DNA of 64,000 nucleotides, taken from NCBI GenBank assembly GCA_034521975.1, contig JAXHLR010000010.1, positions 124,001-188,000 of the forward strand. Reading direction: 5' to 3'. Of this stretch, positions 1 to 64,000 are shown in pieces (position 1 is the first letter of the stretch; every line of letters starts with the position of its first letter). The notes beneath the pieces are model-generated. The model did no database searches, was not told the DNA's origin, and saw nothing but the letters and a program-made list of their open reading frames with translations. The position numbers and the translations under genes are program-made. This DNA comes from Acidimicrobiales bacterium. Lineage in GTDB: Bacteria; Actinomycetota; Acidimicrobiia; Acidimicrobiales; SKKL01.

Positions 1-1072
1 CCAGTCGCGCCTCCTTGCGCAAGCGCAGCTCGTTGCCCGCGGCCGCGGCCATGGCGGTGACCGGCACCGCGAGGAAGGCACCGATGATCCCGGCGATGAT
101 CGCGCCGGCGGTGATGCCGGCCAGGATCACGACCGGGTGCAGCGACACCGCCTTCTTCATGATCACCGGCTGCAAGACGTTCGACTCGACCTGCTGGACG
201 ATGAGGACGACCGCCAGCGCGGCGATGGCGGTGCCGAACCCACCCGATGCCCAGGCGACGAAGACGGCCAGCATGCCGGTGACCAACGCACCGACCACGG
301 GGATGAACCCGCCGAGGAACACGAGGAACGCCAAGGGGAACACCAGGGGCACGTCGAGGATCGCCAGACCGATGGCGATCCCGATCGCGTCGATGAGCGC
401 GACCAGCGCAGTGGCCTGCATGAACCCACCGAGCGACCGCCAGGTTCGTGCGGCCACCGCCGAGAGCGCGTCGTGATGTTCGGGTGGGCAGCGCCTCGAG
501 ATCCAGTCGACGATCTCGGGTCCGTCCTTCACGATGAAGAACAGCAACACGACGGTGAGCACCAGGGCGGCCATGACCGAGCCCACGGCGATGACGACGT
601 TGGTGGCCATCTCGCCGATGCCGTCGGTCTGCTCGCCGACGTTGGACAGCATGTCCTCGACCTCGTCCTGGGAGAGCCCGACCGGTCCGGTCTCGAGCCA
701 CTCGAAGAACTCGTCCACCCCGTCCTCGATCGTGGGACGCAGCTCCTGGGCCTGGCTCACGAACGAGGGAGCCATGGCGGCGAGGACCCCGGTGAGCAGG
801 AGCAGCCCGCCGATGACGACGACCCCTGCTGCGGCTGCGGGTGGGAATCCCCTGTTCTCCAACCGACGGGCGAAGGGGACGCAGAAGGTGGCCAGGACGA
901 CGGCCAGGATGATGGGGATGGTGACGAGGTAGAGGAACGCGGCGGTCCAGATCATCGCCGCCGCGGCGACGATGATGACCAGGCCCCGCCAGGAGTACTG
1001 GGCCATGGTGTCGACCCATGGCGCCACTCGTCGGGGCGCTGCTCGTTCGCTCGTGTCGCCGTCGTTCGGCAT
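1..1072 (-). CDS. AI-2E family transporter (PerM-like permease), C-terminus beyond the left edge
   Basis: Translating the minus strand from an ATG at 1072 gives one open frame to base 1 with no stop, so the C-terminus lies outside the window. It shows paired hydrophobic segments near the N-terminus (residues about 29-60), another after about residue 75, a long amphipathic middle segment, then several hydrophobic helices ending in GAFLAVPVTAMAAAAGNEL. This is the pattern of AI-2E/PerM (UPF0118) permeases: polytopic membrane proteins of 340-400 residues, some of which export autoinducer-2 or act as Na+/H+ antiporters. The substrate here is unknown. The gene stands alone, 57 bases downstream of the HAD gene on the same strand. 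Confidence 0.85.
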   Translation of the reverse strand, partial: MPNDGDTSERAAPRRVAPWVDTMAQYSWRGLVIIVAAAAMIWTAAFLYLVTIPIILAVVLATFCVPFARRLENRGFPPAAAAGVVVIGGLLLLTGVLAAMAPSFVSQAQELRPTIEDGVDEFFEWLETGPVGLSQDEVEDMLSNVGEQTDGIGEMATNVVIAVGSVMAALVLTVVLLFFIVKDGPEIVDWISRRCPPEHHDALSAVAARTWRSLGGFMQATALVALIDAIGIAIGLAILDVPLVFPLAFLVFLGGFIPVVGALVTGMLAVFVAWASGGFGTAIAALAVVLIVQQVESNVLQPVIMKKAVSLHPVVILAGITAGAIIAGIIGAFLAVPVTAMAAAAGNELRLRKEARL

Positions 1073-1129
1073 CGCCAGCAATGTTGCTGCGCGACATTGC
1101 TCGGAGCGCGGATGCTCCGCTGCCGGTGA

Positions 1130-1948
1130 TCAGGGCAACAGGTCGAGCAGGTCGGCCCATCCGCCGTGGAGGGCCTTGGGCACGATGTGGTCGGCGCGGG
1201 CGATGGCCTCGGGGTGGGCATCCTCGGGGGCGACGGCGACGGCGGCACCGTCGAGCAGCTCGAGGTCGTTCGGCCCGTCGCCGATGGCCAGCACCTTGTG
1301 GGGGTCGTAGCCGCGGGCCACGCAGAAGGCCTCGACGCCCAACCACTTCGACAGGTCGGGCGGCGCGACGGTGATGGTCATGCCCCCGGAGTACTGGCGC
1401 TCGTCGCTGAGGTGGGCGTTGGCGATCGAGTGAAGCTTGGCGGCGACCTCGGCTGCCCGATCGGCGGGGATGCTCAGCACTCCGAAGGCGAGGACCGCTT
1501 CGGTGGCGACGATGTGGTCCAGGTCGCCGGTGCGGGCCCACTCGCCGAACGAGCGCAGGTGCTCGGGATGGGTGGAGGGATTCTCGCCCACGAACACGTC
1601 GACCTCGTCGTGCTCGACGTAGACGCATGGTTCCACCCCTGCGGCGAGGAACTGCTGGAGCACTGCGGCGGCGTCGTCGGGGGCGAAGGCGTGACGGTGG
1701 AGGCGCTCGTCGGTGGCGAGGTCGACGACCATGGCCCCGTTGAGCAACACGGCGGGCGGGTGGAGGCCGAAGCGGGCGAGTGGCGCCCTGGTCGATGCGA
1801 GCCGGCGGCCCGTGGCGACGAGCAGCGGGTACCCCCGGCGCTCGAGCTCGGCGACGGCGGCGGAGGTGCGGGGGTGGAGCGCGGCGATGTCGGAGGTGTC
1901 CCAGAGGGTGCCGTCGAGGTCGGTGACGACGAGTTCGATGTCGGTCAC
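1130..1948 (-). CDS. HAD superfamily hydrolase, Cof type
   Basis: The 272-aa product opens with the HAD motif I DLDGTLWDT, has a motif II-like LLVATGRR and ends with motif III/IV GDGPNDLELL, followed by AVAVAPEDAHPEA. That layout with a large C2 cap is typical of Cof-type sugar or nucleotide phosphatases of about 270 residues. A GTG start at 1948 is chosen because it forms a GTGA overlap with the stop of the upstream acetyltransferase and places motif I ten residues in. Longer in-frame openings upstream have no HAD similarity. It is the last gene of a three-gene operon with the GNAT and enoyl-CoA hydratase genes. The substrate cannot be read from sequence. Confidence 0.9.
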   Translation of the reverse strand: MTDIELVVTDLDGTLWDTSDIAALHPRTSAAVAELERRGYPLLVATGRRLASTRAPLARFGLHPPAVLLNGAMVVDLATDERLHRHAFAPDDAAAVLQQFLAAGVEPCVYVEHDEVDVFVGENPSTHPEHLRSFGEWARTGDLDHIVATEAVLAFGVLSIPADRAAEVAAKLHSIANAHLSDERQYSGGMTITVAPPDLSKWLGVEAFCVARGYDPHKVLAIGDGPNDLELLDGAAVAVAPEDAHPEAIARADHIVPKALHGGWADLLDLLP

Positions 1949-2454
1949 AGCTCGTACCGGTGGCGGATCTCGGTGATGGGGACTTCCTGGTAGTCGCGGG
2001 TTCGGGTGGCGCCGTCGAGGGTCCAGCCCATCTGCTCGTAGATGCGTCGGGGGCGTTGGTTGCGTTCCTCGGTCCACAGCACGCACTCGGTGTAGCCCAA
2101 TCCTCGTAGGCGGTCGAGTCCGTGGTCCATGAGCCGGCGACCCACGCCGGCGCCCCACACGCGGGGGTGGGTGTAGAAGGTGCCGACCTCGCCGGTGGGT
2201 CGGGCGAGGTCGAGGTTGCCGCACTGGTGGACCCAGATGAACCCGGCCAGGCCCTCGTCGTCCTCGGCCACCACCAGGTTGGGGTTCGGCCCGGGTCCAC
2301 CGATCCGTTGGGCCCACTTGTCGGGCTGGCCCTCGATCTGTTCGAGCTGGTCGGGGGTGAGGAAGCCGGACCACCCGGCGCGGCCTGCCTCGACCAGCAG
2401 CTCGCCGATGGCATCGCCATCGGCGGTTGAGGCACCTCGGAAGGTGACGGTCAT
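1945..2454 (-). CDS. GNAT family N-acetyltransferase
   Basis: The 169-aa protein has the GNAT fold signature: acetyl-CoA-binding motif A around VGTFYTHPRVWGAGVGRRL (V-x-x-x-x-G-x-G-R/K), then motif B near RIYEQMGW. It would transfer an acetyl group from acetyl-CoA to an unidentified amine. The ATG at 2454 sits two bases past the stop of the enoyl-CoA hydratase gene. The next gene (HAD) overlaps by four bases, so all three are probably co-translated. Length is normal for the family. Confidence 0.88.
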   Translation of the reverse strand: MTVTFRGASTADGDAIGELLVEAGRAGWSGFLTPDQLEQIEGQPDKWAQRIGGPGPNPNLVVAEDDEGLAGFIWVHQCGNLDLARPTGEVGTFYTHPRVWGAGVGRRLMDHGLDRLRGLGYTECVLWTEERNQRPRRIYEQMGWTLDGATRTRDYQEVPITEIRHRYEL

Positions 2455-2456
2455 GT

Positions 2457-3245
2457 TCAGCCCTTGCGCAGGCGCTCGGCGTAGGCCCGGGCGGCCTCGC
2501 GGTACTCGTCTTCGGTGAACGACCAGTGCTGGTGGTCGGCGTCGCCCCATGCGGCGACCATCGTCGGGTTGGTGCGACCGATCGCCGAGGTCATGGCCCT
2601 GGTCATGGCGAGGGGACCGGGCGGGATGGCGAGCAGCTGCTCGATGCAGTCCTCTACCGCGGCGTCGAGCTGATCTCGGGGTGCCACCCGTTGGGCGAAC
2701 CCGGTGCGATGCAGCTCGTCGGCGTCGACCGATCGGCAGGTCATGATCCAGTCGCGGGCGGTGGGCAGGCCGACCTCGCGCACCAGCAGGGGGATGCCCG
2801 CCCAGGTGAGGGGGATGCCGATCGCCAGCTCGGGGATCCGTAGCACGGTGTCGTCGGCTGCCACCCGGATGTCGCAGGCGGCGGCCAGCAGCGCGGCCCC
2901 GCCCACCACGTGGCTGTGGAGTCGGGCGACGGTGACCTGGGGGATCCGGTCGAGCTGTTCGAGCACACGCTGCCAGCTCCCGGTCGCGTGGCGTCGCTGT
3001 GCCCAGTCGCCCTCGATTGGTGGGTAGGCGGTGTTGCGGAAGTCCGCGCCGGCAGAGAACGCTCGCCCTTCCCCGGCGAGCACCAGCACCGAGATGTCGG
3101 GGCGGTCCTCGAGCTGATGGAGCAGGTCGGCGAGGGCCCTGCGCAGGGTGTCGTCGAGCACGTTGAGCCGGTCGGGGCGGTTCAGGGTCACCCGCACGAC
3201 CCGTCCCTCTTCGGCGACCACCAGGCCGGTGGCGTCATCGGTCAT
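2457..3245 (-). CDS. enoyl-CoA hydratase/isomerase family protein
   Basis: The 262-aa product has the crotonase fold: VRVTLNRPDRLNVLDDTL near the N-terminus, an oxyanion-hole segment GRAFSAGADF, a second oxyanion-hole region HVVGGAALLAAACDIRVA and the C-terminal helical trimerisation part. Crotonases act on acyl-CoA thioesters, for example hydrating trans-2-enoyl-CoA in beta-oxidation. Canonical hydratases carry Glu in GxxxGGG(C/A)E-type segments; this protein reads differently there, so the exact reaction is open. ATG 3245 is preferred over an upstream in-frame ATG at 3353 because family similarity begins here. It is the first gene of the operon with GNAT and HAD genes, divergent from the PhyH gene. 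Confidence 0.88.
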   Translation of the reverse strand: MTDDATGLVVAEEGRVVRVTLNRPDRLNVLDDTLRRALADLLHQLEDRPDISVLVLAGEGRAFSAGADFRNTAYPPIEGDWAQRRHATGSWQRVLEQLDRIPQVTVARLHSHVVGGAALLAAACDIRVAADDTVLRIPELAIGIPLTWAGIPLLVREVGLPTARDWIMTCRSVDADELHRTGFAQRVAPRDQLDAAVEDCIEQLLAIPPGPLAMTRAMTSAIGRTNPTMVAAWGDADHQHWSFTEDEYREAARAYAERLRKG

Positions 3246-3320
3246 GGCCCGAGTCTTGCATCGCCCGCGGTGGGGTGCCCTCGACACCCCTTCGGCGATC
3301 GGGTTGGATGGGGTCTCAAC

Positions 3321-3369
3321 AGTCTGGTCACGACGATGGGTCGCATCCGCCATCGAATGTGACCAGACT
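3321..3369. repeat. nested inverted repeat in the leader of the PhyH gene
   Basis: Perfect 11-bp arms AGTCTGGTCAC (3321-3331) and GTGACCAGACT (3359-3369) flank a 27-nt spacer. The spacer itself holds a 6-bp inverted repeat (CGATGG 3334-3339, CCATCG 3350-3355). The element ends 5 bases before the ribosome-binding site of the PhyH gene and lies in the divergent gap between that gene and the enoyl-CoA hydratase gene. It could be an operator or a structured 5' leader. A related element with the same 27-nt spacer occurs at 12348-12394. Confidence 0.7.
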
Positions 3370-3384
3370 TGTCGGGAGGGTCAC

Positions 3385-4188
3385 GTGCAGCACACAGCAC
3401 CACGGTTGGGGCCGAACACGAGCGTCGACGAGGTCGTCGACACGATGACCACCCACGGCTATGCCGTCGTGGAGCGCTACCTCGACCCGGATCGGGTCGC
3501 GGCCATCGTCGACGACCTCACCCCCGTGCTGGCCGACACGCCGACGGGACGCAACGACTTCGAGGGCTTCGGCACCAAGCGCATCTACGCGCTGTTCGCC
3601 AAGACCAGAGCGTTCGACGACCTGGCCATCGACCCGCTGGTGCTCGGCGTGCTCGACCGGGTGCTCGGCCACCACCAGTTGAGCGCCCCGACGGGCATCG
3701 AGATCGGCCCGGGCGAGCCCGAGCAGCCGCTGCACCGCGACGACGGGATCTACCCCGTTCCCGATCCGCATCCCGAGCTGGTGATGAACACCATGTGGGC
3801 GTTGTGCGACTTCACCGAGGCCAACGGCGCCACCCGTCTGGTTCCCGGGAGCCACGGCGGCCAGCCCCGTCCCGCCGACGACGTCTCGATGGTCTCGGCG
3901 GCGATGCCTGCCGGCTCGGTCATGTTCTATCCCGGCAGTCTGTGGCACGGCGGGGGAGCCAACCAGACCGATGAAGCCCGACTGGGCGTGATCCTCGAGT
4001 ACTGCGCATCGTGGCTGCGGGCCCAGGAGACCCACCTGCTGGCGGTCCCCCAGGAGGTGGCGGCGACCCTGCCCGAGCGCCTCCAGGAGCTGTTGGGCTA
4101 CAACATCCATCCGCCCTTCGTCGGCTACGTCGACGGTCGCCACCCCCGGCGGGTGCTGGACGCTACGGTCGCTCGATGCACGAGATGA
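3385..4188 (+). CDS. phytanoyl-CoA dioxygenase (PhyH) family protein
   Basis: The 267-aa product is a 2-oxoglutarate/Fe(II)-dependent dioxygenase of the PhyH family. The iron motif His-x-Asp is seen as LHRDDGIYP, the distal His as SLWHGGG, and the double-stranded beta-helix core includes GATRLVPGSH, a strong PhyH hallmark. It probably hydroxylates a small hydrophobic or CoA-linked substrate. GTG 3385 is chosen because a GGGAGG site lies at 3375-3380, right after the inverted repeat. The upstream in-frame extension resembles no family member. The following PEP-mutase-like gene starts inside its stop codon region, so the two are probably co-translated. Confidence 0.88.
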   Translation: MQHTAPRLGPNTSVDEVVDTMTTHGYAVVERYLDPDRVAAIVDDLTPVLADTPTGRNDFEGFGTKRIYALFAKTRAFDDLAIDPLVLGVLDRVLGHHQLSAPTGIEIGPGEPEQPLHRDDGIYPVPDPHPELVMNTMWALCDFTEANGATRLVPGSHGGQPRPADDVSMVSAAMPAGSVMFYPGSLWHGGGANQTDEARLGVILEYCASWLRAQETHLLAVPQEVAATLPERLQELLGYNIHPPFVGYVDGRHPRRVLDATVARCTR

Positions 4189-5000
4189 CCGGGATGGCGG
4201 GGCGGTTCCTCGCCCTGCACCACGACCACCGACCCTTGCTACAGCCGAACGCGTGGGACGCGGGCTCGGCGAGGGTGCTCGAGGCGATGGGCTTCGAGGC
4301 GATCGCGACGACCAGCAGCGGGTTCGCCGCGACGCTCGGGCGGGTCGACTACCGGGTGAGCCGGGACGAAGCGCTCGAGCACGCACGGGCCGTTGCGGCC
4401 GCGGTGGACGTCCCCGTGGCGGCCGACACCGAGAACGGGTTCGCCGACGATCCCGACGGCGTGGCCGAGACCGTGCGGCGGGCGGCGGGGACCGGCGTGG
4501 CCGGATGCTCGATCGAGGACTACACGGGCCGCGACGACGACCCGATCTATGACGCCGCGCTGGCCGCCGAGCGCGTCGCGGCGGCCGCCGATGCCGCCCA
4601 CGCGGGTCCCGATCAGCTCGTCCTCACCGCGCGGGCCGAGAACCACCTGCACGGTCGCGACGACCTGGCCGACACGATCGCTCGCCTGCAGGCGTTCCAG
4701 GAGGCCGGAGCCGACGTGCTCTTCGCCCCGGGCGTGGTCGATCCCGACGATCTCCGCGTGCTCGTCGGGTCGGTCGATCGCCCGGTCAACGTGCTCGCCC
4801 TACCCGGCTGTCCCCCGGTCGAGACCCTCGGCGAGCTCGGCGTGGCCCGGGTCTCGGTGGGCGGCGCGTTCGCCCACGTCGCACTCGGTGGGCTCGTGGC
4901 TGCCGCCACCGAGCTGCGCGAGGCGGGGACCTTCCACTACTGGACCCAGGTCGGCGCTTCGCTGCCCACGATCCGCAGGGCGCTCGACCCGCGGTCCTGA
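4185..5000 (+). CDS. isocitrate lyase/PEP mutase family protein
   Basis: The protein (271 aa from the ATG at 4185, which forms an ATGA overlap with the PhyH stop; ATG 4176 is an alternative) belongs to the PEP mutase/isocitrate lyase superfamily. It shows the opening LLQPNAWDAGSARVLEAMGF, the Mg-binding DTENGFADDP segment, GCSIEDYTGR and the downstream VNVLALPG strand. Members are oxaloacetate or 2-methylisocitrate-type lyases and phosphonate enzymes. The catalytic Cys-containing KKCGH loop of true isocitrate lyases is not evident, so it is likely a PEP-mutase-like C-C bond lyase. Coupling to a dioxygenase suggests both act on one small acid pathway. Confidence 0.85.
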   Translation: MTGMAGRFLALHHDHRPLLQPNAWDAGSARVLEAMGFEAIATTSSGFAATLGRVDYRVSRDEALEHARAVAAAVDVPVAADTENGFADDPDGVAETVRRAAGTGVAGCSIEDYTGRDDDPIYDAALAAERVAAAADAAHAGPDQLVLTARAENHLHGRDDLADTIARLQAFQEAGADVLFAPGVVDPDDLRVLVGSVDRPVNVLALPGCPPVETLGELGVARVSVGGAFAHVALGGLVAAATELREAGTFHYWTQVGASLPTIRRALDPRS

Positions 5001-5013
5001 TCCCGGCGGCTCC

Positions 5014-5397
5014 TCAGTCGCTGCTTCCGTAGGGCCGGGTGATGATCTCGAGCAGGTGGCCATCCGGACTCGCGAAGTAGACGCCCCGTCCGCCGTCGTT
5101 GTGGTTGATCGAGTCGGCCTGGGTGCGCCCGGGGTCGGCCCAGTGGGCGATGCGCCGCTCGGCGATGCGGCCGAAGATCTGGTCGAAGTCGTCCTCGCTC
5201 ACCAGGAAGGCGTAGTGCTGGGAGGTGATCTCGCCGTCGTGGTCGCTGAAGTCGAGGCTCACGCCGTTGGCGGTCTCGAGCACCCAGAAGTGGCCGAACG
5301 GCACCGGCGCTGAGAGCCCGAGCAGCTCGGCAGCCCACCGTGCCGATCCTTCGGCGTCGCGTGCGGCGACGATCGTGTGGTTGAGCGCGACGGCCAC
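5014..5397 (-). CDS. VOC (glyoxalase/bleomycin resistance) family protein
   Basis: The 127-aa protein has two beta-alpha-beta-beta-beta units typical of vicinal oxygen chelate proteins. It starts with LNHTIVAARD (metal His), has an inner ITSQHYAFLVSEDDFD and ends with GVYFASPDGHLLEIITRPYG, where the Glu of LEI is the usual metal ligand. Such small stand-alone members are lyases, dioxygenase-like or binding proteins; the substrate is not evident. GTG 5397 is preceded by a GGAGGG site about six bases upstream. The gene converges on the PEP-mutase-like gene with a 13-base gap and diverges from the lipoprotein gene. Confidence 0.85.
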   Translation of the reverse strand: MAVALNHTIVAARDAEGSARWAAELLGLSAPVPFGHFWVLETANGVSLDFSDHDGEITSQHYAFLVSEDDFDQIFGRIAERRIAHWADPGRTQADSINHNDGGRGVYFASPDGHLLEIITRPYGSSD

Positions 5398-5512
5398 GGT
5401 GATCCCTCCGTTTCCCGTATGTGGAGCCAGTCTGTCGGGTCGTGCGACGACTTGCGCCGGTTTCGTCGTGGTGATCGCCGACATGCGGGCTCCCACCGCT
5501 AGCCTCCCGCGC

Positions 5513-6037
5513 ATGTTCGACACGATGCACACGAGGCGGCTGACGGCGGCCGGCCTGATCGTTGGGCTGCTCCTGGTGGGCGTGGCCTGTGGCAACGACG
5601 ACGAGACCGATGAGGCGGCCGCGACCACGACCACCACCGAGGCCGACGATCTGGACACGACCACCAGCACGGGCGCCACCAGCTCCTCCACCACCAGCTC
5701 GTCCACGACCACGACCAGCTCGACAACGACGACCACCGCGAGCGACGCATCGGACGCGCTCGCGTTCTTCCAGCGCACCGAGTCGGAGTGCATCTCCCAC
5801 TCCAACGACGTGGGCAACACCCCGCCCGAACCGCAGCGGTTCGCCGACGCGACGGTGCTGGGTGCGGGCCCGGGATCGGGCGACACCTGGCTGATCGAGG
5901 ACGGAATGGGCGACCAGCTCGTCGTCGACCTGGACGGGGCTGTCGTCCACTCGACCGACGGTCCCGACCAGCCCCTTCCCACGATGTACAGCTTCGGCTG
6001 TCCCCCCGACCTCTATCCCGGCACCATGACCCACTGA
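5513..6037 (+). CDS. putative secreted lipoprotein with a Thr/Ser-rich linker
   Basis: The 174-aa product has a lipoprotein signal: basic n-region MHTRRL, hydrophobic core and a lipobox-like LVGVAC with Cys26. Mature protein begins with an acidic stretch, then about 40 residues made almost only of Thr, Ser and Ala, a low-complexity linker common in actinobacterial surface proteins. A small C-terminal domain follows (about residues 80-174) with Cys at about 90 and 164. No catalytic motif was recognised. Start could also be ATG 5525. The role is unknown; it is likely anchored to the outer face of the membrane. Confidence 0.75.
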   Translation: MFDTMHTRRLTAAGLIVGLLLVGVACGNDDETDEAAATTTTTEADDLDTTTSTGATSSSTTSSSTTTTSSTTTTTASDASDALAFFQRTESECISHSNDVGNTPPEPQRFADATVLGAGPGSGDTWLIEDGMGDQLVVDLDGAVVHSTDGPDQPLPTMYSFGCPPDLYPGTMTH

Positions 6038-6166
6038 GTCAGCGCGACGCCAGGCAGATGGTCCGCACCCGCTCGGTGATCTGGTCTGGCTCCACCGGTT
6101 CACACCCCCTCCGCTCGGGGTCTCGTGCCAACCGAGCGTAGTCGGGGAGCCGGATGTCAGACTGTG

Positions 6167-6988
6167 ATGATGGGTGTGATCGGAACCGTGGCCAGCCTCC
6201 ATCGCTTTGCGGTGAAGTCGATGCAGGGCGAGTCGCTCGACGAGGTCGAGATCGACCACGACGGGATCGTCGGTGACCGCACCTGGGCGTTGCGCGATGT
6301 GGAGACCGACAAGTTGGTGAGTGCCAAGCGACCCCGGCTGTGGCGGGCGATGCTCGACTGCCGGGCGACGGGCCTCGGTGACGAGGTCCAAGTCGAGCTG
6401 CCCACGGGCGAGGTGTTCGGTATCGGTGATCCCAAGCTTCGGGTCGCGCTCGAGGCACTGCTCGGTCGCGCGGTCACCGTCGAGAAGGCGGTCACCCCGC
6501 AGCAGGGCATCTACGAGTCGGATTGGCCCGAGATCGAGGGCCTCACCCTCACCGGCGAGATCGACCTGCCCACCAACATCACCGGTGAGGGCACGTCGTT
6601 CGTCGACGTCGGCGTGCTGCATCTGCTCACCACCGCCAGCCTGGCCACGCTGGCCGCGTCCGGCCCGCACACCAGCGACGACCCACGCCGGTTCCGTCCC
6701 AGCATCCTCATCGAGACCCCTGGCCTCGATGGCTTCGCCGAGGACGCCTGGCAGGGCCGGGTCCTGAGCATCGGTGACGTGGAGGTCACCGTCGGCGACC
6801 CCACGCCCCGCTGCATCATGACCACCGTCGAACAAGGCGATCTGCCGGCCGAGCCCGGAGTGCTGCGAACCCTGGCCGGCGAACACCGGGTCGCCAACCC
6901 GCTCGGCACCTTCGCCTGTCTGGGGTCCTACGCCACGGTCACGACGCCGGGAACGGTGCGGGTCGGCGACGCGGTCACTCTGCGGTGA
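6167..6988 (+). CDS. MOSC domain-containing protein (YcbX/mARC-like)
   Basis: The protein of about 273 aa carries an N-terminal MOSC_N beta-barrel (LHRFAVKSMQGESLDEV, then GDRTWALRD) and a C-terminal MOSC domain with RFRPSILIE and the conserved Cys in PTPRCIMTT. MOSC proteins bind the molybdenum cofactor through that Cys and reduce N-hydroxylated compounds. Bacterial homologues (YcbX) usually need a ferredoxin-type partner; none is fused here. Adjacent start codons GTG 6164, ATG 6167 and ATG 6170 cannot be separated. The gene is single and convergent with the next one. Confidence 0.88.
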   Translation: MMGVIGTVASLHRFAVKSMQGESLDEVEIDHDGIVGDRTWALRDVETDKLVSAKRPRLWRAMLDCRATGLGDEVQVELPTGEVFGIGDPKLRVALEALLGRAVTVEKAVTPQQGIYESDWPEIEGLTLTGEIDLPTNITGEGTSFVDVGVLHLLTTASLATLAASGPHTSDDPRRFRPSILIETPGLDGFAEDAWQGRVLSIGDVEVTVGDPTPRCIMTTVEQGDLPAEPGVLRTLAGEHRVANPLGTFACLGSYATVTTPGTVRVGDAVTLR

Positions 6989-7013
6989 ACCGGAGCGGTC
7001 TGGGCGCCTGGAT

Positions 7014-7376
7014 CTAGATCCGCGTTCGGGGTCCGTAGGCGCGCCCGGCGCGGGAGCCGAGCCCGAACACCTTCGCGAAGAACCCCTTCTTCTTGGGCTT
7101 CACGAAGTGGATCGGCTTGGGTTGCTTGACCTGGTAGCCGGCCTCCTCGATCGCTGCCCACACCTGCTTGGTGAGCTCTTGGCCTTCGGGGGTGGCTTCG
7201 GTGGAGAGCTCGGCGTAGGCGTGGGAGACCATCGTGGCGAACGAGTCGTCGCAGGCTTCGCGGAGCGCTTCGTTCGCGGTCCACACCTCGTCGAGCACCT
7301 GCCAGTCCGAGAGCGGGCGGCCGGGCTTGTCGAACTCGGGCCGGAGTCCCTGCGGGCTGTCGTACTGGTAGGTCAT
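7014..7376 (-). CDS. hypothetical protein
   Basis: A 120-aa protein that I do not recognise. It is charged, with a predicted helical middle (residues about 25-80, from LSDWQVLDEVWTANEALREA) and a very basic C-terminus containing PKKKGFFAKVFG and several Arg residues. No membrane segment or signal is visible. ATG 7376 is supported by a GGGGAG site about eight bases upstream. It lies between the MOSC gene (convergent) and the P450 gene (same strand, about 110 bases upstream). Confidence 0.7.
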   Translation of the reverse strand: MTYQYDSPQGLRPEFDKPGRPLSDWQVLDEVWTANEALREACDDSFATMVSHAYAELSTEATPEGQELTKQVWAAIEEAGYQVKQPKPIHFVKPKKKGFFAKVFGLGSRAGRAYGPRTRI

Positions 7377-7487
7377 GGTGGTGCTCCCCGCGCTCGACTG
7401 CTCATGTGTTCCTCGACGGTGCCCTTCGACCATGGCACACCGTGGTGGCCAGGCGAGCGATCGTGGCCGAGCCAGTGCGACGTGTGG

Positions 7488-8753
7488 TCAGCGGCTGCTG
7501 GGGGCGGTGGGGGTGAAGCGAACCTTCATCTCCTTGAGGCCGCCCACGAGGGGGATGCCGGCAGCCTCGAGGGGGACCGGTTCGGCCATGACCTCGATGT
7601 CGGGCAGTCGGGTGAGGAGGTGCCGGAACGCGACCGACACCTCGCGGCGGGCCAGGTGGGCCCCCAGACAGAAGTGCGGCCCCGGCCCACCGAAGCCGAC
7701 GTGGGGGTTGGGGTCGCGCAACACGTCGAAGCGTTCCGGCTCGTCGAACTCGCGGGGGTCGCGGTTGGCGGCCCCGTAGAACATCACGACCTTGTCGCCT
7801 TCGGAGAAGGTGTGGTCGGCGACGGTGACGCCGTCGTGGGTGGCCGTGCGACGCATGAAGGTGACGGGGGACGCGACCCGCACGATCTCGTCGACCGCGG
7901 TGGCGGTGACGCCGTCGAGGTCGTCCTGCCAGATGCGGCGCTGGTCGGGGTTCTGGGCCAGCAGGTGCAGCCCGTGGCTGAGGGCGTTGCGGGTGGTGTC
8001 GTTGCCCGCGACGGCGAGGAGTATGAAGAACGGGGCGATCTCCTCGGGGGCGAGCATGTCCTCGCCCGGTTCGGCGTGCACCAGCTTGGAGGTGAGGTCG
8101 TCGGTCGGGTTGGCCCGCCGCTCCTCGGCCAGCTCGTTCATGAGTCCGGTCAGCTCGAGGCCGGCCTCGAAGAGCGCCTCGACGACCGGTTTGCCGTCGA
8201 GGAAGTCGGGGTCGCCCGATCCGAGGATCACGTTGGTGGCGCGCAGCACGGTGTCGAACTCGCTGCGGGGGATGCCCATCATGTCGCAGATGATGAGCAG
8301 CGGGAACGGCTGGGAGAAGGCCTGGACGAAGTCGACCTCGCCCGTCTCACACATGTCGTCGATGACCTCGGTGCAGATCGTCTCGACCGAGTCGAGCACG
8401 CCCTGGAGTTGGCGGGGCGTGAACGAGCGCGACACGATGCCGCGCTGTCGGGCGTGGCGGGGGTCGTCCATGTTGATGAACGAGCCGAAGAACTCGAGCA
8501 TCTGCTCGTTCATGTCGGGGATGGAGACCGCTCCCTTGCCCGAGCAGAAGTCCTGGGCCCGGCGGCTGATCTCGACCACCTCGTCGTAGCGGGTGACTGC
8601 CCAGAACGACTCGGTGGACTCGGTCATCGGGTTGAAGTAGGTGACCGGTGTGAACGGGCCCCGCTCGCGCAGCTCGGCGAAGTGGACCATGCGGTCCGCG
8701 AGCGGCTGCTGCCAGAAGGTCGGGTCGGCGAGCTTCGAGGCTGGTTCGGTCAT
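7488..8753 (-). CDS. cytochrome P450 (CYP125/124/142-like)
   Basis: The 421-aa protein has all P450 landmarks: the I-helix oxygen-activation motif AGNDTT (249-254), ExxR as EIVR (289-292) and the haem loop GFGGPGPHFCLGAHLAR with Cys362 as thiolate ligand. The GGPGPHFCLG form is typical of mycobacterial-type P450s that oxidise sterol side chains and methyl-branched lipids (CYP125, CYP124, CYP142), so a lipid or terpenoid hydroxylase is likely; this is inference. It is soluble, with no membrane anchor, and needs external ferredoxin and reductase, which are not in this neighbourhood. Confidence 0.93.
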   Translation of the reverse strand: MTEPASKLADPTFWQQPLADRMVHFAELRERGPFTPVTYFNPMTESTESFWAVTRYDEVVEISRRAQDFCSGKGAVSIPDMNEQMLEFFGSFINMDDPRHARQRGIVSRSFTPRQLQGVLDSVETICTEVIDDMCETGEVDFVQAFSQPFPLLIICDMMGIPRSEFDTVLRATNVILGSGDPDFLDGKPVVEALFEAGLELTGLMNELAEERRANPTDDLTSKLVHAEPGEDMLAPEEIAPFFILLAVAGNDTTRNALSHGLHLLAQNPDQRRIWQDDLDGVTATAVDEIVRVASPVTFMRRTATHDGVTVADHTFSEGDKVVMFYGAANRDPREFDEPERFDVLRDPNPHVGFGGPGPHFCLGAHLARREVSVAFRHLLTRLPDIEVMAEPVPLEAAGIPLVGGLKEMKVRFTPTAPSSR

Positions 8754-8868
8754 GCGGGTCGTCCCCCTGGAGCGCGTGGTGCGGGGCTGAACCTAGCCGC
8801 CCTATACGCTGTACACCACCCACCCGGCGCGGTCGGTGGGCGGTGGCCGGCGGTCGTGCTCGTGGGAC

Positions 8869-10047
8869 TCAGCTCGACGGGGATCGCGCCAGCACGACGG
8901 TGGTCGTCTGCTCGGTGTCGGCCCGGATGAAGGTGACCGTGATCTCGTCACCGGGCTCGTGCGAACCGATGACGGCGGCGAGGTCGGCAGCGCCGTGGAC
9001 CGTGTCGTCGCCGATGGCGATCACCAGGTCGCCGGTGCGCAGACCGGCCTCGTCGGCCGGAGACCCGTCGACGATGTCGGCCAGGAGTGCGCCGCGGCTG
9101 CCGTCGGTGGGGTCGGCGACCTGCACGCCGAGGTGACCCTTGGGCTGGGTCACCGTGCCGGTGCGGAGCTGGTCGATGACTGACGCTGCTTGATCGGCGG
9201 CGATGGCGAATCCGATGTTCTCGGCGGCACGCCCGCCGCTGCTGGTGGCCACCGCCGTGTTGATGCCGATGACCTCACCGACTGCGTTCACCAGCGGGCC
9301 ACCGGAGTTGCCCGACGAGATGGATGCGTCGGTCTGGATCAGACCGGTCATCGTCCCGTTCGGGGTCGACAAGGTGCGGTCGACCGCCGAGACGATGCCC
9401 TGGGTGACGGTCGGGCCGCCGCGCAGGGCCAGTGCGTTGCCGATGGCGACCACGCCGTCGCCCACTGCGACCGATGAAGAGTCGCCGAGCTCGGCGGCGG
9501 GAAGACCGCTGGCTCCGTCGATCTGGAGGAGGGCGAGATCGCGTTCGGGGTCGGTACCCACGACCCGGGCCTCTCGCGACTGGGGATCGCCCTCGAGGGT
9601 GACGCGAACGGTGGTGGCGCCGTCGACCACGTGGGCGTTGGTGAGAACCTCACCGTCGGGCGAGATCACGATTCCGGTCCCGGCGCCGGTACCCGTACCG
9701 CCCAACGGTGTTCGGACCTCGCTCTGGATGGTGGCGACCGACGGGCCGACCTGGTCGACGATTCCGGCCACGTCGAGGGGCTCGCCCGAGACCGGCAGGC
9801 CTCCGGCGGCGACCGGATCCGAGGCTGCAACGTCGCCCGGACCTTCGTCGGCGGCGAGGGAGGCGCCGGCGACACCACCGACGCCGCCGGCAAGCAGCGC
9901 GGTCACCAGCACGGCCAGCGCCAGCCGCCACCGCGAGCGCTCCGACGCTGTGGGGGCAGCGACCGCCTGCTGCGGAGCGGTGAGCACGGGCGGCGGTGGT
10001 GGTGGGGGCGGTGGTGGCGGAGCGGTGAGTGTCGGGTTCTCGTCCAT
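8869..10047 (-). CDS. membrane-anchored HtrA/DegP-type serine protease with PDZ domain
   Basis: The 392-aa product has a proline-only run at residues 10-20, one transmembrane segment (about 41-66), then an S1C trypsin-like domain with triad His139 (LTNAHV), Asp170 (DPERDLALL) and Ser248 (SSGNSGGP). A C-terminal PDZ domain follows (about 300-390, GHLGVQV to TTTVVLARS). It should act outside the cell in protein quality control. It lies directly downstream of a two-component system on the same strand, the usual actinobacterial htrA/cseBC-like or mprAB-pepD arrangement, which suggests envelope-stress control. The poly-proline N-terminus faces the cytoplasm. Confidence 0.93.
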   Translation of the reverse strand: MDENPTLTAPPPPPPPPPPPVLTAPQQAVAAPTASERSRWRLALAVLVTALLAGGVGGVAGASLAADEGPGDVAASDPVAAGGLPVSGEPLDVAGIVDQVGPSVATIQSEVRTPLGGTGTGAGTGIVISPDGEVLTNAHVVDGATTVRVTLEGDPQSREARVVGTDPERDLALLQIDGASGLPAAELGDSSSVAVGDGVVAIGNALALRGGPTVTQGIVSAVDRTLSTPNGTMTGLIQTDASISSGNSGGPLVNAVGEVIGINTAVATSSGGRAAENIGFAIAADQAASVIDQLRTGTVTQPKGHLGVQVADPTDGSRGALLADIVDGSPADEAGLRTGDLVIAIGDDTVHGAADLAAVIGSHEPGDEITVTFIRADTEQTTTVVLARSPSS

Positions 10048-10131
10048 GTCGCGCCAGTGTCGGGACCGATCCTTGGAGGATCCTGGGAGCGCGCTGAGGA
10101 TCGCCGCCGACCTCGTCCCCGCGTGCGGCGG

Positions 10132-11535
10132 TCAGGCCTCGGGGTCGGTGGGCAGTGCGACGGTGACCGCGAAGCCTGCGCCCGGGGCGGTTCGCACCGA
10201 CGCCTGGCCGCCGTGGGCCTCGGCCACCGACTGCACGATCGACAGCCCGAGACCGCTGCCGCCCGACCCCTGCTCCCGGGCTCGTGACCGGTCGGCGCGG
10301 AAGAAGCGCTCGAAGACCTGCGCGGCGGCGAGGTCGTCCATCCCCGGCCCCGCGTCGCTGACGGTGAGTCGTGCCCACCGATCATCGATGCTCACCTCGA
10401 CGCCCACCGGCGTCCCCTCGGGGGTGTGCACCCGGGCGTTGGTCAACAGGTTGGCGATCACCTGGCGCAGGGCGTCCTCGTCGCCGGGGACCACCGCCGG
10501 CTCCACCGTCACCTCGATCGGCCGGTCCGGGTCGACCGCCCGGGCGTCGTTCACCGCGTCGCCCACCAGCTCGTCGAGCCGCACCGGTTGCCGGTCGAGC
10601 GGGCGATGCTCGTCGAGGCGGGCCAGCAGCATCAGGTCTTCGACCAGGGCAGCCATGCGGTTGGCTTCCTGGCCGAGCCGGCGCATGGCCTCGGCCAGCT
10701 GCTCGGGGTCGCGCAGCCCCCCGGCCTCCCACAGCTCCGCGTAGCCACGGATCGACGTGAGCGGGGTCCTCAGCTCGTGGGAGGCGTCGGCGGCGAAGCG
10801 ACGGACCCGCTCCTCGGACCGACGCTGGCGTTCGAAGGCGTCCTCGATCTCGTCGACCATGGTGTTGAACGCCTGGCCCAGCCGTCCGGCTTCGGTACGG
10901 TCGTCGGTGCGTTCCACCCGCCGGGTGAGGTCGCCGGCCGCGATCTGGTCGGCGGTGGAGGCTGCCGCGACCAGGGGGCCCACACCGAGGCGCAGCACCC
11001 ACCAGCCCATGGCCGCGAGGGCGACGAGCACCGTGGCCGACCCTGCGACCTGGATCAGCCGGCCCCGGCCGAGGGCGGCGTCGAGGTCGGCGAGGTTGAT
11101 GCCGACGACCAGCACCCTCGGCGCCTGGGGCCTGATGCTGACCGCCGCGAGCCGCCACCGGGTGTCACCGTCGGCGCTGCTCACCGTGAACGGGGCGATG
11201 GGCGAACCCACCCGGGTGGCCCGGTCGGTGAGCGAGGAGGCGTCGACGGCCGGGGGATCGACGTCGCGAAGTCGGGTGCCCACCGGCACGAGGGCGCCCG
11301 CGTCGAGGTCGGCGACGGCGAGGAACAGGTCGGTGATCGGCTCGGTGCGGTCGGACTGGTTGTCCAGCGCCTGTGCCCGGCCGGCGAGGACGGGACGTTC
11401 GACGGTCTCGGCGAGCCGGTCGTCGACGCGGCCCATGAGATAGCCCTCGAAGGTGGAGGCGAGGACGAGGTTCGAGGCGACCAGCACCACGACCACCGCC
11501 AACACGCCGAGCAGGACCCGACGGCGTAGCGACAT
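10132..11535 (-). CDS. two-component sensor histidine kinase, HAMP type
   Basis: The 467-aa protein has two transmembrane segments (about 7-26 and 160-182) enclosing an extracellular sensor of about 130 residues. A HAMP linker (about 183-235) leads to the dimerisation box with phospho-acceptor His253 (DASHELRTPLT). The ATPase domain has N-box VIANLLTNA, G1 VSDAGPGMDD and G2 GGSGLGLSIV. Its start codon overlaps the response-regulator stop by one base (TGATG). With the downstream HtrA-type protease it forms a likely envelope-stress module. The signal is unknown. Confidence 0.94.
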   Translation of the reverse strand: MSLRRRVLLGVLAVVVVLVASNLVLASTFEGYLMGRVDDRLAETVERPVLAGRAQALDNQSDRTEPITDLFLAVADLDAGALVPVGTRLRDVDPPAVDASSLTDRATRVGSPIAPFTVSSADGDTRWRLAAVSIRPQAPRVLVVGINLADLDAALGRGRLIQVAGSATVLVALAAMGWWVLRLGVGPLVAAASTADQIAAGDLTRRVERTDDRTEAGRLGQAFNTMVDEIEDAFERQRRSEERVRRFAADASHELRTPLTSIRGYAELWEAGGLRDPEQLAEAMRRLGQEANRMAALVEDLMLLARLDEHRPLDRQPVRLDELVGDAVNDARAVDPDRPIEVTVEPAVVPGDEDALRQVIANLLTNARVHTPEGTPVGVEVSIDDRWARLTVSDAGPGMDDLAAAQVFERFFRADRSRAREQGSGGSGLGLSIVQSVAEAHGGQASVRTAPGAGFAVTVALPTDPEA

Positions 11536-12224
11536 CAGTCGACCCGCAGGGAGTAGCCGACCCCTCGCACCGTCTTGATCAGTGGCGGTCCGAGGGAGTC
11601 GATCTTCTTGCGCAGGTAGCTGATGTAGGTCTCGACGACGCTGGCGTTGCCGTCGAAGTCGTACTGCCACACGTGGTCGAGGATCTGCGCCTTGGTGAGG
11701 ACCCGTCCGGCATTGACGAGCAGGAAGCGCAACAGGTTGTACTCGGTCGGAGAGAGCTCGACGACCTGTCCGGCCCGGCGGACGACATGGGCATCGTCGT
11801 TCATCTCGAGGTCGGCCAGGGCCAGGATCGACGAGCCGGTGTCCTCGCCCTTGCGACGGAGGATGGCCTCGACCCGGGCTGCCACCTCCTCGACGCTGAA
11901 GGGCTTGGTGACGTAGTCGTCGCCGCCGAGAGTGAGCCCCCGCACCTTGTCCGACGTGTCGTCGCGGGCGGTCAGGAACAGCACCGGGACTCGGTCGCCC
12001 TCGAATCGCAGCCGGCGCACGACCTCGAACCCGTCGAGGTCGGGGAGCATGACGTCGAGCACGATCAGGTGCGGATCGAGCTCGGCGACGGCGTCGAGGG
12101 CCCCCCGGCCGGTGTGGGCGACCCGCACCTCGTAGCCGAAGTGGCTGAGGGTGGCGTCGAGGAGGAAGGTGATGTTCTCCTCGTCGTCGACGACCAGGAT
12201 GCGGCTTCTGGGCGTATCACCCAT
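11535..12224 (-). CDS. OmpR/PhoB-family response regulator
   Basis: The 229-aa protein has a receiver domain with acidic pocket Asp13/Asp14, phospho-acceptor Asp57 (LIVLDVMLPD), Thr in FLTARD and Lys in VTKPFS. A winged-helix DNA-binding domain follows, ending with the classic YLRKKID and IKTVRGVGYSLR. ATG 12224 is favoured over ATG 12245 because GAGGAGG lies eight bases upstream. It is the first gene of the RR-HK pair, with HtrA downstream. The 47-bp inverted-repeat element lies about 120 bases upstream of its start. Confidence 0.95.
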   Translation of the reverse strand: MGDTPRSRILVVDDEENITFLLDATLSHFGYEVRVAHTGRGALDAVAELDPHLIVLDVMLPDLDGFEVVRRLRFEGDRVPVLFLTARDDTSDKVRGLTLGGDDYVTKPFSVEEVAARVEAILRRKGEDTGSSILALADLEMNDDAHVVRRAGQVVELSPTEYNLLRFLLVNAGRVLTKAQILDHVWQYDFDGNASVVETYISYLRKKIDSLGPPLIKTVRGVGYSLRVD

Positions 12225-12347
12225 GGCGAAGACCTCCTCGGGCACAGGATCGACCCGGTTGCTGGGAGCTTCCTGTGTGTCTCCTGTGAGTATGCCCGAG
12301 CAGGCCTCGCCGCTCGACCCAGGGCCGCCCGCGCTCAGCCCACGTGC

Positions 12348-12394
12348 AGTCTGGTCACCGTCGATGGTGCATGTGGCACATCATCGTGACCAGA
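12348..12394. repeat. inverted repeat related to the element at 3321
   Basis: The left arm AGTCTGGTCAC (12348-12358) is identical to the left arm at 3321. The right arm GTGACCAGA (12386-12394) pairs with nine of its bases across a spacer of exactly 27 nt. Inside the spacer GATG/CATC and GTGC/GCAC can also pair. The right arm overlaps the last codons and stop of the exported-protein gene (12381-12809, minus), and the element precedes the response-regulator gene. It may be a terminator, attenuator or operator. Confidence 0.6.
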
Positions 12395-12809
12395 GCCGCC
12401 GCGGCGGTGGGTCGAGCTCGACTCCCTGCTGTTCGGCCAGCTCGCGAATGGTCATGCCCTCGCGGAGGGCACTGCGGATCTCCTCGACCGAGAGTCCGAG
12501 GTGGTCTGCCACCCGCTCGAGCACCGGCCGGTGGGCGAAGCCGGGTCCTGGTCGGTGGCCACGGCGCGGCACGGCGTCGACGAGGGCCTCCTGCACGGCG
12601 TCGGCCTGTTGCTGGTCGATGGTGCCATCGGCGACCAGCGGTGCGAGCGTCTCGCCGATCCACGCTCCGACCGGCCGCTCGGTGCTGTCGGCGGCGGGTT
12701 CCTCGCCTTCGGCTGCGTCGACCAGTCCGACTGGGCTGAGGACCGATGCCCCAATCGCTCCGGCAAGGACCCCGACCGCCAACGCAGCAGCAGTGATGGC
12801 TCGTCTCAT
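12381..12809 (-). CDS. small exported protein, function unknown
   Basis: The 142-aa product starts with a signal-like segment (MRRAITAAALAVGVLAGAIG, then small residues), so it is probably secreted or anchored. The mature part has a QQQADAVQEALVDAVPRRGH helix and a C-terminal LGLSVEEIRSALREGMTIRE segment followed by LAEQQGV. This helix motif recurs in actinobacterial exported proteins of unknown function. ATG 12809 has a strong AAAGGAG site. It lies just upstream of the two-component system on the same strand and may belong to the same envelope-stress neighbourhood. Confidence 0.75.
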   Translation of the reverse strand: MRRAITAAALAVGVLAGAIGASVLSPVGLVDAAEGEEPAADSTERPVGAWIGETLAPLVADGTIDQQQADAVQEALVDAVPRRGHRPGPGFAHRPVLERVADHLGLSVEEIRSALREGMTIRELAEQQGVELDPPPRRLWSR

Positions 12810-12906
12810 GGTGCTCCTTTCCGCTCCCGGCTCTCGGAAGTTCACCACCGCATCGTGAGGCTTCGGCCTTGGAACATCCTGTGAGCCGGCGCAGAGGTTG
12901 GCGGTC

Positions 12907-13605
12907 TCAGGTGGTGACCGCGACGACGTCGCGGAACGCGAAGCCGTCGCGCTCGACGACCTCGCCGGTCTCGACGGGGATCGGCCGGGAGAAGCCGGGG
13001 CCGTCCCACACGAAGGTGTGGAACTCACCGTGCTCGCCGCAGGGGTCGGTGCCATCGGGCAGGTCGGCGAGGAGCTCGTGGTCGAAGGGGCGGCCCAGCA
13101 GCTCGATGGGCATCTGCGAGCGATCGACGCAGGTGAGCACGGCGCGCAGGCCGGACTCGATCATCTCGTGGGCGAGCTGGTCGGTGGGGCGTCCCCAGAT
13201 GGGGAAGTGGGGCTCGATCGGCGTCGGTGCCAGGTTGGCTTCGCGGTACCGGCGGACGTCTTCGAGGAAGAGGTCGCCGAACACCATCGTCCCGACGCCG
13301 TCGGCGGCCGCAACGGCCATCGCTTCGGCCATCTTCTCCTCGTAGACGCCGTTGGGGCAGGGCGATGGCAGATCCACCTGGTGCAGCGGCAGGCCGAGCC
13401 GGTCGGCCTGGGCCTCGAGCAGGGTGCGGCGCACTCCGTGCATCGCGACCCGCTCGGCGTCGCCGTTGAGGGTGGTCAGCAGCCCGACCACCGGGACCCC
13501 CGCAGCCCTGGCGGTGTGGAGCGCGAAGGCGGAGTCCTTGCCCGAGCTCCAGCTCATCCAGGCACGTGTCTCGGTGTCGGGTCGGTGCTCGTCGTGTTCG
13601 GCCAT
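12907..13605 (-). CDS. Dph6-related ATP-pyrophosphatase (adenine nucleotide alpha hydrolase-like)
   Basis: The 232-aa protein has an N-terminal PP-loop, MSWSSGKDSAFALH, the ATP-binding signature of the alpha-hydrolase fold. It also has conserved MHGVRRTLLEAQADRLGLPL, a GDLFLEDVRRYRE segment and GEHGEFHTFVWDGPGF. These are features of the diphthine-ammonia ligase-like family (COG2102). In archaea and eukaryotes members amidate diphthine; bacterial members have no diphthamide target, so the substrate is unknown. ATG 13605 is the first start that precedes the conserved region. It diverges from the endonuclease V-like gene. Confidence 0.85.
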   Translation of the reverse strand: MAEHDEHRPDTETRAWMSWSSGKDSAFALHTARAAGVPVVGLLTTLNGDAERVAMHGVRRTLLEAQADRLGLPLHQVDLPSPCPNGVYEEKMAEAMAVAAADGVGTMVFGDLFLEDVRRYREANLAPTPIEPHFPIWGRPTDQLAHEMIESGLRAVLTCVDRSQMPIELLGRPFDHELLADLPDGTDPCGEHGEFHTFVWDGPGFSRPIPVETGEVVERDGFAFRDVVAVTT

Positions 13606-13693
13606 CGACACAGCATGACCGCGCCGCCGAGCCACCGCCGAGCCGCCGGCGACGTCACCGCTCGTCGCGCTGATCGACCGCCAGACTGGTCGC

Positions 13694-14497
13694 GTGGCAG
13701 CACTCGAGGAACCGTGGCCCGGCTCCGACGCCGAGCTGGTCGCCCTCCAGGGGCGTTTGGTCGAACGGTCACGGCGGGTGGATCGATGGCGGCCGCCGAC
13801 CGGTCGTGCCATGCGGGTCGGCGGGTGCTTCGTGGCCTTTGCCCGGGGCGAGGCAGGTCCCGGACATCCCGGTGACCGGGCGTGGGCGGCGGCGGTGGTG
13901 TTGGAGGTTCCCGCCGAACCCGGACCCGGGCCGCGCCGCGACCCCGACCGGCAGCTGCGGGGGATCCCCGTCGGTGGCGCGCCCCGGCAGGCCCGCGATG
14001 TCGAGGCCCAGCACGCGGTGGCGGGCACGGTCCCCGCGTCCTACGCACCAGGGCTGCTGGCCCGCCGTGAGGGGCCGATCCTCGAGGCCGCGGTGCGGCA
14101 TCTGCCCCGGCTCCCCGAGGTGCTGCTGGTCGACGCCACCGGGCTCGACCACCCTCGTCGTGCCGGCTTGGCGCTGCACCTCGGTTCGGTGCTGGAGGTG
14201 CCCACGGTCGGAGTCACCCACCGGGGGTTGGTCGACCGGTCCGACCCGCCCGATCTCGCCGAGCGGGGTGCGTGGATGCCGGTGGAGCAGGACGGTGTGG
14301 CCGTCGGGGCGTGGCTGTGCGTGCGGTCGGGGGTACGGCCGGTGCTGGTCCACGCGGCATGGCGGACCGGGGTCGAGGACGCGGTCGAAGTGGTGCTGCG
14401 GGCCTCGGTCGAGGATGCCCGGACGCCGGTGCCGCTGCAGGAGGCCCGACGGGTCGCCCGCGAGGCGCGCCACCTGGCCACCGCCGATGGTCGATGA
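13694..14497 (+). CDS. endonuclease V-like protein with an altered active site
   Basis: The 267-aa protein aligns with deoxyinosine 3' endonuclease V over its core: YAPGLLARREGP (Glu126), LLVDATGLDHPRRAGLALHLG (Asp147) and VPTVGVTHRGL. Family enzymes cleave DNA or RNA one base 3' of inosine with a metal bound by two Asp and one Glu. Here the first metal Asp, expected in a GxDV(A/S)F strand, is replaced: the strand reads VGGCFVAF with Phe46 at that place. The Lys of the usual GVAKK is His176. Glu126 and Asp147 remain. It starts with GTG. Function may have shifted to binding or another chemistry. Confidence 0.78.
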   Translation: MAALEEPWPGSDAELVALQGRLVERSRRVDRWRPPTGRAMRVGGCFVAFARGEAGPGHPGDRAWAAAVVLEVPAEPGPGPRRDPDRQLRGIPVGGAPRQARDVEAQHAVAGTVPASYAPGLLARREGPILEAAVRHLPRLPEVLLVDATGLDHPRRAGLALHLGSVLEVPTVGVTHRGLVDRSDPPDLAERGAWMPVEQDGVAVGAWLCVRSGVRPVLVHAAWRTGVEDAVEVVLRASVEDARTPVPLQEARRVAREARHLATADGR

Positions 14498-14510
14498 GCG
14501 CGAGGCGGCC

Positions 14511-15290
14511 TCAGGATCGGGCCGGTGGTAGCGGTCGGAGCTGGTGGGCGGGGGTGAAGAGCCGCCGGGCGATCCCGATGGCGATGGTCGAGGCGCTGAC
14601 GGTGGTCGAGCCGAGCACCAGGTACATCACCGCGATCTGCACCCGGATGGCGTCGAGCGGTTCGACCCCGGCCAGCAGCAGTCCGACCATGGCGCCGGGT
14701 AGGAAGATGATGCCGACGGCGCGGGTCGTCTCGATCTGGGGGATGAGCGCGGTGCGGATCGCCAGACGCAGGTGCGGCGCCACCGCCCGGTCGGCGGGAT
14801 GGCCGAGGGCGAGTCGGGCTTCGATCTCGAGGCGCTTGTCGCGCAGCTCCTCGACGATCCGGCGGGCGGCGAGCACGGTGGCGTTCATCGAGTTGCCGAT
14901 CATCAGCCCGGCGAGGGGGACGATGGTGCGACCCTCGACGGGGAAGACACCGAATCCGAACAGGACCCCGAGGGTGACACCTGAGGCGAGGGCGAAGGCG
15001 ACGACGGCGAGCCAGCCGGCGCCAGGGACCTCTGGTGCCCGTCGGTGCACGGTCCAGCCGGCGAAGGCGATCATGACGACCACCCAGGCCCACGACAGCA
15101 CGAGGGGCTGGTCGGGTGCGATGAGCACCGCCAGCACCAGCCCCATGATGGCGAGCTGGCCGAGGGCCCGGGCCGAGGCGACGATGAGCGGGACGGTGAG
15201 GCCGAGCCGCCGCCAGATCGACACCGCGACCGCGACGGCGACGAGCACGGCGGCGAGGGCGACGCCGAGGTTGGAGATGTCGCCGTTCAC
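14511..15290 (-). CDS. fetB: FetB-type ABC transporter permease (UPF0014)
   Basis: The 259-aa protein has about seven hydrophobic segments and UPF0014/FetB hallmarks: VPLIVASARALGQLAIMG, the central GLMIGNSMNATVLAARR motif and IPQIETTRAVGIIFLPGAM. In E. coli FetAB exports iron and improves oxidative-stress resistance. Its ATG forms an ATGA overlap with the stop of the ATPase gene, so the pair is translationally coupled. The gene converges on the endonuclease V-like gene with a 13-base gap. The iron role is carried over from the family. Confidence 0.9.
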   Translation of the reverse strand: MNGDISNLGVALAAVLVAVAVAVSIWRRLGLTVPLIVASARALGQLAIMGLVLAVLIAPDQPLVLSWAWVVVMIAFAGWTVHRRAPEVPGAGWLAVVAFALASGVTLGVLFGFGVFPVEGRTIVPLAGLMIGNSMNATVLAARRIVEELRDKRLEIEARLALGHPADRAVAPHLRLAIRTALIPQIETTRAVGIIFLPGAMVGLLLAGVEPLDAIRVQIAVMYLVLGSTTVSASTIAIGIARRLFTPAHQLRPLPPARS

Positions 15291-15943
15291 GAGGTGTCGC
15301 CCGGGTTCGTGTCGAGTGTGCCGTTGCGCAGCGACAGCCGGTGGTCGGCGAGCCGGCGGAGCTGGGCGTCGTCGTGGGTGATCCAGAGGATCGGCACACC
15401 GCCGTCGGCGAGCTCGCGGGCGAGGTGCTCGATCCGGCGGGTGGTGGTGTGATCGACCGCGGAGGTGGGTTCGTCGGCGACCAGCACCTCGGGGTCGAGC
15501 AGCAGGGCCCGCACGACACAGACCCGTTGGGCCTCACCGCCCGAGAGGCTGGCGGCGTCCTGGTCGAGGACGGTGCCGGGGTCGAGGTCGACCCGGTCGA
15601 GCAGCTCCCGCCAGCGGTCGCGGTCGTCGACGTCGGTGGCGGCGAGGTTGTCGGCGACGGTCCCGGGGAAGGTGGTGGCGCGCTGGAAGACGAACCCGAC
15701 CCGGCGCCGAAGGTCGAGGACGTCGAGGTCGGGCATGGGCACACCCCGGAACCGGACCTGTCCGGCGGTGGGGTCGATGAGACGGTTGCAGAGGCGGGCG
15801 AGGGTGGACTTGCCCGAACCCGACGGTCCGGTGACGACGGTGATGCCCGTCCCGGGGATCTCGGTGTCGATGCCGGTGAGGACGGTGCGGTCACCGATCA
15901 CCACCTCGACGCCCTCGAAGGCGAAGGTGGGCTGGGCGGTCAC
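15287..15943 (-). CDS. fetA: FetA-type ABC transporter ATP-binding protein
   Basis: The 218-aa ATPase has Walker A GPSGSGKS (39-46), Q-loop FVFQRATTFPGTV, signature LSGGEAQR, Walker B VLVADEPTSAVD and the switch His in ITHDD. Its size, its four-base overlap with the UPF0014 permease and the missing binding protein fit a FetAB-type exporter. The GTG start at 15943 begins MTAQPTFAFEGVEV. It is the first gene of the two-gene operon. Confidence 0.93.
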   Translation of the reverse strand: MTAQPTFAFEGVEVVIGDRTVLTGIDTEIPGTGITVVTGPSGSGKSTLARLCNRLIDPTAGQVRFRGVPMPDLDVLDLRRRVGFVFQRATTFPGTVADNLAATDVDDRDRWRELLDRVDLDPGTVLDQDAASLSGGEAQRVCVVRALLLDPEVLVADEPTSAVDHTTTRRIEHLARELADGGVPILWITHDDAQLRRLADHRLSLRNGTLDTNPGDTS

Positions 15944-15999
15944 GCGGCCACGCTAGCGAGGCGGTCGTGGCCCGGGATCGACGGTGCCTCGAGGCTCGA

Positions 16000-17382
16000 T
16001 CACGCGGTCCGGTGCGCGTGCAGGATCGCCCCGGCCGACCGTTCGATGTCGGAGGCCGTCGTCGCCCAGTTGGCAACCGACACCCGCATGACCTCCTGGC
16101 CGTTCCAGGTCGCTCCTCCGGCCCAGCAGGTGCCTTCGCGCTGGGTCGAGGCGATGACCGCCTTGGTGCGCTCGTCGTCGTCGAAGCGGAGCACGACCTG
16201 GTTGAACACGACGTCGTTGAGCACCTCGATCCCCTCCTCCTGTGACACCAGGTCGGCGAAGAGACGGGCGTTGGTGCAGCAGCGGTCGATGAGCTCGCCG
16301 ACACCCCTGCGGCCCAGCGACCTCAGCGCGGCGTAGGTCGAGATCCCCCGGGCTCGCCGCGACGCGTCGAGCACCCAGCTCATCCCGTCGCGTGGCTGGT
16401 CCTCGCCGTCGAGCACGTAGTACGAGGCCGTGCTCGAACAGGTTGCCCGGTGTGACTCGGGATGCGCGGTGATCGCGTACCCGCAGTCGTAGGGGACGTT
16501 GAGCATCTTGTGGCCGTCGACGGCCCACGAGTCGGCGCCGTCCATCCCCGCCGTGAGGTGCTGGTACGGGGGCGAGGCGGCCGCCCACCCGCCGAAGGCT
16601 CCGTCCACGTGCACCCAGGCCCCCAGCTCGCGGGCGATGGGCACGATCTCCTCGATGGGGTCGAACGCCCCGGTCACCACGTTGCCGGCCTGAACGCAGA
16701 TGATCGCCGGCCCGTCGATCGCCCCGGCTGAGCGGGCCAGCTCATCGGGGTGCATCCGCCCCTGGTCGTCGGCCTCGACCACGATGGTGGGTGCACCGAA
16801 CCCGTTGACCCGCAGGGCCTGGTCGATGGTCGCATGGCGCTGACGGCCGACGACGACGGTGACCTCGGGGGCGTTGCGCAACCCCTGTTGTTCGACGTCC
16901 CACCCGCGCGCGGCCAGGACGTGGTGGCGGGCGACCGCCAGGCAGGTGGTGTTGGCCGACTGCCCGCCGGTGACGAACCCGATCGCCGAGGTCGCCGGCA
17001 GCCCGAGCAGTTCGATGATCCATCGCCCCGCCACCTCTTCGGCCACCGACGCCAGCGGGCTCATCACCGCCATCGCCGCGTTCTGGTCCCAGGCGACGGT
17101 CAACAGCTCGGCGCCGAGCGCCGCGGGGAGCGTGCCCCCGATCACGAACCCGAAGTTGCGAGGCCCAGCCGACGCCGTGGTCGCCACCTCGCCCAGCGCC
17201 CCCAGCTCGCGGACCACGTCGTGGGCGGCGTCGCCCACCTCGGCCAGGGGTCCATCGAGGCGGTCGCGCACCTGGGCCACGGTGAGCTCGGCGGGGACTC
17301 GACGCTGGTCGAGGCCGGCGAGGTAGGCGGCCGAGGAGTCGGCGACGGTGTGCAACAGGTCGGTGACATCGGTGGGGCTCAT
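16000..17382 (-). CDS. PLP-dependent group II amino-acid decarboxylase-like protein
   Basis: The 460-aa protein belongs to the aromatic-L-amino-acid/glutamate decarboxylase fold. It shows FVTGGQSANTTCLAVARHH, the PLP-stacking and Asp region WVHVDGAFGG (Asp260) and the Schiff-base Lys292 in AVDGHKMLNVPYDCG. The sequence resembles the pyridoxal-dependent decarboxylases whose substrates are mostly unassigned. ATG 17382 is preceded by GGGAGG at eight bases. The much longer in-frame upstream extension is not family-like. It is monocistronic and divergent from the methyltransferase gene. Confidence 0.88.
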   Translation of the reverse strand: MSPTDVTDLLHTVADSSAAYLAGLDQRRVPAELTVAQVRDRLDGPLAEVGDAAHDVVRELGALGEVATTASAGPRNFGFVIGGTLPAALGAELLTVAWDQNAAMAVMSPLASVAEEVAGRWIIELLGLPATSAIGFVTGGQSANTTCLAVARHHVLAARGWDVEQQGLRNAPEVTVVVGRQRHATIDQALRVNGFGAPTIVVEADDQGRMHPDELARSAGAIDGPAIICVQAGNVVTGAFDPIEEIVPIARELGAWVHVDGAFGGWAAASPPYQHLTAGMDGADSWAVDGHKMLNVPYDCGYAITAHPESHRATCSSTASYYVLDGEDQPRDGMSWVLDASRRARGISTYAALRSLGRRGVGELIDRCCTNARLFADLVSQEEGIEVLNDVVFNQVVLRFDDDERTKAVIASTQREGTCWAGGATWNGQEVMRVSVANWATTASDIERSAGAILHAHRTA

Positions 17383-17515
17383 GCGGGGCAGCCTCCCAGG
17401 ATCGGCACTCGATGAGAAGTGCAATCCGAACGATGCGGAGCAACAGCTACGGTGCGGGGATGCCTCAGTCGATCGACGATGTCCACCGCCCCAGCGATCG
17501 TGCGGGTGTGGTCCG

Positions 17516-18118
17516 ATGAGCAGCGACTTCGACGAGCGGGCCGCCACCTGGGACGACGATCCGGCCAAGGTCGAGCGGGCGCGGGTCGTGGCCGACGCCA
17601 TCCGGGCGGCGGTGCCTCTTGATCCTTCGATGCGGCTGCTCGAGTACGGGGCCGGCACCGGTCTGGTGACCGAGGCCCTGCAGGACTCGGTGGGGCCGGT
17701 GACCCTCGCCGACACCTCGGCGGGGATGCGCGAGCAGATGGAGAGGAAGGTCGAGGCCGGTCTGCTTCCCGACGCCCGGGTGGTCGAGCTCGACCTGTCG
17801 GGGGGTGCGCCGGCCGGCGAGCGCTTCGACCTCATCGTCACGGTGATGGTGCTGCACCACATCACCCCCCTCGAGCCGGTGCTCGAGGCCTTCGCCACCC
17901 TGCTCGCCGACGGTGGCCACCTGTGCGTGGTCGACCTCGAGGAGGAGGACGGTTCGTTCCACGGCGAGGGGTTCCACGGCCACCACGGCTTCGATCCGGC
18001 CGAGCTGGCCGCATGGCTCGAGCAGGCGGGCTTCTCGAGGGTGAGCGTGACCCGGTGCCACGAGATCGAACGGGGCGACGGGACCTATCCTTTGATCCTG
18101 GCCACGGCCGGTATCTGA
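17516..18118 (+). CDS. class I SAM-dependent methyltransferase
   Basis: The 200-aa protein has the AdoMet-binding motif I LLEYGAGTGLVTEAL, motif II acid in LADTSAGM, the FDLIVTVMVLHHI post-II segment and DGGHLCVVDLEEED motif III. This is a Methyltransf_11/25-type fold. The FHGHHGFDPAELAAWLEQAGF tail resembles small-molecule methyltransferases of the UbiE/Tam type. The substrate is unknown. It stands alone between the decarboxylase gene and the convergent mutase operon. Confidence 0.87.
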   Translation: MSSDFDERAATWDDDPAKVERARVVADAIRAAVPLDPSMRLLEYGAGTGLVTEALQDSVGPVTLADTSAGMREQMERKVEAGLLPDARVVELDLSGGAPAGERFDLIVTVMVLHHITPLEPVLEAFATLLADGGHLCVVDLEEEDGSFHGEGFHGHHGFDPAELAAWLEQAGFSRVSVTRCHEIERGDGTYPLILATAGI

Positions 18119-18170
18119 CCGTTTCGGTCGTGCGGGGGTGTGGAGGAGCCCGGGGTTAGAGCGGCCCGGG

Positions 18171-18584
18171 TCAGGAGCGGACCGACTTCACTGCCTCGCG
18201 GACGGTCTCGGCGACCGTGGAGGCGGGTGCGCCGGGGCCGAGCACCGCGGCCACGCCGGCGTGGTGCAGGGTTGGGATGTCTTGGTCGGGGACGATGCCG
18301 CCGACGATGACGGGGATGTCGTGGCCTGCTGCGCGGAGGGTGTCGACCATTCGGGGGGCGAGGGTGAGGTGGCTGGCGTTGTGCAGGGAGAGCCCGACCG
18401 CGTCGGCGTCTTCTTGGAGGGCGGCGGAGGCGACCATGTCGGTGGTCTGGCGCAGTCCGAGGTAGATGACCTCGAACCCGGCGTCGCGGAGGATTCGTGC
18501 CACGACCCGCAGTCCCCGGTCGTGACCGTCGAGGCCGAGCTTGGCCAAGACGATGCGGATCTGGGGTTCGTGGTCGGTGCCCAT
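18171..18584 (-). CDS. icmB: B12-binding small subunit of an acyl-CoA mutase (IcmB-like)
   Basis: The 137-aa protein is a stand-alone cobalamin-binding domain with the DxHxxG motif as LGLDGHDRG; His21 should be the lower cobalt ligand. SLH and GGIVPDQDI follow, the latter also conserved. Methylmalonyl-CoA mutases usually carry this domain fused; a separate subunit of 136-137 aa is the layout of isobutyryl-CoA mutase (IcmB). Its ATG overlaps the large-subunit stop by one base (TGATG), so the two subunits are co-translated. Confidence 0.88.
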   Translation of the reverse strand: MGTDHEPQIRIVLAKLGLDGHDRGLRVVARILRDAGFEVIYLGLRQTTDMVASAALQEDADAVGLSLHNASHLTLAPRMVDTLRAAGHDIPVIVGGIVPDQDIPTLHHAGVAAVLGPGAPASTVAETVREAVKSVRS

Positions 18585-20260
18585 CAGATGGTGGTGGTCT
18601 CGGTGTAGGTGCCGAACACCGACTCGAGTGCGGTGACGATCTCTTCTTCGGTGGCGTAGACCGCGACGGCGTCGATGAAGCTGGGCATGAGGTTGACGGT
18701 GGGGTCGGCGGCGTCGGTGCGGACCTGTTCGAGACAGGCGCGCACCGCGTCGTCGTCGCGGTCGGCTTTGACCGCGGCGAGGCGTTTGAGCTGGATCGTC
18801 TCCACCGAGGGGTCGATGCGCAGGATCTGCTGGTCGCGGTCGTCGTTGCCGTCGGTGAAGTCGTTGATCCCGACGATGATCCGCTCGCCGGAGTTGACCT
18901 CGCGTTCGAAGCGGTACGACGCGTCGGCGATCTCGCCGGTGAAGTACCCGTTGTCGATGCCCTCGTAGACGCCTTCGAGGATCGAGCCGTGACCGAGCTG
19001 GTCGAGGTGGGCGAAGACCGCTTCGGCCTGTCGTTCCATCTCGTCGGTCATCCACTCGACGAACGGGGCGCCGCCGAGCGGGTCGGCGACGTTGGTGACC
19101 CCGGTCTCGTGGGCCACGATCTGTTGGGTTCGCAGCGCGATGCGGGCCGCGTCCTCGGTGGGTAGCGACAACGCTTCGTCGTAGCTGTCGGTGTGCAGCG
19201 ACTGGGTGCCCCCGAGGGCGGCGGACAGCGCCTGGGTCGCCACCCGGGCGATGTTGTTGCGGGGTTGTTGGGCAGTGAGCGACACCCCGGCGGTCTGGGT
19301 GTGGAACCGCAACATGTGGGACCTGGGATCGGTGGCGCCGTAGCGGTCGCGCAACCACCGGGCCCAGATCCGGCGGGCGGCACGGAACTTGCCGATCTCT
19401 TCGAAGAAGTCAGAGTGGGCGTTGAAGAAGAAGCTCAGCCGCGGAGCGAAGTCGTCGACGTCGAGACCGGCAGCGATCGCCGCTTCGACGTAGGCGAACC
19501 CGTTGGCCAGGGTGAACGCCAGTTCCTGGGCGGCGGTCGATCCCGCTTCGCGGATGTGGTAGCCCGACACCGACACCGGGTGCCAGCGCGGCATCTCCGC
19601 CGCGGTGAACCTCATCAGGTCGGTGACCAGCCGCACCGAGGGGCGCGGCGGGAAGATGTACTCCTTCTGGGCTTGGTACTCCTTGAAGATGTCGTTTTGG
19701 AGGGTGCCCGACAGCGCCGCCCGGTCGACACCGTTCTTCTCGGCCACGGCGATGTAGGCGGCCATGACGATGGGTGCCGGACCGTTGATCGTCATCGACG
19801 TCGAGACCCCCGACAGGTCGATCCCCGAGAAGAGATCTTCCATGTCGGCCATGGTGTCCACCGCGACCCCGGCACGACCGACCTCACCGAGAGCCCACTC
19901 GCTGTCGGAATCACGCCCCATCAGCGTCGGCATGTCGAACGCGGTCGATAGCCCCGTGCCGCCGGCCTCGAGAAGCTGTTTGAACCGCTCGTTGGTGTCC
20001 TCGGCGGTGCCGAATCCGGCGAACATCCGCATGGTCCAGAGCCGGGACCGGTACATCGAGGCGTGGATGCCGCGGGTGTAGGGGAACTGCCCCGGATAGG
20101 GACCGTCGCCATAGACCGGCTCGACCGGGACCCCCGACCGCGTGGTGAACGAGACGCCATCGCGCAGTCGCGCCGCCCGGTACTGCTCCTCCCAGAGCGC
20201 GCGGTCGGGATCGTCGCTTCGGTCGGTAGCGGTGGGGTCCGGTCCGGAATCGGTCGTCAT
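18584..20260 (-). CDS. icmA: acyl-CoA mutase large subunit, isobutyryl-CoA mutase signature (IcmA-like)
   Basis: The 558-aa TIM-barrel protein of the methylmalonyl-CoA mutase family lacks the C-terminal B12 domain, which is encoded next door. Two residues set substrate choice in this family: Tyr89/Arg207 in P. shermanii methylmalonyl-CoA mutase and Phe80/Gln198 in Streptomyces IcmA. Here the places read TMRMFAGFG (Phe80) and YQAQKEYIF (Gln198), the IcmA pair even at the same numbers. The residue matching Asp117 of 2-hydroxyisobutyryl-CoA mutase is Ala. It should interconvert isobutyryl- and n-butyryl-CoA. ATG 20260 is chosen over ATG 20317 for its AGGGA site. No G-protein chaperone gene is nearby. 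Confidence 0.85.
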
Positions 20261-20335
20261 GGTCGTCCCTGCATGCTGCGTGGCGGGCGGGCTGGGAGGC
20301 ACTGCGTGAGCCTCCAACCACTGTGGCCCATTCTC

Positions 20336-21019
20336 CTACATCGTGGTGGTCCACCCGCCGGAGAAGGGGATCACCTGGCCGACGATGAAGTCGCTGCGGT
20401 CCGAGGCGAGGAACAGGGCCAGCTCGGCGGACTCCCAGCTCTCGGCCAATCGGCCGGCGGGCACGGCCCCCTCCATGCGTGCGACCAGGTCGGCGTCGGC
20501 GAGCATCTCCTCGGAGTAGTACACGTTGTTCTTCACGTAGTTCTGCGCCACGGCGTTGACCTGCACGCCGTGGCGGGCCACCTCGAGGCCGACGCTGCGC
20601 ACGAAGGCGTTCTGGGCGCCACGGGCCGCGGTGTAGGCACTCGCCCCCGGGATCCCGCGCAATGGTGCGGCGCTGGTGATGGCGACGATCTTGCCCGACC
20701 CGCGCTCGATCATGGGCGGGAGCGCGGCTCGGACAAGGCGCATGAGGGGATGGACGAGCTGGTCGAACAGGGCGCTCCAGTCGTCGTCGGCGATGTCGGA
20801 GGCTGGTGACGGTCGCGGTGGGGTCGCGAGGTTGGCGACCAGGACATCGATGTCTCCTGCCGAGCGCACCGTCTCGGCGGCAGCGGCAGGAGGGGTGAGG
20901 TCGCTGGCGTCGGCGGTGACGTGGGCTCCCTCCTGTTCGAACAGCTCGACGATGGCCGGACCCATGTAGGTGTCGGCGGAGGTGACGAGCGCGCGTGTCC
21001 CGGCGAGGCGATCGGTCAT
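20336..21019 (-). CDS. halohydrin dehalogenase-like SDR protein
   Basis: The 227-aa protein has an SDR fold but not the NAD(P)-binding TGxxxGxG. Instead it has T-x4-Y-x-G (Thr13 to Gly20, TSADTYMG), and its catalytic set is Ser116, Tyr129 and Arg133 spaced as S-x12-Y-x3-R (YTAAR). Both patterns are the published signatures of halohydrin dehalogenases (HheA-HheG), which turn vicinal halohydrins into epoxides and halide and open epoxides with anions. The NYVKNNVYYSEEM stretch also fits their halide-pocket loop. ATG 21019 starts the family match. It lies 75 bases upstream of the mutase operon on the same strand. Confidence 0.85.
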   Translation of the reverse strand: MTDRLAGTRALVTSADTYMGPAIVELFEQEGAHVTADASDLTPPAAAAETVRSAGDIDVLVANLATPPRPSPASDIADDDWSALFDQLVHPLMRLVRAALPPMIERGSGKIVAITSAAPLRGIPGASAYTAARGAQNAFVRSVGLEVARHGVQVNAVAQNYVKNNVYYSEEMLADADLVARMEGAVPAGRLAESWESAELALFLASDRSDFIVGQVIPFSGGWTTTM

Positions 21020-21068
21020 CGCGCCATGCTGCCACCTGTCCTGTGGGCTCGCCGGGGGAGCGGCGAGG

Positions 21069-23213
21069 TCACAGCTCCCAGGTGAGCCTCGCCACCGGGT
21101 CGGACCGGTAGGAGCAGTACGTGCCGGTGCGGACCCGCTGTTCGAGGTGGGCGGCGGCATCGGGGTGGTGCTCGGCCAGCTGTCTCAGCGAGTACCGGAT
21201 CGTGCGCGCCACGCTGGTGCGAGCGCGCTCGGCGTCGCCCCCGACAGTCCGGGCCCGACCGCCGAGCCCGACGGCGGCGGCCAGCTCGGCGACGAGGAAC
21301 TCCCGGTCGCGTTCGGCGAGCGCGATCCGGCCGGTGTCGTTGAGGCGCCGCGCCTCGTCGATGTCCTCGTCGACCTCGGCGAGCCGTCGGCGGTAGGCCT
21401 CCCTCGCCTCGTCGTCGATCACGGGGAGCCCCGCGCCGGTGCTCGGTCGCAGGTCGTCGTCATCGGACGGCTGGTGGGCGGTCGAGTTGCCCTGCTCGGC
21501 CGCGACCAGGTCGAGGACGTGGAACTCGCGGTCGGGCTCGGCGAGCATCCGCGCCAGATACCGGAACCCCTTGAGATCGCGAACGAGGGTGGTCCGACCG
21601 GCGAAGGCGACGGTTCGCATGTCGCCGTCGAGCCGGAACGTCGCCACGGCTGCATCGGCGTCGCCCGTCTGGGCTGGGGACCGTTCGGCGGTGAGCAGGT
21701 CGTCGAGTCGGTCGACGCGCCTGGCTGCACCGAACGCCTCGAACGCCGCCCTGGCGGTGCGTCGGTGCATGGTGGCCGACTCGAGGTTTCCCGACCGCTG
21801 GCACGCGTCGGCCAACACGGTGCGCGCCACGGCGGCGTCGAACGGCGCTCCGAGCTCGGTCCACATCGCGACCGCCTCCGATGCCCGGTGGACCGCGTCG
21901 TCGAGGTCGTTGTCGGCGAGCGCGGCCCGGGCCCCGGCCAGCGAGGCCGACGCCGCCAAGCCGCGGCTGGAGTACGAGTCGGCGGTCCGCTGGAGGGCGG
22001 CGGCCGCCTGGCGCGCGGTGTCGACGTCGCCGGCCGCGGCCGCGATCTCGACCTGGGCGTCGAGGAGCGGTGCCAACTGCAGATCGCCGAAGGGGGGTCG
22101 CTCCTTCCACGGGATGTCGACCGGATGGGCGATCGCTTCGGCGATGAGCGCCGATGCGGTCGTGACCTCACCCTGTTCGAGGCGGAGCAGGGCCAGGCCG
22201 GGCTGTGGTGACCATGCCCGGTCGTGGGCGGCCAGGAACGCCTCCTCGGCGCCGTCGAGGTCGCCCTTGCGCAGCCGGATGTTGCCGAGCTCGACGAGTG
22301 GCCAGCCGTACTCCCGCCGCATCCACGGGCGCAGCTCCTCGCAGGCGCCGAGCGCCTCGGCCTCGGCGGCGTCGCACGGTCCCGACATGCGGAGCAGCTC
22401 GGCTCGATGCACCCGGCACCGGCCGTTGATCCCGCCGAAGGCGACACCGTGGCGCCAGCGCTCCATCACGTCGGTCCACTCGGTGGCCCGGTCGAGCAGG
22501 GCGAGCCCCTGAGCGGCACAGATCAGCTCGCAGTACATCATCCCGGTCGTGAGCGCATCGACCTCACCCGACATCAGGTGGGCGCAGACCTCGTCGAGCA
22601 GCTCGAGGCCCTCGTCGACCTGGTGGTTGAAGATCCGGACGCGGGCCATCGCGACCCGACCGATCACCACCGCGGGCACGACACCCAAGCGCTCGCCGAG
22701 CTCGATCGCGAGGGCCGCCTGTTCCTCGGCTGCTGCCATGTCGCCGCACATGAACCGCTCGTAGGTCCTCGTCATGGCGATGAACGCGTGCGCCGTCACC
22801 TCGTCGTGGCCTTCGACGAGACGCTCGGCGCGACGGAGCCAGCCGCGCACCGGCGCCATGAGGCCGGTGTCCATCATCAGGTACATGGCGAGCATTGCCG
22901 CAGCGCGAGCCGCCTCGGCGCGGTCGCCGGCCGCCTCGTGGAGGCCGTGCAACTCCTCCCATGCCCGGATGCAGGCGTCGAAGTCGCCTGCTCCGTATGC
23001 GGCCGTGGCTCGCAGCTCGATGGCCTCCGGTGATGCGGCTGCGTCACCGCCGGCGTCGAGCAGGCGCAACGCGTCGAGCCACTCGCCTCGGTCGACGGCG
23101 GCTCGGGCGTCGGCGACCGGGCCCGTCCCGTTCACCTGGCGGGCCGGAGCGACTGGGCGCCGCTCCGCAGACGGTTCCGGACTCGACGTGGGGCCATTGT
23201 CGCATTGTGACAC
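21069..23213 (-). CDS. large TPR-like protein with actinobacterial regulator-type C-terminal tail
   Basis: The 714-aa product is alpha-helical and Ala-rich. Residues about 30-530 read as TPR-like repeats. The last 180 residues begin FRLDGDMRTVAFAGRTTLV, continue DLKGFRYLARML and end with RTGTYCSYRSDP. This tail is common at the C-terminus of actinobacterial AAA/cyclase-type regulators. No ATPase, cyclase or HTH motif is visible here, so it is the sensory half of such a protein on its own. The start is GTG with a purine-rich stretch about 12 bases upstream. It diverges from the TIGR03086-type gene with a 50-base gap. Confidence 0.7.
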   Translation of the reverse strand: MSQCDNGPTSSPEPSAERRPVAPARQVNGTGPVADARAAVDRGEWLDALRLLDAGGDAAASPEAIELRATAAYGAGDFDACIRAWEELHGLHEAAGDRAEAARAAAMLAMYLMMDTGLMAPVRGWLRRAERLVEGHDEVTAHAFIAMTRTYERFMCGDMAAAEEQAALAIELGERLGVVPAVVIGRVAMARVRIFNHQVDEGLELLDEVCAHLMSGEVDALTTGMMYCELICAAQGLALLDRATEWTDVMERWRHGVAFGGINGRCRVHRAELLRMSGPCDAAEAEALGACEELRPWMRREYGWPLVELGNIRLRKGDLDGAEEAFLAAHDRAWSPQPGLALLRLEQGEVTTASALIAEAIAHPVDIPWKERPPFGDLQLAPLLDAQVEIAAAAGDVDTARQAAAALQRTADSYSSRGLAASASLAGARAALADNDLDDAVHRASEAVAMWTELGAPFDAAVARTVLADACQRSGNLESATMHRRTARAAFEAFGAARRVDRLDDLLTAERSPAQTGDADAAVATFRLDGDMRTVAFAGRTTLVRDLKGFRYLARMLAEPDREFHVLDLVAAEQGNSTAHQPSDDDDLRPSTGAGLPVIDDEAREAYRRRLAEVDEDIDEARRLNDTGRIALAERDREFLVAELAAAVGLGGRARTVGGDAERARTSVARTIRYSLRQLAEHHPDAAAHLEQRVRTGTYCSYRSDPVARLTWEL

Positions 23214-23263
23214 GCGTTGTCGCGCCTTCCTCCTGACAGCAGACGAGGAGAAGGAGGGGGCTC

Positions 23264-23821
23264 ATGGAGCCGACCGCTCAACTGGAGGAGATCCTGCCAA
23301 GGGTCATCAGGACCGTCGAAGGGATTCGTCCCGACCAGCTCGGTGACCCCACACCCTGCACCGAGTTCACGGTGAGCGGGGTGATCGACCACATGGTCGT
23401 GCTCGGTAGCCAGTTCGCCTACATGTTCCGGGGTGAGGAGCCTCCGGCGATCGACGCTCCAGCAGCCACGACCGAGGTGCCGGTCGCCGAGTTCCGCAAG
23501 GCGATGGACGACCTGTTCGATGCCGTGAAGAGTCCTGGCGCCATGGACCGCACGATCAGCGCACCGGTCGGCGAGATGCCCGGGGAGACCTTTGCCCGCC
23601 TCGTGGCCTTCGACGGCCTCGTGCACGGCTGGGATCTGGCCAGGGCCACGGGCCAGGACTACGACCCGCCGACCGAGGTGGTCGATGCGGTTGCTTCGTT
23701 TGCCGGGGGCGCCATCACCCCCGAACTGCGGGAGAACGGCATGTTCGCCAATCCGACCACGGCGCCATCTGGGGCCACACCGCTCGAGCGTCTCGTGGCC
23801 TTCAGCGGTCGCACGCTCTGA
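23264..23821 (+). CDS. TIGR03086/DinB-like metal-binding protein
   Basis: The 185-aa protein resembles the mycothiol-dependent maleylpyruvate isomerase/DinB-like four-helix bundle. It shows DPTPCTEFTVSGVIDHMV (TPC-x(n)-DH, one metal His) and LVAFDGLVHGWDLARATG (second metal His in VHGWDLA). TIGR03086 members are common in actinobacteria, and some use mycothiol. The substrate is unknown. ATG 23264 is preceded by AAGGAGGGG. The cupin gene follows 45 bases on, with its own strong ribosome-binding site, so the two may be an operon. Confidence 0.85.
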   Translation: MEPTAQLEEILPRVIRTVEGIRPDQLGDPTPCTEFTVSGVIDHMVVLGSQFAYMFRGEEPPAIDAPAATTEVPVAEFRKAMDDLFDAVKSPGAMDRTISAPVGEMPGETFARLVAFDGLVHGWDLARATGQDYDPPTEVVDAVASFAGGAITPELRENGMFANPTTAPSGATPLERLVAFSGRTL

Positions 23822-23866
23822 CTCGAGCCCACCACGTAGATCAACGACAACAGGAGGAACACTTCC

Positions 23867-24250
23867 ATGCACCTGTCCAAGAACGACATCCCGGTCCGGG
23901 TCGACGCCCCCGGGGCCATCGCCCGTCAGCTCCCCGACTTCGGGACTGCGTCGGGTGCCATCGGCGCCGAGTACTTCACCATGGCGACCGGCACCGACCT
24001 GGCACCCCTCTTGCAGGGGCTCGACGGCGATCTGTGCCAGTCACCCCACTGGGGCTATGTCATCACCGGCGACGTGGTGATCACCTACACCGATGGCACC
24101 GAGGAGCACGCCGTGGGCGGCGAGGTGTTCCACTGGCCCGCTGGTCACACGGTTCGTGTCGAGGAGGACGCCGAGATCATCCTCTTCAGCCCCCAGGACC
24201 TGCACCGCCCGGTGATCGACCACATCGGCGCCCAGGTGGCAAACGCCTGA
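23867..24250 (+). CDS. cupin-domain protein
   Basis: The 127-aa protein folds as a single cupin: motif 1 region SPHWGYVITGDVVITYTDG and motif 2 region VFHWPAGHTVRVEEDAE. His in PHWG and in GHTV could bind a metal, but the full G(X)5HXH(X)3,4E set is incomplete. ATG 23867 follows an ACAGGAGGAAC site. It is downstream of the TIGR03086 gene and ends just before a strong hairpin (24260-24300), which may end the transcript. Confidence 0.82.
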   Translation: MHLSKNDIPVRVDAPGAIARQLPDFGTASGAIGAEYFTMATGTDLAPLLQGLDGDLCQSPHWGYVITGDVVITYTDGTEEHAVGGEVFHWPAGHTVRVEEDAEIILFSPQDLHRPVIDHIGAQVANA

Positions 24251-24259
24251 GCGTGCGGT

Positions 24260-24300
24260 GGTTCGCGCTGCATCGACTCGTGGTCGATGCAGCGCGAACC
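24260..24300 (+). terminator. long perfect hairpin after the cupin gene
   Basis: An 18-bp perfect inverted repeat, GGTTCGCGCTGCATCGAC (24260-24277) and its complement (24283-24300), encloses a TCGTG loop. It begins 10 bases after the cupin stop. There is no T-tract, as is usual for terminators in high-GC actinobacteria. A second hairpin abuts it. Confidence 0.65.
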
Positions 24301-24333
24301 CTGCGACGCGGGGTGCCGACCTCCGTCGCAGGG
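24299..24333 (+). terminator. second hairpin in tandem
   Basis: Perfect 10-bp arms CCCTGCGACG (24299-24308) and CGTCGCAGGG (24324-24333) surround a 15-nt GC-rich loop. It shares two bases with the right arm of the preceding hairpin, so the two cannot both form completely at once. Confidence 0.55.
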
Positions 24334-24369
24334 CGTGGACCCAGGTGATGGCAGGGCTCGGCGTTCTTG

Positions 24370-24635
24370 TCAACCTTCGGTGGGATGGTCGGCGAGGCCC
24401 GTGCGCAGTTCGGTTCTCCAGGCTGGGGCAGGAGGTCCATGAGCGTCGTTGCTCCGTCTGGTCCGGTGGCTTCGGAGAGGACTTGGAAGAGCTGATGGCG
24501 GGCGGGTTGTGTGGTAGCCACGGTTCTGGACTCCCGACAGAGGATGGACGAGTGGGAGCATCGGCTCCGACGGGGCCGCAGTCTCGACGATCTCCGCACG
24601 CAACTCGAGGCGCTGATCGAGCGCAGGGAGAGATC
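24370..24635 (+). pseudogene. possible decayed MerR-type N-terminus ahead of a GyrI-like domain
   Basis: No intact gene lies between the cupin and GyrI-like genes. In frame 3 (about 24440-24500) the translation GGFGEDLEELMAGG resembles the GFxLxxI helix of MerR regulators. In frame 1 (24526-24635) LDSRQRMDEWEHRLRRG and LDDLRTQLEALIERRER look like the dimerisation coiled coil that normally joins a MerR HTH to its effector domain. It ends exactly at the start of a GyrI-like effector domain in frame 3. I infer a MerR/GyrI fusion that lost its HTH through frameshifts. Similarity is short, so this is tentative. Confidence 0.35.
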
Positions 24636-25127
24636 ATGTCCTACACAGTTCAGGTCGACGAGGTGGCTCCGCAGCTGGTTGCCGCTGTCAGGGTCCGCAC
24701 CGGCATCGGTCGCATCGGTGACGACATCGGCGCAGGGTTCGGCCGGTTGATGCAGACGCTCGCCAGCGAGGGCGTCGAGCCTGCCGGGTCGCCGTTCATC
24801 GTCTACCACGACGTCATCGGCGGCGACGCTGACGGCGACATCGAGCTGTGCATCCCGATCACTCGGAAGGTCGACGGCGACGAAGAGGTCTCCAGCCGCG
24901 AGATCGGTGGCGGGACGGTGGCGGCGACGGTGCACCAGGGCTCCTACGAGGAGGTCGGATCCGCCCACCACGCGCTGAACGCCTGGATCGCCGAGCACGG
25001 CCGTGGAGCTGCCGGCCCACCGCGGGAGATCTACCTCAACGATCCCCGGACTGTGGTCCCCGATGAGCTGATGACCCGGGTCGAGTTCCCGGTGCGAGCC
25101 GTGGCGGCGCCGGCGGACGCGGGCTGA
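24636..25127 (+). CDS. GyrI-like effector-binding domain protein
   Basis: The 163-aa product matches the SOUL/GyrI-like small-molecule-binding domain: YTVQVDEVAPQLVAAVRVRT, then GSPFIVYHDVIGGDADGDIE, TVAATVHQGSYEEVGSAHHA and PREIYLNDPRTV. This domain is the C-terminal effector part of BmrR/Rob-type regulators or stands alone. Here ATG 24636 with a GGGAG site allows free translation, although upstream relics suggest it was once fused to a MerR HTH. It would bind hydrophobic ligands. Confidence 0.85.
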   Translation: MSYTVQVDEVAPQLVAAVRVRTGIGRIGDDIGAGFGRLMQTLASEGVEPAGSPFIVYHDVIGGDADGDIELCIPITRKVDGDEEVSSREIGGGTVAATVHQGSYEEVGSAHHALNAWIAEHGRGAAGPPREIYLNDPRTVVPDELMTRVEFPVRAVAAPADAG

Positions 25128-25239
25128 CTCACTGGTCGGGCTCGCACACGCGGAAGGTGATGCCTGCGATAGGACGAAACCTGTGTGTCAGTGAGATCCT
25201 GCAGGCGACGTTCCGCCAGCACACGACGAGGAGCAGGTG

Positions 25240-26151
25240 ATGCACTCCCTTCGCACCCCCGACGAGGCCTTCGAGGGCCTCCCCGACTTTCCCTTCGCCC
25301 CGCACTACGTCGAGGTGGACGACGGCGACGGTGGCACGCTTCGGGTCCATCACCTCGACGAGGGCCCAGCCGACGCCGCCCCGGTGCTGCTCATGCACGG
25401 CGAGCCATCGTGGTGCTTCCTCTATCGCCACATGATCCCCACCCTGGTCGAGGCCGGCCACCGGGTGGTCGTCCCCGACCTCGTGGGCTTCGGCCGCAGC
25501 GACAAGCCCACCGAGCAGTCCGACCACTCCTATGCCCGCCACGTCGAGTGGATGCGCCAGGCCCTGTTCGACCGGCTCGACCTGCGCGATATCAGCTTCT
25601 TCGGACAGGACTGGGGTGGTCTGATCGGCCTCCGGCTCGTGGCCGCCGACCCGGACCGCTTCGCCCGCGTCGCCATCGGGAACACCGGCCTGCCCACCGG
25701 GCACGGACCGGCAAGCGAGGCCTTCCTGGCCTGGCAGCGCTTCTCCCAGGAGACCGAGCACTTCCCGGTGGGCGGGATCGTCAACGGTGGGTGCACCACC
25801 GACCTGTCCGCCGAGGTGATCGCGGCCTACGACGCACCGTTCCCCGACGACACCTACAAGGCGGGCGCCCGGATCATGCCGGCCCTCGTCCCCTCGTCAC
25901 CCGACGATCCGGCCACGCCCGACCAGGAGGAGGCCTGGCGAGTGCTCGAGCGGTTCGAGAAGCCGTTCCTGTGCTGCTTCAGCGACTCGGACCCGATCAC
26001 CAAGGGCGGCGACGCGCCGTTCCGCGCCAAGGTCCCCGGCGCCGAGGGCCAGCCCCACACCACCATCGAGGGCGCGGGCCACTTCCTCCAGGAGGACAGC
26101 GGGCAGCAGTTGGCGCAGGTGCTGGTCGACTACATCGCCTCGACGTCATGA
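25240..26151 (+). CDS. haloalkane dehalogenase, HLD-I-like (first copy)
   Basis: The 303-aa alpha/beta hydrolase has the oxyanion-hole HGEPSW, nucleophile elbow GQDWGG with Asp124 followed by halide-binding Trp125, and catalytic His281 in [10 protein letters not shown]. The third acid is Asp249 or Asp251 in FSDSDPIT. Asp as nucleophile with HGEPxW marks haloalkane dehalogenases, which hydrolyse the C-halogen bond. The same Asp-Trp pair occurs in DhlA of Xanthobacter. ATG 25240 follows GAGGAG (a GTG lies one codon upstream). The second dehalogenase gene overlaps its stop by four bases. Confidence 0.9.
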
Positions 26152-27218
26152 GCGAGGCGCCGCCCGATCCCCGGCCCGGCGTCCTGCGCACGCCCGAGGC
26201 GCGCTTCGCCGACATCGCCGACTACCCGTGGGAACCCCACTACCTCGAGGTCGAGCCAGGCCTCCGCATGGCCTACGTCGATGCCGGCCCCGCCGACGCC
26301 ACCGAGACGGTGCTGCTGCTCCACGGCGAGCCCACGTGGGGCTACCTCTACCGGAAGATGATCCCGCCGCTGGTCGAGGCCGGCCACCGCGTGATCGTCC
26401 CCGACCTCATCGGCTTCGGTCGCTCCGACAAGCCCACCGATCCCGAGGCCTACACCTACACCAGCCACACGCGCTGGGTGCGAGCGCTGCTCGACGCGCT
26501 CGATCTCGGCGGCATCACGTTCTTCGGCCAGGACTGGGGTGGCCTGATCGGCGGCCGGGTCGTGGGCCAGGACCCCGACCGGTTCGCCCGGCTGGTGTTC
26601 TCCAACACGGGCATGCCCCGGTCGGGCCCGGGACTGCCCGGCATCGCGCCCCAGGAGCGCTTACCGCCCGAGATGCTGGAGGCGCTGCTCGGCATTGCCT
26701 GGCGCGACACCGTCGACGACGAGGACCGCATCGATCCCGACGCCGTGCACGCCCTCGTCGACCAGGGCGGCGTCCTCTACTTCCTGGCGTGGCGGGTCTA
26801 CGCCCAGGAGGTGGCCGAGCTGTGGCCGTCAAAGGTCGTGCCGGGCTGGTGCCTCAGCGACCTGTCCGACGACGTCCTCGCTGCCTACGACGCCCCGTTT
26901 CCCACCCAGGACTTCGTGGTGGGCGCCCGTCGCTTCCCACTGCTCGTGCCGGTCACCGAGGACGACCCCGAGCGCCTCGTGAACGACGAGGTGTGGCAGG
27001 TGCTCGAGGCGTTCGACCGACCCGTGCTCACCATCTGGGGCGACCACTGCCCGCACACGTACCTGACGATGGGCGAGGACCTGCGGGCCAACATCCCCGG
27101 CGCCCAGCGTCCCGGCATCGACCACCGCGTCTATGAGGCCAGCCACTTCATCCAGGAGGACCGAGGCGAGGAGGTGGCTGCCGACATCGTGGCGCTCATC
27201 GACCAGCACCCGACGTAG
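26148..27218 (+). CDS. haloalkane dehalogenase, HLD-I-like (second copy, enlarged cap)
   Basis: The 356-aa protein shares the HGEPTW oxyanion motif, GQDWGG elbow (Asp129, Trp130) and a His in [10 protein letters not shown] (His333); the acid is probably Asp in IWGDHCP. It is about 50 residues longer than its neighbour. The extra length lies in the cap, from about residue 165 to 235, including [21 protein letters not shown] larger cap could change substrate range. ATG 26148 forms an ATGA overlap with the first dehalogenase, so the two are co-translated and probably arose by tandem duplication and divergence. Confidence 0.88.
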
Positions 27219-27230
27219 CGCCGGGCCTCG

Positions 27231-28181
27231 TCACCTCGTCCGGTGGTCGGTGAGCGAGACGACGTCGGGCCGGGCGTAGTGGCCCACCGGATCGAACCTC
27301 CGCCGTGCCGAGGCGATGTCGCTCAGGTCGAGCGAGGCGGTGACGACGCCGCGCTCGCCGATCAGTGGTCCGGCTATGACCTCCCCGCCGGGGGCGACGA
27401 TCGTGCTGTTCCCCTTGGACAACCAGTCGTCGTCACCCCCGTACATCTCGTCTGCGCCGGCGAGTTCACGAGGCATGTCGCTGCCCCGGATGCAGGCGCT
27501 CACGCCGACGACGAACACGCCGCCCTCCTTGGCGATGTGGCGCAGGGTCGGGATCCACTCGTCGCTGTTGTCCCAGGTGGGCGAGAGCAGCAGGTCGATG
27601 CCCTGCTCGTACATCGCGGTGCGGGCGAGCGGCATGTAGTTCTCCCAGCAGATGAGCGAGCCGACCCGTACCCCGTCCATGTCGACGACGGTGAGCAGAT
27701 CGCCCTGGCCCTGTGCCCACACGAGACGTTCGGCGCCGGTGGGGACGAGCTTGCGGTGGCGGCCGGCGAGGTGGCCGTCGCGGTCGATGTAGGCGACGGT
27801 GTTGTACAAGGTGCCGGATCGCACCCGCTCGGTGACACCGAGCGCGACCCAGACTCCTGCGTCGTTCGCCGCGGCCCGCACGTCGTCGAGGTCGTTGCCG
27901 TCGAGGTCAACTGCTTGGCTGGCGAACCGGTCGTACCACTCACGGTCGCTCCAGGGGCTCGTGCGCCAGGCCCAGTCCGGGTAGCAGGGGGCGAACGACT
28001 CGGGGAACACGACCAGATCTGCTCCGCCGGCCGCGGCCGTGGCGAGCTGGTCGATGACCACGGCGAGGGTCGCTTGCCGGTCGAGGACGACCGGTGTCGC
28101 TTGCACCGCGGCCACCGTGAACGAGGACGGGCGGTCGATGCCCGGTGTGGATTCCCGCTCCGGTGTGCCGGTGCTCGCCAT
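27231..28181 (-). CDS. nitrilase-family C-N hydrolase
   Basis: The 316-aa protein has the nitrilase triad: Glu61 (VVFPESFAPCYP), Lys144 (HRKLVPTG) and Cys178 (SLICWENYMPL). HRK(L/V)xPT and CWEN are seen in true nitrilases rather than omega-amidases, so conversion of an organic nitrile to acid plus ammonia is the best guess. ATG 28181 is supported by AGAGGA seven bases upstream; an upstream ATG in frame at 28202 is less likely. It converges on the second dehalogenase gene with a 12-base gap. Confidence 0.9.
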   Translation of the reverse strand: MASTGTPERESTPGIDRPSSFTVAAVQATPVVLDRQATLAVVIDQLATAAAGGADLVVFPESFAPCYPDWAWRTSPWSDREWYDRFASQAVDLDGNDLDDVRAAANDAGVWVALGVTERVRSGTLYNTVAYIDRDGHLAGRHRKLVPTGAERLVWAQGQGDLLTVVDMDGVRVGSLICWENYMPLARTAMYEQGIDLLLSPTWDNSDEWIPTLRHIAKEGGVFVVGVSACIRGSDMPRELAGADEMYGGDDDWLSKGNSTIVAPGGEVIAGPLIGERGVVTASLDLSDIASARRRFDPVGHYARPDVVSLTDHRTR

Positions 28182-28222
28182 GCTGGCTCCTCTGCTGCAC
28201 ATCGGGAGTGGGGTGGTTCAAT

Positions 28223-28828
28223 CTAGACCAGCCTCGGGCCTTCGACCGGCCGCGATCCCGAGGTGGTGGTGAAGCGGGCCACGATTGCAGCGACGAGATC
28301 GTCGGTGATGGGCTGGCCCGCGAGCAGGCGCTTGAAGAAAAGCGGTCCGGCGAGAATGGCGACGGCGGCCTCGATGTCGGCGACCCCTGAGAGCTCGTCC
28401 CGCGCCACGCCGGCTTCGATGGCACGGCGGAGCCCAGCAGTGCCCTCGGCCATCAGTTGCTGTTTCAGGTCTGCCAGCTCGGGGTCCCACTCGGCGCGGC
28501 TCACGAGGGCTGCCACCTGGGGGACGAAGGGTGAGTTGTTGAGGATGGCCTGCAGCCGGGTGAGTTCGGCGGTGAGGTCGGCGGCGAGGTCGCCGTGTTC
28601 GGTGTGGGTTCGCGTGGCGGCGGTGCCGGTGAGAGCGTCGACCAGGAGCTTGGTGCGGTCCGGCCAGTGCCGGTACACGGTTGCCCGGCCCACGCCTGCG
28701 GCTTCGGCCACCTGTTGGTGGGTCACCGCCTCGAGGCCGGCGCTGCGCACCAGGTCGCGCACCGCGTCGAGCACTGCCTCGCGGGTCCGCGCCACTCGTG
28801 GGTCGAGGTCGTCGGTGGAGTTGCCCAT
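28223..28828 (-). CDS. TetR-family transcriptional regulator
   Basis: The 201-aa protein has the N-terminal TetR HTH: TREAVLDAVRDLVRSAGLEA, then VTHQQVAEAAGVGRATVYRHW. A helical ligand-binding C-terminal domain follows. It diverges from the MMPL exporter gene, and two dyads of the same design lie in the 82-base gap. It probably represses the exporter and itself until an inducer binds. The ligand is unknown. Confidence 0.93.
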   Translation of the reverse strand: MGNSTDDLDPRVARTREAVLDAVRDLVRSAGLEAVTHQQVAEAAGVGRATVYRHWPDRTKLLVDALTGTAATRTHTEHGDLAADLTAELTRLQAILNNSPFVPQVAALVSRAEWDPELADLKQQLMAEGTAGLRRAIEAGVARDELSGVADIEAAVAILAGPLFFKRLLAGQPITDDLVAAIVARFTTTSGSRPVEGPRLV

Positions 28829-28849
28829 GCGGTCGAGCCTAGCAAGTTG

Positions 28850-28866
28850 TGAAACGATCTGTCTCA
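28850..28866. promoter_or_regulatory. putative TetR operator 1
   Basis: A 17-bp imperfect dyad, TGAAAC, five bases, GTCTCA, lies between the TetR and MMPL starts. One mismatch separates the half-sites from perfect symmetry. Confidence 0.55.
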
Positions 28867-28876
28867 GAGTAGGTTG

Positions 28877-28893
28877 TGAGTCATCGTGTCTCA
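28877..28893. promoter_or_regulatory. putative TetR operator 2
   Basis: A second 17-bp dyad, TGAGTC, five bases, GTCTCA, follows operator 1 with centres 27 bp apart. The two share TTGTGA at the left and TGTCTCAGAG at the right, forming a direct repeat. It ends 17 bases before the MMPL start codon. Confidence 0.55.
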
Positions 28894-28910
28894 GAGAAAG
28901 GGACGTGACG

Positions 28911-31076
28911 ATGGGTCGATGGCTCTACCGAATGGGAACTGGGGCGGTGGCGAACCGCCGCCGTGTGGTGGGGGTGTGGCTGCTCGCCGTGCTCGCGCTG
29001 GTGGTGGTGGCCAGAACGGCTGGGGGTGAGTTCAGCGAGGAGTTCGGCATCCCCGGCACCGGCAGCTACGAGACCCAGCAGGTGCTGGAGGAGCGGTTCC
29101 CCGAGCAGTCGGGCGGCTCGGCCCGAGTCGTCCTACATGCTCCGGACGGGCGACTCGACGACCCCGACTCCCGGGCCGCCGTCGAGGTCACCCTCGACGC
29201 CGTGCGCGAGCTGCGCGAGGTCGCCATCGTCGGAGACCCGGTCGCCGGCGTGGGGGGAGCGCTGTCGGCCGATGGGACCATCGGCTACGCCGACGTGCGC
29301 TACGAGCGCTCGATCGGCGATCTCGGCAGCGACACCCTGGCCGAGCTCGACTCGGCCGTGGAGGTCGGGCGGGACCTGGGCATCGAGGTCGAGCTGAGTG
29401 GCGAGTTGCCCGCGTACTACCAGTCCCCCGAGCTCGGCGGGAAGGAGCTGGTCTTCAAGGTCGGGGCGGCCTTGTTGATCATGTTGGTCGCGTTCGGGTC
29501 GGTGCTGGCGATGGGCCTGCCCCTGGGGCTGGCCTTGCTCGGGTTGGCGTCGGGTGCAGCGCTCATCCAGCTGCTGGCACTCGTCGTCGACGTCCCCTCG
29601 AGCAGCCTGCTGCTCGGCGTGATGCTCGGACTCGGCGTCGGGATCGACTACGCGCTCTTCATCGTCACCCGTCACCGCCAGCACCTGACCGACGGCATCG
29701 ACGTGGCCGAGTCGGTCGGGCGGGCGATGGCCACCGCGGGCCAGGCGGTCGTGTTCGCCGGTGTCACCGTCATCATCGCCATCGGCGGGCTGACCGTCGC
29801 AGGGATTCCCGCCGCCACGATCATGGGGGCCAGCGCCGCGCTGGTCGTCGCGGTCATGGTGGTGGCGGCCATCACCCTCCTCCCGGCGCTGCTCGGCTTC
29901 GCCGGTGAGGGCATCGACCGGTGGCGGGTGCCGGGCATGGAGGCCCGCACCGAGTCGGATCCCGACAACCTCTGGGCCCGTTGGGCCCGCCAGGTGGCGG
30001 GCCGGCCGTGGCGCTACCTCATCGCCAGCGTGATCGTCCTGCTGCTGGCGGCCGTGCCGATCCTCGACATGCGCCTGGCGATGCCCGACGCGAGCACCGC
30101 GGCCGAGGACTCCACGCGCCGCGCCGCGCACGAGCTGCTCGTCGAGGGATTCGGTGCGGGGTTCTCCGGTCCCCTCGTGCTCGCCGTCGAGCTGCCCTCG
30201 GACGGTGACGACACGGTCCTGACCACCCTTCGGGGTGCGATCGCATCCGATCCTGCCGTCGCCCAGGTCAGCCCGGCGATCCTCAACGCCGCGGGCGACG
30301 CGGCGGTGTTGCAGGTCACCCCCCGCGACGCGCCCCAGGACGAGTCCACCCAGGACCTCGTGCACCGATTGCGCGACGACGTGGTCCCCTCGGTCGTCGC
30401 CGGGACCGACGGCAACGTCTACATCGGCGGGACGACCGCCCAGCACATCGACCTCACCGACCGGGCGGCCGAGCGCCTGCCGTGGTTCATGGCCACCATC
30501 ATCGGACTGTCCCTGGTGCTGCTCGCCATCGTGTTCCGCTCGGTGTGGGTCCCGGTCAAGGCGGCGGCGATGAACCTGCTGTCGATCGGCGCCGGCTACG
30601 GCGCGGTCGTCGCCGTCTTCCAGTGGGGGTGGGGCGCGAGCCTGCTCGGCCTCGACGGGGCGATGCCGGTCGTGTCGATGGTGCCGATGATCATGTTCGC
30701 CGTGCTGTTCGGCCTCTCGATGGACTACGAGGTCTTCCTGTTGTCCCGCACCAGGGAGGAGTACCTGCGAACCGGCGACAACACCGCCAGCGTGGTCGCC
30801 GGGATCTCCAGCACCGCCCGGGTCATCACCTCGGCCGCGTTGATCATGATCGTGGTGTTCGTGGGCTTCGCCATGGGGGACAACCTCATCGTCCAACAGA
30901 TCGGTCTCGGTCTCGCGGCGGCAGTGCTGATCGACGCGACCATCGTTCGTGCGGTGCTGGTGCCCTCCACCATGGTGCTCCTCGGCCACCGCAACTGGGC
31001 CCTCCCCTCGTGGCTCGACAGGATCATGCCCCATCTCGACATCGAGGGGACCGGGGCCGTGCCACCGGCTCAGTAG
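28911..31076 (+). CDS. MMPL/RND-family membrane exporter
   Basis: The 721-aa protein has the RND/MMPL duplicated layout: TM1 (about 15-37), an extracytoplasmic porter domain, TM2-6 (about 185-345) with GLGVGIDYALFIVTRHRQ, a second porter domain, and TM8-12 (about 525-700) with GLSMDYEVFLLSRTREEY. The Asp-Tyr pairs in both halves are the proton-relay sites of MmpL proteins. Substrates are lipids or hydrophobic toxins. Control by the divergent TetR gene points to drug or lipid efflux. Its end overlaps the convergent TauD-type gene by seven bases. Confidence 0.92.
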   Translation: MGRWLYRMGTGAVANRRRVVGVWLLAVLALVVVARTAGGEFSEEFGIPGTGSYETQQVLEERFPEQSGGSARVVLHAPDGRLDDPDSRAAVEVTLDAVRELREVAIVGDPVAGVGGALSADGTIGYADVRYERSIGDLGSDTLAELDSAVEVGRDLGIEVELSGELPAYYQSPELGGKELVFKVGAALLIMLVAFGSVLAMGLPLGLALLGLASGAALIQLLALVVDVPSSSLLLGVMLGLGVGIDYALFIVTRHRQHLTDGIDVAESVGRAMATAGQAVVFAGVTVIIAIGGLTVAGIPAATIMGASAALVVAVMVVAAITLLPALLGFAGEGIDRWRVPGMEARTESDPDNLWARWARQVAGRPWRYLIASVIVLLLAAVPILDMRLAMPDASTAAEDSTRRAAHELLVEGFGAGFSGPLVLAVELPSDGDDTVLTTLRGAIASDPAVAQVSPAILNAAGDAAVLQVTPRDAPQDESTQDLVHRLRDDVVPSVVAGTDGNVYIGGTTAQHIDLTDRAAERLPWFMATIIGLSLVLLAIVFRSVWVPVKAAAMNLLSIGAGYGAVVAVFQWGWGASLLGLDGAMPVVSMVPMIMFAVLFGLSMDYEVFLLSRTREEYLRTGDNTASVVAGISSTARVITSAALIMIVVFVGFAMGDNLIVQQIGLGLAAAVLIDATIVRAVLVPSTMVLLGHRNWALPSWLDRIMPHLDIEGTGAVPPAQ

Positions 31077-31933
31077 GGGCGGTCGCCCTTGACGGTGATG
31101 CGCCGCATCGACCGGCGGTGGCCCCGGTAGTCGTAGAGGGCGTAGTGCTGCACGCTGCGGTTGTCCCACATGGCCACCGCTCCAGGGGTCCACTGGAACC
31201 GGCAGGTGAAGGGTTCGCGCACGGCGTGGGCGAAGAGGAAGTCGAGCAGGGGTTTGGACTCCTCGGCGCGCATCCCGTCGATGCCGATGGTGAAGGCCCG
31301 GTTCACGTAGAGGCCCTTGCGGCCCGTCTCGGGGTGTGTGCGCACCAGCGGGTGGCGCACCACACGGTCGGCGCCCTCGGCGTTGCGGGTGCGCATCGAC
31401 TTCGACAGCGTCGAGTAGCCGCCGGGCGCGTACTGCGGGCCGGGCGAGTGCTTCGCCACCAGCCCGTCGAGGATCCCCTTCATCGTGTCCGAGAGGGTGT
31501 CGTAGGCCAGGTGCTGGTTGGCGAAGAGCGTGTCGCCTCCATACGGCGGCACCTCCACGGCGTAGAGGATCGACCCGAGGTCGGGTTCGTCGAGGAAGGT
31601 GACGTCGGTGTGCCACCCGCCGCCGAAGTTGAACACGTCGTCGGCCTCGGTGACGACCTCGATCACCTCGTGGTGGCTGTCCATGCCCTCGACGAAGGGG
31701 TGGGTGTCGAGCTCGCCGAAGTGACGGCCGAAGCGGATCTGGGCTTCCGGCGGAAGCTCCTGATCGCGGAAGAAGACGACGTGGTGGGCGAGCAGCGCCG
31801 CCCGGATCTCGGCGACGGTGGCGTCGTCGAGATCCGCGGCGAGGTCCACACCGTCGATCTCGGCCCCGAGGGCGCCCGACACCGGGCTCACCGTGATCCG
31901 CTCGTAGGTCGCCGGCTGCTCGGTGGTGGTCAT
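31070..31933 (-). CDS. TauD/TfdA-family 2-oxoglutarate dioxygenase
   Basis: The 287-aa protein has the facial triad His108/Asp110 (GGWHTDVTF) and distal His263 (NRSVQHYALYDY), followed by Arg in RRSMRR that binds 2-oxoglutarate. TauD motifs GALGAEIDGVDL and FFRDQELPPEAQIRFGRHFG are clear. Members hydroxylate taurine, 2,4-D, alkyl sulfates or similar acids; sequence alone does not choose. It is the second gene of an operon with an SRPBCC protein five bases upstream. Confidence 0.92.
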   Translation of the reverse strand: MTTTEQPATYERITVSPVSGALGAEIDGVDLAADLDDATVAEIRAALLAHHVVFFRDQELPPEAQIRFGRHFGELDTHPFVEGMDSHHEVIEVVTEADDVFNFGGGWHTDVTFLDEPDLGSILYAVEVPPYGGDTLFANQHLAYDTLSDTMKGILDGLVAKHSPGPQYAPGGYSTLSKSMRTRNAEGADRVVRHPLVRTHPETGRKGLYVNRAFTIGIDGMRAEESKPLLDFLFAHAVREPFTCRFQWTPGAVAMWDNRSVQHYALYDYRGHRRSMRRITVKGDRPY

Positions 31934-31938
31934 CGCGG

Positions 31939-32397
31939 TCAGCTTTCGACGGCGGCGGCGAGGCGTTCGAGGGTGGCGCTGATGGTCTCGCGGTTGCGAC
32001 CGGTCCGGTCCTCGACACCGGAGATGGCTTTGCTGGCCTCGATGGCGGACTCGGGTCGGAGGTCCTCGTTCCACTCGGTCACCCGGCAGCCGGTGTCGGT
32101 GGGCTCGATGCGGTAGCCCCAGGTCGAGTAGTGGAAGTCGAACATCGAGCACTCGAAGGCGAAGGCGCGGCCGGGGTCGGCCTCGATGACCTTGCCCTGG
32201 GTGGTCCACTCCTTGTCGCCGTTGCGGTTGTGGCCGTCGAAGGTGGCCCCGACGGCCGGGCCGTCGACGCCGTCGTGCCACTCGCAGGCGTAGCACTCGG
32301 GTGACCACTCGCCCATGCGGGTCACGTCGGAGATGGCGGCATAGACCATCTCGGGCGGGGCGGCGATGTCGCGGGACACTTCGATCTTGTCGGTCAT
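31939..32397 (-). CDS. SRPBCC (START-like) family protein
   Basis: The 152-aa protein has the polyketide-cyclase/START-like pattern: ISRDIAAPPEMVYAAI-type N-terminus (here VSRDIAAPPEMVYAAISDV), TRMGEWSPECYACEW, then GATFDGHNRNG and the long C-terminal helix after VTEWNEDL. Such proteins bind hydrophobic ligands. The pairing with a TauD-type dioxygenase suggests it handles the same substrate. ATG 32397 begins MTDKIEVSRD; the longer frame upstream is not homologous. Confidence 0.85.
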   Translation of the reverse strand: MTDKIEVSRDIAAPPEMVYAAISDVTRMGEWSPECYACEWHDGVDGPAVGATFDGHNRNGDKEWTTQGKVIEADPGRAFAFECSMFDFHYSTWGYRIEPTDTGCRVTEWNEDLRPESAIEASKAISGVEDRTGRNRETISATLERLAAAVES

Positions 32398-32509
32398 GGC
32401 TCCGAGTTCATCACAGGCAGCTGGTTGCGGCCACCCGTTCCGGCAAACATCGCCGCGTCGAGGAGCGCGTTCCCGAGCGCCGCTGCGGTCCTTGTGCAAG
32501 TGTGTTCCG

Positions 32510-33604
32510 ATGCGGGCACAACAGCAGCGAGCGGTCGTGGCTGGACTCGGGGCGGTTGCTGCGATCCTCGCCGTCGTCCTGGTGGTCGTCCTGGTGTCGG
32601 GCGGGGATGATGACGATGCTGCGGCACCCGCGGTCTCGATCGAGTCCCTCCGTGCCATCGGGTACGACGCGACGATCGACTTCTCGGTGGTCGGAAGCGA
32701 CGAACCGTCGGAGATCAGCATCGACTGGGGCGACGGGTCCACCCCACTCGAGCTGCGCGGTTCGGGCCCGCTGTCGGCCTCCTACACCTATCCGGCCGAA
32801 GCCGGCGAGCGACTGGTCGTGGTGAGCCTCACCGCTCCCGACGGCTCCGTCCTGCAAGCGTCGCGTCCACTGACCCTCGGCGAGCCGGGCGACCCGGAGG
32901 GATCCACGACGACCACCGAGGATCCCGACTCCACGACCACCACCGAGGATCCCGACTCCACGACGACCACCACCTCGCCACCGACCACGACCGCGCCGAC
33001 CACGACGACCGCGCCGACCACGACGACCGCGCCGGAGCGACCCACGCTCGAGATCGAGCTGAGCCCGTCCGACGCCGAGTTCCGCCAGAGCGGCAGTGGC
33101 GACGGCTCGGCTCGATTGAACGGCCGCACGATCTTCCTCAACGCCCTCACGAGCGGTCTCGATGGGGAGGCCGTGCGCACGGCAACGTTGCGTTGGAGGA
33201 TCCCCGACTCGGAGGTGGCCGGCCTCCAGGGGCCGTATCAGGTGCGGGCCCGGCTCGAGCCGGAGTGGTCCGTGCGCCTGCAGGCGAGCCGCAACTCCGG
33301 GCGGGCGGCCCGCTGGTTCGTCGACTTCACGGCGGACGCGGATGGCGGGGCGCTCGGTTCCGCGAGCGACACCCGATCGGTCGGCAACGACGAGGAGGAG
33401 GTGTTCTCCAGTGTCGAGGTCCTGGGATTCGGCACCAGCATCGACGGCGAGGACCTGACCGACGTCTCCGCCGAGCTCGTCGTCACCTGCCAGGCGGTTC
33501 CTGGCTCGACGATCCTCCAGGTGGGCGAGAGCTCGGAGTGCGACGCAAGCAGCTACGGGTTCATCGTCAAACACGCCCGCATCCAGCTCGTCCCCGTCGA
33601 GTAG
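32510..33604 (+). CDS. membrane-anchored surface protein with PKD-like domain and Thr-rich linker
   Basis: The 364-aa product has an N-terminal membrane anchor (about 8-29), an acidic DDDD patch and a PKD-like domain with the signature SIDWGDGSTP. A linker of about 45 residues follows, built from repeats of STTTTEDPD and TTTAP units. The C-terminal beta-rich domain (about 180-364) has two Cys (near 330 and 343) that could pair. It has no catalytic motif and is probably a cell-surface binding protein. ATG 32510 precedes the anchor directly. Confidence 0.75.
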   Translation: MRAQQQRAVVAGLGAVAAILAVVLVVVLVSGGDDDDAAAPAVSIESLRAIGYDATIDFSVVGSDEPSEISIDWGDGSTPLELRGSGPLSASYTYPAEAGERLVVVSLTAPDGSVLQASRPLTLGEPGDPEGSTTTTEDPDSTTTTEDPDSTTTTTSPPTTTAPTTTTAPTTTTAPERPTLEIELSPSDAEFRQSGSGDGSARLNGRTIFLNALTSGLDGEAVRTATLRWRIPDSEVAGLQGPYQVRARLEPEWSVRLQASRNSGRAARWFVDFTADADGGALGSASDTRSVGNDEEEVFSSVEVLGFGTSIDGEDLTDVSAELVVTCQAVPGSTILQVGESSECDASSYGFIVKHARIQLVPVE

Positions 33605-33616
33605 GCGGACGGGCCG

Positions 33617-34420
33617 CTAGGGCACTGCTTCGCCGTCGAGCTCGACGGTGATGTCGTCATTGCTGATGAAGCAGCGGTGTCCCGCCACCCGGGCGGTGTC
33701 GTCGAGGGGGCGGTGGTAGGCGAAGGCCACGTCGGCGACGGTGCGGTGACCGTGACGGAACGACCAGTACGACGCCTCACCCTTGTAAGGGCACACCGTT
33801 CTGGTCGTCGAGGAGACGAGCAGATCGGTGCGCACGTCCTCGGGCGGCAGGTAGTAGCGGTTCGGCAGTCCGGTCTCGCTGAGGACCATCGGGCGGGTGG
33901 ACTCGGCCAGGACAGTGTCGCCGCTGCGCACCACGACGTGGCGGCTGCTGCGGCGCACGTCGACGCGGTGGTAGGGGTCGCGCAGGTGGCCCTCGATCCG
34001 CTCGTCCTCGTCGAACCAGGCGTCCATCGTCTTGAAGTACACGGCCCGAAGCCCGCGCAGCCACGACGACTCGTCGAGCGGCTCGTTGTAGGCCCACACC
34101 GCGTTCTCGGCGAGCCGGTCACCGACCCGCACCGACCAGTAGGAGGCATCGCCCTTGAACGGGCAGTGGGTGGTGTGGTCGGTCGGCTCGAGCAGGGCGT
34201 CGTCCATGTCCCGCTCGGGGACGTAGAGCACGGGCAACAGGTTGGACTCGTGCAGGAGTCGGCCCGCCTGGGTGTCGAGCAGCACCTCGCCGCCGAACAC
34301 GGCCCGCACCCGGCGGGGGAACTCGGTGAGCAACAGCTTGTGTGCGGGCCCGTTCACCTCGTAGTTCGTGGTATCGGGCGCGTTGGAGGCCAGCGGCCCC
34401 GTGGCGAGTGTGAGGGTCAT
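33617..34420 (-). CDS. tandem DUF427 protein
   Basis: The 267-aa protein contains two DUF427 domains: one around residues 33-130 (VRAVFGGEVLLDT, then CPFKGDASYWSV and VWAYNEPL) and one around 155-265 (VVVRSGDTVLAES, CPYKGEASYWSF, FAYHRPLDD). DUF427 proteins are usually single-domain, about 100-130 residues. The CP(F/Y)KG(D/E)ASYWS motif occurs in both halves. Function is unknown. ATG 34420 follows a GGGAGG site at six bases. It converges on the PKD gene. Confidence 0.88.
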   Translation of the reverse strand: MTLTLATGPLASNAPDTTNYEVNGPAHKLLLTEFPRRVRAVFGGEVLLDTQAGRLLHESNLLPVLYVPERDMDDALLEPTDHTTHCPFKGDASYWSVRVGDRLAENAVWAYNEPLDESSWLRGLRAVYFKTMDAWFDEDERIEGHLRDPYHRVDVRRSSRHVVVRSGDTVLAESTRPMVLSETGLPNRYYLPPEDVRTDLLVSSTTRTVCPYKGEASYWSFRHGHRTVADVAFAYHRPLDDTARVAGHRCFISNDDITVELDGEAVP

Positions 34421-34647
34421 CGTGCGCCTCCCGGATCTGGGTCTGGAGGTCCGCGCCACCTCGGTGCTCACCGTATCGAGCTCTGAACGATCCCCGATCC
34501 GGCTGTGCCTCGGCCATAGCTTGGCGTCATGGCAGGTGGCCGATCGCGCAAGGCGAGCAGGCCTTCCTGGTGCGTCACCACCAGATCTGTGCTGCGCTGG
34601 GAGACAGGGCGACGCCGGGCGGTGCTGCCTGAGCCGCCCTTGCCTGG

Positions 34648-35452
34648 CTAGCGCTCGCGGCGTCGGTGGGCATCGAGGAAGGTGCGCACCGCTTCCTCGA
34701 ACCGGGCGGCGTCCTCGAGGTAGCACTCGTGTCCGAGGCCGGGGAGCACGGTGAGCGTCGAGTTCGAGAGGGCCTCGTGGAGCTCCTCGCCGATCTCGAC
34801 CGGCGACCGGATGTCCTGGTCGCCGTAGACCAGCAGCGCCGGCGCGTCGATCGAACCGAGGATCTCGCGCTGGTCACTGGCGGCGAGCGCCTCGGCCATC
34901 ATCCTGGTGCCGGCGGGGCGGATGTCGGACATGATGCCGGCCAGTTCTGCGGCTCGGTCCGGGGGCATGACGTCGCTGAACAGGCCGGGCATCGATCTCG
35001 GGTCGAAGCTGCTCGGGATGCTGTCGGCGAGCTGGTGGGCGAAGTCGAGGCGGCGCTCGACCTCGTCGGGCGGCAGCGAGCCTGCCCAGCCTGCGTAGGC
35101 GCCGACGAGCACGAGGGTGTTCACCAGCTCCGGTCGGCGGTGGGCGAGCTCGAGGGCGAGGGCGGTGCCCCACGAGTGGCCGAGGAGGTGGGTCGGTCCG
35201 AGGTCGAGCGCCTCGATGAGCCCGGCGAGGCACCGGGCGTAAGTCGGCCATGCCGTAGCCCTCGGGTGGGTCGGACGACTCGCCGCATCCGGGCGTGTCC
35301 CAGGCCACCACCGTGTGGTCGGCGGCGAAGGCTTCCAGTTCCGCCCGCCACACCCGGCTGTCGCAGACGGCGCCGTGGAGCAGGACCAGTGGCGGCCCGT
35401 CGCCTCGTCGCTGGTAGGCGACCCGTAGCCCGTCGACCTCGACGTGGTCCAT
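34648..35452 (-). CDS. alpha/beta hydrolase, one-base frameshift
   Basis: The frame from ATG 35452 encodes MDHVEVDGLRVAYQRR, an oxyanion segment VLLHGAVCD and GYGMADL, then loses similarity. The rest (YARCLAGLIEALDLGPTHL, nucleophile GHSWG, acid in YGDQDI, His in GLGHECY) continues one frame over to 34648. Removing one A at 35241-35242 restores 267 codons exactly. It is otherwise a complete proline-iminopeptidase/esterase-type hydrolase. AAGGAG precedes the start. It may be a sequencing error or a recent pseudogene. Confidence 0.8.
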
Positions 35453-35636
35453 CGCCTGCTCCTTCCGAGCGCGTCGGATGGTTCCGGCCCCATGCTCGCG
35501 CCCCGCTGTGGCTCGGTACACCGCGATCTGGGGACTCAGGACGGATTGCCGCTGGCGATGCCCAGCACGCGTGGAGCTCCCTGGGTCAGGGCCGGGGCGG
35601 TGGTGACGAAGACGTCGCTACTCATCGGTGGATGGG

Positions 35637-35978
35637 CTACGGCACGTCGAGGATGAGGCCGATGGTCTCGCGCATCTGGGTGAGGATCGCCGGTCCGACG
35701 TTGCCGCGGCGACTGATCACTCGAGCCGGTGACACGGCACGCAGGTGCTGGCACTGGGCGCCAGAGGTGACGTCGAGCCCGTTGGTCGGGTCGGGATCGA
35801 TGCGGATCTCCGATGGTGAGTCTCGCCGTGTGGAGGTGAGCGGTACGACATGGGCCACTGTCGGCGCTCGGTCGAGGATCCGCTGAGCGGTGATCACCAC
35901 CGCGGGGTGCCGGAAGCCCGCTTCGCGTCCTGCTGGAGTCCCGAGGTCGAGGTCGACGATGTCACCGGAGGTCAGCAT
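35637..35978 (-). CDS. MazF/PemK-family endoribonuclease toxin
   Basis: The 113-aa protein has the PemK/MazF fold: GDIVDLDLGTPAGREAGFRH (ligand loop; Arg for the usual GSE-x-R-P), VVITAQ, HVVPLTST and C-terminal VGPAILTQMRETIGLIL. MazF toxins cut mRNA. It overlaps the antitoxin gene by 17 bases in the usual antitoxin-first order. The stretch 35453-35636 upstream of the hydrolase holds no gene; a 29-codon frame there, beginning MSSDVFVTTAPALTQ, is unassigned. Confidence 0.88.
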   Translation of the reverse strand: MLTSGDIVDLDLGTPAGREAGFRHPAVVITAQRILDRAPTVAHVVPLTSTRRDSPSEIRIDPDPTNGLDVTSGAQCQHLRAVSPARVISRRGNVGPAILTQMRETIGLILDVP

Positions 35979-36156
35979 CGAGCCACCGTCGCTCGTCGTC
36001 GCTCAGTGGCGTTGCCAGGGCGTCGCCGAGTCGGTCTTGACGAAGGGCCCGTACCGCCAGGGTGACGGTGTGGCCGACGGTGGTGCCCAGCTGGTCGGCG
36101 AGGCGTTTGAGCTCCTCGTGGGTGGTGGAGTCGATCCGCACGCTCGTACTGTGCAT
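35962..36156 (-). CDS. ribbon-helix-helix-type antitoxin of the MazF module
   Basis: The 64-aa protein begins MHSTSVRIDSTTHEELKRLA, a ribbon-helix-helix DNA-binding pattern (SVRID strand, then helix), with an acidic C-terminus DDERRWLDADLR that should wrap the toxin. It starts at ATG 36156; ATG 36168 or 36186 would add a few residues. It should repress its own operon. The gene overlaps the MazF gene by 17 bases. Confidence 0.8.
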   Translation of the reverse strand: MHSTSVRIDSTTHEELKRLADQLGTTVGHTVTLAVRALRQDRLGDALATPLSDDERRWLDADLR

Positions 36157-36178
36157 GCAGATCAGCATACAGCCATCG

Positions 36179-36562
36179 TCAGGCATGGTCGCCGCCGAGG
36201 GTGTGGCGGCCGAGGTAGGCGTCAGGTGCGAGGTAGACGAGGTGGTCGAGGAACTCGGTGTCGAGCCGGTCGATCAGGTCCTCGACCGCTCGGTCGGGAT
36301 GGCCGGTCGCCACGTCGAACAGCACGCCCCCGGCGGCGTCGAGCACGCGCTCCACGCGGAGCACGGTCAGCCAGTCCTCGTTGATCTGGCCGTGGACCTC
36401 GACCGCGGAGCTGCCGGGCAGCACCTCTCGCAGCAGGTCGATGATGACCGCTGGCAGCATCTCGGCCAGCTCACGCCCGAGCCGTGAGTGTTGGTCGAGG
36501 AGGGTGTGGTAGCGGCTCCGCAGCCCATAGTCGGGGGCGTCTCCGCCGTCGTCGTTCGCCAT
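36179..36562 (-). CDS. hypothetical protein in the toxin-antitoxin cluster
   Basis: A 127-aa acidic protein I do not recognise. It is mixed alpha/beta, with RYHTLLDQHSRLGRELAEML (helix), PAVIIDLLREVLPG, then EDWLTVLRVERVLDAAGGVL and a C-terminal EFLDHLVYLAPDAYLG. No catalytic or membrane motif is seen. It lies between the MazF pair and the DUF5615 toxin, after a strong hairpin. Confidence 0.6.
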   Translation of the reverse strand: MANDDGGDAPDYGLRSRYHTLLDQHSRLGRELAEMLPAVIIDLLREVLPGSSAVEVHGQINEDWLTVLRVERVLDAAGGVLFDVATGHPDRAVEDLIDRLDTEFLDHLVYLAPDAYLGRHTLGGDHA

Positions 36563-36589
36563 GGCAGAAAGGTACCGATGGGGTCTGAC

Positions 36590-36629
36590 ATTGGGGCCTA
36601 CTCGTGAGCGCCACGAGAATGGCCCCAAT
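36590..36629 (-). terminator. nested hairpin after the DUF5615 gene
   Basis: Outer arms ATTGGGGCC (36590-36598) and GGCCCCAAT (36621-36629) enclose inner arms CTCGTG (36601-36606) and CACGAG (36612-36617). It begins eight bases past the DUF5615 stop, so it likely ends that transcript. Confidence 0.65.
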
Positions 36630-36637
36630 CGGCTTGC

Positions 36638-37006
36638 TCAGCGGATCGGGAGGTCTCTGACGGCAAGCCTGATGGGGCTGAGAGAGACGATCACGCCTCG
36701 CTCTAGGTCACCTGCGATGGTGGGAAGGTTCGCCAAGAGCAGGTCGACGTGGGCGTCTGGGCCAAGCTCAGCTACCTGACGCAGTTGGATGACCGATGGA
36801 CTCGCTGATCGGCGGAGTGCGAGTAGCGCTCCGAAGTCACTGTCGGCTGTGACGACGGTTCGTTCCTCGGCAACTGCCTGATCGAAGATCTCGTCGTCGG
36901 AGGCTTCGAGCAGCTCAAGGTCGGCGACATGAGCGGCATCGAAACCGGTCTCTCGAAGCTTGCTGGCGACGCGTGGCGACAGGTTGGCGTCGATGAGCAG
37001 CTTCAC
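36638..37006 (-). CDS. DUF5615 PIN-like toxin
   Basis: The 122-aa protein opens MKLLIDANLSPRVASKLRET and has ADLELLEASDDEIFDQAVAE and VVTADSDFGALLALR. The Asp residues (D6, D35-D38 region, D53-D56) form a PIN-like RNase centre. DUF5615 proteins are the presumed toxins of DUF433-DUF5615 pairs. Its ATG overlaps the DUF433 stop by four bases, antitoxin first. Confidence 0.87.
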   Translation of the reverse strand: MKLLIDANLSPRVASKLRETGFDAAHVADLELLEASDDEIFDQAVAEERTVVTADSDFGALLALRRSASPSVIQLRQVAELGPDAHVDLLLANLPTIAGDLERGVIVSLSPIRLAVRDLPIR

Positions 37007-37233
37007 GCGGGACGGGTGATGCGTACCTCACGCTCGTTGACCGCCGACGCGGCGTACTCGAGGGCAGCGAGGATGTCGGCCCGGTCGAGGTAGGGGTAGT
37101 CCTCGAGGATCTCATCGGTCGTCCGGCCAGAAGCGAGCTGGCCGAGGATCATGCTCACCGTGACCCGCGTGTCGCGGATCACCGGGAGCCCCCCCATACG
37201 TTCGGGGTCGGTCGTGATGCGCTCAAACGCCAC
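37003..37233 (-). CDS. DUF433 antitoxin
   Basis: The 76-aa protein has the DUF433 pattern: FERITTDPERMGGLPVIRDT, TVSMILGQLASG and EDYPYLDRADILAALEYAA, a small HTH. GTG 37233 is the only suitable start after the preceding region. It should neutralise the DUF5615 toxin and repress the operon. The gap to the MNT gene (37234-37392) holds only a weak inverted repeat GGATGCA/TGCATCC. Confidence 0.87.
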   Translation of the reverse strand: MAFERITTDPERMGGLPVIRDTRVTVSMILGQLASGRTTDEILEDYPYLDRADILAALEYAASAVNEREVRITRPA

Positions 37234-37392
37234 GATCGAAGTGTACGCCCGGACCCCTGTTTGGTCACCGCCGTGTCTTCTCACCATGGCGGAACTCTAC
37301 GCAGGGGCTAGGACACTCAAAGGTGCGAAAGCCAGATGGATGCATGTCTGAGGCAATGAGGCCCAGGTGCATCCGAGCCCCGTCCTGTCGAC

Positions 37393-37701
37393 TCAAAGGG
37401 GCACAGCCTCCGCCAGGATCTCGTTCCGCAGCCGCTCCCGCAGGGATTCTGGCGTGCCCACGTCTACCTTGACGCCGAGCGCTTCCTCGAGTTCGACGCC
37501 GATGGAGAGGATCTCGAAGGGTCGGGGCTCGGGCTCGAGTTCTACGAGGAAGTCGATGTCGCTTCCCGGCTGCTCGTCGCCTCGTGCCACCGACCCGAAT
37601 ACGGCGACGGACTGTCCGTGATGGCGCGCCACGATGGCCTTGATCTCCTCCCGGTGGGCTTCGACCAGGTCCCAGAGCGGCCTCAGGGCGACATCCGACA
37701 T
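37393..37701 (-). CDS. MNT-type nucleotidyltransferase (MntA-like), no HEPN partner
   Basis: The 102-aa minimal nucleotidyltransferase has the GSxxRG motif at 36-41 (FGSVARGDEQ) and DID at 48-50 (SDIDFLVELE). In HEPN-MNT modules MntA AMPylates and silences the HEPN RNase toxin. No HEPN gene flanks it: downstream is DUF433, upstream the PLD helicase on the other strand. It may act alone, or its partner may have been lost. It diverges from the helicase gene. Confidence 0.88.
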   Translation of the reverse strand: MSDVALRPLWDLVEAHREEIKAIVARHHGQSVAVFGSVARGDEQPGSDIDFLVELEPEPRPFEILSIGVELEEALGVKVDVGTPESLRERLRNEILAEAVPL

Positions 37702-37826
37702 AGGCCCAGCTTACGACGAGCATCCCCACGAGTGGGGTTGGCAATTCCTACCTCTGCACGGAAAGGGGGCAATCAGGCCAGCCAAGTCCCGACACCGCTC
37801 GGGGCGAGCTCGTACCCTCGAGCTCC

Positions 37827-40800
37827 GTGGGCGAGTTGGAGCGTGGGCTGTACGAGGAGTTGGTCACCGACGGGTTGCGCCCGGTGCTCGACGAGCTCGA
37901 TCCCACCTTGCGCCGACTCCAGGCGCTCGACCCGGCCGAGGCTCCCGACCGGATCGCTCTGCATCTGGCCCGCCAGATCGAGCTGGCGTTGGCGTCGCTC
38001 GGCGACCGCCGCCGGGTCGAGGTCGGCATCGAGGTGGCCCGCACGCTGCTCGCCCGGCTCACCGAGGTGACCGACGTCGACACAGCGGACGAGCGGCCCG
38101 ATCCCGCGGCCGAGGTGTTGCGTGCGGTCTATGGCCGTCGACCCGACGGGAGCCCCGAGCCGATCGTCGAGCCGCTCATTCCGCTGTTGGACTCGACGCT
38201 GCTCACCAACTCACCCGACGAGCCGGCGCTCGCCAAACAGATCGAGGCCGAGATCGATTCGGCGCAGTCGATCGATGTGGTGATGGCGTTCATCCGTCGC
38301 TCGGGCATCCGTCCGTTCTTCGATCCGTTGCGCCGCCACTGCGAGGCCGGTCGGGGGCTGCGGGTCCTCACCACCACCTACACCAACTCCACCGAGCGGG
38401 CGGCGCTCGACGAGCTGGCCGACCTGGGGGCCGAGGTCCGGGTGTCCTATGACCAGTCGACCACCCGCCTGCACGCCAAGGCGTGGGTGTTCCACCGCTC
38501 GGGGACCTCGACGGCCTATGTCGGGTCGTCCAACCTCACCCGTTCGGCCCAGGTCACCGGCCTGGAGTGGAACGTGCGGCTCTCCGCGGCCCGCAACCGG
38601 TCGATCCTCGAGAAGTTCGCCGCCGTGTTCGACACCTACTGGAGCTCCGGCGACTTCGTGGCCTATGACCCGGACCACTTCGACGAGGAGACCGAGCGGG
38701 CGGGGCGGGCCGATCACGGTCCGCTGGTGCTGTTGAGCCCCACCGAGATCCGGGCCGAGCCGTTCCAGGAGCGGTTGTTGGAGCTGATCGAGCTGGCCCG
38801 CCGGCGGGGGCATCACCGCAACCTGTTGGTGGCCGCCACCGGTACCGGCAAGACGGTGATGGCCGCCCTGGACTACGCCCGGTTGCGCCGGCACCTGCCC
38901 CGAGCCCGGCTCCTGTTCGTCGCCCACCGCGAGGAGCTGTTGAACCAGGCGCTGGCCACGTTCCGCCATGCGCTGCGTGACGCCAGCTTCGGGGAGAAGT
39001 GGGTGGGCGGCTCCCGGCCCGAGCGGTTCGAGCACGTGTTCGCGTCGATCCAGAGCCTGTCGGCCGCCGATCTCGACCACCTCGACCCCCGACCACTTCG
39101 ACGTGGTGATCGTCGACGAGTTCCACCACGCGGCCGCCCCCACCTACGACCGGCTCCTCGCCCACCTGCAGCCCGTCGAGCTGTTGGGGATGACCGCCAC
39201 CCCCGAACGCAGCGACGGTCGGTCGGTCCTCGGCTGGTTCGACGACCGCATCGCCGCCGAGCTGCGCCTGTGGGACGCCATCGACCAGCACCGTCTGGTG
39301 CCGTTCGCCTACTACGGCATCCACGACGGGCTCGACCTGACCGACATCCCGTGGCGGCGGGGGCAGGGCTATGACACCGAGGCGCTGAGCACCCTGTACA
39401 CCAGCACCGACGCCTGGGCCCGCACGGTGATCCACGAGCTGATGCGCCACGCCGATGATCCCGACACGATGCGGTGCCTGGGGTTCTGTGTGAGCGTGGC
39501 CCACGCCCGCTACATGGCCGAGCGGTTCCGGCACCACGGGATCGACGCGGTGGCAGTCACCGGCGAGACGCCCGACGACGAGCGGCGCCGAGCGCTGGAG
39601 GACCTGGCGGCGGGACGGGTGCGGGTGGTGTTCTCGGTCGACCTGTTCAACGAGGGTGTCGACGTGCCCGCCATCGACACGGTGCTGATGCTGCGGCCCA
39701 CCGAGAGCCCGACGCTGTTCCTCCAGCAGCTCGGCCGTGGTCTGCGCCGGGCCGACGACAAGGCGTTCTGCACGGTGCTCGACTTCGTGGGTACCCATCG
39801 CCGCGAGTTCCGGTTCGACCGGCGGCTGCGGGCGCTGCTCGGCGGCACCCGCCGGGAGATCGAGCGCCAGGTCGAGGCCGGGTTCCCGTTCCTGCCGGCG
39901 GGCTGCCACATGCAGCTCGACGCCAAGGCGAGCGAGATCGTGATCCGCAGCCTGCGCGAGGCGATCCCGTCCCGCTGGCCGGCCAAGGTCGAGGAGCTGC
40001 GGCTGCTGCGCCGGGAGCGTCCCGAGCCGACGCTGGCCGAGTTCCTGGACGAGTCGGGCCTCGACCTGGCCGACGTGTACGACGGGTCGCGCACCTGGTC
40101 GGATCTGTGCGAGGCGGCCGGGGTGGCGCCGTTGCCGGCGGGGGAGCACGAGGTGCCGCTGCGCCGGGCGGTGGGCCGGTTGCTGCACGTCGATGATGAC
40201 GAGCGGATCGGGTTCATGCGGGAGCTGCTCGGTTCGGCTGCGCCGCCCGACGTGGCGGCGATGCCGGAGCGGCAGCGACGGTTGTGCCACATGCTGGTGG
40301 CGTCGCTGGTCGACCAGGTGCCGGCGGCCCGGTCGATGTCGGTGCAGGACGGGCTCGACGTGGCGTGGGCCCATCCCCAGGTGCGGGCCGAGCTGGCGCA
40401 GCTGATCGACGTGTTGGACGAGCGGGTCGATCATCTCCACGGTTCGCTCGAGGGTCATCCCGATGTGCCGCTGCAGGTGCACGCCCGCTACTCCCGGATC
40501 GAGATCCTCACCGCGTTCGGCGAGGTGGAGGCTGCGAAGGCGGTGTCGTGGCAGAGCGGGGTGTGGGAGGCGAAGGCGTCTCGCAGCGAGCTGTTCGCCT
40601 TCACGCTCGACAAGAGCAGCGGCTCGTTCTCACCGACCACCCGGTATCGGGACTACGCCATCAGTCCCCAGGCTGATCCACTGGGAGAGCCAGGCGTCGA
40701 CACGGGCCGACAGCGCGACCGGACTGCGCTATCGCAACCACGAGGCCGAGGGCCGGTCGATCATGCTGTTCGCCCGCCTCCGCCAGACCGACCGAGCGTT

Positions 40801-40924
40801 CTGGTTCCTCGGCCCCGCCACCTACCAAGGCCACACCGGCGAACGCCCCATGGCCATCACCTGGGAGCTCCACCACCCTCTCCCCGGTGACCTTTACGCC
40901 ACCTTCGCCGCCGCCGTTGCGTAA
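37827..40924 (+). CDS. PLD-like nuclease / DEAH helicase / DUF3427 fusion, two frameshifts
   Basis: The protein is about 1031 aa once corrected. It has an N-terminal PLDc-like domain (HAKAWVFH, His216/Lys218, then GSSNLT), a superfamily 2 helicase with Walker A AATGTGKT, DEFHH box, SAT-like GMTATPERSDG and C-terminal QQLGRGLRRADDK, then a DUF3427 tail (SPTTRYRDYA; GERPMAITWELHHP). One extra C in C5 at 39086-39090 and one in C4 at 40666-40669 break the frame; removing both gives exactly 1032 codons including TAA. Such proteins occur in defence and repair islands. It may cleave or remodel foreign DNA. Confidence 0.85.
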
Positions 40925-40999
40925 ATGAGTCAGTGACTCATCTGGAGCATCGAATCGTCCGCCTGCATGCCAATGAGTCTGATTGGCATCAGATGCTCC
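40925..40999. terminator. cluster of palindromes between the helicase and the methylase
   Basis: Right after the helicase stop is a 17-bp palindrome, ATGAGTCA-G-TGACTCAT (40925-40941). Then come nested arms GGAGCATC (40944-40951)/GATGCTCC (40992-40999) and ATGCCAAT (40967-40974)/ATTGGCAT (40982-40989). It lies between convergent genes and at the left edge of an AT-richer island, so it may be a two-way terminator or a mark of insertion. Confidence 0.6.
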
Positions 41000-41002
41000 G
41001 CA

Positions 41003-42123
41003 TCAAGGGAGCATGGTGATGACCAGTTCCTGCGACTGTCGGCGGGCTGCACGCTGTAAGCCGTTACCGCCAAGGGTGCTGAACCGACTTGAGGTAGCCG
41101 ATACGTCAACCCGGAACCAGCGACGAGCAAGAGCAACGATCTCCTCACCCGCGAGGCCATTGCTTGCGCGGTATTGGGGAAACGTGGCCACGACTCGACA
41201 TCCGCGTTCACCCAAGCAGGCCAGCAGCTCCTCCATGAGGACACTCGCCTTTGTTATCTGACTGAAGCCCGAGCGTTCTCTCAGTTCCAGTGCGGGCGCT
41301 CTACCGGCACCGTGGACTTCCGAGTAGCCTCCGACGGCAATTGCCTCCAGGACATGGTAAAAGCGACTGTACTGAGCCGAGGAGTAGGGCGGGTCGACGA
41401 AGACGAGCTCTCCGCCCTCAAGTGATCGGGCATGCTTGATGGCGTCTTCTTGGATGCTCTTCCCTCGTCGGGATGCGTGCCGAGGTGCAAGAATCGCAAG
41501 CGTCCGCTCTACTTCCGCAAACACATCACGCCCCCAGATCGAAGCGATGTGGGGCAGGGCACCGGTGGTCAGCTTAAAAGGCTGTGCCGTGTGCCCGGGT
41601 GAAGCGGAGCAACGGCTAGCCGCTGAGATCAGGGCAGCGAGGCAGAGGGTTCGGTGCGGAGCTCGTTGCGGGAGTCTATGGAACAAGTAGTGAATACCGG
41701 CGGCCGAGCAGGACTGAGACAGTAGCCGCCATACGAACGGCAGAGTTCCCGCTCGTCGTCCTCCGTGAGCCTCCGTAGTGCCCGAATCCGTCTGGGCGTC
41801 AGACTGCACTCCATGGCCGCCGTGGTCGCCTCAACTAGCGGGTCACCCTCGAGGTCGGATTTGGCAGCTGATATCCACGACCGAGTCAGGCGCTTCGCAT
41901 CTAGTGGTCGGGTCCGACTGATTACCGCCCCGCTGAGCGCCACGGCGTAAGCCTGTAGATCGACTGCTGTGACCTCCAGACTGAGTTCCTCGGCAGCGAA
42001 CATCGCAACAGCGCCCGAACCAGCGAACAGATCGATAAAGGGCCGATCGGGCAGCGCGACGCGGCGGAGTTGTTCACCAAGACCGTTTTCGAGTTGCCAG
42101 CGCTTTGAACCCATGTACTTCAC
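41003..42123 (-). CDS. D12-class DNA adenine N6-methyltransferase, one-base frameshift
   Basis: From GTG 42123 (GTGA overlap with the upstream stop) the frame reads VKYMGSKRW, then PFIDLFAGSGAVAMFAAEE, the AdoMet motif of D12 methylases. After about 41700 the similarity moves to the next frame (LAALISAASRC, AQPFK, then FVDPPYSSAQYSRFYH, the catalytic DPPY) and runs to 41003. Adding one base restores 374 codons including stop, so one base is missing between about 41640 and 41710. The enzyme resembles COG3392 adenine methylases. It is the last gene of the three-gene cassette and could mark self DNA. Confidence 0.82.
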
Positions 42124-43463
42124 GCTGCGATACCCCACAGGCCGATCAGCTCAAGGTGGGAGAGCCGAGTGAGCGGGGTAGGGCACGTGGTCACCGAGGC
42201 TGCTGGGTCGTATGGTCTCCTGCATTGAGCCAGTCCTGCAGATCCTCCATCACGAGCAGTGATGTCGCCCCACAGGTCCACTAGTTCCTCGGCTTCGGGG
42301 GCGTTGGCCCAGAGGCCGCGGTCGATGCCAAGCAGCCCCCACCAGAAAGAAGCGTCAGCGAGCTCCAGACCCGCCTGGTGGAGAAGCTGTCGCGTTGCAC
42401 CAGTCGCCATGACCAAGAGCAGGGTTGCCCGCGACATAACCTCGAGGTGGCGGTTCGGATCGCTGGGACCCGAGCGCCCTCTTGCGTTGTCGATGACCAG
42501 TAGGTCTCCAGGCTCGGCTTGCCGACGGAGAAACTGCGTGAGGAGCTCTCGGCGGGGCCCCTCGATGTTGTTGCCGTCGAGTAGCTGCTCAATCCTCCAG
42601 CCGAGCGGGTCAGCCCCGCCAGCGGCTGGGTGAGGGAGTGACTCGTGTGCTGCCTCGAGAGTGAGCCTCAGAAAGTGACGGCTAATCGTCCTGAACCCAC
42701 TGCCCGCAGGTTCGAGAGCGTTCCAGAGGGCTAGAGCAAATCTGGCATTGTCCGCGGTGGGAACGGGCGGTCTGGCAAGGACCCTCGCCGGCCGATAGCT
42801 AGCCTCATTCCGCGACTCCTGGTCCCTGGAAGTCCGCTTGAGATCAAGGCCGAACTCGAGCAACCAGTTGCGCGCCCGCGGCTCCCAGGTTCCGAGCGCG
42901 GGCGCGGCTGCGAGCCAGGACGAGAGGGAACTGCCGAATGGAGTGACGGCCATGCCCACCACCTCGGTTGAGTCGCGAGACCGTGCCCACTCTGAGAGCG
43001 CCAGCCAGGCGAACTTGTGGGTACCAAGACGCTGCCCAAACACCGAAACCGCCTTTGGGTCCGTAACTGCGATGTGTCGGTTGTTCAGTACGCCGATGCC
43101 CTGGCTTGCTAGGAGTCCCATCGCTGCGCGTAGCTCGGCGTAGTACGCTAGGTGCCGCGCGGTAACGGTGTCGCCCATGAGATCGGCTTGAAGTGCTCTT
43201 CCGAGAAAGGACCATCCGTCCATAGTGTGGAGGGGGACCGAGGCGGCAACGTACTCTGCGAGGTGCTTCTGGTTGAGGGCTCGTTCACTCCTCAGATCCT
43301 TTTGAAGGCGCGCTACAACGTCAGTTCTGTAGCGATTCCTCGTGCCAAGCCAGCGGTCTGCATCAAGATATGACCGAAGGCTTGCGCAAGCTGAGACCGT
43401 AGCCTCCGGCGACGCCTTTGCAATCAGGTTCCTACTAGACGGTTTGAGGCCTTGATCGGGCAT
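42120..43463 (-). CDS. unrecognised 447-aa protein of the DGQHR-methylase cassette
   Basis: The protein matches no family I know. It is largely helical and soluble. The segment DGWSFLGRALQADLMGDTVT and following HLAYYAELRAAMGLLASQG (83-122) looks like the helical core of HEPN/AbiV-type or YaaC-like proteins. An R-x6-H pair (Arg266, His273, RLTLEAAH) would fit a HEPN site but is weak evidence. Trp-rich ASFWWGLLGIDRGLW lies at 371-385. It sits five bases after the DGQHR gene and overlaps the methylase by four bases, so the three are one transcript. Composition is close to the island, below the genome mean. Confidence 0.75.
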   Translation of the reverse strand: MPDQGLKPSSRNLIAKASPEATVSACASLRSYLDADRWLGTRNRYRTDVVARLQKDLRSERALNQKHLAEYVAASVPLHTMDGWSFLGRALQADLMGDTVTARHLAYYAELRAAMGLLASQGIGVLNNRHIAVTDPKAVSVFGQRLGTHKFAWLALSEWARSRDSTEVVGMAVTPFGSSLSSWLAAAPALGTWEPRARNWLLEFGLDLKRTSRDQESRNEASYRPARVLARPPVPTADNARFALALWNALEPAGSGFRTISRHFLRLTLEAAHESLPHPAAGGADPLGWRIEQLLDGNNIEGPRRELLTQFLRRQAEPGDLLVIDNARGRSGPSDPNRHLEVMSRATLLLVMATGATRQLLHQAGLELADASFWWGLLGIDRGLWANAPEAEELVDLWGDITARDGGSAGLAQCRRPYDPAASVTTCPTPLTRLSHLELIGLWGIAA

Positions 43464-43468
43464 CGATC

Positions 43469-45001
43469 TCAGCGCTCGAGGATCTCGAGCACATCATTAG
43501 CGGCCTCGCTAATCTCATCAGTGGACTCTGCAAGCCAGAGCAGCAGGTCTCTGCGAAGCTCGCGATACCCAGTTCCTCCTCGAAAGCGAGCTTTAGAATT
43601 CCGCTGCTCCTCGTTAAGGCCTGGAGCCGAGTAGGTTCTGAAATCGTAGCTGGCTAGGGATCTCATGACGTCAGCAACGAACACGCCGACGTCCTGCTTC
43701 TTAAGCGACTTTAGGGAATCGCCAATGCCAATAGTCGAAGTCCCATCAGAAAAAGCTCCCTCGGGCCATGCTCGAAGGTTGAGTGCTTCGGACCGTACCC
43801 AGCACAGATCGTTGACAACCGCCATGATTGCTCTCACGCCCTGGTCAGTGTTGGGTAGGGTTTTTGAACCCCTGAACGCAGCGTCGCCGCCAAGGACCTC
43901 CTCTGGCTCTGCTTCCCGCAATACCTCGGCCCACTCCGCATCGCAATCACCGATTGCCACCTCAAGTTCGCTCCACAGGTGAATCACGAATGCAGCCTGT
44001 TGGGCGCGGGTCCATGGCAGAACGGCATTCTCCTCCCCCATGCGCGACCCAAACAGGCCGCCAATCTGAACCCGTCGTCCCTCCCATGACTTGATGAAAG
44101 TGGCAGTGAGCGAGCGAATCCACGCCGCCTGCGAGACCGCTTGGCGGCCGCCCTCGCCCAGCATGTCGATGCGGTCGTGCCAGGGGCTGTCCGCGTAGGA
44201 CCAGAGTGCCTCAGTGAGTTCTTGGGCCCTCGTCTCGCGGTAGACCGGCAGGCCTTCGACCCTATCCAGCCAGTCTTCGGTTCGAAGCAATGGGTAAAGG
44301 TCGTATGCAAGGCTAGTGTTGATCTTCTTAGGCTTGATATTGATCACGTAGAAGAGATAAGCCTGCCAGCTAATATCGAGACCATAGAATGCAACAACCG
44401 GCAGCTCAAACTCCCCGTCAAGCTCCGAAGTCTCCTCGAAAGCCCAGAGACGGTGCTGTCCATCAATGATCTCAATTGGTGGCAGCTTGGTTGGCGTCCA
44501 CCGGACGTCGCTCGTGGTAGCCGGGAGATGTATAGTTGAAAGCGTTTCGGCATCTGAGATAGAAATGAGGTCGCTTTGCGCGACGGTCTCGCCCTGCCTA
44601 TCATCCTTCGGTGTGAGGATGTTGACTACTAGTGCGGTCGGTAGCCATCCAGGCTTGATGAGGTCATCAAAGTCTCCGGAACGTTGCTTGGTTTTCGAAA
44701 GGGATGACCATGGGTAGCCACGGCGCACGAACTGTGCTATTTCCATGGAGCGCCCTTCGTCGTGCCGCCGCTGCACGCCGAGGTCTGCCTTGCGTGCAGT
44801 CTTCCCTTTGGTTGAACGTCGGCGAATGCCTGAGAGAGCGCGGAGCTGACTCGCCGAGATTGTGAACAGGTAGAAGTGTCCTGGCGGTCGGCGTCGGTGT
44901 TCGGCAGGGTCGAAGAGTACGTCGTCCCACGTGTCCAGCCACTGCTGGACGCGAAGGGCCGGGATCTTGGTGGGCCGCTTCTTCTTCTTGTCCGTAGGCA
45001 T
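43469..45001 (-). CDS. DGQHR-domain protein (DndB/Dpd-like)
   Basis: The 510-aa protein has a very basic N-terminus (MPTDKKKKRPTK) and the diagnostic IEIIDGQHRLWAF, DGQHR at 180-184, with downstream VINIKPKKINTSLAYDLYPLL. DGQHR proteins include DndB, the repressor linked to DNA phosphorothioation, and DpdB, which takes part in 7-deazaguanine DNA modification; both work with DNA-modification genes. No dnd or dpd gene is nearby. Its DNA is the least GC-rich of the window (the line at 44341 is 45 % GC), which points to transfer. It is the first gene of the cassette. Confidence 0.85.
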   Translation of the reverse strand: MPTDKKKKRPTKIPALRVQQWLDTWDDVLFDPAEHRRRPPGHFYLFTISASQLRALSGIRRRSTKGKTARKADLGVQRRHDEGRSMEIAQFVRRGYPWSSLSKTKQRSGDFDDLIKPGWLPTALVVNILTPKDDRQGETVAQSDLISISDAETLSTIHLPATTSDVRWTPTKLPPIEIIDGQHRLWAFEETSELDGEFELPVVAFYGLDISWQAYLFYVINIKPKKINTSLAYDLYPLLRTEDWLDRVEGLPVYRETRAQELTEALWSYADSPWHDRIDMLGEGGRQAVSQAAWIRSLTATFIKSWEGRRVQIGGLFGSRMGEENAVLPWTRAQQAAFVIHLWSELEVAIGDCDAEWAEVLREAEPEEVLGGDAAFRGSKTLPNTDQGVRAIMAVVNDLCWVRSEALNLRAWPEGAFSDGTSTIGIGDSLKSLKKQDVGVFVADVMRSLASYDFRTYSAPGLNEEQRNSKARFRGGTGYRELRRDLLLWLAESTDEISEAANDVLEILER

Positions 45002-45081
45002 CGTCTGGCGAGCCTAATCGCCGCCTACGACAGCGTCAGCGAGGGCGCTCGCCTGTCGTGCCCCCTCGGTAGCCTCCTGGG

Positions 45082-48000
45082 GTGAGTCTGGATCGGTTCT
45101 CGTCGGCGGTTCGGGGGTGGTTCGATGCGTCGTTCCCGGAGCCGACCGCGGCGCAGGCCCAGGGGTGGGAGGCGATCGCCTCTGGTGAGCACACGCTGAT
45201 CCTCGCCCCGACGGGCTCGGGCAAGACCCTCGCCGCCTTCCTGTGGGGGATCGACCGGTTGATGACCGAACCGGTCCCGGACAAGGAGCGCCGCACCCGC
45301 ATCGTCTACCTCTCCCCGCTGCGGGCCCTGGCGGTCGACGTCGAGAAGAACCTGCGGGCCCCGCTCACCGGCATCTCCCTCGCCGCCGAACGCCTCGGCG
45401 AGACCGTCCATCACCCCACCGTCGGCATGCGCACCGGCGACACCCCCGCAGACGAGCGCCGCCAGCTCGTGCGCACCCCGCCCGACATCTTGATCACCAC
45501 CCCCGAGTCGCTCTATCTGATGCTGACCAGCAAGGCCCGGGAGACCCTGGCCAACGTCGAAGCGGTCATCGTCGACGAGATCCACGCCATGGCCCCCACC
45601 AAGCGGGGCACGCATCTGGCCCTCACCCTCGAACGCCTCGAGGAGGTCACCGACCGCCCACCCCAGCGCATCGGCCTGTCGGCCACCCAACGCCCCCTCG
45701 ACGAGATCGCCCGCTTCCTCGGCGGCCGCGACGACCACGGAACCAACCGCCCGGTCACCATCGTCGACGCCGGCTCCACCAAGACCCTCGACATCGAGGT
45801 CGTGGTCCCCGTCGAGGACATGGGCGCCCTCGGCGAGATCATCGAACCCGGCGCCGGCGGCCTCCCACCCGACGTCGGTGCCCCCGGCGGCGCGATCCGC
45901 CGCTCGATCTGGCCCTCCATCCACCCCACGCTCCTCGAACTCATCCAGGAGCACCGCTCCACCCTGGTGTTCGTCAACGCCCGCCGCCTGGCCGAACGCC
46001 TCGCCACCCGCCTCAACGAGCTCGCCGTCGACGGCCGGCACACCGACGGCCCACTCATCGAAGGAGATGCCCTCGGCGCACCTCCCAGCGAGGACCAGAC
46101 CCCCGACCTGGTGCGGGCCCACCACGGTTCGCTCAGCCGAGAACGCCGCCTCATCATCGAAGACCAGCTCAAGTCCGGCACGCTCAAGGGCCTGGTCGCC
46201 ACCAGCAGCCTCGAGCTCGGCATCGACATGGGCGCGGTCGACCTCGTCATCCAGGTCGAATCCCCCGGCGCGGTGTCCCGAGGCCTGCAACGCATCGGCC
46301 GGGCCGGCCACCAGGTCGGCGAACCCAGCCGGGGCCGCATCTTCCCCAAGCACCGCGGCGACCTCGTCGAAGCCGCCGTCGTCGTCTCCCGCATGCACGA
46401 CGGCCTCATCGAACACACCCGCTACCCCCGCAACCCCCTCGACGTCCTCGCCCAACAGATCGTCGCCATGGCCGCCCTCGACGACTGGGCCCTCGACGAC
46501 CTCGCCCGCCTCGTGCGCCGCGCCGCCCCCTTCGCCGACCTCACCGACGACGTCCTGCACGCCACCCTCGACCTCCTCGCCGGCCGCTACCCCTCCGACG
46601 AGTTCAGCGAGCTGCGCCCCCGCATCGTGTGGGACCGCGTCGACGGCACCATCCGAGGCCGCGCCGGCGCCCAACGCCTGGCGGTCACCAACCCCGGCAC
46701 CATCCCCGACCGGGGCCTGTTCGGCGTCTTCCTCCCCGACGGCACCCGCGTCGGCGAGCTCGACGAGGAGATGGTCTTCGAGAGCCGCGTCGGCGAGACC
46801 TTCCTCCTCGGCGCCACCACCTGGCGCATCGACGACATCACCCACGACCGGGTCGTCGTCATCCCCGCCCCCGGCCAACCCGGCAAGATGCCGTTCTGGC
46901 ACGGCGACCGCCCCGGCCGCCCCCTCGAGCTCGGCCAGGCCCTCGGCGCCTTCGTCCGCGAGATCCGGGCCATGCCCGCCGACGAGGCCACCGCCCGCCT
47001 GCGCGAGCGCCACGGCCTCGACGAGCTCGCCGCCGACAACCTCGTCGCCTACCTCGACGAACAGGCCGAGGCCACCGGCGCCGTCCCCGACGACCGCACC
47101 ATCGTCGTCGAGAAGTTCCGCGACGAGATCGGCGACTGGCGGGTCTGTGTCCTCTCACCCTTCGGCGCCCAGGTCCACGCCCCCTGGGCCATGGCCCTGC
47201 GCGAACGCCTCACCGAACGATGGGGCATCGACCCCGACTTCATGTGGAGCGACGACGGCATCGCCCTGCGCCTCCCCGAAGCCGTCGACGAGCTCCCCCT
47301 CGACGAGCTGCTCATCGACCCCGACGACATCGACGAGCTGGTCGTCGGCGCCCTCCCCGGCACCGCCATGTACGCCTCCCGGTTCCGCGAAGCCGCCGGC
47401 CGGGCCCTGCTGCTGCCCCGCCGCCGCCCCGACCGCCGCACCGCCCTGTGGCAGCAACGCCAGCGGGCCGCCGACCTCCAAGCCGTCGCCGCCAAGTACC
47501 CCACGTTCCCCATCTCGCTCGAGACCACCCGCGAGTGCCTCAACGACGTGTTCGACCTGCCCGCCCTGCGCCAGGTCCTCACCGACCTGCGGGCCCGCCG
47601 CATCCGGGCCGTGCCCGTCGAGACGCCCCGCTCCTCGCCGTTCTCCCAGTCGCTGCTGTTCGCCTGGATCGGCCAGTTCATGTACGACTACGACTCGCCG
47701 CTGGCCGAGCGACGAGCCGCCGCCCTCGCCCTCGACCGCGACCTGCTGCGCGAGCTGCTCGGCGCCGAGGAACTGCGCGACCTGCTCGACCCCGTCGCGC
47801 TCGTCGCCGTCGAGGACCAGCTCCAGCGCCGGATCGACGGACGCCGAGCCCGCGACGCCGACGAGCTGCACGACCTGCTGCGGGTCCTCGGACCACTGTC
47901 GATCGACGAACTGGTCGAACGCAGCGAGACCGGCGACGACGGACGGGCCGCGGTCGAGACCTGGGTGCGCGCCGGGAGACGCTGGTGGGGGAGCGGCGGG

Positions 48001-49646
48001 CCTACCCGGTCACCATCGCCGATGAGGCCCGCATCGCCGCCACCGACGACGCCGCCCGCCTGCGCGACGCCCTCGGCGTGGCCGTCCCCCAGGGCCTGCC
48101 CGCCGCCTTCACCGACCCGGTGCCCGACCCCGTCGGCGACCTCGTCGCCCGCTACGCCCGCACCCACGGCCCCTTCCTCACCGCCGAGGTGGCCGCCCGC
48201 TGGGGCCTCGACCGGGCCGTGGTCGAACCCAAGCTCGTCGCCCTCGAAGACGACGGGCGCCTGGTGCGGGGCGAGTTCCGGCCCGACGGCCACGAGCGCG
48301 AGTGGTGCGACCCCGACGTGCTGCGCCAGATCCGCCGCCGGTCCCTCGCCGCCCTCCGCAACGAGATCGAACCCGTCGACGGCTCGGCCCTCGCCCGCTT
48401 CCTCCCCCTCTGGCAAGGGGTTGGCACCAGCCGCCGGGGAAACGCACGCCACGGACTCGACGCCCTCGCCGACGTCGTCGCCCAGCTCCAGGGCGCCGCC
48501 CTGCCCGTGTCGGTCCTCGAAGCCGACATCCTGCCCGCCCGCCTCGACGACTACCGGCCCGCCGACCTCGACGCCCTCGCCACCGCCGGCGACATCGTCT
48601 GGATCGGCGCCGGAGCCCTCGGCGCCACCGACGGCCGGGTCCGCCTCGTGTTCCGCGACCAGGCCGCGTTGCTAGTGCCCGACCCCACTGACGAGCCGCC
48701 CGCCGAGCCCATCCACCAGGCGATCCTCGACCACCTCACCCAGCGGGGCGCCAGCTTCTGGCCCGACCTGCAGAAGGCCGTCGCCGACGCCGGCCTGCCC
48801 TACGAGGACCAACCGGTGCTGGCCGCCCTGTGGGATCTGGTGTGGGCCGGGCTGGTCACCAACGACTCGCTCGCCCCGCTGCGCGCCCTCGGCACCCGGT
48901 CGGGTCGCCGCACCGCCGGTGCCGCGCAACGATCCCGGCGGGGACGCCCCGGACGTCTGGCCCGCACCGGCCCACCCGCCGCCGCCGGCCGCTGGTCGCT
49001 CACCACACCCCTGCTCGAACCCCACCCCGCGCCCACCGAGGCCGCCCACGCCCGAGCCCAACAACTCCTCGACCGCTACGGCGTGCTCACCCGCGAGGCC
49101 GCGCTGGGGGAGGGAGCCGAAGGCGGCTTCGCCGGGGTCTACCCCCTGCTCCAAGCGTTGGAGGACCGGGGCCAGGTGCGCCGCGGCTACTTCGTCGCCG
49201 GCCTCGGCGCCGCCCAGTTCGCCCTCCCCGGAGCCGTCGACCGCCTGCGGGCCGTGCGCGAACGAGGCGATGACGCGGGCGAGGTCCTCGTCCTGGCCGC
49301 CACCGACCCCGCCCAGCCCTACGGCGCCGCCGTCGGTTGGCCCGCCACCACCTCACCCGGCGGCCGCCCCGCCCGTGCCGCCGGAGCGTTCGTCGTCATG
49401 GCCGGAGGCGAACCCGCCGCCTACCTCGAACGGGGCGGCAAGTCGGTCCTCACCTTCGCCGACCACGAGCGCGTCGACTGGCCCTCCGCCCTCGCTGCCC
49501 TGGTCGACCGGGGCCGGTTCCGCACCCTCGAGATCGCCAAGGTCGACGGCGAACCCGTCACCAACACCGACCACGCCGAACGCCTCGCCGCCGCCGGCTT
49601 CGTCCCCGGCTACCGAGGCATGATCCGCCGCCACGACCGCCGCTGA
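45082..49646 (+). CDS. lhr: Lhr-type ATP-dependent helicase, one-base frameshift
   Basis: The protein would be about 1521 aa. It has superfamily 2 motifs: ILAPTGSGKT (Walker A), VDEIHAM (DEVH-type), GLSATQRP, VATSSLELGIDMG and QRIGRAGHQ. The Lhr-specific winged-helix and C-terminal regions follow. Family enzymes are 3'-5' helicases of DNA repair. The frame breaks at GCCGGG (47971-47976): one missing C there restores RETLVGERRAYPVTIADEAR and an exact 1522 codons. Start GTG 45082 gives MSLDRFSSAVRGWF. It borders the AT-rich cassette on its right side. Confidence 0.88.
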
Positions 49647-49666
49647 CCACCCTCCGGCCGAGATCT

Positions 49667-49701
49667 CGCGAATCTGTCGCGTCCAGCGCGACAGATCCGC
49701 G
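49667..49701. terminator. bidirectional hairpin terminator
   Basis: Perfect 10-bp arms ATCTGTCGCG (49672-49681) and CGCGACAGAT (49687-49696) with a TCCAG loop extend by CGCG/CGCG past one mismatch. It lies between lhr and the convergent VOC gene, and can serve both. Confidence 0.75.
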
Positions 49702-49740
49702 CAATGTGGTCTGGGGTGGACGGGTCGAGCGGGCGCCCGG

Positions 49741-50493
49741 TCAGAGCAGGCGGATCTCGGTGCCGCTGACCACGACCGTCTCGCCGGCCCGCCCTCGGTC
49801 GGTGGCCTGCATCTCGACCGCCGTGAGCTGATCGGGCGAGCCGTCCGGCCCCGACACGACCCGCACCACACCCCCGTCGAGCTCGATGGTGCGGTCGTCG
49901 CCGACTGCCCGGCCGACCAGGCGACCGAACCGCTCGGCGAGCGCATCCGGGTCGACGGAACGGAGCTCGACGCCGACGATGCCGTCGACGACGCCGGTGT
50001 GCGCGTGGCCCTGCCAGGCCCGACCGCCCCACGCCCAGCCATCGGGCGGGTCCATCGTGTCGAGCGAGATGAGCGTGCCGCCGGTGTCGGCCGGATGCAG
50101 GTGCAGACCCGACGCCTCGACGCCGTGGACACGAGCAGGAGGCGCGTCATAGACCACGCGCACACCCAACTCGTCGACCCGTTCGCGAGCGGCGTCGCGA
50201 TCGCCGACCTGGAGGATGAGCATGTAGCCGCCCGGTCCGCCGTGTTTGGCGAGGAACCGGGCCGACGGCGCGGTGTCGGCCACCGGCTGGAGGATCTCGA
50301 GGAAGGTGTCGCCCACCGCGAACACCGTGTTGCGCATCTCGAACACGTTCGGCGGATCGCGATGCACCCCGGCGATGTCGAGCTCGGCGACGAGCTGCTT
50401 CTCGTCCCGCCAGATGTCGTCGGTGCAGAGGGCGACCTGCCGGATGCGGACGGGGTCGGCGGGGGATCTGTCGGCGCGAGGTGGGACGCTCAT
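49741..50493 (-). CDS. VOC/glyoxalase-like protein
   Basis: The 250-aa protein has VOC-type halves: IRQVALCTDDIWRDEKQLVA, NTVFAVGDTFLEILQPVADT (Glu ligand in FLEILQP), then GVEASGLHLHPADTGGTLIS and a second module with GIVGVELRSVDPDALAERF. The first pair of modules resembles the glyoxalase-like family seen with CoA ligases and hydratases. The ATG overlaps the enoyl-CoA hydratase stop by four bases, so they are probably one operon. One copy of the 19-bp repeat lies in its first codons (50469-50487). Confidence 0.82.
   Translation of the reverse strand: MSVPPRADRSPADPVRIRQVALCTDDIWRDEKQLVAELDIAGVHRDPPNVFEMRNTVFAVGDTFLEILQPVADTAPSARFLAKHGGPGGYMLILQVGDRDAARERVDELGVRVVYDAPPARVHGVEASGLHLHPADTGGTLISLDTMDPPDGWAWGGRAWQGHAHTGVVDGIVGVELRSVDPDALAERFGRLVGRAVGDDRTIELDGGVVRVVSGPDGSPDQLTAVEMQATDRGRAGETVVVSGTEIRLL
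50469..50487 (+). repeat. 19-bp dispersed repeat, copy A
   Basis: TGTCGGCGCGAGGTGGGAC, inside the first codons of the VOC gene. Three more copies lie at 54427, 54922 and 61145, all in the same orientation. Confidence 0.55.
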
Positions 50494-51299
50494 CGGCCGG
50501 TGAAGGTCGGTGTGCGCTTCTCGAGGAACGCCTTGGCCGCCTCCCGCGAGTCCTCGGTGAGCCCCGAGCGGATGTGGCGGTCAGCCTCGCGATCGAGCGC
50601 CTCGGAGAACGACACGTGGTCGGCGTCGTTGAGGTTCGCCTTGATCGAGGCGGCGGTCAGCGGAGCGAACGACGCCGCCCGAGTGGCCTTGTCGCGCACG
50701 AAGTCGGCGAACTCGTCGTCGGGCACCACGGCGGAGACGAGACCGATCCGCAGCGCCTCGTCCGCCCGGAACTTCTCGGGCATCAGGTAGAGCTCCCGGG
50801 CCTTGGCCGGCCCGACGATGCGGGGCAGCGTCCACGTCCCGCCGAAGTCGCCCGACAGCCCCGCGGTGAGGAAGGCCGAGTTGAACACGGCGGACTCGGC
50901 CGCGTAGCGGAGGTCGCACGCGCACGCCCACGAGAAGCCGGCACCGGCACATGCCCCGTTGATGGCGGCGATGGTGACCTTCGGCATCTCACGCAGGAGC
51001 TGCGAGCTGCGCATGTGGTAGCGCAGGTCGCTGATCGATCGCTCGACCGACCCCGGACCGATCGATTGGCCCGGAGCGCCCCGGTTGCCGGCCGCCATGT
51101 CGCGCAGATCGCCGCCGGCACAGAACGCCCGTCCCGTCCCGGTCAGCACCACTGCCCGCACGTCGCCATCGGACGCGGCCGCAGCGAGATAGGCGTTGGT
51201 GAGCGGCAGGAGCTCGCCGCCCATCGTGTTCATCGACTCCGGACGGTTGAGCGTGATCGTCGCCACCCCGTCGCCGACCTCGTACTCCACGTCGGCCAT
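50490..51299 (-). CDS. enoyl-CoA hydratase/isomerase family protein
   Basis: The 269-aa crotonase has ATITLNRPESMNTMGGELL, the first oxyanion loop GRAFCAGGDLRDMAAG and the second GACAGAGFSWACACDLRYA, followed by FLTAGLSGDFGGTWTLPRI. The Gly/Asp in GLSGDFGG replaces the Glu used by hydratases, as in isomerase-like members. It starts the operon with the VOC gene and diverges from the lipase gene. Confidence 0.88.
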   Translation of the reverse strand: MADVEYEVGDGVATITLNRPESMNTMGGELLPLTNAYLAAAASDGDVRAVVLTGTGRAFCAGGDLRDMAAGNRGAPGQSIGPGSVERSISDLRYHMRSSQLLREMPKVTIAAINGACAGAGFSWACACDLRYAAESAVFNSAFLTAGLSGDFGGTWTLPRIVGPAKARELYLMPEKFRADEALRIGLVSAVVPDDEFADFVRDKATRAASFAPLTAASIKANLNDADHVSFSEALDREADRHIRSGLTEDSREAAKAFLEKRTPTFTGR

Positions 51300-51371
51300 T
51301 GCTCGAGATCCCCCTCCTGGGCCGACCGCTGCGGCGACCCGAGCCCGACACTACGCGGCTATGTTCGACCG

Positions 51372-52772
51372 ATGCGTTTTCGACCCGTCCCTGCGATCCT
51401 CGCCCTGTTGCTGCTCGCCGGCGCATGCTCGTCGGACTCGACCGACGACGACGCCGCACCCGACCCGTCCCCCGAGACCAGCGCCCAGCCCGAGTCCGAG
51501 GACGACGACGAGACCGACACCACGGCGACCACCGAACCCGACGTATCCGACGGCACCGACCCACTGCCTCCGCTTCCCGACGACGTGGCCCTGCCGATCG
51601 TGTTCGTCCATGGCTTCGCCGGCTCGGCCCAGCAGTTCGAGTCCCAATCCATGCGCTTCGTGGCCAACGGCTACCCCCAGGAGCGGATCGTCGCCTACGA
51701 CCACCACGGCGCCGGCCTCGACATTCCCGCCTATGTCGCCGGTCTGGCCGAGGTGATCGACGAGACGCGGGCCACCTTCGACGTCGACCAGGTGTATCTG
51801 GTGGGCCACTCCCGAGGAACCTCGGTGTCGTCGACCTACCTCGAGGACCCGGACCGGGCGGCGACGGTGGCCAAGTACGTGGCCATCGACGGTCGACCGT
51901 GTCCCGACGTCGTCCCCTGTGTCGCCCCGACACAGGACGAGTTCCCCGGCCAGTCCCACGTCGAGGTGGCCACCTCTCCCGAGTCCTTCGTCATGCAGTA
52001 CGAGTTCCTCGTGGGCGACGAGCCCGAGGTCGTCGACATCGTTCCCCAACGCGCTCCTGTCGAGATCTCGGGTCGGGCGGTGGAGTTCCCCGCCAACACC
52101 GGCCGCGACGCGACGCTCACCATCTGGGCGATCGATGCTGGCACTGGCCAGCGCGTCGGCGACGAGCCCCGCACCACGATCGAGCTCGGTCCCGACGGCG
52201 GGTTCGGTCCGGTCCAGGTCGAGACCGGCGCCCACTACGAGTATGCGCTCACCGGCGAGGGATCTCCGGTGGTCCACCACCTCTACCTCCAGCCCTACCT
52301 CCGCAGCAGCCACCTGGTGCGCCTCCTGTCGTCGGAACCCGACGGGAACACCCGGGTCAACACCAACGTCGGAGCGGACCACACCGCGCTCGTGGTGATG
52401 CGGATGCGCGAGTGGTACGCCCAGGGAGAGAACGCCGATGTGTTGGAGATCAGCGTCGACGGCGGCGAACCCATCGACGCCATGGTCGACTTCGTGGGCA
52501 ACGGCGCCATCGGGCTCCACATCCACGACGACGCGGCGACCCCCGGCGAGACGACACTCGAGCCGTTGCCGTACTTCTCCGAGCAACCGTTCCAGAGCGG
52601 GATCGACATGTATCTGCCGGCGACGCCCGACGGCAGCGGGACCATCTCGTTGACGAACCTGCCTCGCGGCGATGCCGACCGGCCCCAGACCCTCAACGTG
52701 CCCCGCTGGCCGTCGAGCGAGCACTCGGTGAGCGTGGTCTTCACCGACTGGCCGGTCGATCCGCCGAGCTGA
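51372..52772 (+). CDS. secreted lipoprotein alpha/beta hydrolase (lipase-like)
   Basis: The 466-aa product has a lipoprotein signal (MRFRPVPAILALLLLAGAC, Cys19), an acidic Ser/Thr linker, then an alpha/beta-hydrolase with oxyanion PIVFVHGFAGSAQQFE and the nucleophile elbow VGHSRGTS. A candidate His is in GADHTALVVM (after NTNV). The C-terminal 130 residues are beta-rich and may be a binding module. It is probably an extracellular lipase or esterase anchored by a lipid. ATG 51372 directly precedes the signal. Confidence 0.82.
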   Translation: MRFRPVPAILALLLLAGACSSDSTDDDAAPDPSPETSAQPESEDDDETDTTATTEPDVSDGTDPLPPLPDDVALPIVFVHGFAGSAQQFESQSMRFVANGYPQERIVAYDHHGAGLDIPAYVAGLAEVIDETRATFDVDQVYLVGHSRGTSVSSTYLEDPDRAATVAKYVAIDGRPCPDVVPCVAPTQDEFPGQSHVEVATSPESFVMQYEFLVGDEPEVVDIVPQRAPVEISGRAVEFPANTGRDATLTIWAIDAGTGQRVGDEPRTTIELGPDGGFGPVQVETGAHYEYALTGEGSPVVHHLYLQPYLRSSHLVRLLSSEPDGNTRVNTNVGADHTALVVMRMREWYAQGENADVLEISVDGGEPIDAMVDFVGNGAIGLHIHDDAATPGETTLEPLPYFSEQPFQSGIDMYLPATPDGSGTISLTNLPRGDADRPQTLNVPRWPSSEHSVSVVFTDWPVDPPS

Positions 52773-52790
52773 GCGCACCGCTCGCCCGGT

Positions 52791-53570
52791 TCAGGCGGGA
52801 TCGGTCTGGGCGCCGGCCTCGTCCTCGGTCGCTGCACGCTCGGCGCGGGACTCGATGAAGAACGCGCCGAGCGTCGCCGCCACCGAGGCGAACACCACGA
52901 CGGCATACCCCTGGAGCACGAGGGAGAGGAGCCGCCCCCAGAAGGTGACCGGCAGCTCGACCATGGTGCCGCTGATGGCGACGTTGGCGGCCCACCAGAT
53001 CCCGTCGCCGAGCGAACCGGCGTCGCCCGACCGGCCCTCGGCGAGGTGGAACAGCTGGCCGCCGGAGAAGATGACCACCCCCGTCACCACACCGAGGAAG
53101 GCCAAGCGGCTGCCGAGCAGCGAGCGAGCGGTGCCGATGGTCCGGTAGGACGAGCCGACGATCCTGGCTGCCGGAAGCGCACGAAAGGCCCGCACCGCTC
53201 GCACGACACGAAAGACCCGAAGTATCGGGAGGGCGAGGAACAGCACCGACGGCCATCGACGACGGAGGAAGCGGAGCGGGTGGCCCGAGACGGTGATCTT
53301 GAGGGCGAACTCGGCGATGAAGATCCCCCAGATGACGTGTCCGGCCAGGGTCAGACCGCCGCGCTGCTGCGACGGTGCGATGAGCTCGTAGGCCACCAGT
53401 GCTGCCCACACCACCGCCAGGACCGCCATGGGGATGTCGAGACGCTGCTCGACCAACGCGGCCGCGCGTTCGCGTGGGGTGGGTTCGGAGTCCGGCGGCG
53501 AGTCGATCGTTCCCGGGGTCTCGGACGCGAGGTCCGGCCGGCCGTCCTCGCGTGTGTGTGCGGTGACCAC
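52791..53570 (-). CDS. VIC-like ion channel with a non-canonical pore
   Basis: The 259-aa protein has S1-S4-like helices, with an S4 sensor of Arg at every third place (ILRVFRVVRAVRAFRALPAA, about 117-136), then S5, pore and S6. In potassium channels the pore has TVGYGD. Here the pore region (about 187-207) reads GDGIWWAANVAISGTMVELP, with SGTMVE in place of the filter. So it is unlikely to be potassium-selective and may be a different cation channel or non-conducting. GTG 53570 is the start; N- and C-termini are acidic. Confidence 0.8.
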   Translation of the reverse strand: MVTAHTREDGRPDLASETPGTIDSPPDSEPTPRERAAALVEQRLDIPMAVLAVVWAALVAYELIAPSQQRGGLTLAGHVIWGIFIAEFALKITVSGHPLRFLRRRWPSVLFLALPILRVFRVVRAVRAFRALPAARIVGSSYRTIGTARSLLGSRLAFLGVVTGVVIFSGGQLFHLAEGRSGDAGSLGDGIWWAANVAISGTMVELPVTFWGRLLSLVLQGYAVVVFASVAATLGAFFIESRAERAATEDEAGAQTDPA

Positions 53571-53680
53571 CTCGGGTGCCTACCCCCACAGGCGCGTCGG
53601 CACACGGAACCGGCGGCTGTGCTTGAGGCGGGCCCGAGACGGGTAGGGGCGGGGCCTACGAACCCAATCGGGAGTGAACC

Positions 53681-53890
53681 ATGAGCGTGTACCGAGTGAT
53701 CGACATCATCGGGACCAGCACCGAGTCGTGGGAGGACGCGGCCAAGACGGCAGTGAAGACTGCGGGAGGCAGCGTTCGCGACCTGCGCGTCGCCAAGGTG
53801 GTCGATCAGGATCTCGACATCACCGAGGACGGCAACGTGACGTTCCGGGTCAAGCTCGAGCTGTCGTTCAAGTACGAAGCGAACAGCTGA
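53681..53890 (+). CDS. dodecin
   Basis: The 69-aa protein is a dodecin: YRVIDIIGTSTESWEDAA, then KTAGGSVRDLRVAKV and VTFRVKLELSFKYE. Dodecins form 12-mers that store flavins or CoA. Length and the Trp that stacks on flavin (TESWEDA) fit. ATG 53681 follows GGGAG. It lies alone between the channel gene and a relic region. Confidence 0.95.
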   Translation: MSVYRVIDIIGTSTESWEDAAKTAVKTAGGSVRDLRVAKVVDQDLDITEDGNVTFRVKLELSFKYEANS

Positions 53891-53963
53891 CGCACCTGGC
53901 GGGCCGAGAAACTGCTGAACCCGCATCGCCGCCACCGACGGCGACCGAGTGCCACGCCGCCGT

Positions 53964-54190
53964 TCAGATCTGCAGGGTCTGGGCGGGGCGGATCACCAGT
54001 TCGGGGATGCTGAGCCGCAGCGGCTGGGCGACCACGAAGGCGACCGCCTCGGCGATGTCGTCGGGCGTGGCGATGTGGGTGGCCAGCGCGGCCTGAGCCT
54101 TCTCCAGCACCTCCTCGGGCAGTCGGTCCCCCGGGGTGAAGTCGACCTCTACACCAGCGAGTGCAGCGACCCCCTGCAAAGTCGCTGCTG
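53964..54190 (-). pseudogene. SDR relic (C-terminal piece)
   Basis: The minus frame ending at 53964 encodes VDFTPGDRLPEEVLEKAQ and TPDDIAEAVAFVVAQPLRLS, then ELVIRPAQTLQI. This is the C-terminal end of a short-chain dehydrogenase (PxDIAxAxxFxxxQP). No N-terminal part with the nucleotide-binding site or YxxxK exists upstream, so only a fragment remains. Confidence 0.6.
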
Positions 54191-54426
54191 GCCGGGGCTC
54201 AGACCTCCACCGCCAGGTCGTGGCTGATGTGAGCGTGCGCATCTACTCCTCGCTCCTGCCCACCGTCATGGCGGGATCGGCCCGCCAACGGCCACGGCTG
54301 GCCCGCGAGTTCAAGACCGCCCTCGCCTCCTACTGGCAGTCCTTCGATACCACCCCCTGAGGCTCGACCACGACCACGACCCGGTCGGCGGCCCGGTGCC
54401 GCCAACCTCGACTCGGGCCAGAGCGT

Positions 54427-54445
54427 GTCGGCGCGAGGTGGGACA
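54427..54445 (+). repeat. 19-bp dispersed repeat, copy B
   Basis: TGTCGGCGCGAGGTGGGAC, identical to copy A over 19 bases, in the relic region. Confidence 0.55.
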
Positions 54446-54485
54446 CCCATCGCCGTCTACGGAGAAGCCGCTCGCGGATCGACCA

Positions 54486-54640
54486 CGTCCTCCCGCCTCG
54501 GCCTTGAACGACGCCACGAACGAGCTCGGGGTTCCATAGCCGACCGTCGCCGCCGTGGTCGTCACCGAGGTGCCGTCGGCCAGGCTCCAGGGATCGCAAC
54601 ACCCGCGCCCGCCGATGCCAAGCGGCGAGGGTCATGGCAA
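54486..54640 (-). pseudogene. AraC-type regulator relic
   Basis: Frame one reads MTLAAWHRRARVLRSLE; after a one-base shift it continues LADGTSVTTTAATVGYGTPS, SFVASFKAEAGG. Together these match the two HTH helices of AraC regulators (GYxxxSxFxxxFKxxxG). Only the C-terminal 50 residues are left and the frame is broken. The adjacent stretch 54200-54480 shows no recognisable gene. Confidence 0.6.
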
Positions 54641-54797
54641 CCTTGCGTCGAGGTACAGCGCCCGCACCGCGGTACGCCCCCGCGTCTGGACGGTCAGAGA
54701 CCGCGCGATGTCCCCTCGACCTGGACCGTCCGGGCGATCAGGCGCTGCTCACCGTGCTGCTCGACCAGCTCGACGATCTGCGCTCGGCTCCGCACCC

Positions 54798-54892
54798 TCA
54801 CCGACGGTTTCGTGGTCGGTCATCTCATGTTCTTCAAAGACCCGTCCGGCAACGCCGTCGGGCTCATCGAGTACCAGCCCGACGCCGGGTAG
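54798..54892 (+). pseudogene. VOC-family relic (C-terminal piece)
   Basis: The plus frame reads GFVVGHLMFFKDPSGNAVGL then IEYQPDAG and stop. The HLxxFKDPSGNxxGLIEYQ pattern ends VOC proteins. The upstream part (54640-54797) is in no consistent frame, so it is a fragment. Confidence 0.55.
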
Positions 54893-54921
54893 GCGCGACA
54901 ACGGTGGTCTCCCCGAGCAGT

Positions 54922-54940
54922 TGTCGGCGAGAGGTGGAAC
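54922..54940 (+). repeat. 19-bp dispersed repeat, copy C
   Basis: TGTCGGCGAGAGGTGGAAC, 17 of 19 bases match copy A. It lies just after the VOC relic. Confidence 0.5.
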
Positions 54941-55004
54941 GCCCCATTCCCCGGTCGCCTCGTTCCCGAGCCGGTCACCCGGCACCATCCGGGCGCGCTG
55001 GTCC

Positions 55005-56084
55005 TCATGTCCCCAGGAACCCGCCGTAGGGACTCGGTGTCAGATCCTGATCACGCAGACGGGTGTAGTGCTCGCTCTGGAGCAGTGCCGCCAGCTGCCC
55101 TCGGCTGGCGACGCCCATCCTCGAGTAGACGGCCTTGCGGTGGTCGTTCGCGGTGTGCTCGGAGATGTCCAGCTCGCGGGCGATCTCGACCATCGAGTGG
55201 CCGAGCAACAGCAGGCCCAAGACCTCGCGCTGGCGGGGAGTGAGGCCATAGGCGTTCATCAACATCGCCCCCACCTCGGGCTTGCGTGCCCGGTCGACGA
55301 TCACGGCCACGGTCCCGTCCCGAGCGGTCAGCGATGACGCAACCAGCGACAGCATGAGCGAGTCGTCGAGGGTGACCATCATCTGCGTGCCCTCCCACTC
55401 CGGCCGTTTGCGCAGCGCGGCAGCGGTGGACACTGCCGCAGTGACCAGCTTGTCCCCGCCGAGGTCGAGCCACCGCTGGGCGGGCTCGGTCAGCGCGTCG
55501 ACCCGACCATCGGGATGGGCGAGCACGATTCCCGGTGGATCATCCAGTGCCCCCGGCTGGTGGGCCGCAGCTCGCAGCAGTGCCAGGCGAACTGCGTCGG
55601 CGACCCACGACGAGATCGACGCCAGCACCTCGGACTCGGCGCGGGTGAAGGTCCCGGATGCCCGGTACAGCGACACCGAGCTCCACGCCGTCCCGGCCGT
55701 CCACATGATCCCCCGCAACTCGTCGGTGACCCCGAACCCCTCGAGCAGGTTCCGATATCGGCGGGCCCTGCGCAGGTCGCCATCTGTGACCTCGCTGAGG
55801 ATGGCGACCACCGCTCGATCGGCGAGCAGCGTCTGGACGCTCGCGGGCTCGTCGTCGGTGAACTCCTCGGCGAACAGCCGGGCCTCGCGCTCGGGGTCCT
55901 TGTCGATCCCGGTCATGGTGCACGAGGTGAACAGTCCGGTGGCGGGGTCGAGCGTCGACCAGGCCCCCACCTCGAACCCCACGGCAGGACGGAGGAGCTG
56001 ATCGAACTCGAGGTAGAGCTCGTCGAGATCGAGACCCGCGCGGGCCAGCCCCGCGGCCCGGCGCTCCAGGTTCGTCGATCCCAT
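55005..56084 (-). CDS. LuxR-family regulator with an N-terminal GAF-like domain
   Basis: The 359-aa protein has an N-terminal sensor of about 290 residues (GAF-like, GAWSTLDPATGLFTSC to SLYRASGTFTRAE) and a C-terminal LuxR HTH (LTPRQREVLGLLLLGHSMVE, then IARELDISEHTANDHRKAVY). It probably binds a ligand and activates nearby genes. ATG 56084 is the first plausible start; a longer frame to 56285 is not supported. It diverges from the F420-type nitroreductase gene. Confidence 0.87.
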   Translation of the reverse strand: MGSTNLERRAAGLARAGLDLDELYLEFDQLLRPAVGFEVGAWSTLDPATGLFTSCTMTGIDKDPEREARLFAEEFTDDEPASVQTLLADRAVVAILSEVTDGDLRRARRYRNLLEGFGVTDELRGIMWTAGTAWSSVSLYRASGTFTRAESEVLASISSWVADAVRLALLRAAAHQPGALDDPPGIVLAHPDGRVDALTEPAQRWLDLGGDKLVTAAVSTAAALRKRPEWEGTQMMVTLDDSLMLSLVASSLTARDGTVAVIVDRARKPEVGAMLMNAYGLTPRQREVLGLLLLGHSMVEIARELDISEHTANDHRKAVYSRMGVASRGQLAALLQSEHYTRLRDQDLTPSPYGGFLGT

Positions 56085-56171
56085 GTGTCGAACCATAGGT
56101 CGCAGCGGTGTGGCGGCCCATCCCCGGAAGTGGGGATGGGCCGGTCGGCTACCGCTTCGTACCGTCAGCTC

Positions 56172-56729
56172 ATGGCACTCACCGAGCAACGCGACGACCC
56201 CGACGACCGACCAGCGGCCGCCATCCCGACCAAGGTGAAGGTGCAGCGGTTCTTCGCCAAACACCTCACCAAGCCCGGCCCCCACCGGTGGATGTACTCA
56301 GCGACCGGTGGATTGATCGGGGGCCGCCTTCCCGGCGTGCAACCTCGGGTGCTGTTGCTGACCACCACTGGCCGCGTCACCGGCAAGCGACGGACCACCC
56401 CGGTCGTCTACTTCGAGATCGGGGACCGCGTCGTCGTGGTGGGGACCAACAGTGGGGCCGACCATGATCCGCAGTGGACCCGCAACCTGGATGCCGACCC
56501 TCGGGCCACCATCCAAACGGGACGGAGCTTCCGCCAGGTGCGATCCCGCAGGACGACCGGCGACGAGCGCGCTTGGCTGTGGGAGGAGATCGTGGCCATT
56601 CATCCCCTGTTCGCCACCTACGAAGAAGACACCGACCGTGACCTTCCCGTGATGGTGCTCGTACGAGTCGGGGCGCGACGACCGAGCCGTCCGGGTCAAG
56701 ATGGCGCGGTACACCGTCCGACAGCCTGA
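56172..56729 (+). CDS. deazaflavin (F420)-dependent nitroreductase-family protein
   Basis: The 185-aa protein has the DUF385/Ddn pattern: VLLLTTTGRVTGKRRTTPVV, VVVGTNSGADHDPQWTRNL and PRATIQTG. These motifs hold the deazaflavin F420 phosphate. The middle segment WLWEEIVAIHPLF is also typical. It is an F420H2-dependent reductase of unknown substrate and supports an actinobacterial origin. The Gfo/Idh/MocA gene begins nine bases after it, so they are likely co-transcribed. Confidence 0.9.
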   Translation: MALTEQRDDPDDRPAAAIPTKVKVQRFFAKHLTKPGPHRWMYSATGGLIGGRLPGVQPRVLLLTTTGRVTGKRRTTPVVYFEIGDRVVVVGTNSGADHDPQWTRNLDADPRATIQTGRSFRQVRSRRTTGDERAWLWEEIVAIHPLFATYEEDTDRDLPVMVLVRVGARRPSRPGQDGAVHRPTA

Positions 56730-56738
56730 GGGAGGACC

Positions 56739-57725
56739 ATGGCCGCAGTGGTGCGGATCGGACTGCTCGGCGCCTCGCGCATCGCTCCGCCGGCAGTGAT
56801 CGACGCGGCGCACCGCGTCGAGCGCGTTGAGGTCGTGGCGGTGGCGGCCCGGGACCGGCATCGGGCCGAGGCGTTCGCGGCGGACCACGGTGTGGCCGAG
56901 GTGTTCGACTCGTACGAGGTCCTCGTGGGCTCCGACCGGATCGACGCGGTCTACGTCGGCCTCCCGCCGTCGGGACACGAACCGTGGACCGTCGCTGCGC
57001 TCGAAGCCGGCAAGCACGTGCTGTGCGAGAAGCCGTTCGCGTGCACCACCGCGCAGGCGCTGCACATGGTCGAGGTCGCCGAGCGGACCGGGCTGGTGCT
57101 CTGCGAAGCGTTCCACTGGCGCTACCACCCCCTTGCGGCCCGACTCGCGGAGGTGCTCACCGGAGATCTCATCGGCCCGGCCCGCCACATCGAGGCCGCG
57201 TTCTCGGTTCCGATCACCGACCTGTCCGACCTCCGTCACGATCCTCGCCTCGGTGGTGGGGCGATGATGGATCTCGGCTGCTACGCCGTGCAGTGGGCCC
57301 GGTTCGCGGCCCGTGGTGAACCCGAGGTGGAACGGGTCGAGGTGGTCGAAGGCGAACCGGGCATCGACCTGTCGATGGAGGCCATCTTGCGCTTCGCCGA
57401 CGGTGCCGAGGCGCGAGTCGTCACGTCGATGGCTCCCGACACCCGTTTCGAGGCCCGGCTCGAGGTGTCGGGTGTCGACGGGACGGTGTTGGTCGACAAC
57501 CCGCTGGCGCCCCATCTCGGTCATCGCCTCGTGATCGACACCTCCGAAGGTCAGACCTCCGAGACGGTCGAGGGCGAGGCGACCTATGTCCACCAGCTTC
57601 GGGCCTTCGTCGCCGCGGTGCTCGACGGAGAGGTCCTGCCCACCGGCGGGGTCGACGCCGTCGCCACGATGAGGATCATCGAGGATTGCTACGCCCAGGC
57701 GGGGCTTCCCGTTCGGGGCCACTGA
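56739..57725 (+). CDS. Gfo/Idh/MocA-family oxidoreductase
   Basis: The 328-aa protein has a Rossmann start IGLLGASRIAPPAVIDAA, EKPF motif in HVLCEKPFAC, then AFHWRYHP and GGGAMMDLGCY, the His/Asp region of the family. Such enzymes use NAD(P) to oxidise sugars or inositols and related dehydro compounds. ATG 56739 follows GGGAGG. Its last 50 bases overlap the convergent FAD oxidoreductase gene. Confidence 0.92.
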   Translation: MAAVVRIGLLGASRIAPPAVIDAAHRVERVEVVAVAARDRHRAEAFAADHGVAEVFDSYEVLVGSDRIDAVYVGLPPSGHEPWTVAALEAGKHVLCEKPFACTTAQALHMVEVAERTGLVLCEAFHWRYHPLAARLAEVLTGDLIGPARHIEAAFSVPITDLSDLRHDPRLGGGAMMDLGCYAVQWARFAARGEPEVERVEVVEGEPGIDLSMEAILRFADGAEARVVTSMAPDTRFEARLEVSGVDGTVLVDNPLAPHLGHRLVIDTSEGQTSETVEGEATYVHQLRAFVAAVLDGEVLPTGGVDAVATMRIIEDCYAQAGLPVRGH

Positions 57726-58977
57726 TCTGAACCCGGCGGCTCTGGAGCACTGCGGCGGCAGTGCGTTCACCGCTGAACATGGCGCCCTGGATCGAGGCGG
57801 TGTCACGGTGGTCGCCGCACACGAAGACCCCGTCGCCGAGCGCGACCCGCCGCTTGGGCGCAAACGGGGGTGTCTGGAGCGGCTGGCCGTGAGGGATCAC
57901 GTCGGTGCGGAGATGGTCCCAATCCGTGGTGACCGAGCCGAACCAGCGGGCGAGCTGGGCCCGGACCCGATCGGTGAGGTTGGGGTCGAGCGCCTCGGCA
58001 CCGGGCACCGCGGCGACGATGAGGGAGCGGCCGGGCGGTGCGTAGGTCGGTGCCGCCTCGGTCATCACCATCACGTTGCGGGCCGGACCGCTGGCCGCGC
58101 CGTCGAGCATCAGGACCGGACCCGACCGGGGCGCCGAGGCGGTGGCGAACCAGCAGGCCGCGGCGGCTCGCGAGCCGGGATCGGGGACCCGTGAGCCAAG
58201 GAGACGATGCGCGGTCGGCCCGTCGGTCGCGACCACCACGGCACGGGCGTCGATGCGCTCACCGCCATCGAGGATGACGCCGGTGTGGGTGCGGGTGGTG
58301 GCGAGCTCGCGGACGGGGGAGTCGAGTCGGATCGTCCCGTCGGGAAGGGAGGCGGCGAGCTGGTCGGGGATCGCGCCCATGCCCGAGCGGGGGACCCCGG
58401 TGCCACCCACGGCCAGCATGCGCAGGATCGCGTCGAAGCGACGGCGCGACACCTCCAGGTCGGGGTCGAGCTGGATGCCCGAGAAGAGCGGACGCCAGAA
58501 GCGCTCGATCATGGTGTCGGAGAAGCCGGCTGCCCGGAGACGCTCGTCGGTGGACATGTCGGGCCGGCGCAACAGGTCGGGCACCGAACGGAGCCCCACG
58601 TCGGCGACGAGGCGGGCGAGGCGGAGCTTGTCGGCGAGGCCGCCGATAGGGGCGCCGAGGGTCTGGAGAGCGAGGGTGGGTCGGCGGAGTGGGTCGGCGA
58701 GCCGGTGGAAGCGGTCCCCGGTCCACACGTGCGCGCCGGGTTCGAAGGGGGCGACGTCGAGCGCGTCGAGGTCGAGGCGGCTGCGGACCTGGGGATAGGC
58801 GGTGAGCAGGATCTGAAAGCCACGGTCGAGCCGGTAGCCGTCGCCCAGGTCGGTACGGACCCGGCCACCCACGCCGTCGGCGGCCTCGACCACCGTGCAC
58901 TCGAGGCCGGATCGGGTCAGGTCCTGGGCGCAGGTGAGGCCGGCCAGCCCCGCTCCGACCACGACGACGTCGATCAT
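57676..58977 (-). CDS. FAD-dependent oxidoreductase (phytoene desaturase/amine oxidase-like)
   Basis: The 433-aa protein has the dinucleotide motif VVVVGAGLAGLTCAQDL, RxGG region VEAADGVGGRVRTD, RPLFSGIQLDPDLEV and a C-terminal FAD site VALGDGVFVCGDHRDTASIQ (GDxxxxxS). It belongs to the protoporphyrinogen-oxidase/phytoene-desaturase fold. No crt gene cluster is adjacent, so carotenoid work is unproven. It overlaps the Gfo gene tail by 50 bases. Confidence 0.9.
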   Translation of the reverse strand: MIDVVVVGAGLAGLTCAQDLTRSGLECTVVEAADGVGGRVRTDLGDGYRLDRGFQILLTAYPQVRSRLDLDALDVAPFEPGAHVWTGDRFHRLADPLRRPTLALQTLGAPIGGLADKLRLARLVADVGLRSVPDLLRRPDMSTDERLRAAGFSDTMIERFWRPLFSGIQLDPDLEVSRRRFDAILRMLAVGGTGVPRSGMGAIPDQLAASLPDGTIRLDSPVRELATTRTHTGVILDGGERIDARAVVVATDGPTAHRLLGSRVPDPGSRAAAACWFATASAPRSGPVLMLDGAASGPARNVMVMTEAAPTYAPPGRSLIVAAVPGAEALDPNLTDRVRAQLARWFGSVTTDWDHLRTDVIPHGQPLQTPPFAPKRRVALGDGVFVCGDHRDTASIQGAMFSGERTAAAVLQSRRVQISGPEREAPPGRSNPR

Positions 58978-59024
58978 TACCCGAGGCTACGAGGCTGTCA
59001 CACCATCCCGCTAGCCTCGAACGC

Positions 59025-59958
59025 ATGTTCGATACGCTCGACATAGAGGCCCGCCTCGAGGAGCTGGTGGGCTCGCTGCTCGTCGGTTCCCAGCTGCCCA
59101 ACGCCGGTGGCCTCGACGGGGCGGTGCGCGGTGGCGAGATGTCGCGGGACCAGGCCGCCGAGATCGCCCACGTGCTGCGCGAGCGCCCCGATCTCGACGC
59201 CGAGGCCGAACTGATGGCCGCTGTCTGCCTCGCTCCCCACTCTCGACGGAGCACTCGTCGACCGGGCACTCGACTTCTTCCAGGCCGCGGCGTTCGACGA
59301 CGCCCGACGTGACGGCATGCGCGAGCCCTTCTCCGCCTATCGAGCGGATGCGCTCGTGCGCATGGCTCGAGCCGCTCTCGGCGACGACGGTGAGCGTGTC
59401 GGGTGCTCCTCCGACGCGGGCGACGCCGAGCCCCGGTCCACCCGACCGCGCCGAGGGGTGCCGCGGGCACGGTCGTCGTCGGTGCGTCACGCCATCGTGG
59501 TCACGGTCCCACACGCCGCGTTCTGGCGGGGCCACACCACCGCCGGCGAGACCTGCGAAGTTCCCGGCGTGGGGACGGTGCCGGTGTCGGAGGTCCACAA
59601 GCTGCTGGACGATGACCCGATCATCAAGACGGTGGTCACCAAGGGCCGCGACATCACCGCCCTCGGAACCGCCACCCGCAGCATCAAAGAAGACCTCCGC
59701 CTCGCGGTGGCGCTCAGCAGCGACGGCACCTGTGAGGTCCCCGACTGCGAAGCACGCCGCTTCGTCGAGCTCGACCACGAATGGGAGTACCACAAGGGCG
59801 GGCCCACCACCTACGACAACCTCCGACCCTTGTGCACGTTCCACCACGACCTGAGAACCAACCACGGTTACGAGCTCCAGGGCACCCCCGGCAACTACGA
59901 ATGGATCGCCCCCGACGGCACCGTGCTTGCCGCCGAGCGCTCGGCCACCCCGGTCTGA
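59025..59958 (+). pseudogene. DUF222-HNH endonuclease, broken
   Basis: The first frame (from ATG 59025) has the DUF222 start EARLEELVGSLLVGSQLP and DQAAEIAHVLRERPDL, then breaks near 59225. The second frame continues TLDGALVDRALDFFQAAA and DALVRMARAALG, then an intact HNH: CEVPDC, LDHEWEYHKGGPTTYDNLRP, LCTFHHDLRT. Intact family members have 350-500 residues; a stretch of the middle is absent, so this is a pseudogene with a deletion and frameshift. DUF222-HNH (13E12) genes are repetitive in actinobacteria. Confidence 0.75.
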
Positions 59959-60036
59959 CCTCGGCGCTCCCAGCACTTCCCCCGACTTCCCACCCGTTCC
60001 TTGACAACCGAATAGTGCAATGGGACGACGGGCCGG

Positions 60037-60258
60037 TCAGACGCCGGGTTCCTGGTCGAGCGCGATCCGGTCGAGGAGCCAGCGACGGTTGTAGCGCTGG
60101 AGCACGATCGGATAGGCGTTCAGCGCGACGTTGAACGCCATGGTCCACGCCGCGGCCGGCCACCAGCCCTGCACGGCAGCGTGGCTGGCCACCAGCGCCA
60201 TGGTGGCGAACAACCAGGCGTGGCCGGTCTCGGGTTCGCGTCGGGCCGTAGGATCGTC
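60037..60258 (-). pseudogene. CrtO-like (acyltransferase) fragment
   Basis: The minus frame reads ARREPETGHAWLFATMALVA then FNVALNAYPIVLQRYNRRWL. The NxxxNxYPIxLQRYNRxR pattern ends glycosyl-diaponeurosporenoate acyltransferase-like proteins of about 160-190 aa. Here fewer than 75 residues remain. The upstream half would lie under the deformylase gene and is not present, so it is truncated. It might also be a short functional protein. Confidence 0.55.
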
Positions 60259-60261
60259 GTC

Positions 60262-60894
60262 GTGAGTGAGCCCGAACCGACCCCGACCGGTGATTCCGCA
60301 GCACCGCCAACGTGCGCCCCCATCACCTTGTGGGGTAACCCCGTCCTGCGACGCCGAGCCGAGCCGGTCACCGTGTTCGACGCGAGCGTTCAGCGCCTCG
60401 TCGACCAGCTCTTCGAGACGATGTACGCCATCGACTCCGGAGTCGGCCTGGCCGCCAACCAGATCGGTGCCCTCCAGCGGGTGTTCGTGTTCGACTGCCG
60501 CGACGGGCTGGTCGGCCACGTCGTCAACCCCGTCGTCGAGGTGATCGGACCCGACCTGCAGGACGGGGGAGAGGGGTGCCTGTCGCTCCCTGGTATCGGC
60601 ATGGACACCGTTCGGTCGCTGCGCGCCCGGGTCACCGGCCAGGACGCCACGGGCGACGACATCGCCTACGAGGGTGAGGGCCTACGTGCTCGAGCCTTCC
60701 AGCACGAGACCGACCACCTCGACGCACGCCTCTACATCGACCTGCACCCCGCCCGCACCCGCCGCAAGCTCGAGAAGGAGATGCGGGACTCCGAGTGGTT
60801 CGGCCACCACTCCCTCGACCCCGCCTCCGAGCTCTACCGGCGGGCCCAGGGCTTCGACGACGAGGACGCCGAACCGATCGACCCCGTCGAGTAG
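60262..60894 (+). CDS. def: peptide deformylase
   Basis: The 210-aa protein has the three deformylase motifs: GVGLAANQ (60-67), EGCLS with metal Cys106, and QHETDH with His148, Glu149 and His152. It removes the formyl group from new proteins with Fe or Ni at the site. The GTG 60262 start gives an N-terminus of 15 disordered residues; an ATG is not available near. The C-terminus past residue 165 is longer than E. coli Def, as in other actinobacteria. Confidence 0.95.
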   Translation: MSEPEPTPTGDSAAPPTCAPITLWGNPVLRRRAEPVTVFDASVQRLVDQLFETMYAIDSGVGLAANQIGALQRVFVFDCRDGLVGHVVNPVVEVIGPDLQDGGEGCLSLPGIGMDTVRSLRARVTGQDATGDDIAYEGEGLRARAFQHETDHLDARLYIDLHPARTRRKLEKEMRDSEWFGHHSLDPASELYRRAQGFDDEDAEPIDPVE

Positions 60895-60929
60895 CGGCAC
60901 CCGTCCCGGTTGGGGTTGTGTGTCAGGGG

Positions 60930-61330
60930 AGGTCAACGGGACGTCGCTCGACGACCTCGTCCTCGGCATCCACGTACACGACCTCGAGCGCTGCTCCGGA
61001 GCGAAGGCGACGAGGTCCCGTCCAGTCGGGACAACGCCCACATCCCGTTGCTCCAGAACGTGGGCGATCTGGAAGCCCGAGAGCATCTCGTCGTCGAGGA
61101 CAACGCCACTGGCGACCCGGCCGTGGCCACTGGCGCGGCGCCGTTGTCGGCGCGAAGTGAGACAGCCACCACCATGGCGCCCACCACGACCAGCGCCGCC
61201 AAGGCGGCCGCGCCCGCCGCCACTGCTCTCGGGCGCGTTCGCCCACGGCCGGCGCCTTGCGGGCCACCTGGACCTCGGCCGCCACCTCGGCCCCGATCTC
61301 GCCGCCGAACCGCGCAGGGTTTCGTACCCA
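60930..61330 (-). pseudogene. possible decayed membrane-protein gene
   Basis: No intact gene is seen between the deformylase and ACT genes (60895-61511). On the minus strand, a hydrophobic segment ALAALVVVGAMVVAVSLRAD in one frame is followed by GVVLDDEMLSGFQIAHVLEQ in another and by AALEVVYVDAEDEVVERRPV in the third. Each runs open only a short way, so the gene is probably frameshifted at least twice. The family is not recognised. Copy D of the 19-bp repeat is at 61145-61163 inside it. Confidence 0.35.
61145..61163 (+). repeat. 19-bp dispersed repeat, copy D
   Basis: TGTCGGCGCGAAGTGAGAC, 17 of 19 bases match copy A. Confidence 0.5.
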
Positions 61331-61511
61331 TACGGTTGGAAAGTCTTCACGGAAGCACTGGAGCGGTCCGAACGGGCGGGTGGACGGCCACCCGGCGGCA
61401 CGTCACACACCGGGAACGTGCTGTTCACACCGGTGTTTCGCCGAAGACACCGGAACGTGACACCGCCCTGGCACACTGACGCGGCGGGCGGCTCACGGAC
61501 AAGGACACGAC

Positions 61512-62153
61512 ATGGCGAGCACCTATTGGAAGTTCCGGGCCCAGCTGGCCGACCGCCCCGGCGGGCTCGCGTCCGCGGCCAGGGCCTACGCCGACCTCGG
61601 TGCGAACATCCTCGACGTCGACGTTCACCTCCTCGAACCCACCCAGGTGGCCGACGACGTCGTCATCGAGCTGGCCTACTGGGCCGAACCCGGAGCCGTC
61701 GAGGCGGCCCTGCTCGCCGCCGGCGCCACCGAGGTGTCGGGTCGTCGCCTCGACCCCCACGAGTTGGTCGACGGCCAGGCCCGGGTGATCGATCTGGCCA
61801 CCCGCCTCGTCCAAGCCCGCGATGGCGACGCCGAGCTGTTGGCCGTCCTGCCCTCGCTGGCCACATGCGACCTCGCCTGGTTGGGTCCCGCTCCCGGTCT
61901 GGCTGCGTCCCCCGCCCAGGAGCACGCGCTCGCCCATCACGAGCCGGTGATCACCCGCGAACCGCTGGCGAGGCTCGGTGGCGACCGCGACGGCAAGGTC
62001 TGGGTGGCGGCCATCCCCTGGTGCGTCGCCGGCGACCGCGTCGCGTGTCTCGCCCGCCTCGGTCCACGCTTCTCGGCCACCGAGATCGCCCGGGTCCAGT
62101 CGATGCTCGGGCTGGCCGACTCGCTGCCCCTCGCTCACCCCAGCCGCGTCTGA
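61512..62153 (+). CDS. ACT-domain protein
   Basis: The 213-aa protein has an N-terminal ACT domain (residues about 5-75): WKFRAQLADRPGGLASAARA, DLGANILDVDVH. ACT domains bind amino acids or similar ligands. The rest (about 80-213) is unlike known enzymes, with WVAAIPWCVAGDR and a final helix. It may be a regulatory or ligand-binding protein. It converges on the SpoIIE gene with a 19-base overlap. Confidence 0.78.
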   Translation: MASTYWKFRAQLADRPGGLASAARAYADLGANILDVDVHLLEPTQVADDVVIELAYWAEPGAVEAALLAAGATEVSGRRLDPHELVDGQARVIDLATRLVQARDGDAELLAVLPSLATCDLAWLGPAPGLAASPAQEHALAHHEPVITREPLARLGGDRDGKVWVAAIPWCVAGDRVACLARLGPRFSATEIARVQSMLGLADSLPLAHPSRV

Positions 62154-64000
62154 GGCTCGACCCGGGCCACCAGGATGGCGATGTCGTCGTGAGCGACGCC
62201 GTCCTGCACACCCAGCGCCGCGGACTCCAGTTCGGCACACATCCGCCCCGCGCCGCGGCCGGCCAGCGGTGCAAGCACCCGTTCCATGCCGTCGACCTCG
62301 AACTGGTTGCCCTCGGCGTCGCGGGCCTCGAGCACCCCGTCGGTGACACACACCAGCGCATCGCCGGAGTGCAGGGTGCTGGTGACCGCGGTGACCTGCA
62401 CCTCGGGAAACACCCCGAGCAGGGTTCCCGGTTGTCCGGCGGCCTCGATGGTTCGGTCGTGGCGCACCAGCAACGGTGGCGGGTGACCGCCACAGGCGAC
62501 GTCGGCCAGGATCGTGCCCGGTTCGGCGTCGGGTGACGGGTCGTCGCGCAGCCGGATGCAGCCGACGGTGGCGAAGCGGGGGAACCCGCTGGTGGAGTCG
62601 GCATCGGCGAGCATGACCGAGTTGAGCTCGGTGAGGATGCTGGCGGGGTTCGAGTCGTGGCTCGACGTCGCCCGGATCGTGTAGCGGGCCAGCGCGGTCA
62701 GCGACGCAGCCTCGGCGCCCTTCCCGCACACGTCGCCGATGACCAGGATCCAGTCGTCGCCCACGGTGAACACGTCGTAGAAGTCGCCGCCGATGTCGAG
62801 GCCCTCGAACGCCGGGTGGTAGCGCGCCGCCAGGTCGATCCCGGGGATGCGGGGGAGGCGAGGGGGCAACAGGCTCTGCTGCAGGGTGCGGGCCAGCATG
62901 GCTGAGCGCTTGCCGGCCTCGGCCACCGCCGCCGCCTGGGCCCGCTCGAGGGTGACGTCGCGGAAGCTCCACAGGAATCCGAGGTACTCGCCGTCGGGGC
63001 CCGTGAGGCAGGTGCCGTGGCGGTCGAGGACGCGACCGTTCGCCAGCTCGACCTCGTCGTGCATGCGGTCCGGACGGTCCTCGTAGGCGGCTTTCACCGA
63101 CGCGACGAACCCTTCGCGGTCAGCGACCCGTTGCTCGGCCTCGGCCAGCAAGGCGTCGTCGCCCTGGGCGACGAGGTCGTCGTCGAGGTCCCACAGGTGC
63201 AGGAACCGCTGGTTGTACGCCAGCACCTCGCCGTGGGTGCCGACCGCCAGGACCCCGTCGACGCTGGCCTCGAACATCGACTGGAGCAGCGCCGCCTGGT
63301 ACCGGTGAGCCGCCCGCTCCAGCTCCTGGGTCTCGAGCAGCTGCGCGTTGCGGACCAGCACCGCCACCCGTGAGCACAGCTGCTCGACCAGGCCGAGGTC
63401 GGACTCGGCGAGTCGACGTCCCCCGGTGGTGATGAAGGTGATCGCCCCGAAGGTGCCGTCGGGGCCGATGAGGGGCACGACCAGCCCGGCGGTGAGATCG
63501 AGCTTGCGAAGCAGTTGGAGGTGGTGCTCGGACTCGGCGGCCCTGGCGAGCAGCTCCTCGGTGGCTTCGGGAAGCCAGCCGCTGCGTCCCTCACGGATGG
63601 CCGCGCCGATGCCGACGGAGTTGTCGAGACGCACCGGGTACTGGTCGAACAGCTGGCGGATGACCTCGACCTGCTGAGGATCGCGGTGGTGCAGCGCGGC
63701 GAGTTCGGGCTCGCGTGCTTCGTCGAGCAGGTGTACGGCGCTGCCGTCGGCGAAGCGGGGGATGCTCAACCGGGCCAGCTCGTCGAGCTGGTCCTCGAGG
63801 GCGAGGTGCTCGCTGAGCGCGGCCTTGGCCTCGACGATGAACCGGAGGCGGGCCCGCTCCTGCTCGGCCTCGGCCCGAACGGCCGACTCCTCGGCCAGCA
63901 GGCGGGCGCGCTCGGCCTCGGCCTCGTGCCGCTCGGTGACATCGCCGGTGACCCCCACCAGCCCCACCACCTCGCCGTCCTCGACGACGGGATGGCCGCG
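62135..64000 (-). CDS. GAF/PAS-linked SpoIIE-type serine phosphatase, N-terminus cut at the right edge
   Basis: The minus frame stays open to base 64000, so the start is outside. In order it shows the end of a PAS domain (VVGLVGVTGDVTERHEAEAE), a coiled helix, a GAF domain (about 50-215, VVPLIGPDGTFGAITFI), a second PAS (SMFEASVDGVLAVGTHGEVL) and a PP2C/SpoIIE domain with LQQSLLPPRLPRIPGIDLAA, IGGDFYDVF, IGDVCGKG and the DDIAILV end. The PP2C metal Asp residues are present. Such proteins dephosphorylate anti-anti-sigma factors in stress control. No anti-sigma gene is within the window. Confidence 0.9.
   Translation of the reverse strand, partial: RGHPVVEDGEVVGLVGVTGDVTERHEAEAERARLLAEESAVRAEAEQERARLRFIVEAKAALSEHLALEDQLDELARLSIPRFADGSAVHLLDEAREPELAALHHRDPQQVEVIRQLFDQYPVRLDNSVGIGAAIREGRSGWLPEATEELLARAAESEHHLQLLRKLDLTAGLVVPLIGPDGTFGAITFITTGGRRLAESDLGLVEQLCSRVAVLVRNAQLLETQELERAAHRYQAALLQSMFEASVDGVLAVGTHGEVLAYNQRFLHLWDLDDDLVAQGDDALLAEAEQRVADREGFVASVKAAYEDRPDRMHDEVELANGRVLDRHGTCLTGPDGEYLGFLWSFRDVTLERAQAAAVAEAGKRSAMLARTLQQSLLPPRLPRIPGIDLAARYHPAFEGLDIGGDFYDVFTVGDDWILVIGDVCGKGAEAASLTALARYTIRATSSHDSNPASILTELNSVMLADADSTSGFPRFATVGCIRLRDDPSPDAEPGTILADVACGGHPPPLLVRHDRTIEAAGQPGTLLGVFPEVQVTAVTSTLHSGDALVCVTDGVLEARDAEGNQFEVDGMERVLAPLAGRGAGRMCAELESAALGVQDGVAHDDIAILVARVEPQTRLG

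Follow-up and report, generated by a model that had tools for sequence, protein, structure and literature searches.

The closest described systems to the protein considered here are endonuclease V (EndoV) and other proteins of the RNase H fold. The characteristic activity of EndoV is cleavage of the second phosphodiester bond 3′ of inosine, and that of Endo_dU is metal-independent cleavage 3′ of deoxyuridine. In the excerpted account of Thermotoga maritima (Tma) EndoV in PMC4650699, D43, E89 (Q89 in that crystal) and D110 are found with Mg2+, K139 and H214 lock the 5′ phosphate, the base pocket consists of G83, L85, G111, G113, G121 and L142, and a wedge is formed by P79-Y80-I81-P82. Escherichia coli EndoV combined with Ca2+ has been used as an 'anti-inosine antibody' (excerpt of PMC11273454). 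Endo_dU (DUF99) is described as being without the conserved first Asp, as having a positive residue at the fourth catalytic position and as cutting in EDTA (excerpt of PMC11585767), and incomplete active sites are also described for the Prp8 RNase H-like domain and other RNase H-fold proteins (excerpts of PMC3985635 and PMC11585767).

Here we describe an EndoV-like gene of an Acidimicrobiales bacterium, found in a 64,000-nucleotide stretch of DNA (hereafter, the window), and the clade to which its product belongs, in which the first metal-binding Asp of EndoV is replaced throughout by an aromatic residue.

Results

The gene lies at 13694–14497 on the forward strand and was recognized as an open reading frame of 267 amino acids with a Pfam match; it begins at a putative GTG start with no obvious ribosome-binding site just upstream. 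The protein matches Endonuclease_5 (PF04493) at 107.8 bits (cut-off 23.4; E = 7 × 10−31), and this match, together with homologues at 46–55% best-segment identity, supports the coding frame. Its scores fall below the NCBIfam deoxyribonuclease V equivalog cut-offs (102.5 against 230 bits; 81 against 300 bits), and its closest solved structures by sequence are the EndoVs of S. avermitilis, E. coli and T. maritima. Alignment reveals a subclade-specific insertion at approximately 13910–14008 (forward strand), between strands 2 and 3; part of it is predicted with low confidence (pLDDT about 50–70 in the AlphaFold2 model). This insertion, limited to part of the clade, was aligned in the window protein, L003 and L004, which have the pattern LRG....PR.A.D in common; for L088 and L093 it was assigned on the basis of length.

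As modelled by AlphaFold2 from six sequences (pLDDT 82.1, pTM 0.85), the window protein has the EndoV fold over its whole chain. All of the top 35 Foldseek rows were EndoV, and VIA-align superposed 223 residues on 6ozf_B, Tma EndoV(D110N) with inosine DNA (Z = 26.1, rmsd 2.5); Z ranged from 21.5 to 26.1 across EndoV entries and was 13.4 for 2QH9, with Argonaute and other RNase H-fold proteins ranked under EndoV in the structure lists. The predicted layout is also that of EndoV: F46 sits on the first strand (40–49) and E126 in a helix (122–135), D147 ends the strand at 143–147, H176 directly follows the strand at 171–175, and R252 is in the last helix (246–264).

Residue conservation was assessed in an alignment of 34 clade members and 44 ordinary EndoVs, grouped by clade-profile score (plus the contig-end fragment L047) without use of the residues themselves; the ordinary set comprised the best-scoring of the ordinary matches listed and is biased towards clade-like ones. 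Identical proteins were collapsed, L084 and L005 were N-terminally trimmed, and three items were left out before counting (the split second copy of G089, a 112-amino-acid fragment from G862 and the second fragment of G965). The initial annotation, aligned by eye, had read the first strand as VGGCFVAF with Phe46 in place of the essential Asp, Glu126 and Asp147 retained, and His176 (in GVTH) in place of the catalytic Lys, and all of these residues are present in the open reading frame. Phe46 (13829–13831, forward strand, as are all features below) was placed at Tma EndoV residue 43 by a 15-member clade HMM compared with solved structures (in PDB chains, Phe column at chain position 39, first V of VAGVDLSF), which bears out the by-eye alignment. 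Position 46 is F in 27, Y in 5 and W in 2 of the 34 clade members, versus D in all 43 ordinary EndoVs with a letter there (1 of the 44 has a gap), so that the Asp, common to the ordinary homologues, is kept by 0 of the 34 clade members. Within three residues of position 46, neither Asp nor Glu occurs in any of the 34. Alignment error is ruled out by the HMM placement and the lack of a nearby acid, and a lone mutation or sequencing error by the clade-wide occurrence of the change.

The other catalytic positions have changed to different extents. Glu126 (14069–14071; Tma E89) and Asp147 (14132–14134; Tma D110) are both present in the window protein, the metal triad of which is thus incomplete at D43. 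Position 126 is E in 29 of the 34 clade members (A, F, I, D or V in the other five) versus 44 of the 44 ordinary EndoVs, and position 147 is D in 17 and N in 17 clade members versus D in all 44 ordinary EndoVs. D110N and E89Q variants bound to inosine DNA appear in the titles of PDB entries; the natural Asn of 17 of the 34 clade members is the same substitution as D110N. At His176-Arg177 (14219–14224), which stand for the catalytic Lys (Tma K139) and the next residue, the clade has H (23), D (6), R (2), T (1) or Q (1) among 33 members at the first position, versus K in 44 of 44 ordinary EndoVs, and R at the second (33 of 33 versus 0 of 44). A replacement absent from the initial annotation is Arg252 (14447–14449), at the place of Tma H214 and E. 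coli D210: the last matched Arg column of the clade HMM falls on Tma H214, and the position is R in 31 of 31 clade members versus D in 29 and H in 15 of the 44 ordinary EndoVs. Both K139 and H/D214 are accordingly missing from the clade (Lys 0/33; H/D 0/31). At these five positions, each of six plasmid-encoded EndoVs (from an archaeon, E. coli, Xanthomonas, Methylobacterium, Ruminococcus and Paenibacillus) shows the ordinary residues: D, E, D and K, followed by D or H.

Other positions are fixed in the clade, some in common with EndoV and some of its own. The wedge Tyr is kept (Tyr117, 14042–14044, Tma Y80; 34 of 34 clade members and 44 of 44 ordinary EndoVs), as are the pocket residues G150 (G113; 34/34), G158 (G121; 34/34) and L179 (L142; 33/33), with G120 (G83; 32/34), L122 (L85; 32/34) and L159 (I122 as L; 33/34) nearly fixed. 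Two pocket positions have changed: A148 replaces Gly (G111) in all 34 clade members (Ala also occurs in 3 of the 44 ordinary EndoVs), and T175 stands at A138, otherwise Ala or Gly, in 32 of 33. The wedge prolines and wedge Phe are not kept. Clade-specific residues include Asp152 (14147–14149; 34/34 clade, 0/44 ordinary), beside His153 (Tma H116), itself kept in 32 of 34 clade members, and the segment His220 to Trp223 (14351–14362; Tma S182 and H185), with H220 in 28 of 31 and W223 in 32 of 32 clade members and each in 0 of 44 ordinary EndoVs. Mean net charge is +5.7 in the clade versus −1.3 in ordinary EndoVs.

The branch proposed in the initial annotation is recovered as a clade: the 34 members, all without the Asp, form one side of a 100/100 branch that separates them from the 44 ordinary EndoVs, in a tree with bootstrap not fully settled (0.980), ten ordinary rows of odd composition and a midpoint root used for drawing. 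The split was kept when six outside EndoVs (E. coli, archaeal, Firmicute and other proteobacterial) were added and the ordinary set was reduced to 18 of the 44 (SH-aLRT 100, short search). On this enlarged tree, in which many inner forks are weak, the minimum numbers of changes were at least five for D147/N147, at least four for E126 versus other residues and at least six for position 176. Together, the tree and the residue counts indicate that the loss at position 46 is ancestral to the clade and that drift of the other ligands followed, as would be expected of a metal site without a function. These sequence observations are firm; in our preferred reading, the clade is an ancient divergent EndoV lineage in actinobacteria.

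A single-protein pattern scan of genome_contigs (84,980 species) found five loci, all in Actinobacteria. In a profile search of 396 genomes of the phylum, whole clade-like matches (at least 184.8 bits) were set apart by a clear gap from the rest (at most 123.8 bits), split or truncated clade genes scoring below whole matches. Within the class that contains the window genome, a clade match at E ≤ 1 × 10−40 was present in 19 of 395 genomes, two of these matches being broken or partial (G862 and G965); in the class of G107, 4 of 394 genomes matched at 281–336 bits, with the other 26 genomes listed at 160 bits or less, and three smaller groups had the clade in 5 of 27, 2 of 3 and 2 of 16 genomes. 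No relative was found in a scan of viral_contigs. A phage or plasmid origin was rejected, the plasmid and phage collections having yielded only partial matches at <60% identity, none covering 80% of the query (those annotated were EndoV/nfi). Searches of open-access literature listed no description of this clade.

PF04493 was matched by 15 of 15 clade members tested. At E ≤ 10 the window protein matched PF04493 alone among Pfam families, with no match to PF01949 (Endo_dU), and the genome that encodes it has no PF01949 gene. Weak PF01949 matches occurred in 9 of 15 clade members (best E = 8 × 10−4) and 6 of 15 ordinary EndoVs (best E = 3.5 × 10−3), and closer kinship of the clade to Endo_dU was ruled out by this control scan, in which ordinary EndoVs match PF01949 comparably.

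Among the 14 closest of 561 clade pairs, dN/dS was 0.17–0.45 (0.18–0.36 in the six closest), and values of about 0.2 in close pairs indicate that the protein is maintained by purifying selection. Some copies are nonetheless damaged: that of G427 is interrupted by one in-frame TGA, G965 and G862 carry interrupted or partial copies, as does G089 in its second copy, and G1089, G1029 and G189 gave weak matches that are broken. Broken or split clade genes were also noted in draft genomes at L101 (G089:C33), L156, L159, L097 and L015. Some of these breaks may be assembly faults and others decay, and the several broken copies suggest that some hosts may not need the gene.

Where the clade gene occurs, ordinary EndoV was not found: when 33 genomes carrying a clade copy were searched with PF04493, each yielded the clade gene or fragments of it and nothing else, with ordinary EndoV in 0 of 33. 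Across the 395 genomes of the class, the 24 with a PF04493 match comprised 19 with the clade gene, 3 with broken clade copies, one with ordinary EndoV (G1014) and one with a short divergent form (G1086). This exclusion is suggestive only, because it is confounded with lineage. The short EndoV-like form, of about 180 amino acids with an altered HPR..GLA loop, was seen at L157 (G1086) and L008 (G045); its metal residues (DVGY, GVAK and RRAD) are seemingly retained, the opposite pattern to the clade.

The EndoV-like gene stands alone in the window, with flanking genes on the opposite strand (a Diphthami_syn_2 domain protein on one side; a UPF0014 membrane protein and an ABC ATPase on the other). 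The Diphthami_syn_2 (PF01902) open reading frame, listed at 12907–14028 on the reverse strand, adjoins the gene; its real start is probably near 13.6 kb, because the listed frame overruns the start of the EndoV-like gene. A conserved operon was rejected, as rough clustering of open reading frames gave no neighbour set in more than 6 of 36 stretches once frames overlapping the gene itself were set aside, and sets found in 4–5 stretches were mostly within one family (f175); these neighbourhoods are only roughly read, the rough gene caller having missed the EndoV-like gene in 22 of the 36 stretches, including the window. In L107 (G065) and L108 (G182), the clade gene is preceded on its own strand by a gene with a similar start in both loci, putatively PAC2-like, at a distance of 7 bases in L108 and several hundred in L107 by rough gene calls. 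Elsewhere in the window, at 18171–20317 (reverse strand), the catalytic and B12-binding domains of methylmalonyl-CoA mutase are in separate, adjacent open reading frames.

Discussion

With D43, K139 and H/D214 gone and D110 and E89 drifting, the alignment strongly implies that the usual two-metal chemistry has been lost in the clade. The protein is probably a binder of inosine or nucleic acid that would hold damaged or edited nucleic acid and not cut it in the usual way, a reading for which we count the fixation of the pocket and wedge Tyr while the metal positions vary within the clade. The sequences show replacement of the first metal ligand by an aromatic residue, and of the phosphate-holding Lys and H/D214 (the latter by an invariant Arg), followed by drift of the remaining acidic ligands (D to N; E to A, F, I, V or D); the wedge Tyr and most base-pocket positions stayed fixed, and the gene is under purifying selection. 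The protein may then flip or hold a deaminated base (hypoxanthine or, as one pocket Gly is now always Ala, a related base) in DNA or RNA, with arginines supplying the charge balance once given by metal ions, and could act as a reader, protector or recruiter and not as a nuclease. We regard it as an even call that metal-dependent cleavage was given up once, in the common ancestor, and the protein, as predicted, kept for binding.

Binding by E. coli EndoV informs this reading in two directions. Its binding of inosine RNA is described as supported by Ca2+ and reduced by EDTA (excerpt of PMC11273454), so that loss of the metal site could also cost binding, and it is described as binding single-stranded DNA independently of metal (excerpt of PMC4650699); metal loss therefore neither proves nor excludes binding. 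Counting against a binder are the pocket changes A148 and T175, the loss of the wedge prolines and Phe, the presence of Glu126 and Asp147 in the window protein, and the several broken copies; in addition, with ordinary EndoV missing from the 33 genomes, the clade protein could replace the enzyme and not read its substrate. Taken more broadly, that this is a natural family of readers of inosine or another deaminated base, derived from EndoV and found across several actinobacterial classes, with metals replaced by an invariant Arg, or else a metal-independent nuclease that has replaced EndoV, is suggested by the sequences with a likelihood that we place a little short of even.

The second of these possibilities taken by itself, a metal-independent nuclease like Endo_dU that would cut beside the deaminated base via Arg252 together with His220, Asp152/His153 or Arg177, seems to us rather unlikely, yet the Endo_dU precedent makes it a serious alternative, since that enzyme shows the same kind of change and cleaves in EDTA (excerpt of PMC11585767). 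The new invariant polar positions (D152, R177, W223 and R252, with near-invariant H220) would suit such chemistry, and the missing ordinary EndoV in 33 of 33 clade genomes fits replacement; however, variation at position 176 (H/D/R/T/Q) and the switching of 147 between D and N leave few candidate catalytic side chains, and the clade is no nearer to Endo_dU than ordinary EndoVs are. Less likely again is reuse of the fold for another ligand or partner unrelated to inosine, which would account for the clade-specific pocket (A148 and T175) and wedge changes and for the lack of conserved neighbours linking the gene to repair, but not readily for a wedge Tyr, G113, G121 and L142 that are fully fixed. 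We consider it improbable that the metal site was rebuilt with another acid (for example, Asp61 or Asp152 for D43), leaving an ordinary nuclease after all: D152 is invariant (34/34) and 32 of 34 clade members have an acid at column 61 (D 27, E 5), but so do 18 of the 34 ordinary EndoVs with a letter there, no acid lies within three residues of position 46, the losses extend to the Lys and H/D214, and half of the clade has Asn at D110. Decay of a functionless gene, to which the broken or partial copies (in G427, G862, G965, G089 (second copy), G1089, G1029 and G189) and the patchy distribution (19 of 395 genomes in the class) might point, is very improbable given that most members are full-length, dN/dS is about 0.2 in close pairs and many residues are invariant across deep divergence.

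No bacterial protein is known to us that has been shown to read inosine and leave it uncut. If the clade is indeed a natural reader, one may ask what inosine would signal in actinobacteria, and the protein could serve as a cleavage-free inosine probe, as E. coli EndoV with Ca2+ does (excerpt of PMC11273454). If, instead, the protein cuts without metal, the EndoV fold would have lost its metal chemistry along a further route in addition to that of Endo_dU. In either case, the Pfam-based annotation 'endonuclease V' may be wrong for this clade.

Comparison with known systems

Among proteins with altered active sites, the Prp8 RNase H-like domain has the same fold and an incomplete tetrad, but belongs to another family with another cellular role. 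Endo_dU (PF01949; A. fulgidus 2QH9) resembles the window protein in its EndoV-like RNase H fold, in the absence of the first Asp and in a positive residue at the fourth catalytic position, a feature matched by Arg252; unlike Endo_dU, the window protein keeps the EndoV N-terminal helix and the HPR motif. Laboratory-trapped EndoVs (Tma D110N and E89Q; E. coli EndoV with Ca2+) likewise keep the base pocket and do not cleave, but they are engineered or metal-swapped, whereas the clade occurs naturally, has more residues missing and is predicted to bind. Closest of all is EndoV itself (PF04493; 2W35, 3GOC and 4XPU), with which the clade has in common the fold, the wedge Tyr, most pocket residues, the C-terminal helix and the HPR..GLA..H.G motif, and from which it differs in the change of D43 to F, Y or W, the loss of K139, the replacement of H/D214 by Arg, a D110 that is often Asn, an E89 that is sometimes lost, and a new set of invariant (D152, R177, W223 and R252) and near-invariant (H220) residues.

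Follow-up and report, generated by a model that had tools for sequence, protein, structure and literature searches.

A DGQHR-domain protein and a previously undescribed helical protein family form a conserved gene pair with interchangeable DNA-modification genes

INTRODUCTION

SspE and BrxU are ParB-like restriction proteins, and GmrSD, BrxU, and SspE are ParB-HNH enzymes. DGQHR proteins, GmrS (DUF262), and DndB have been placed in a ParB-type superfamily, for which NTPase and nuclease activities have been reported (PMC4619093, PMC10853773). Fusions of HEPN domains with ParB-like proteins are known, as are operons that combine HEPN, ParB, and methylase genes (PMC3710099), and the HEPN family MAE_28990 has been listed as “In operon with a ParB nuclease and DNA methylase genes” (Anantharaman et al. 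2013, PMC3710099, Table 1). In addition, DndDE/CxC core systems recruit phosphorothioate or cytosine methylase genes (Rakesh et al. 2024, PMC10853773).

Here, we describe a cassette of three genes, encoding a DGQHR-domain protein, a helical protein of 447 aa that we name MID, and a D12-class N6-adenine DNA methylase, in a 64,000-nucleotide stretch of Acidimicrobiales DNA, the whole of which is called the window below. Among published arrangements, the operon of HEPN family MAE_28990 (PF18737) comes closest in plan, with the same three parts (a ParB-like protein, a helical protein, and a DNA methylase); MID, however, matches no HEPN model and has Tyr instead of the motif His in 51 of 51 sequences. 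The nearest published idea is the DndDE core pair that recruits modifications, since there too a conserved pair goes with different DNA-modification chemistries, but that pair consists of an ABC ATPase and a ribbon-helix-helix protein, whereas the pair described here consists of the DGQHR protein and MID and goes mostly with adenine methylases. Dnd loci with DndB or DGQHR proteins (TIGR04172, PF14072) likewise place a DGQHR protein beside modification genes, and four copies of our pair accompany dnd genes; however, the scores of the window's DGQHR clade against DGQHR_dnd_1 stay well below the cutoff (43 to 70 bits, compared with 450), and its members are always accompanied by MID. Like the cassette, SspE and GmrSD/BrxU, which are modification-linked defense proteins, have a ParB-like domain carrying a DGQ(H/Q)R-type motif, but their HNH domain was not found here, where the partner is instead a distinct protein with a different fold. 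In the part of the literature naming DGQHR that was covered, no description of the DGQHR/MID/methylase trio was found.

RESULTS

The cassette is encoded on the minus strand in the order DGQHR gene, MID gene, methylase gene, and the features of the locus were as follows.

43469..45001, minus strand: DGQHR-domain protein gene, intact frame, 510 aa
42120..43463, minus strand: MID gene, intact frame, 447 aa
41003..42123, minus strand: D12-class N6-adenine DNA methylase gene, about 373 codons, in which the frame shifts between 41710 and 41674
45002..45081, no strand: intergenic stretch between the DGQHR gene and lhr, whose starts diverge
40930..45060, no strand: AT-richer island with the cassette, flanked by a PLD/SF2 helicase gene on one side and lhr on the other

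The DGQHR and MID genes are separated by a 5-nt gap, and the GTG start of the methylase gene overlaps the MID stop codon in a 4-nt GTGA overlap, so that the three genes apparently form one cotranscribed unit. The GC content of the cassette region was 57 to 64%, compared with about 70% in its surroundings, and the GC3 of the three genes was 0.63 to 0.68, compared with 0.92 to 0.94 in the helicase gene and lhr; the cassette was therefore probably acquired horizontally. The first-pass annotation had given the same extents for the DGQHR and MID genes, the same gap and overlap, and an AT-richer island, all of which proved correct. The cassette promoter should lie within 45002 to 45081; a scan of that stretch found no sigma-70 consensus site, and there were no Rfam matches within 36000 to 50000. 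The sole tRNA gene of the window is at 24246. No clean empty site was seen, lhr being adjoined by neither the helicase gene nor the cassette in the relatives examined. The PLD/SF2 helicase was considered as a fourth part of the cassette and dropped, as no close homolog was present beside other copies and a single weak match was obtained.

The methylase had been annotated as one gene spanning 41003 to 42123, which did not hold: the translation of that segment has internal stops, and a Rhizobium homolog aligns in one frame over its residues 1 to 142 (42123 to 41710) and in another over residues 155 to 377 (41674 to 41006). Its identity as a D12 adenine methylase was upheld, as each half exceeded the Pfam PF02086 cutoff (both above 22 bits), and LFAGSG (motif I) and DPPYSSAQYSRFYHVLE (the DPPY motif) lie in the two frames. 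The same kind of frame change was found in lhr at 47973/47982, by comparison with the intact 1,508-aa frame of a sister-genus homolog, and in the helicase gene near 39088. With the frequency of frame changes judged inside the window, their presence in three neighboring genes indicates indel errors, and an assembly error is the likeliest cause of the break in the methylase gene, genuine decay being the less likely one.

Searches seeded with MID or with the DGQHR protein yielded about 50 distinct loci, spread over archaea and roughly a dozen phyla. When 84,980 species genomes were scanned with a MID profile, 36 loci were obtained, which belonged to actinobacteria, cyanobacteria, Planctomycetota, KSB1, Binatota, Chloroflexota, Pseudomonadota, Nitrospina, Spirochaetales, Ignavibacteriae, Bacteroidetes, Verrucomicrobiia, and the archaeon Methanoregula. 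In the MID-seeded searches, the gene immediately upstream was a DGQHR gene at all loci with enough contig to show it, with a spacing of mostly −4 to +6 nt. In the opposite direction, a DGQHR-seeded search of a viral collection found MID in nine of nine loci; in one of these, a 2.2-kb insertion separates the two genes. All five plasmid DGQHR proteins of the window's clade were likewise followed by MID. The two genes were thus adjacent at all assessable loci save one split by an insertion. No MID was found beside more distant plasmid DGQHR genes (25 to 27% identity) in the two records examined. Because the pairing was recovered from both search directions and MID was absent beside the distant DGQHR genes, the DGQHR-MID pair is obligatory and specific to the window's DGQHR clade. 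Gene order, overlaps, and pairing were kept over a dozen phyla at MID identities of about 25 to 45%, and the order of the cassette genes is far beyond chance because it recurs in about 50 unrelated loci.

The cassette is rare and patchy. In the class, 296 genomes gave three hits, including a C-terminal fragment, and in the phylum, 396 genomes gave one. A plasmid search with MID identified an intact trio in Rhizobium tumorigenes and a variant in Zymomonas mobilis pZZM405. On contigs of a viral collection, 12 distinct copies were located; these copies were found only with the profile, a search of the same contigs with a single MID sequence giving nothing, and phage records searched with MID gave no match. 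Some copies adjoin type I restriction-modification (R-M) genes or other candidate defense genes. The first-pass annotation had proposed a three-gene unit built around DNA modification and had suggested looking for the trio elsewhere, near defense genes; this co-occurrence was indeed observed, and the three genes are co-conserved in other genomes. In Acinetobacter, a small protein encoded between the methylase and the DGQHR protein looks like a membrane-type protein and has no similarity to MID.

The modification gene varied among the loci: 26 had a long D12 methylase of the window's type, 11 had a Dam-like D12 methylase (on the opposite strand in two cases), 3 had an N6/N4-type methylase (PF01555) upstream of the pair, and in 4 the pair lay inside or beside dnd genes. 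In the Pseudanabaena locus (L011), the pair is located between dnd_assoc_4 and DndC-DndD-DndE genes, all over NCBIfam cutoffs, and in the Methanoregula locus (L024), its neighbors encode DndE (over the cutoff), a DndD-like protein, a cysteine desulfurase, and a dnd_restrict_1-like PLD/SF2 protein that scored under the cutoff. A modification gene was absent in six loci, of which at least two (L028 and L033) are cut by contig ends beside the pair; in L010, L027, and L035, the pair was present and no modification gene was found. A tree built from the concatenated DGQHR and MID sequences (quick method, LG+G4) showed at least 11 switches in the kind of modification gene, and dnd genes were recruited once, inside a methylase-bearing clade. 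The modification gene beside the pair is thus interchangeable. Many cassettes end with the methylase gene and are followed by housekeeping genes (e.g., L009 and L020), and these small cassettes leave no separate nuclease, so that any cutting must be done by MID or the DGQHR protein. When the two partner proteins were tested against the plan of type II R-M, no endonuclease family was matched, which leaves room for an undescribed nuclease.

In the predicted model of the DGQHR protein (pLDDT 85), residues 40 to 227, approximately, form a ParB-type NTPase fold and residues 250 to 510, approximately, are helical; the DGQHR motif, at residues 180 to 184, is invariant. A Foldseek search with this model returned nothing under an E value of 0.001, and the ParB match came from a second structural comparison, in which the seven best matches were all ParB-type (Z scores of 4.8 to 6.5, including PadC at 6.5, ParB at 6.0 and 5.7, and Noc at 5.3, these at 2.7 to 4.6 Å over 90 to 120 residues, and KorB at 4.8), followed by SspE at 3.4 and BrxU at 2.9. 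The modeled DGQHR protein is therefore assigned a ParB-type NTPase fold, the modest Z scores speaking for the fold and not for an activity. Kinship with DGQHR, DndB, and DpdB proteins, as previously suggested, stood in part: the DGQHR domain was confirmed (TIGR03187, 72.6 bits, over the NCBIfam cutoff of 58.85), but the scores for DndB (PF14072, 26.9 bits, Pfam gathering cutoff of 29.1), DpdB (NF041060, 24.2 bits, cutoff of 300), and DGQHR_dnd_1 (TIGR04172, 67.1 bits, cutoff of 450) all fell short. In the window's DGQHR clade, TIGR04172 scores ranged from 43 to 70, and relatives inside dnd loci scored 52 to 65. Family profile searches found no recognized nuclease domain in the DGQHR protein or MID, and neither matched HNH or DUF1524 at E values up to 1.

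MID is a previously undescribed protein family with enzyme-like invariance. The protein, unrecognized in the first-pass annotation, could be placed in no family of Pfam, NCBIfam, or PADLOC, and the PADLOC 2023 models gave no matches for the window's MID and four isolated weak ones among 37 members, the best having an E value of 0.0028. Modeling and a neighbor search, which had also been suggested, gave a confident model (pLDDT 86, pTM 0.89) that is helical with a short beta hairpin at 131 to 141 and that had no usable match among PDB folds and none in BFVD. The two halves of MID resemble neither each other nor the helical part of the DGQHR protein. About 10 polar or aromatic positions were invariant in 50 or 51 of 51 sequences; H104, Y107, Y108, R112, T148, H149, R218, N219, and Y223 did not vary in any of the 51, H79 was constant in all sequences that could be aligned at its position, and variation at S222 and D82 was very rare. 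This invariance of polar residues suggests an active site.

Several features point tentatively to MID as a divergent HEPN protein, an identity that we rate as possible but somewhat doubtful. The order of its motifs (a YYAELRAA helix, TH after an insert, and RN-x3-Y) resembles HEPN helices 2 and 3 with the Rx4-6H motif, and at the position of that motif MID has R218-N219-x-x-S222-Y223, the invariant Tyr standing where His is expected. In some HEPN families the motif His is missing, and a different His located in the helix 2-helix 3 insert may serve instead (PMC3710099); of the invariant residues H104 and H149 in MID, H149 is placed at that insert. The N-terminal half of MID compared with HEPN-T gave a P value of 0.0039 (hhalign probability of 8.6%, with 0 of 60 shuffles as low), and two other HEPN sets fell within their nulls. 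Pfam HEPN models did not match MID, and the MID model gave no usable PDB match. A fusion of DGQHR to a HEPN_Swt1-like part, the latter under the cutoff, occurs on Novosphingobium plasmid pNL1. YaaC and Abi_2 were also compared as MID relatives, and both comparisons gave nothing.

DISCUSSION

We consider it fairly probable that the cassette is a horizontally spread, modification-linked defense module, with the methylase labeling self DNA and the DGQHR-MID pair detecting unmarked DNA and acting against it. In its favor stand the obligatory pairing, the interchangeable modification gene, the ParB-type fold of the DGQHR protein, the invariant residues of MID, the cassettes that leave no separate nuclease, the copies close to type I R-M or other candidate defense genes, and the copies on viral-collection contigs. 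Under this model, the methylase, or the Dnd enzymes at some loci, would mark the host's own DNA; the DGQHR protein would be a ParB-type nucleotide-dependent switch that binds DNA and reports a missing mark; and MID would be the catalytic partner that attacks nucleic acid. A divergent HEPN-like RNase would be its likeliest identity and a DNase of a new type the alternative, and the outcome would be that the invader or the infected cell is stopped. The first-pass inference of a modification-based defense module is thereby largely supported, with defense and an effector role of MID as its putative parts. Against a defense role stand the three loci with no modification gene, unexpected under a strict self-mark model, the possibly broken methylase of the window (if its frame change is real), and the failure to find a recognized nuclease domain in either protein or a usable structural match for MID.

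The main rival holds that the DGQHR protein and MID are helpers or regulators of modification and that the module is epigenetic, not destructive, with the DGQHR protein limiting the expression or level of modification as DndB does and MID guiding or licensing the enzyme. It draws on reports that DndB is a negative regulator of dnd genes (PMC4507180, PMC10853773) and that DpdB, a ParB-like ATPase, is said to serve Dpd modification (PMC12839542). The very different modification enzymes that accompany the pair are also what a general helper might show. To our knowledge, however, D12 and Dam-type methylases as a rule need no helper, and this, the pairs in L010, L027, and L035 that occur with no modification gene, and the enzyme-like invariance of MID lead us to regard the helper reading as unlikely.

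A variant of the defense reading, a sub-case of it that we rate as doubtful yet less so than the helper role, makes MID a new DNase and gives the DGQHR-MID pair the restriction role in an ordinary R-M system, comparable to the ParB-HNH enzymes GmrSD, BrxU, and SspE except that the nuclease is a separate protein of another fold. The ParB-type fold common to the DGQHR protein, SspE, and BrxU, the invariant His/Asp/Arg/Asn set in MID that could bind metal, and the small cassettes with no other nuclease all fit this variant, but neither protein matched an HNH or other nuclease family, MID has no fold match, and by sequence a DNase cannot be told from the HEPN version. Very improbable is a neutral hitchhiking cluster or a decaying remnant on mobile DNA, with the window's copy dead. 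The frame change in the methylase gene and the patchy, rare occurrence would agree with it; for the family, however, it is already contradicted by the conservation of order, overlaps, and reciprocal pairing across divergent phyla, and the similar frame changes in lhr and the helicase gene make the break itself probably an assembly error.

The defense model has a stronger form, which we likewise rate as possible but somewhat doubtful: the pair may be a “mark-blind” immune pair, in which a ParB-type switch and a new catalytic family enforce the distinction between self and non-self over chemically unrelated marks and take up whichever marking enzyme is available. The marks meant are N6-methyladenine made by two types of D12 methylase, the product of another methylase type, and phosphorothioate.

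MID adds an undescribed family with enzyme-like invariance to what we infer to be modification-linked defense, in cassettes that are small and plasmid-sized. That one and the same DGQHR-MID pair is found with four or more kinds of DNA-marking genes constitutes a natural experiment: if the pair reads marks, then whatever one partner senses must be shared by all of these, for example bare target sites or the marking enzyme itself.

Genes flanking the cassette

Genes noted on either side of the minus-strand cassette, which comprises genes for a DGQHR protein, the 447-aa helical protein MID, and a D12 methylase, include:

36638-37701, minus strand: toxin-antitoxin-like small genes
37827-40629, plus strand: PLD/SF2 helicase gene, with a frame change near 39088
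45085-49640, plus strand: lhr, broken by a frame change at 47973/47982

The helicase gene is convergent with the cassette, and its product showed weak likeness to RadD and dnd_restrict_1. Compared with the window lhr, the counterpart in a sister genus is a single unbroken frame of 1508 aa. Among the toxin-antitoxin-like genes, 37393-37701 encodes an MntA-like nucleotidyltransferase, which scored below the model cut-off.

Related loci in other genomes

In Rhizobium tumorigenes (L004), the methylase gene is directly followed by a gene for a 503-aa protein of unknown family (14481-15992), no homologue of which was found beside the other cassette copies. On another contig (L027), a reverse transcriptase gene (RVT_1; 2217-3395) lies immediately upstream of the DGQHR-MID pair, and no methylase was found anywhere on that contig.

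Two plasmids carry more distant DGQHR proteins. In Acinetobacter pTR3_1 (L100; 1084-5051), four consecutive genes are found: the first two encode a BglII-type restriction endonuclease and a D12 methylase, the third what is probably a membrane protein, and the fourth the distant DGQHR protein. Novosphingobium pNL1 (L101) encodes a 769-aa protein (4125-6434) with a DndB/DGQHR domain and a HEPN_Swt1-like region at its C-terminal end, close to a radical SAM gene and a second DGQHR protein.

Disrupted copies were also observed: in L083 (8121-10356), a 2.2-kb insertion parts MID from DGQHR, itself in two pieces. Finally, an approximately 100-aa C-terminal fragment of MID in a different family of the same order (L003; 1441-1749) is probably the remnant of a lost cassette.
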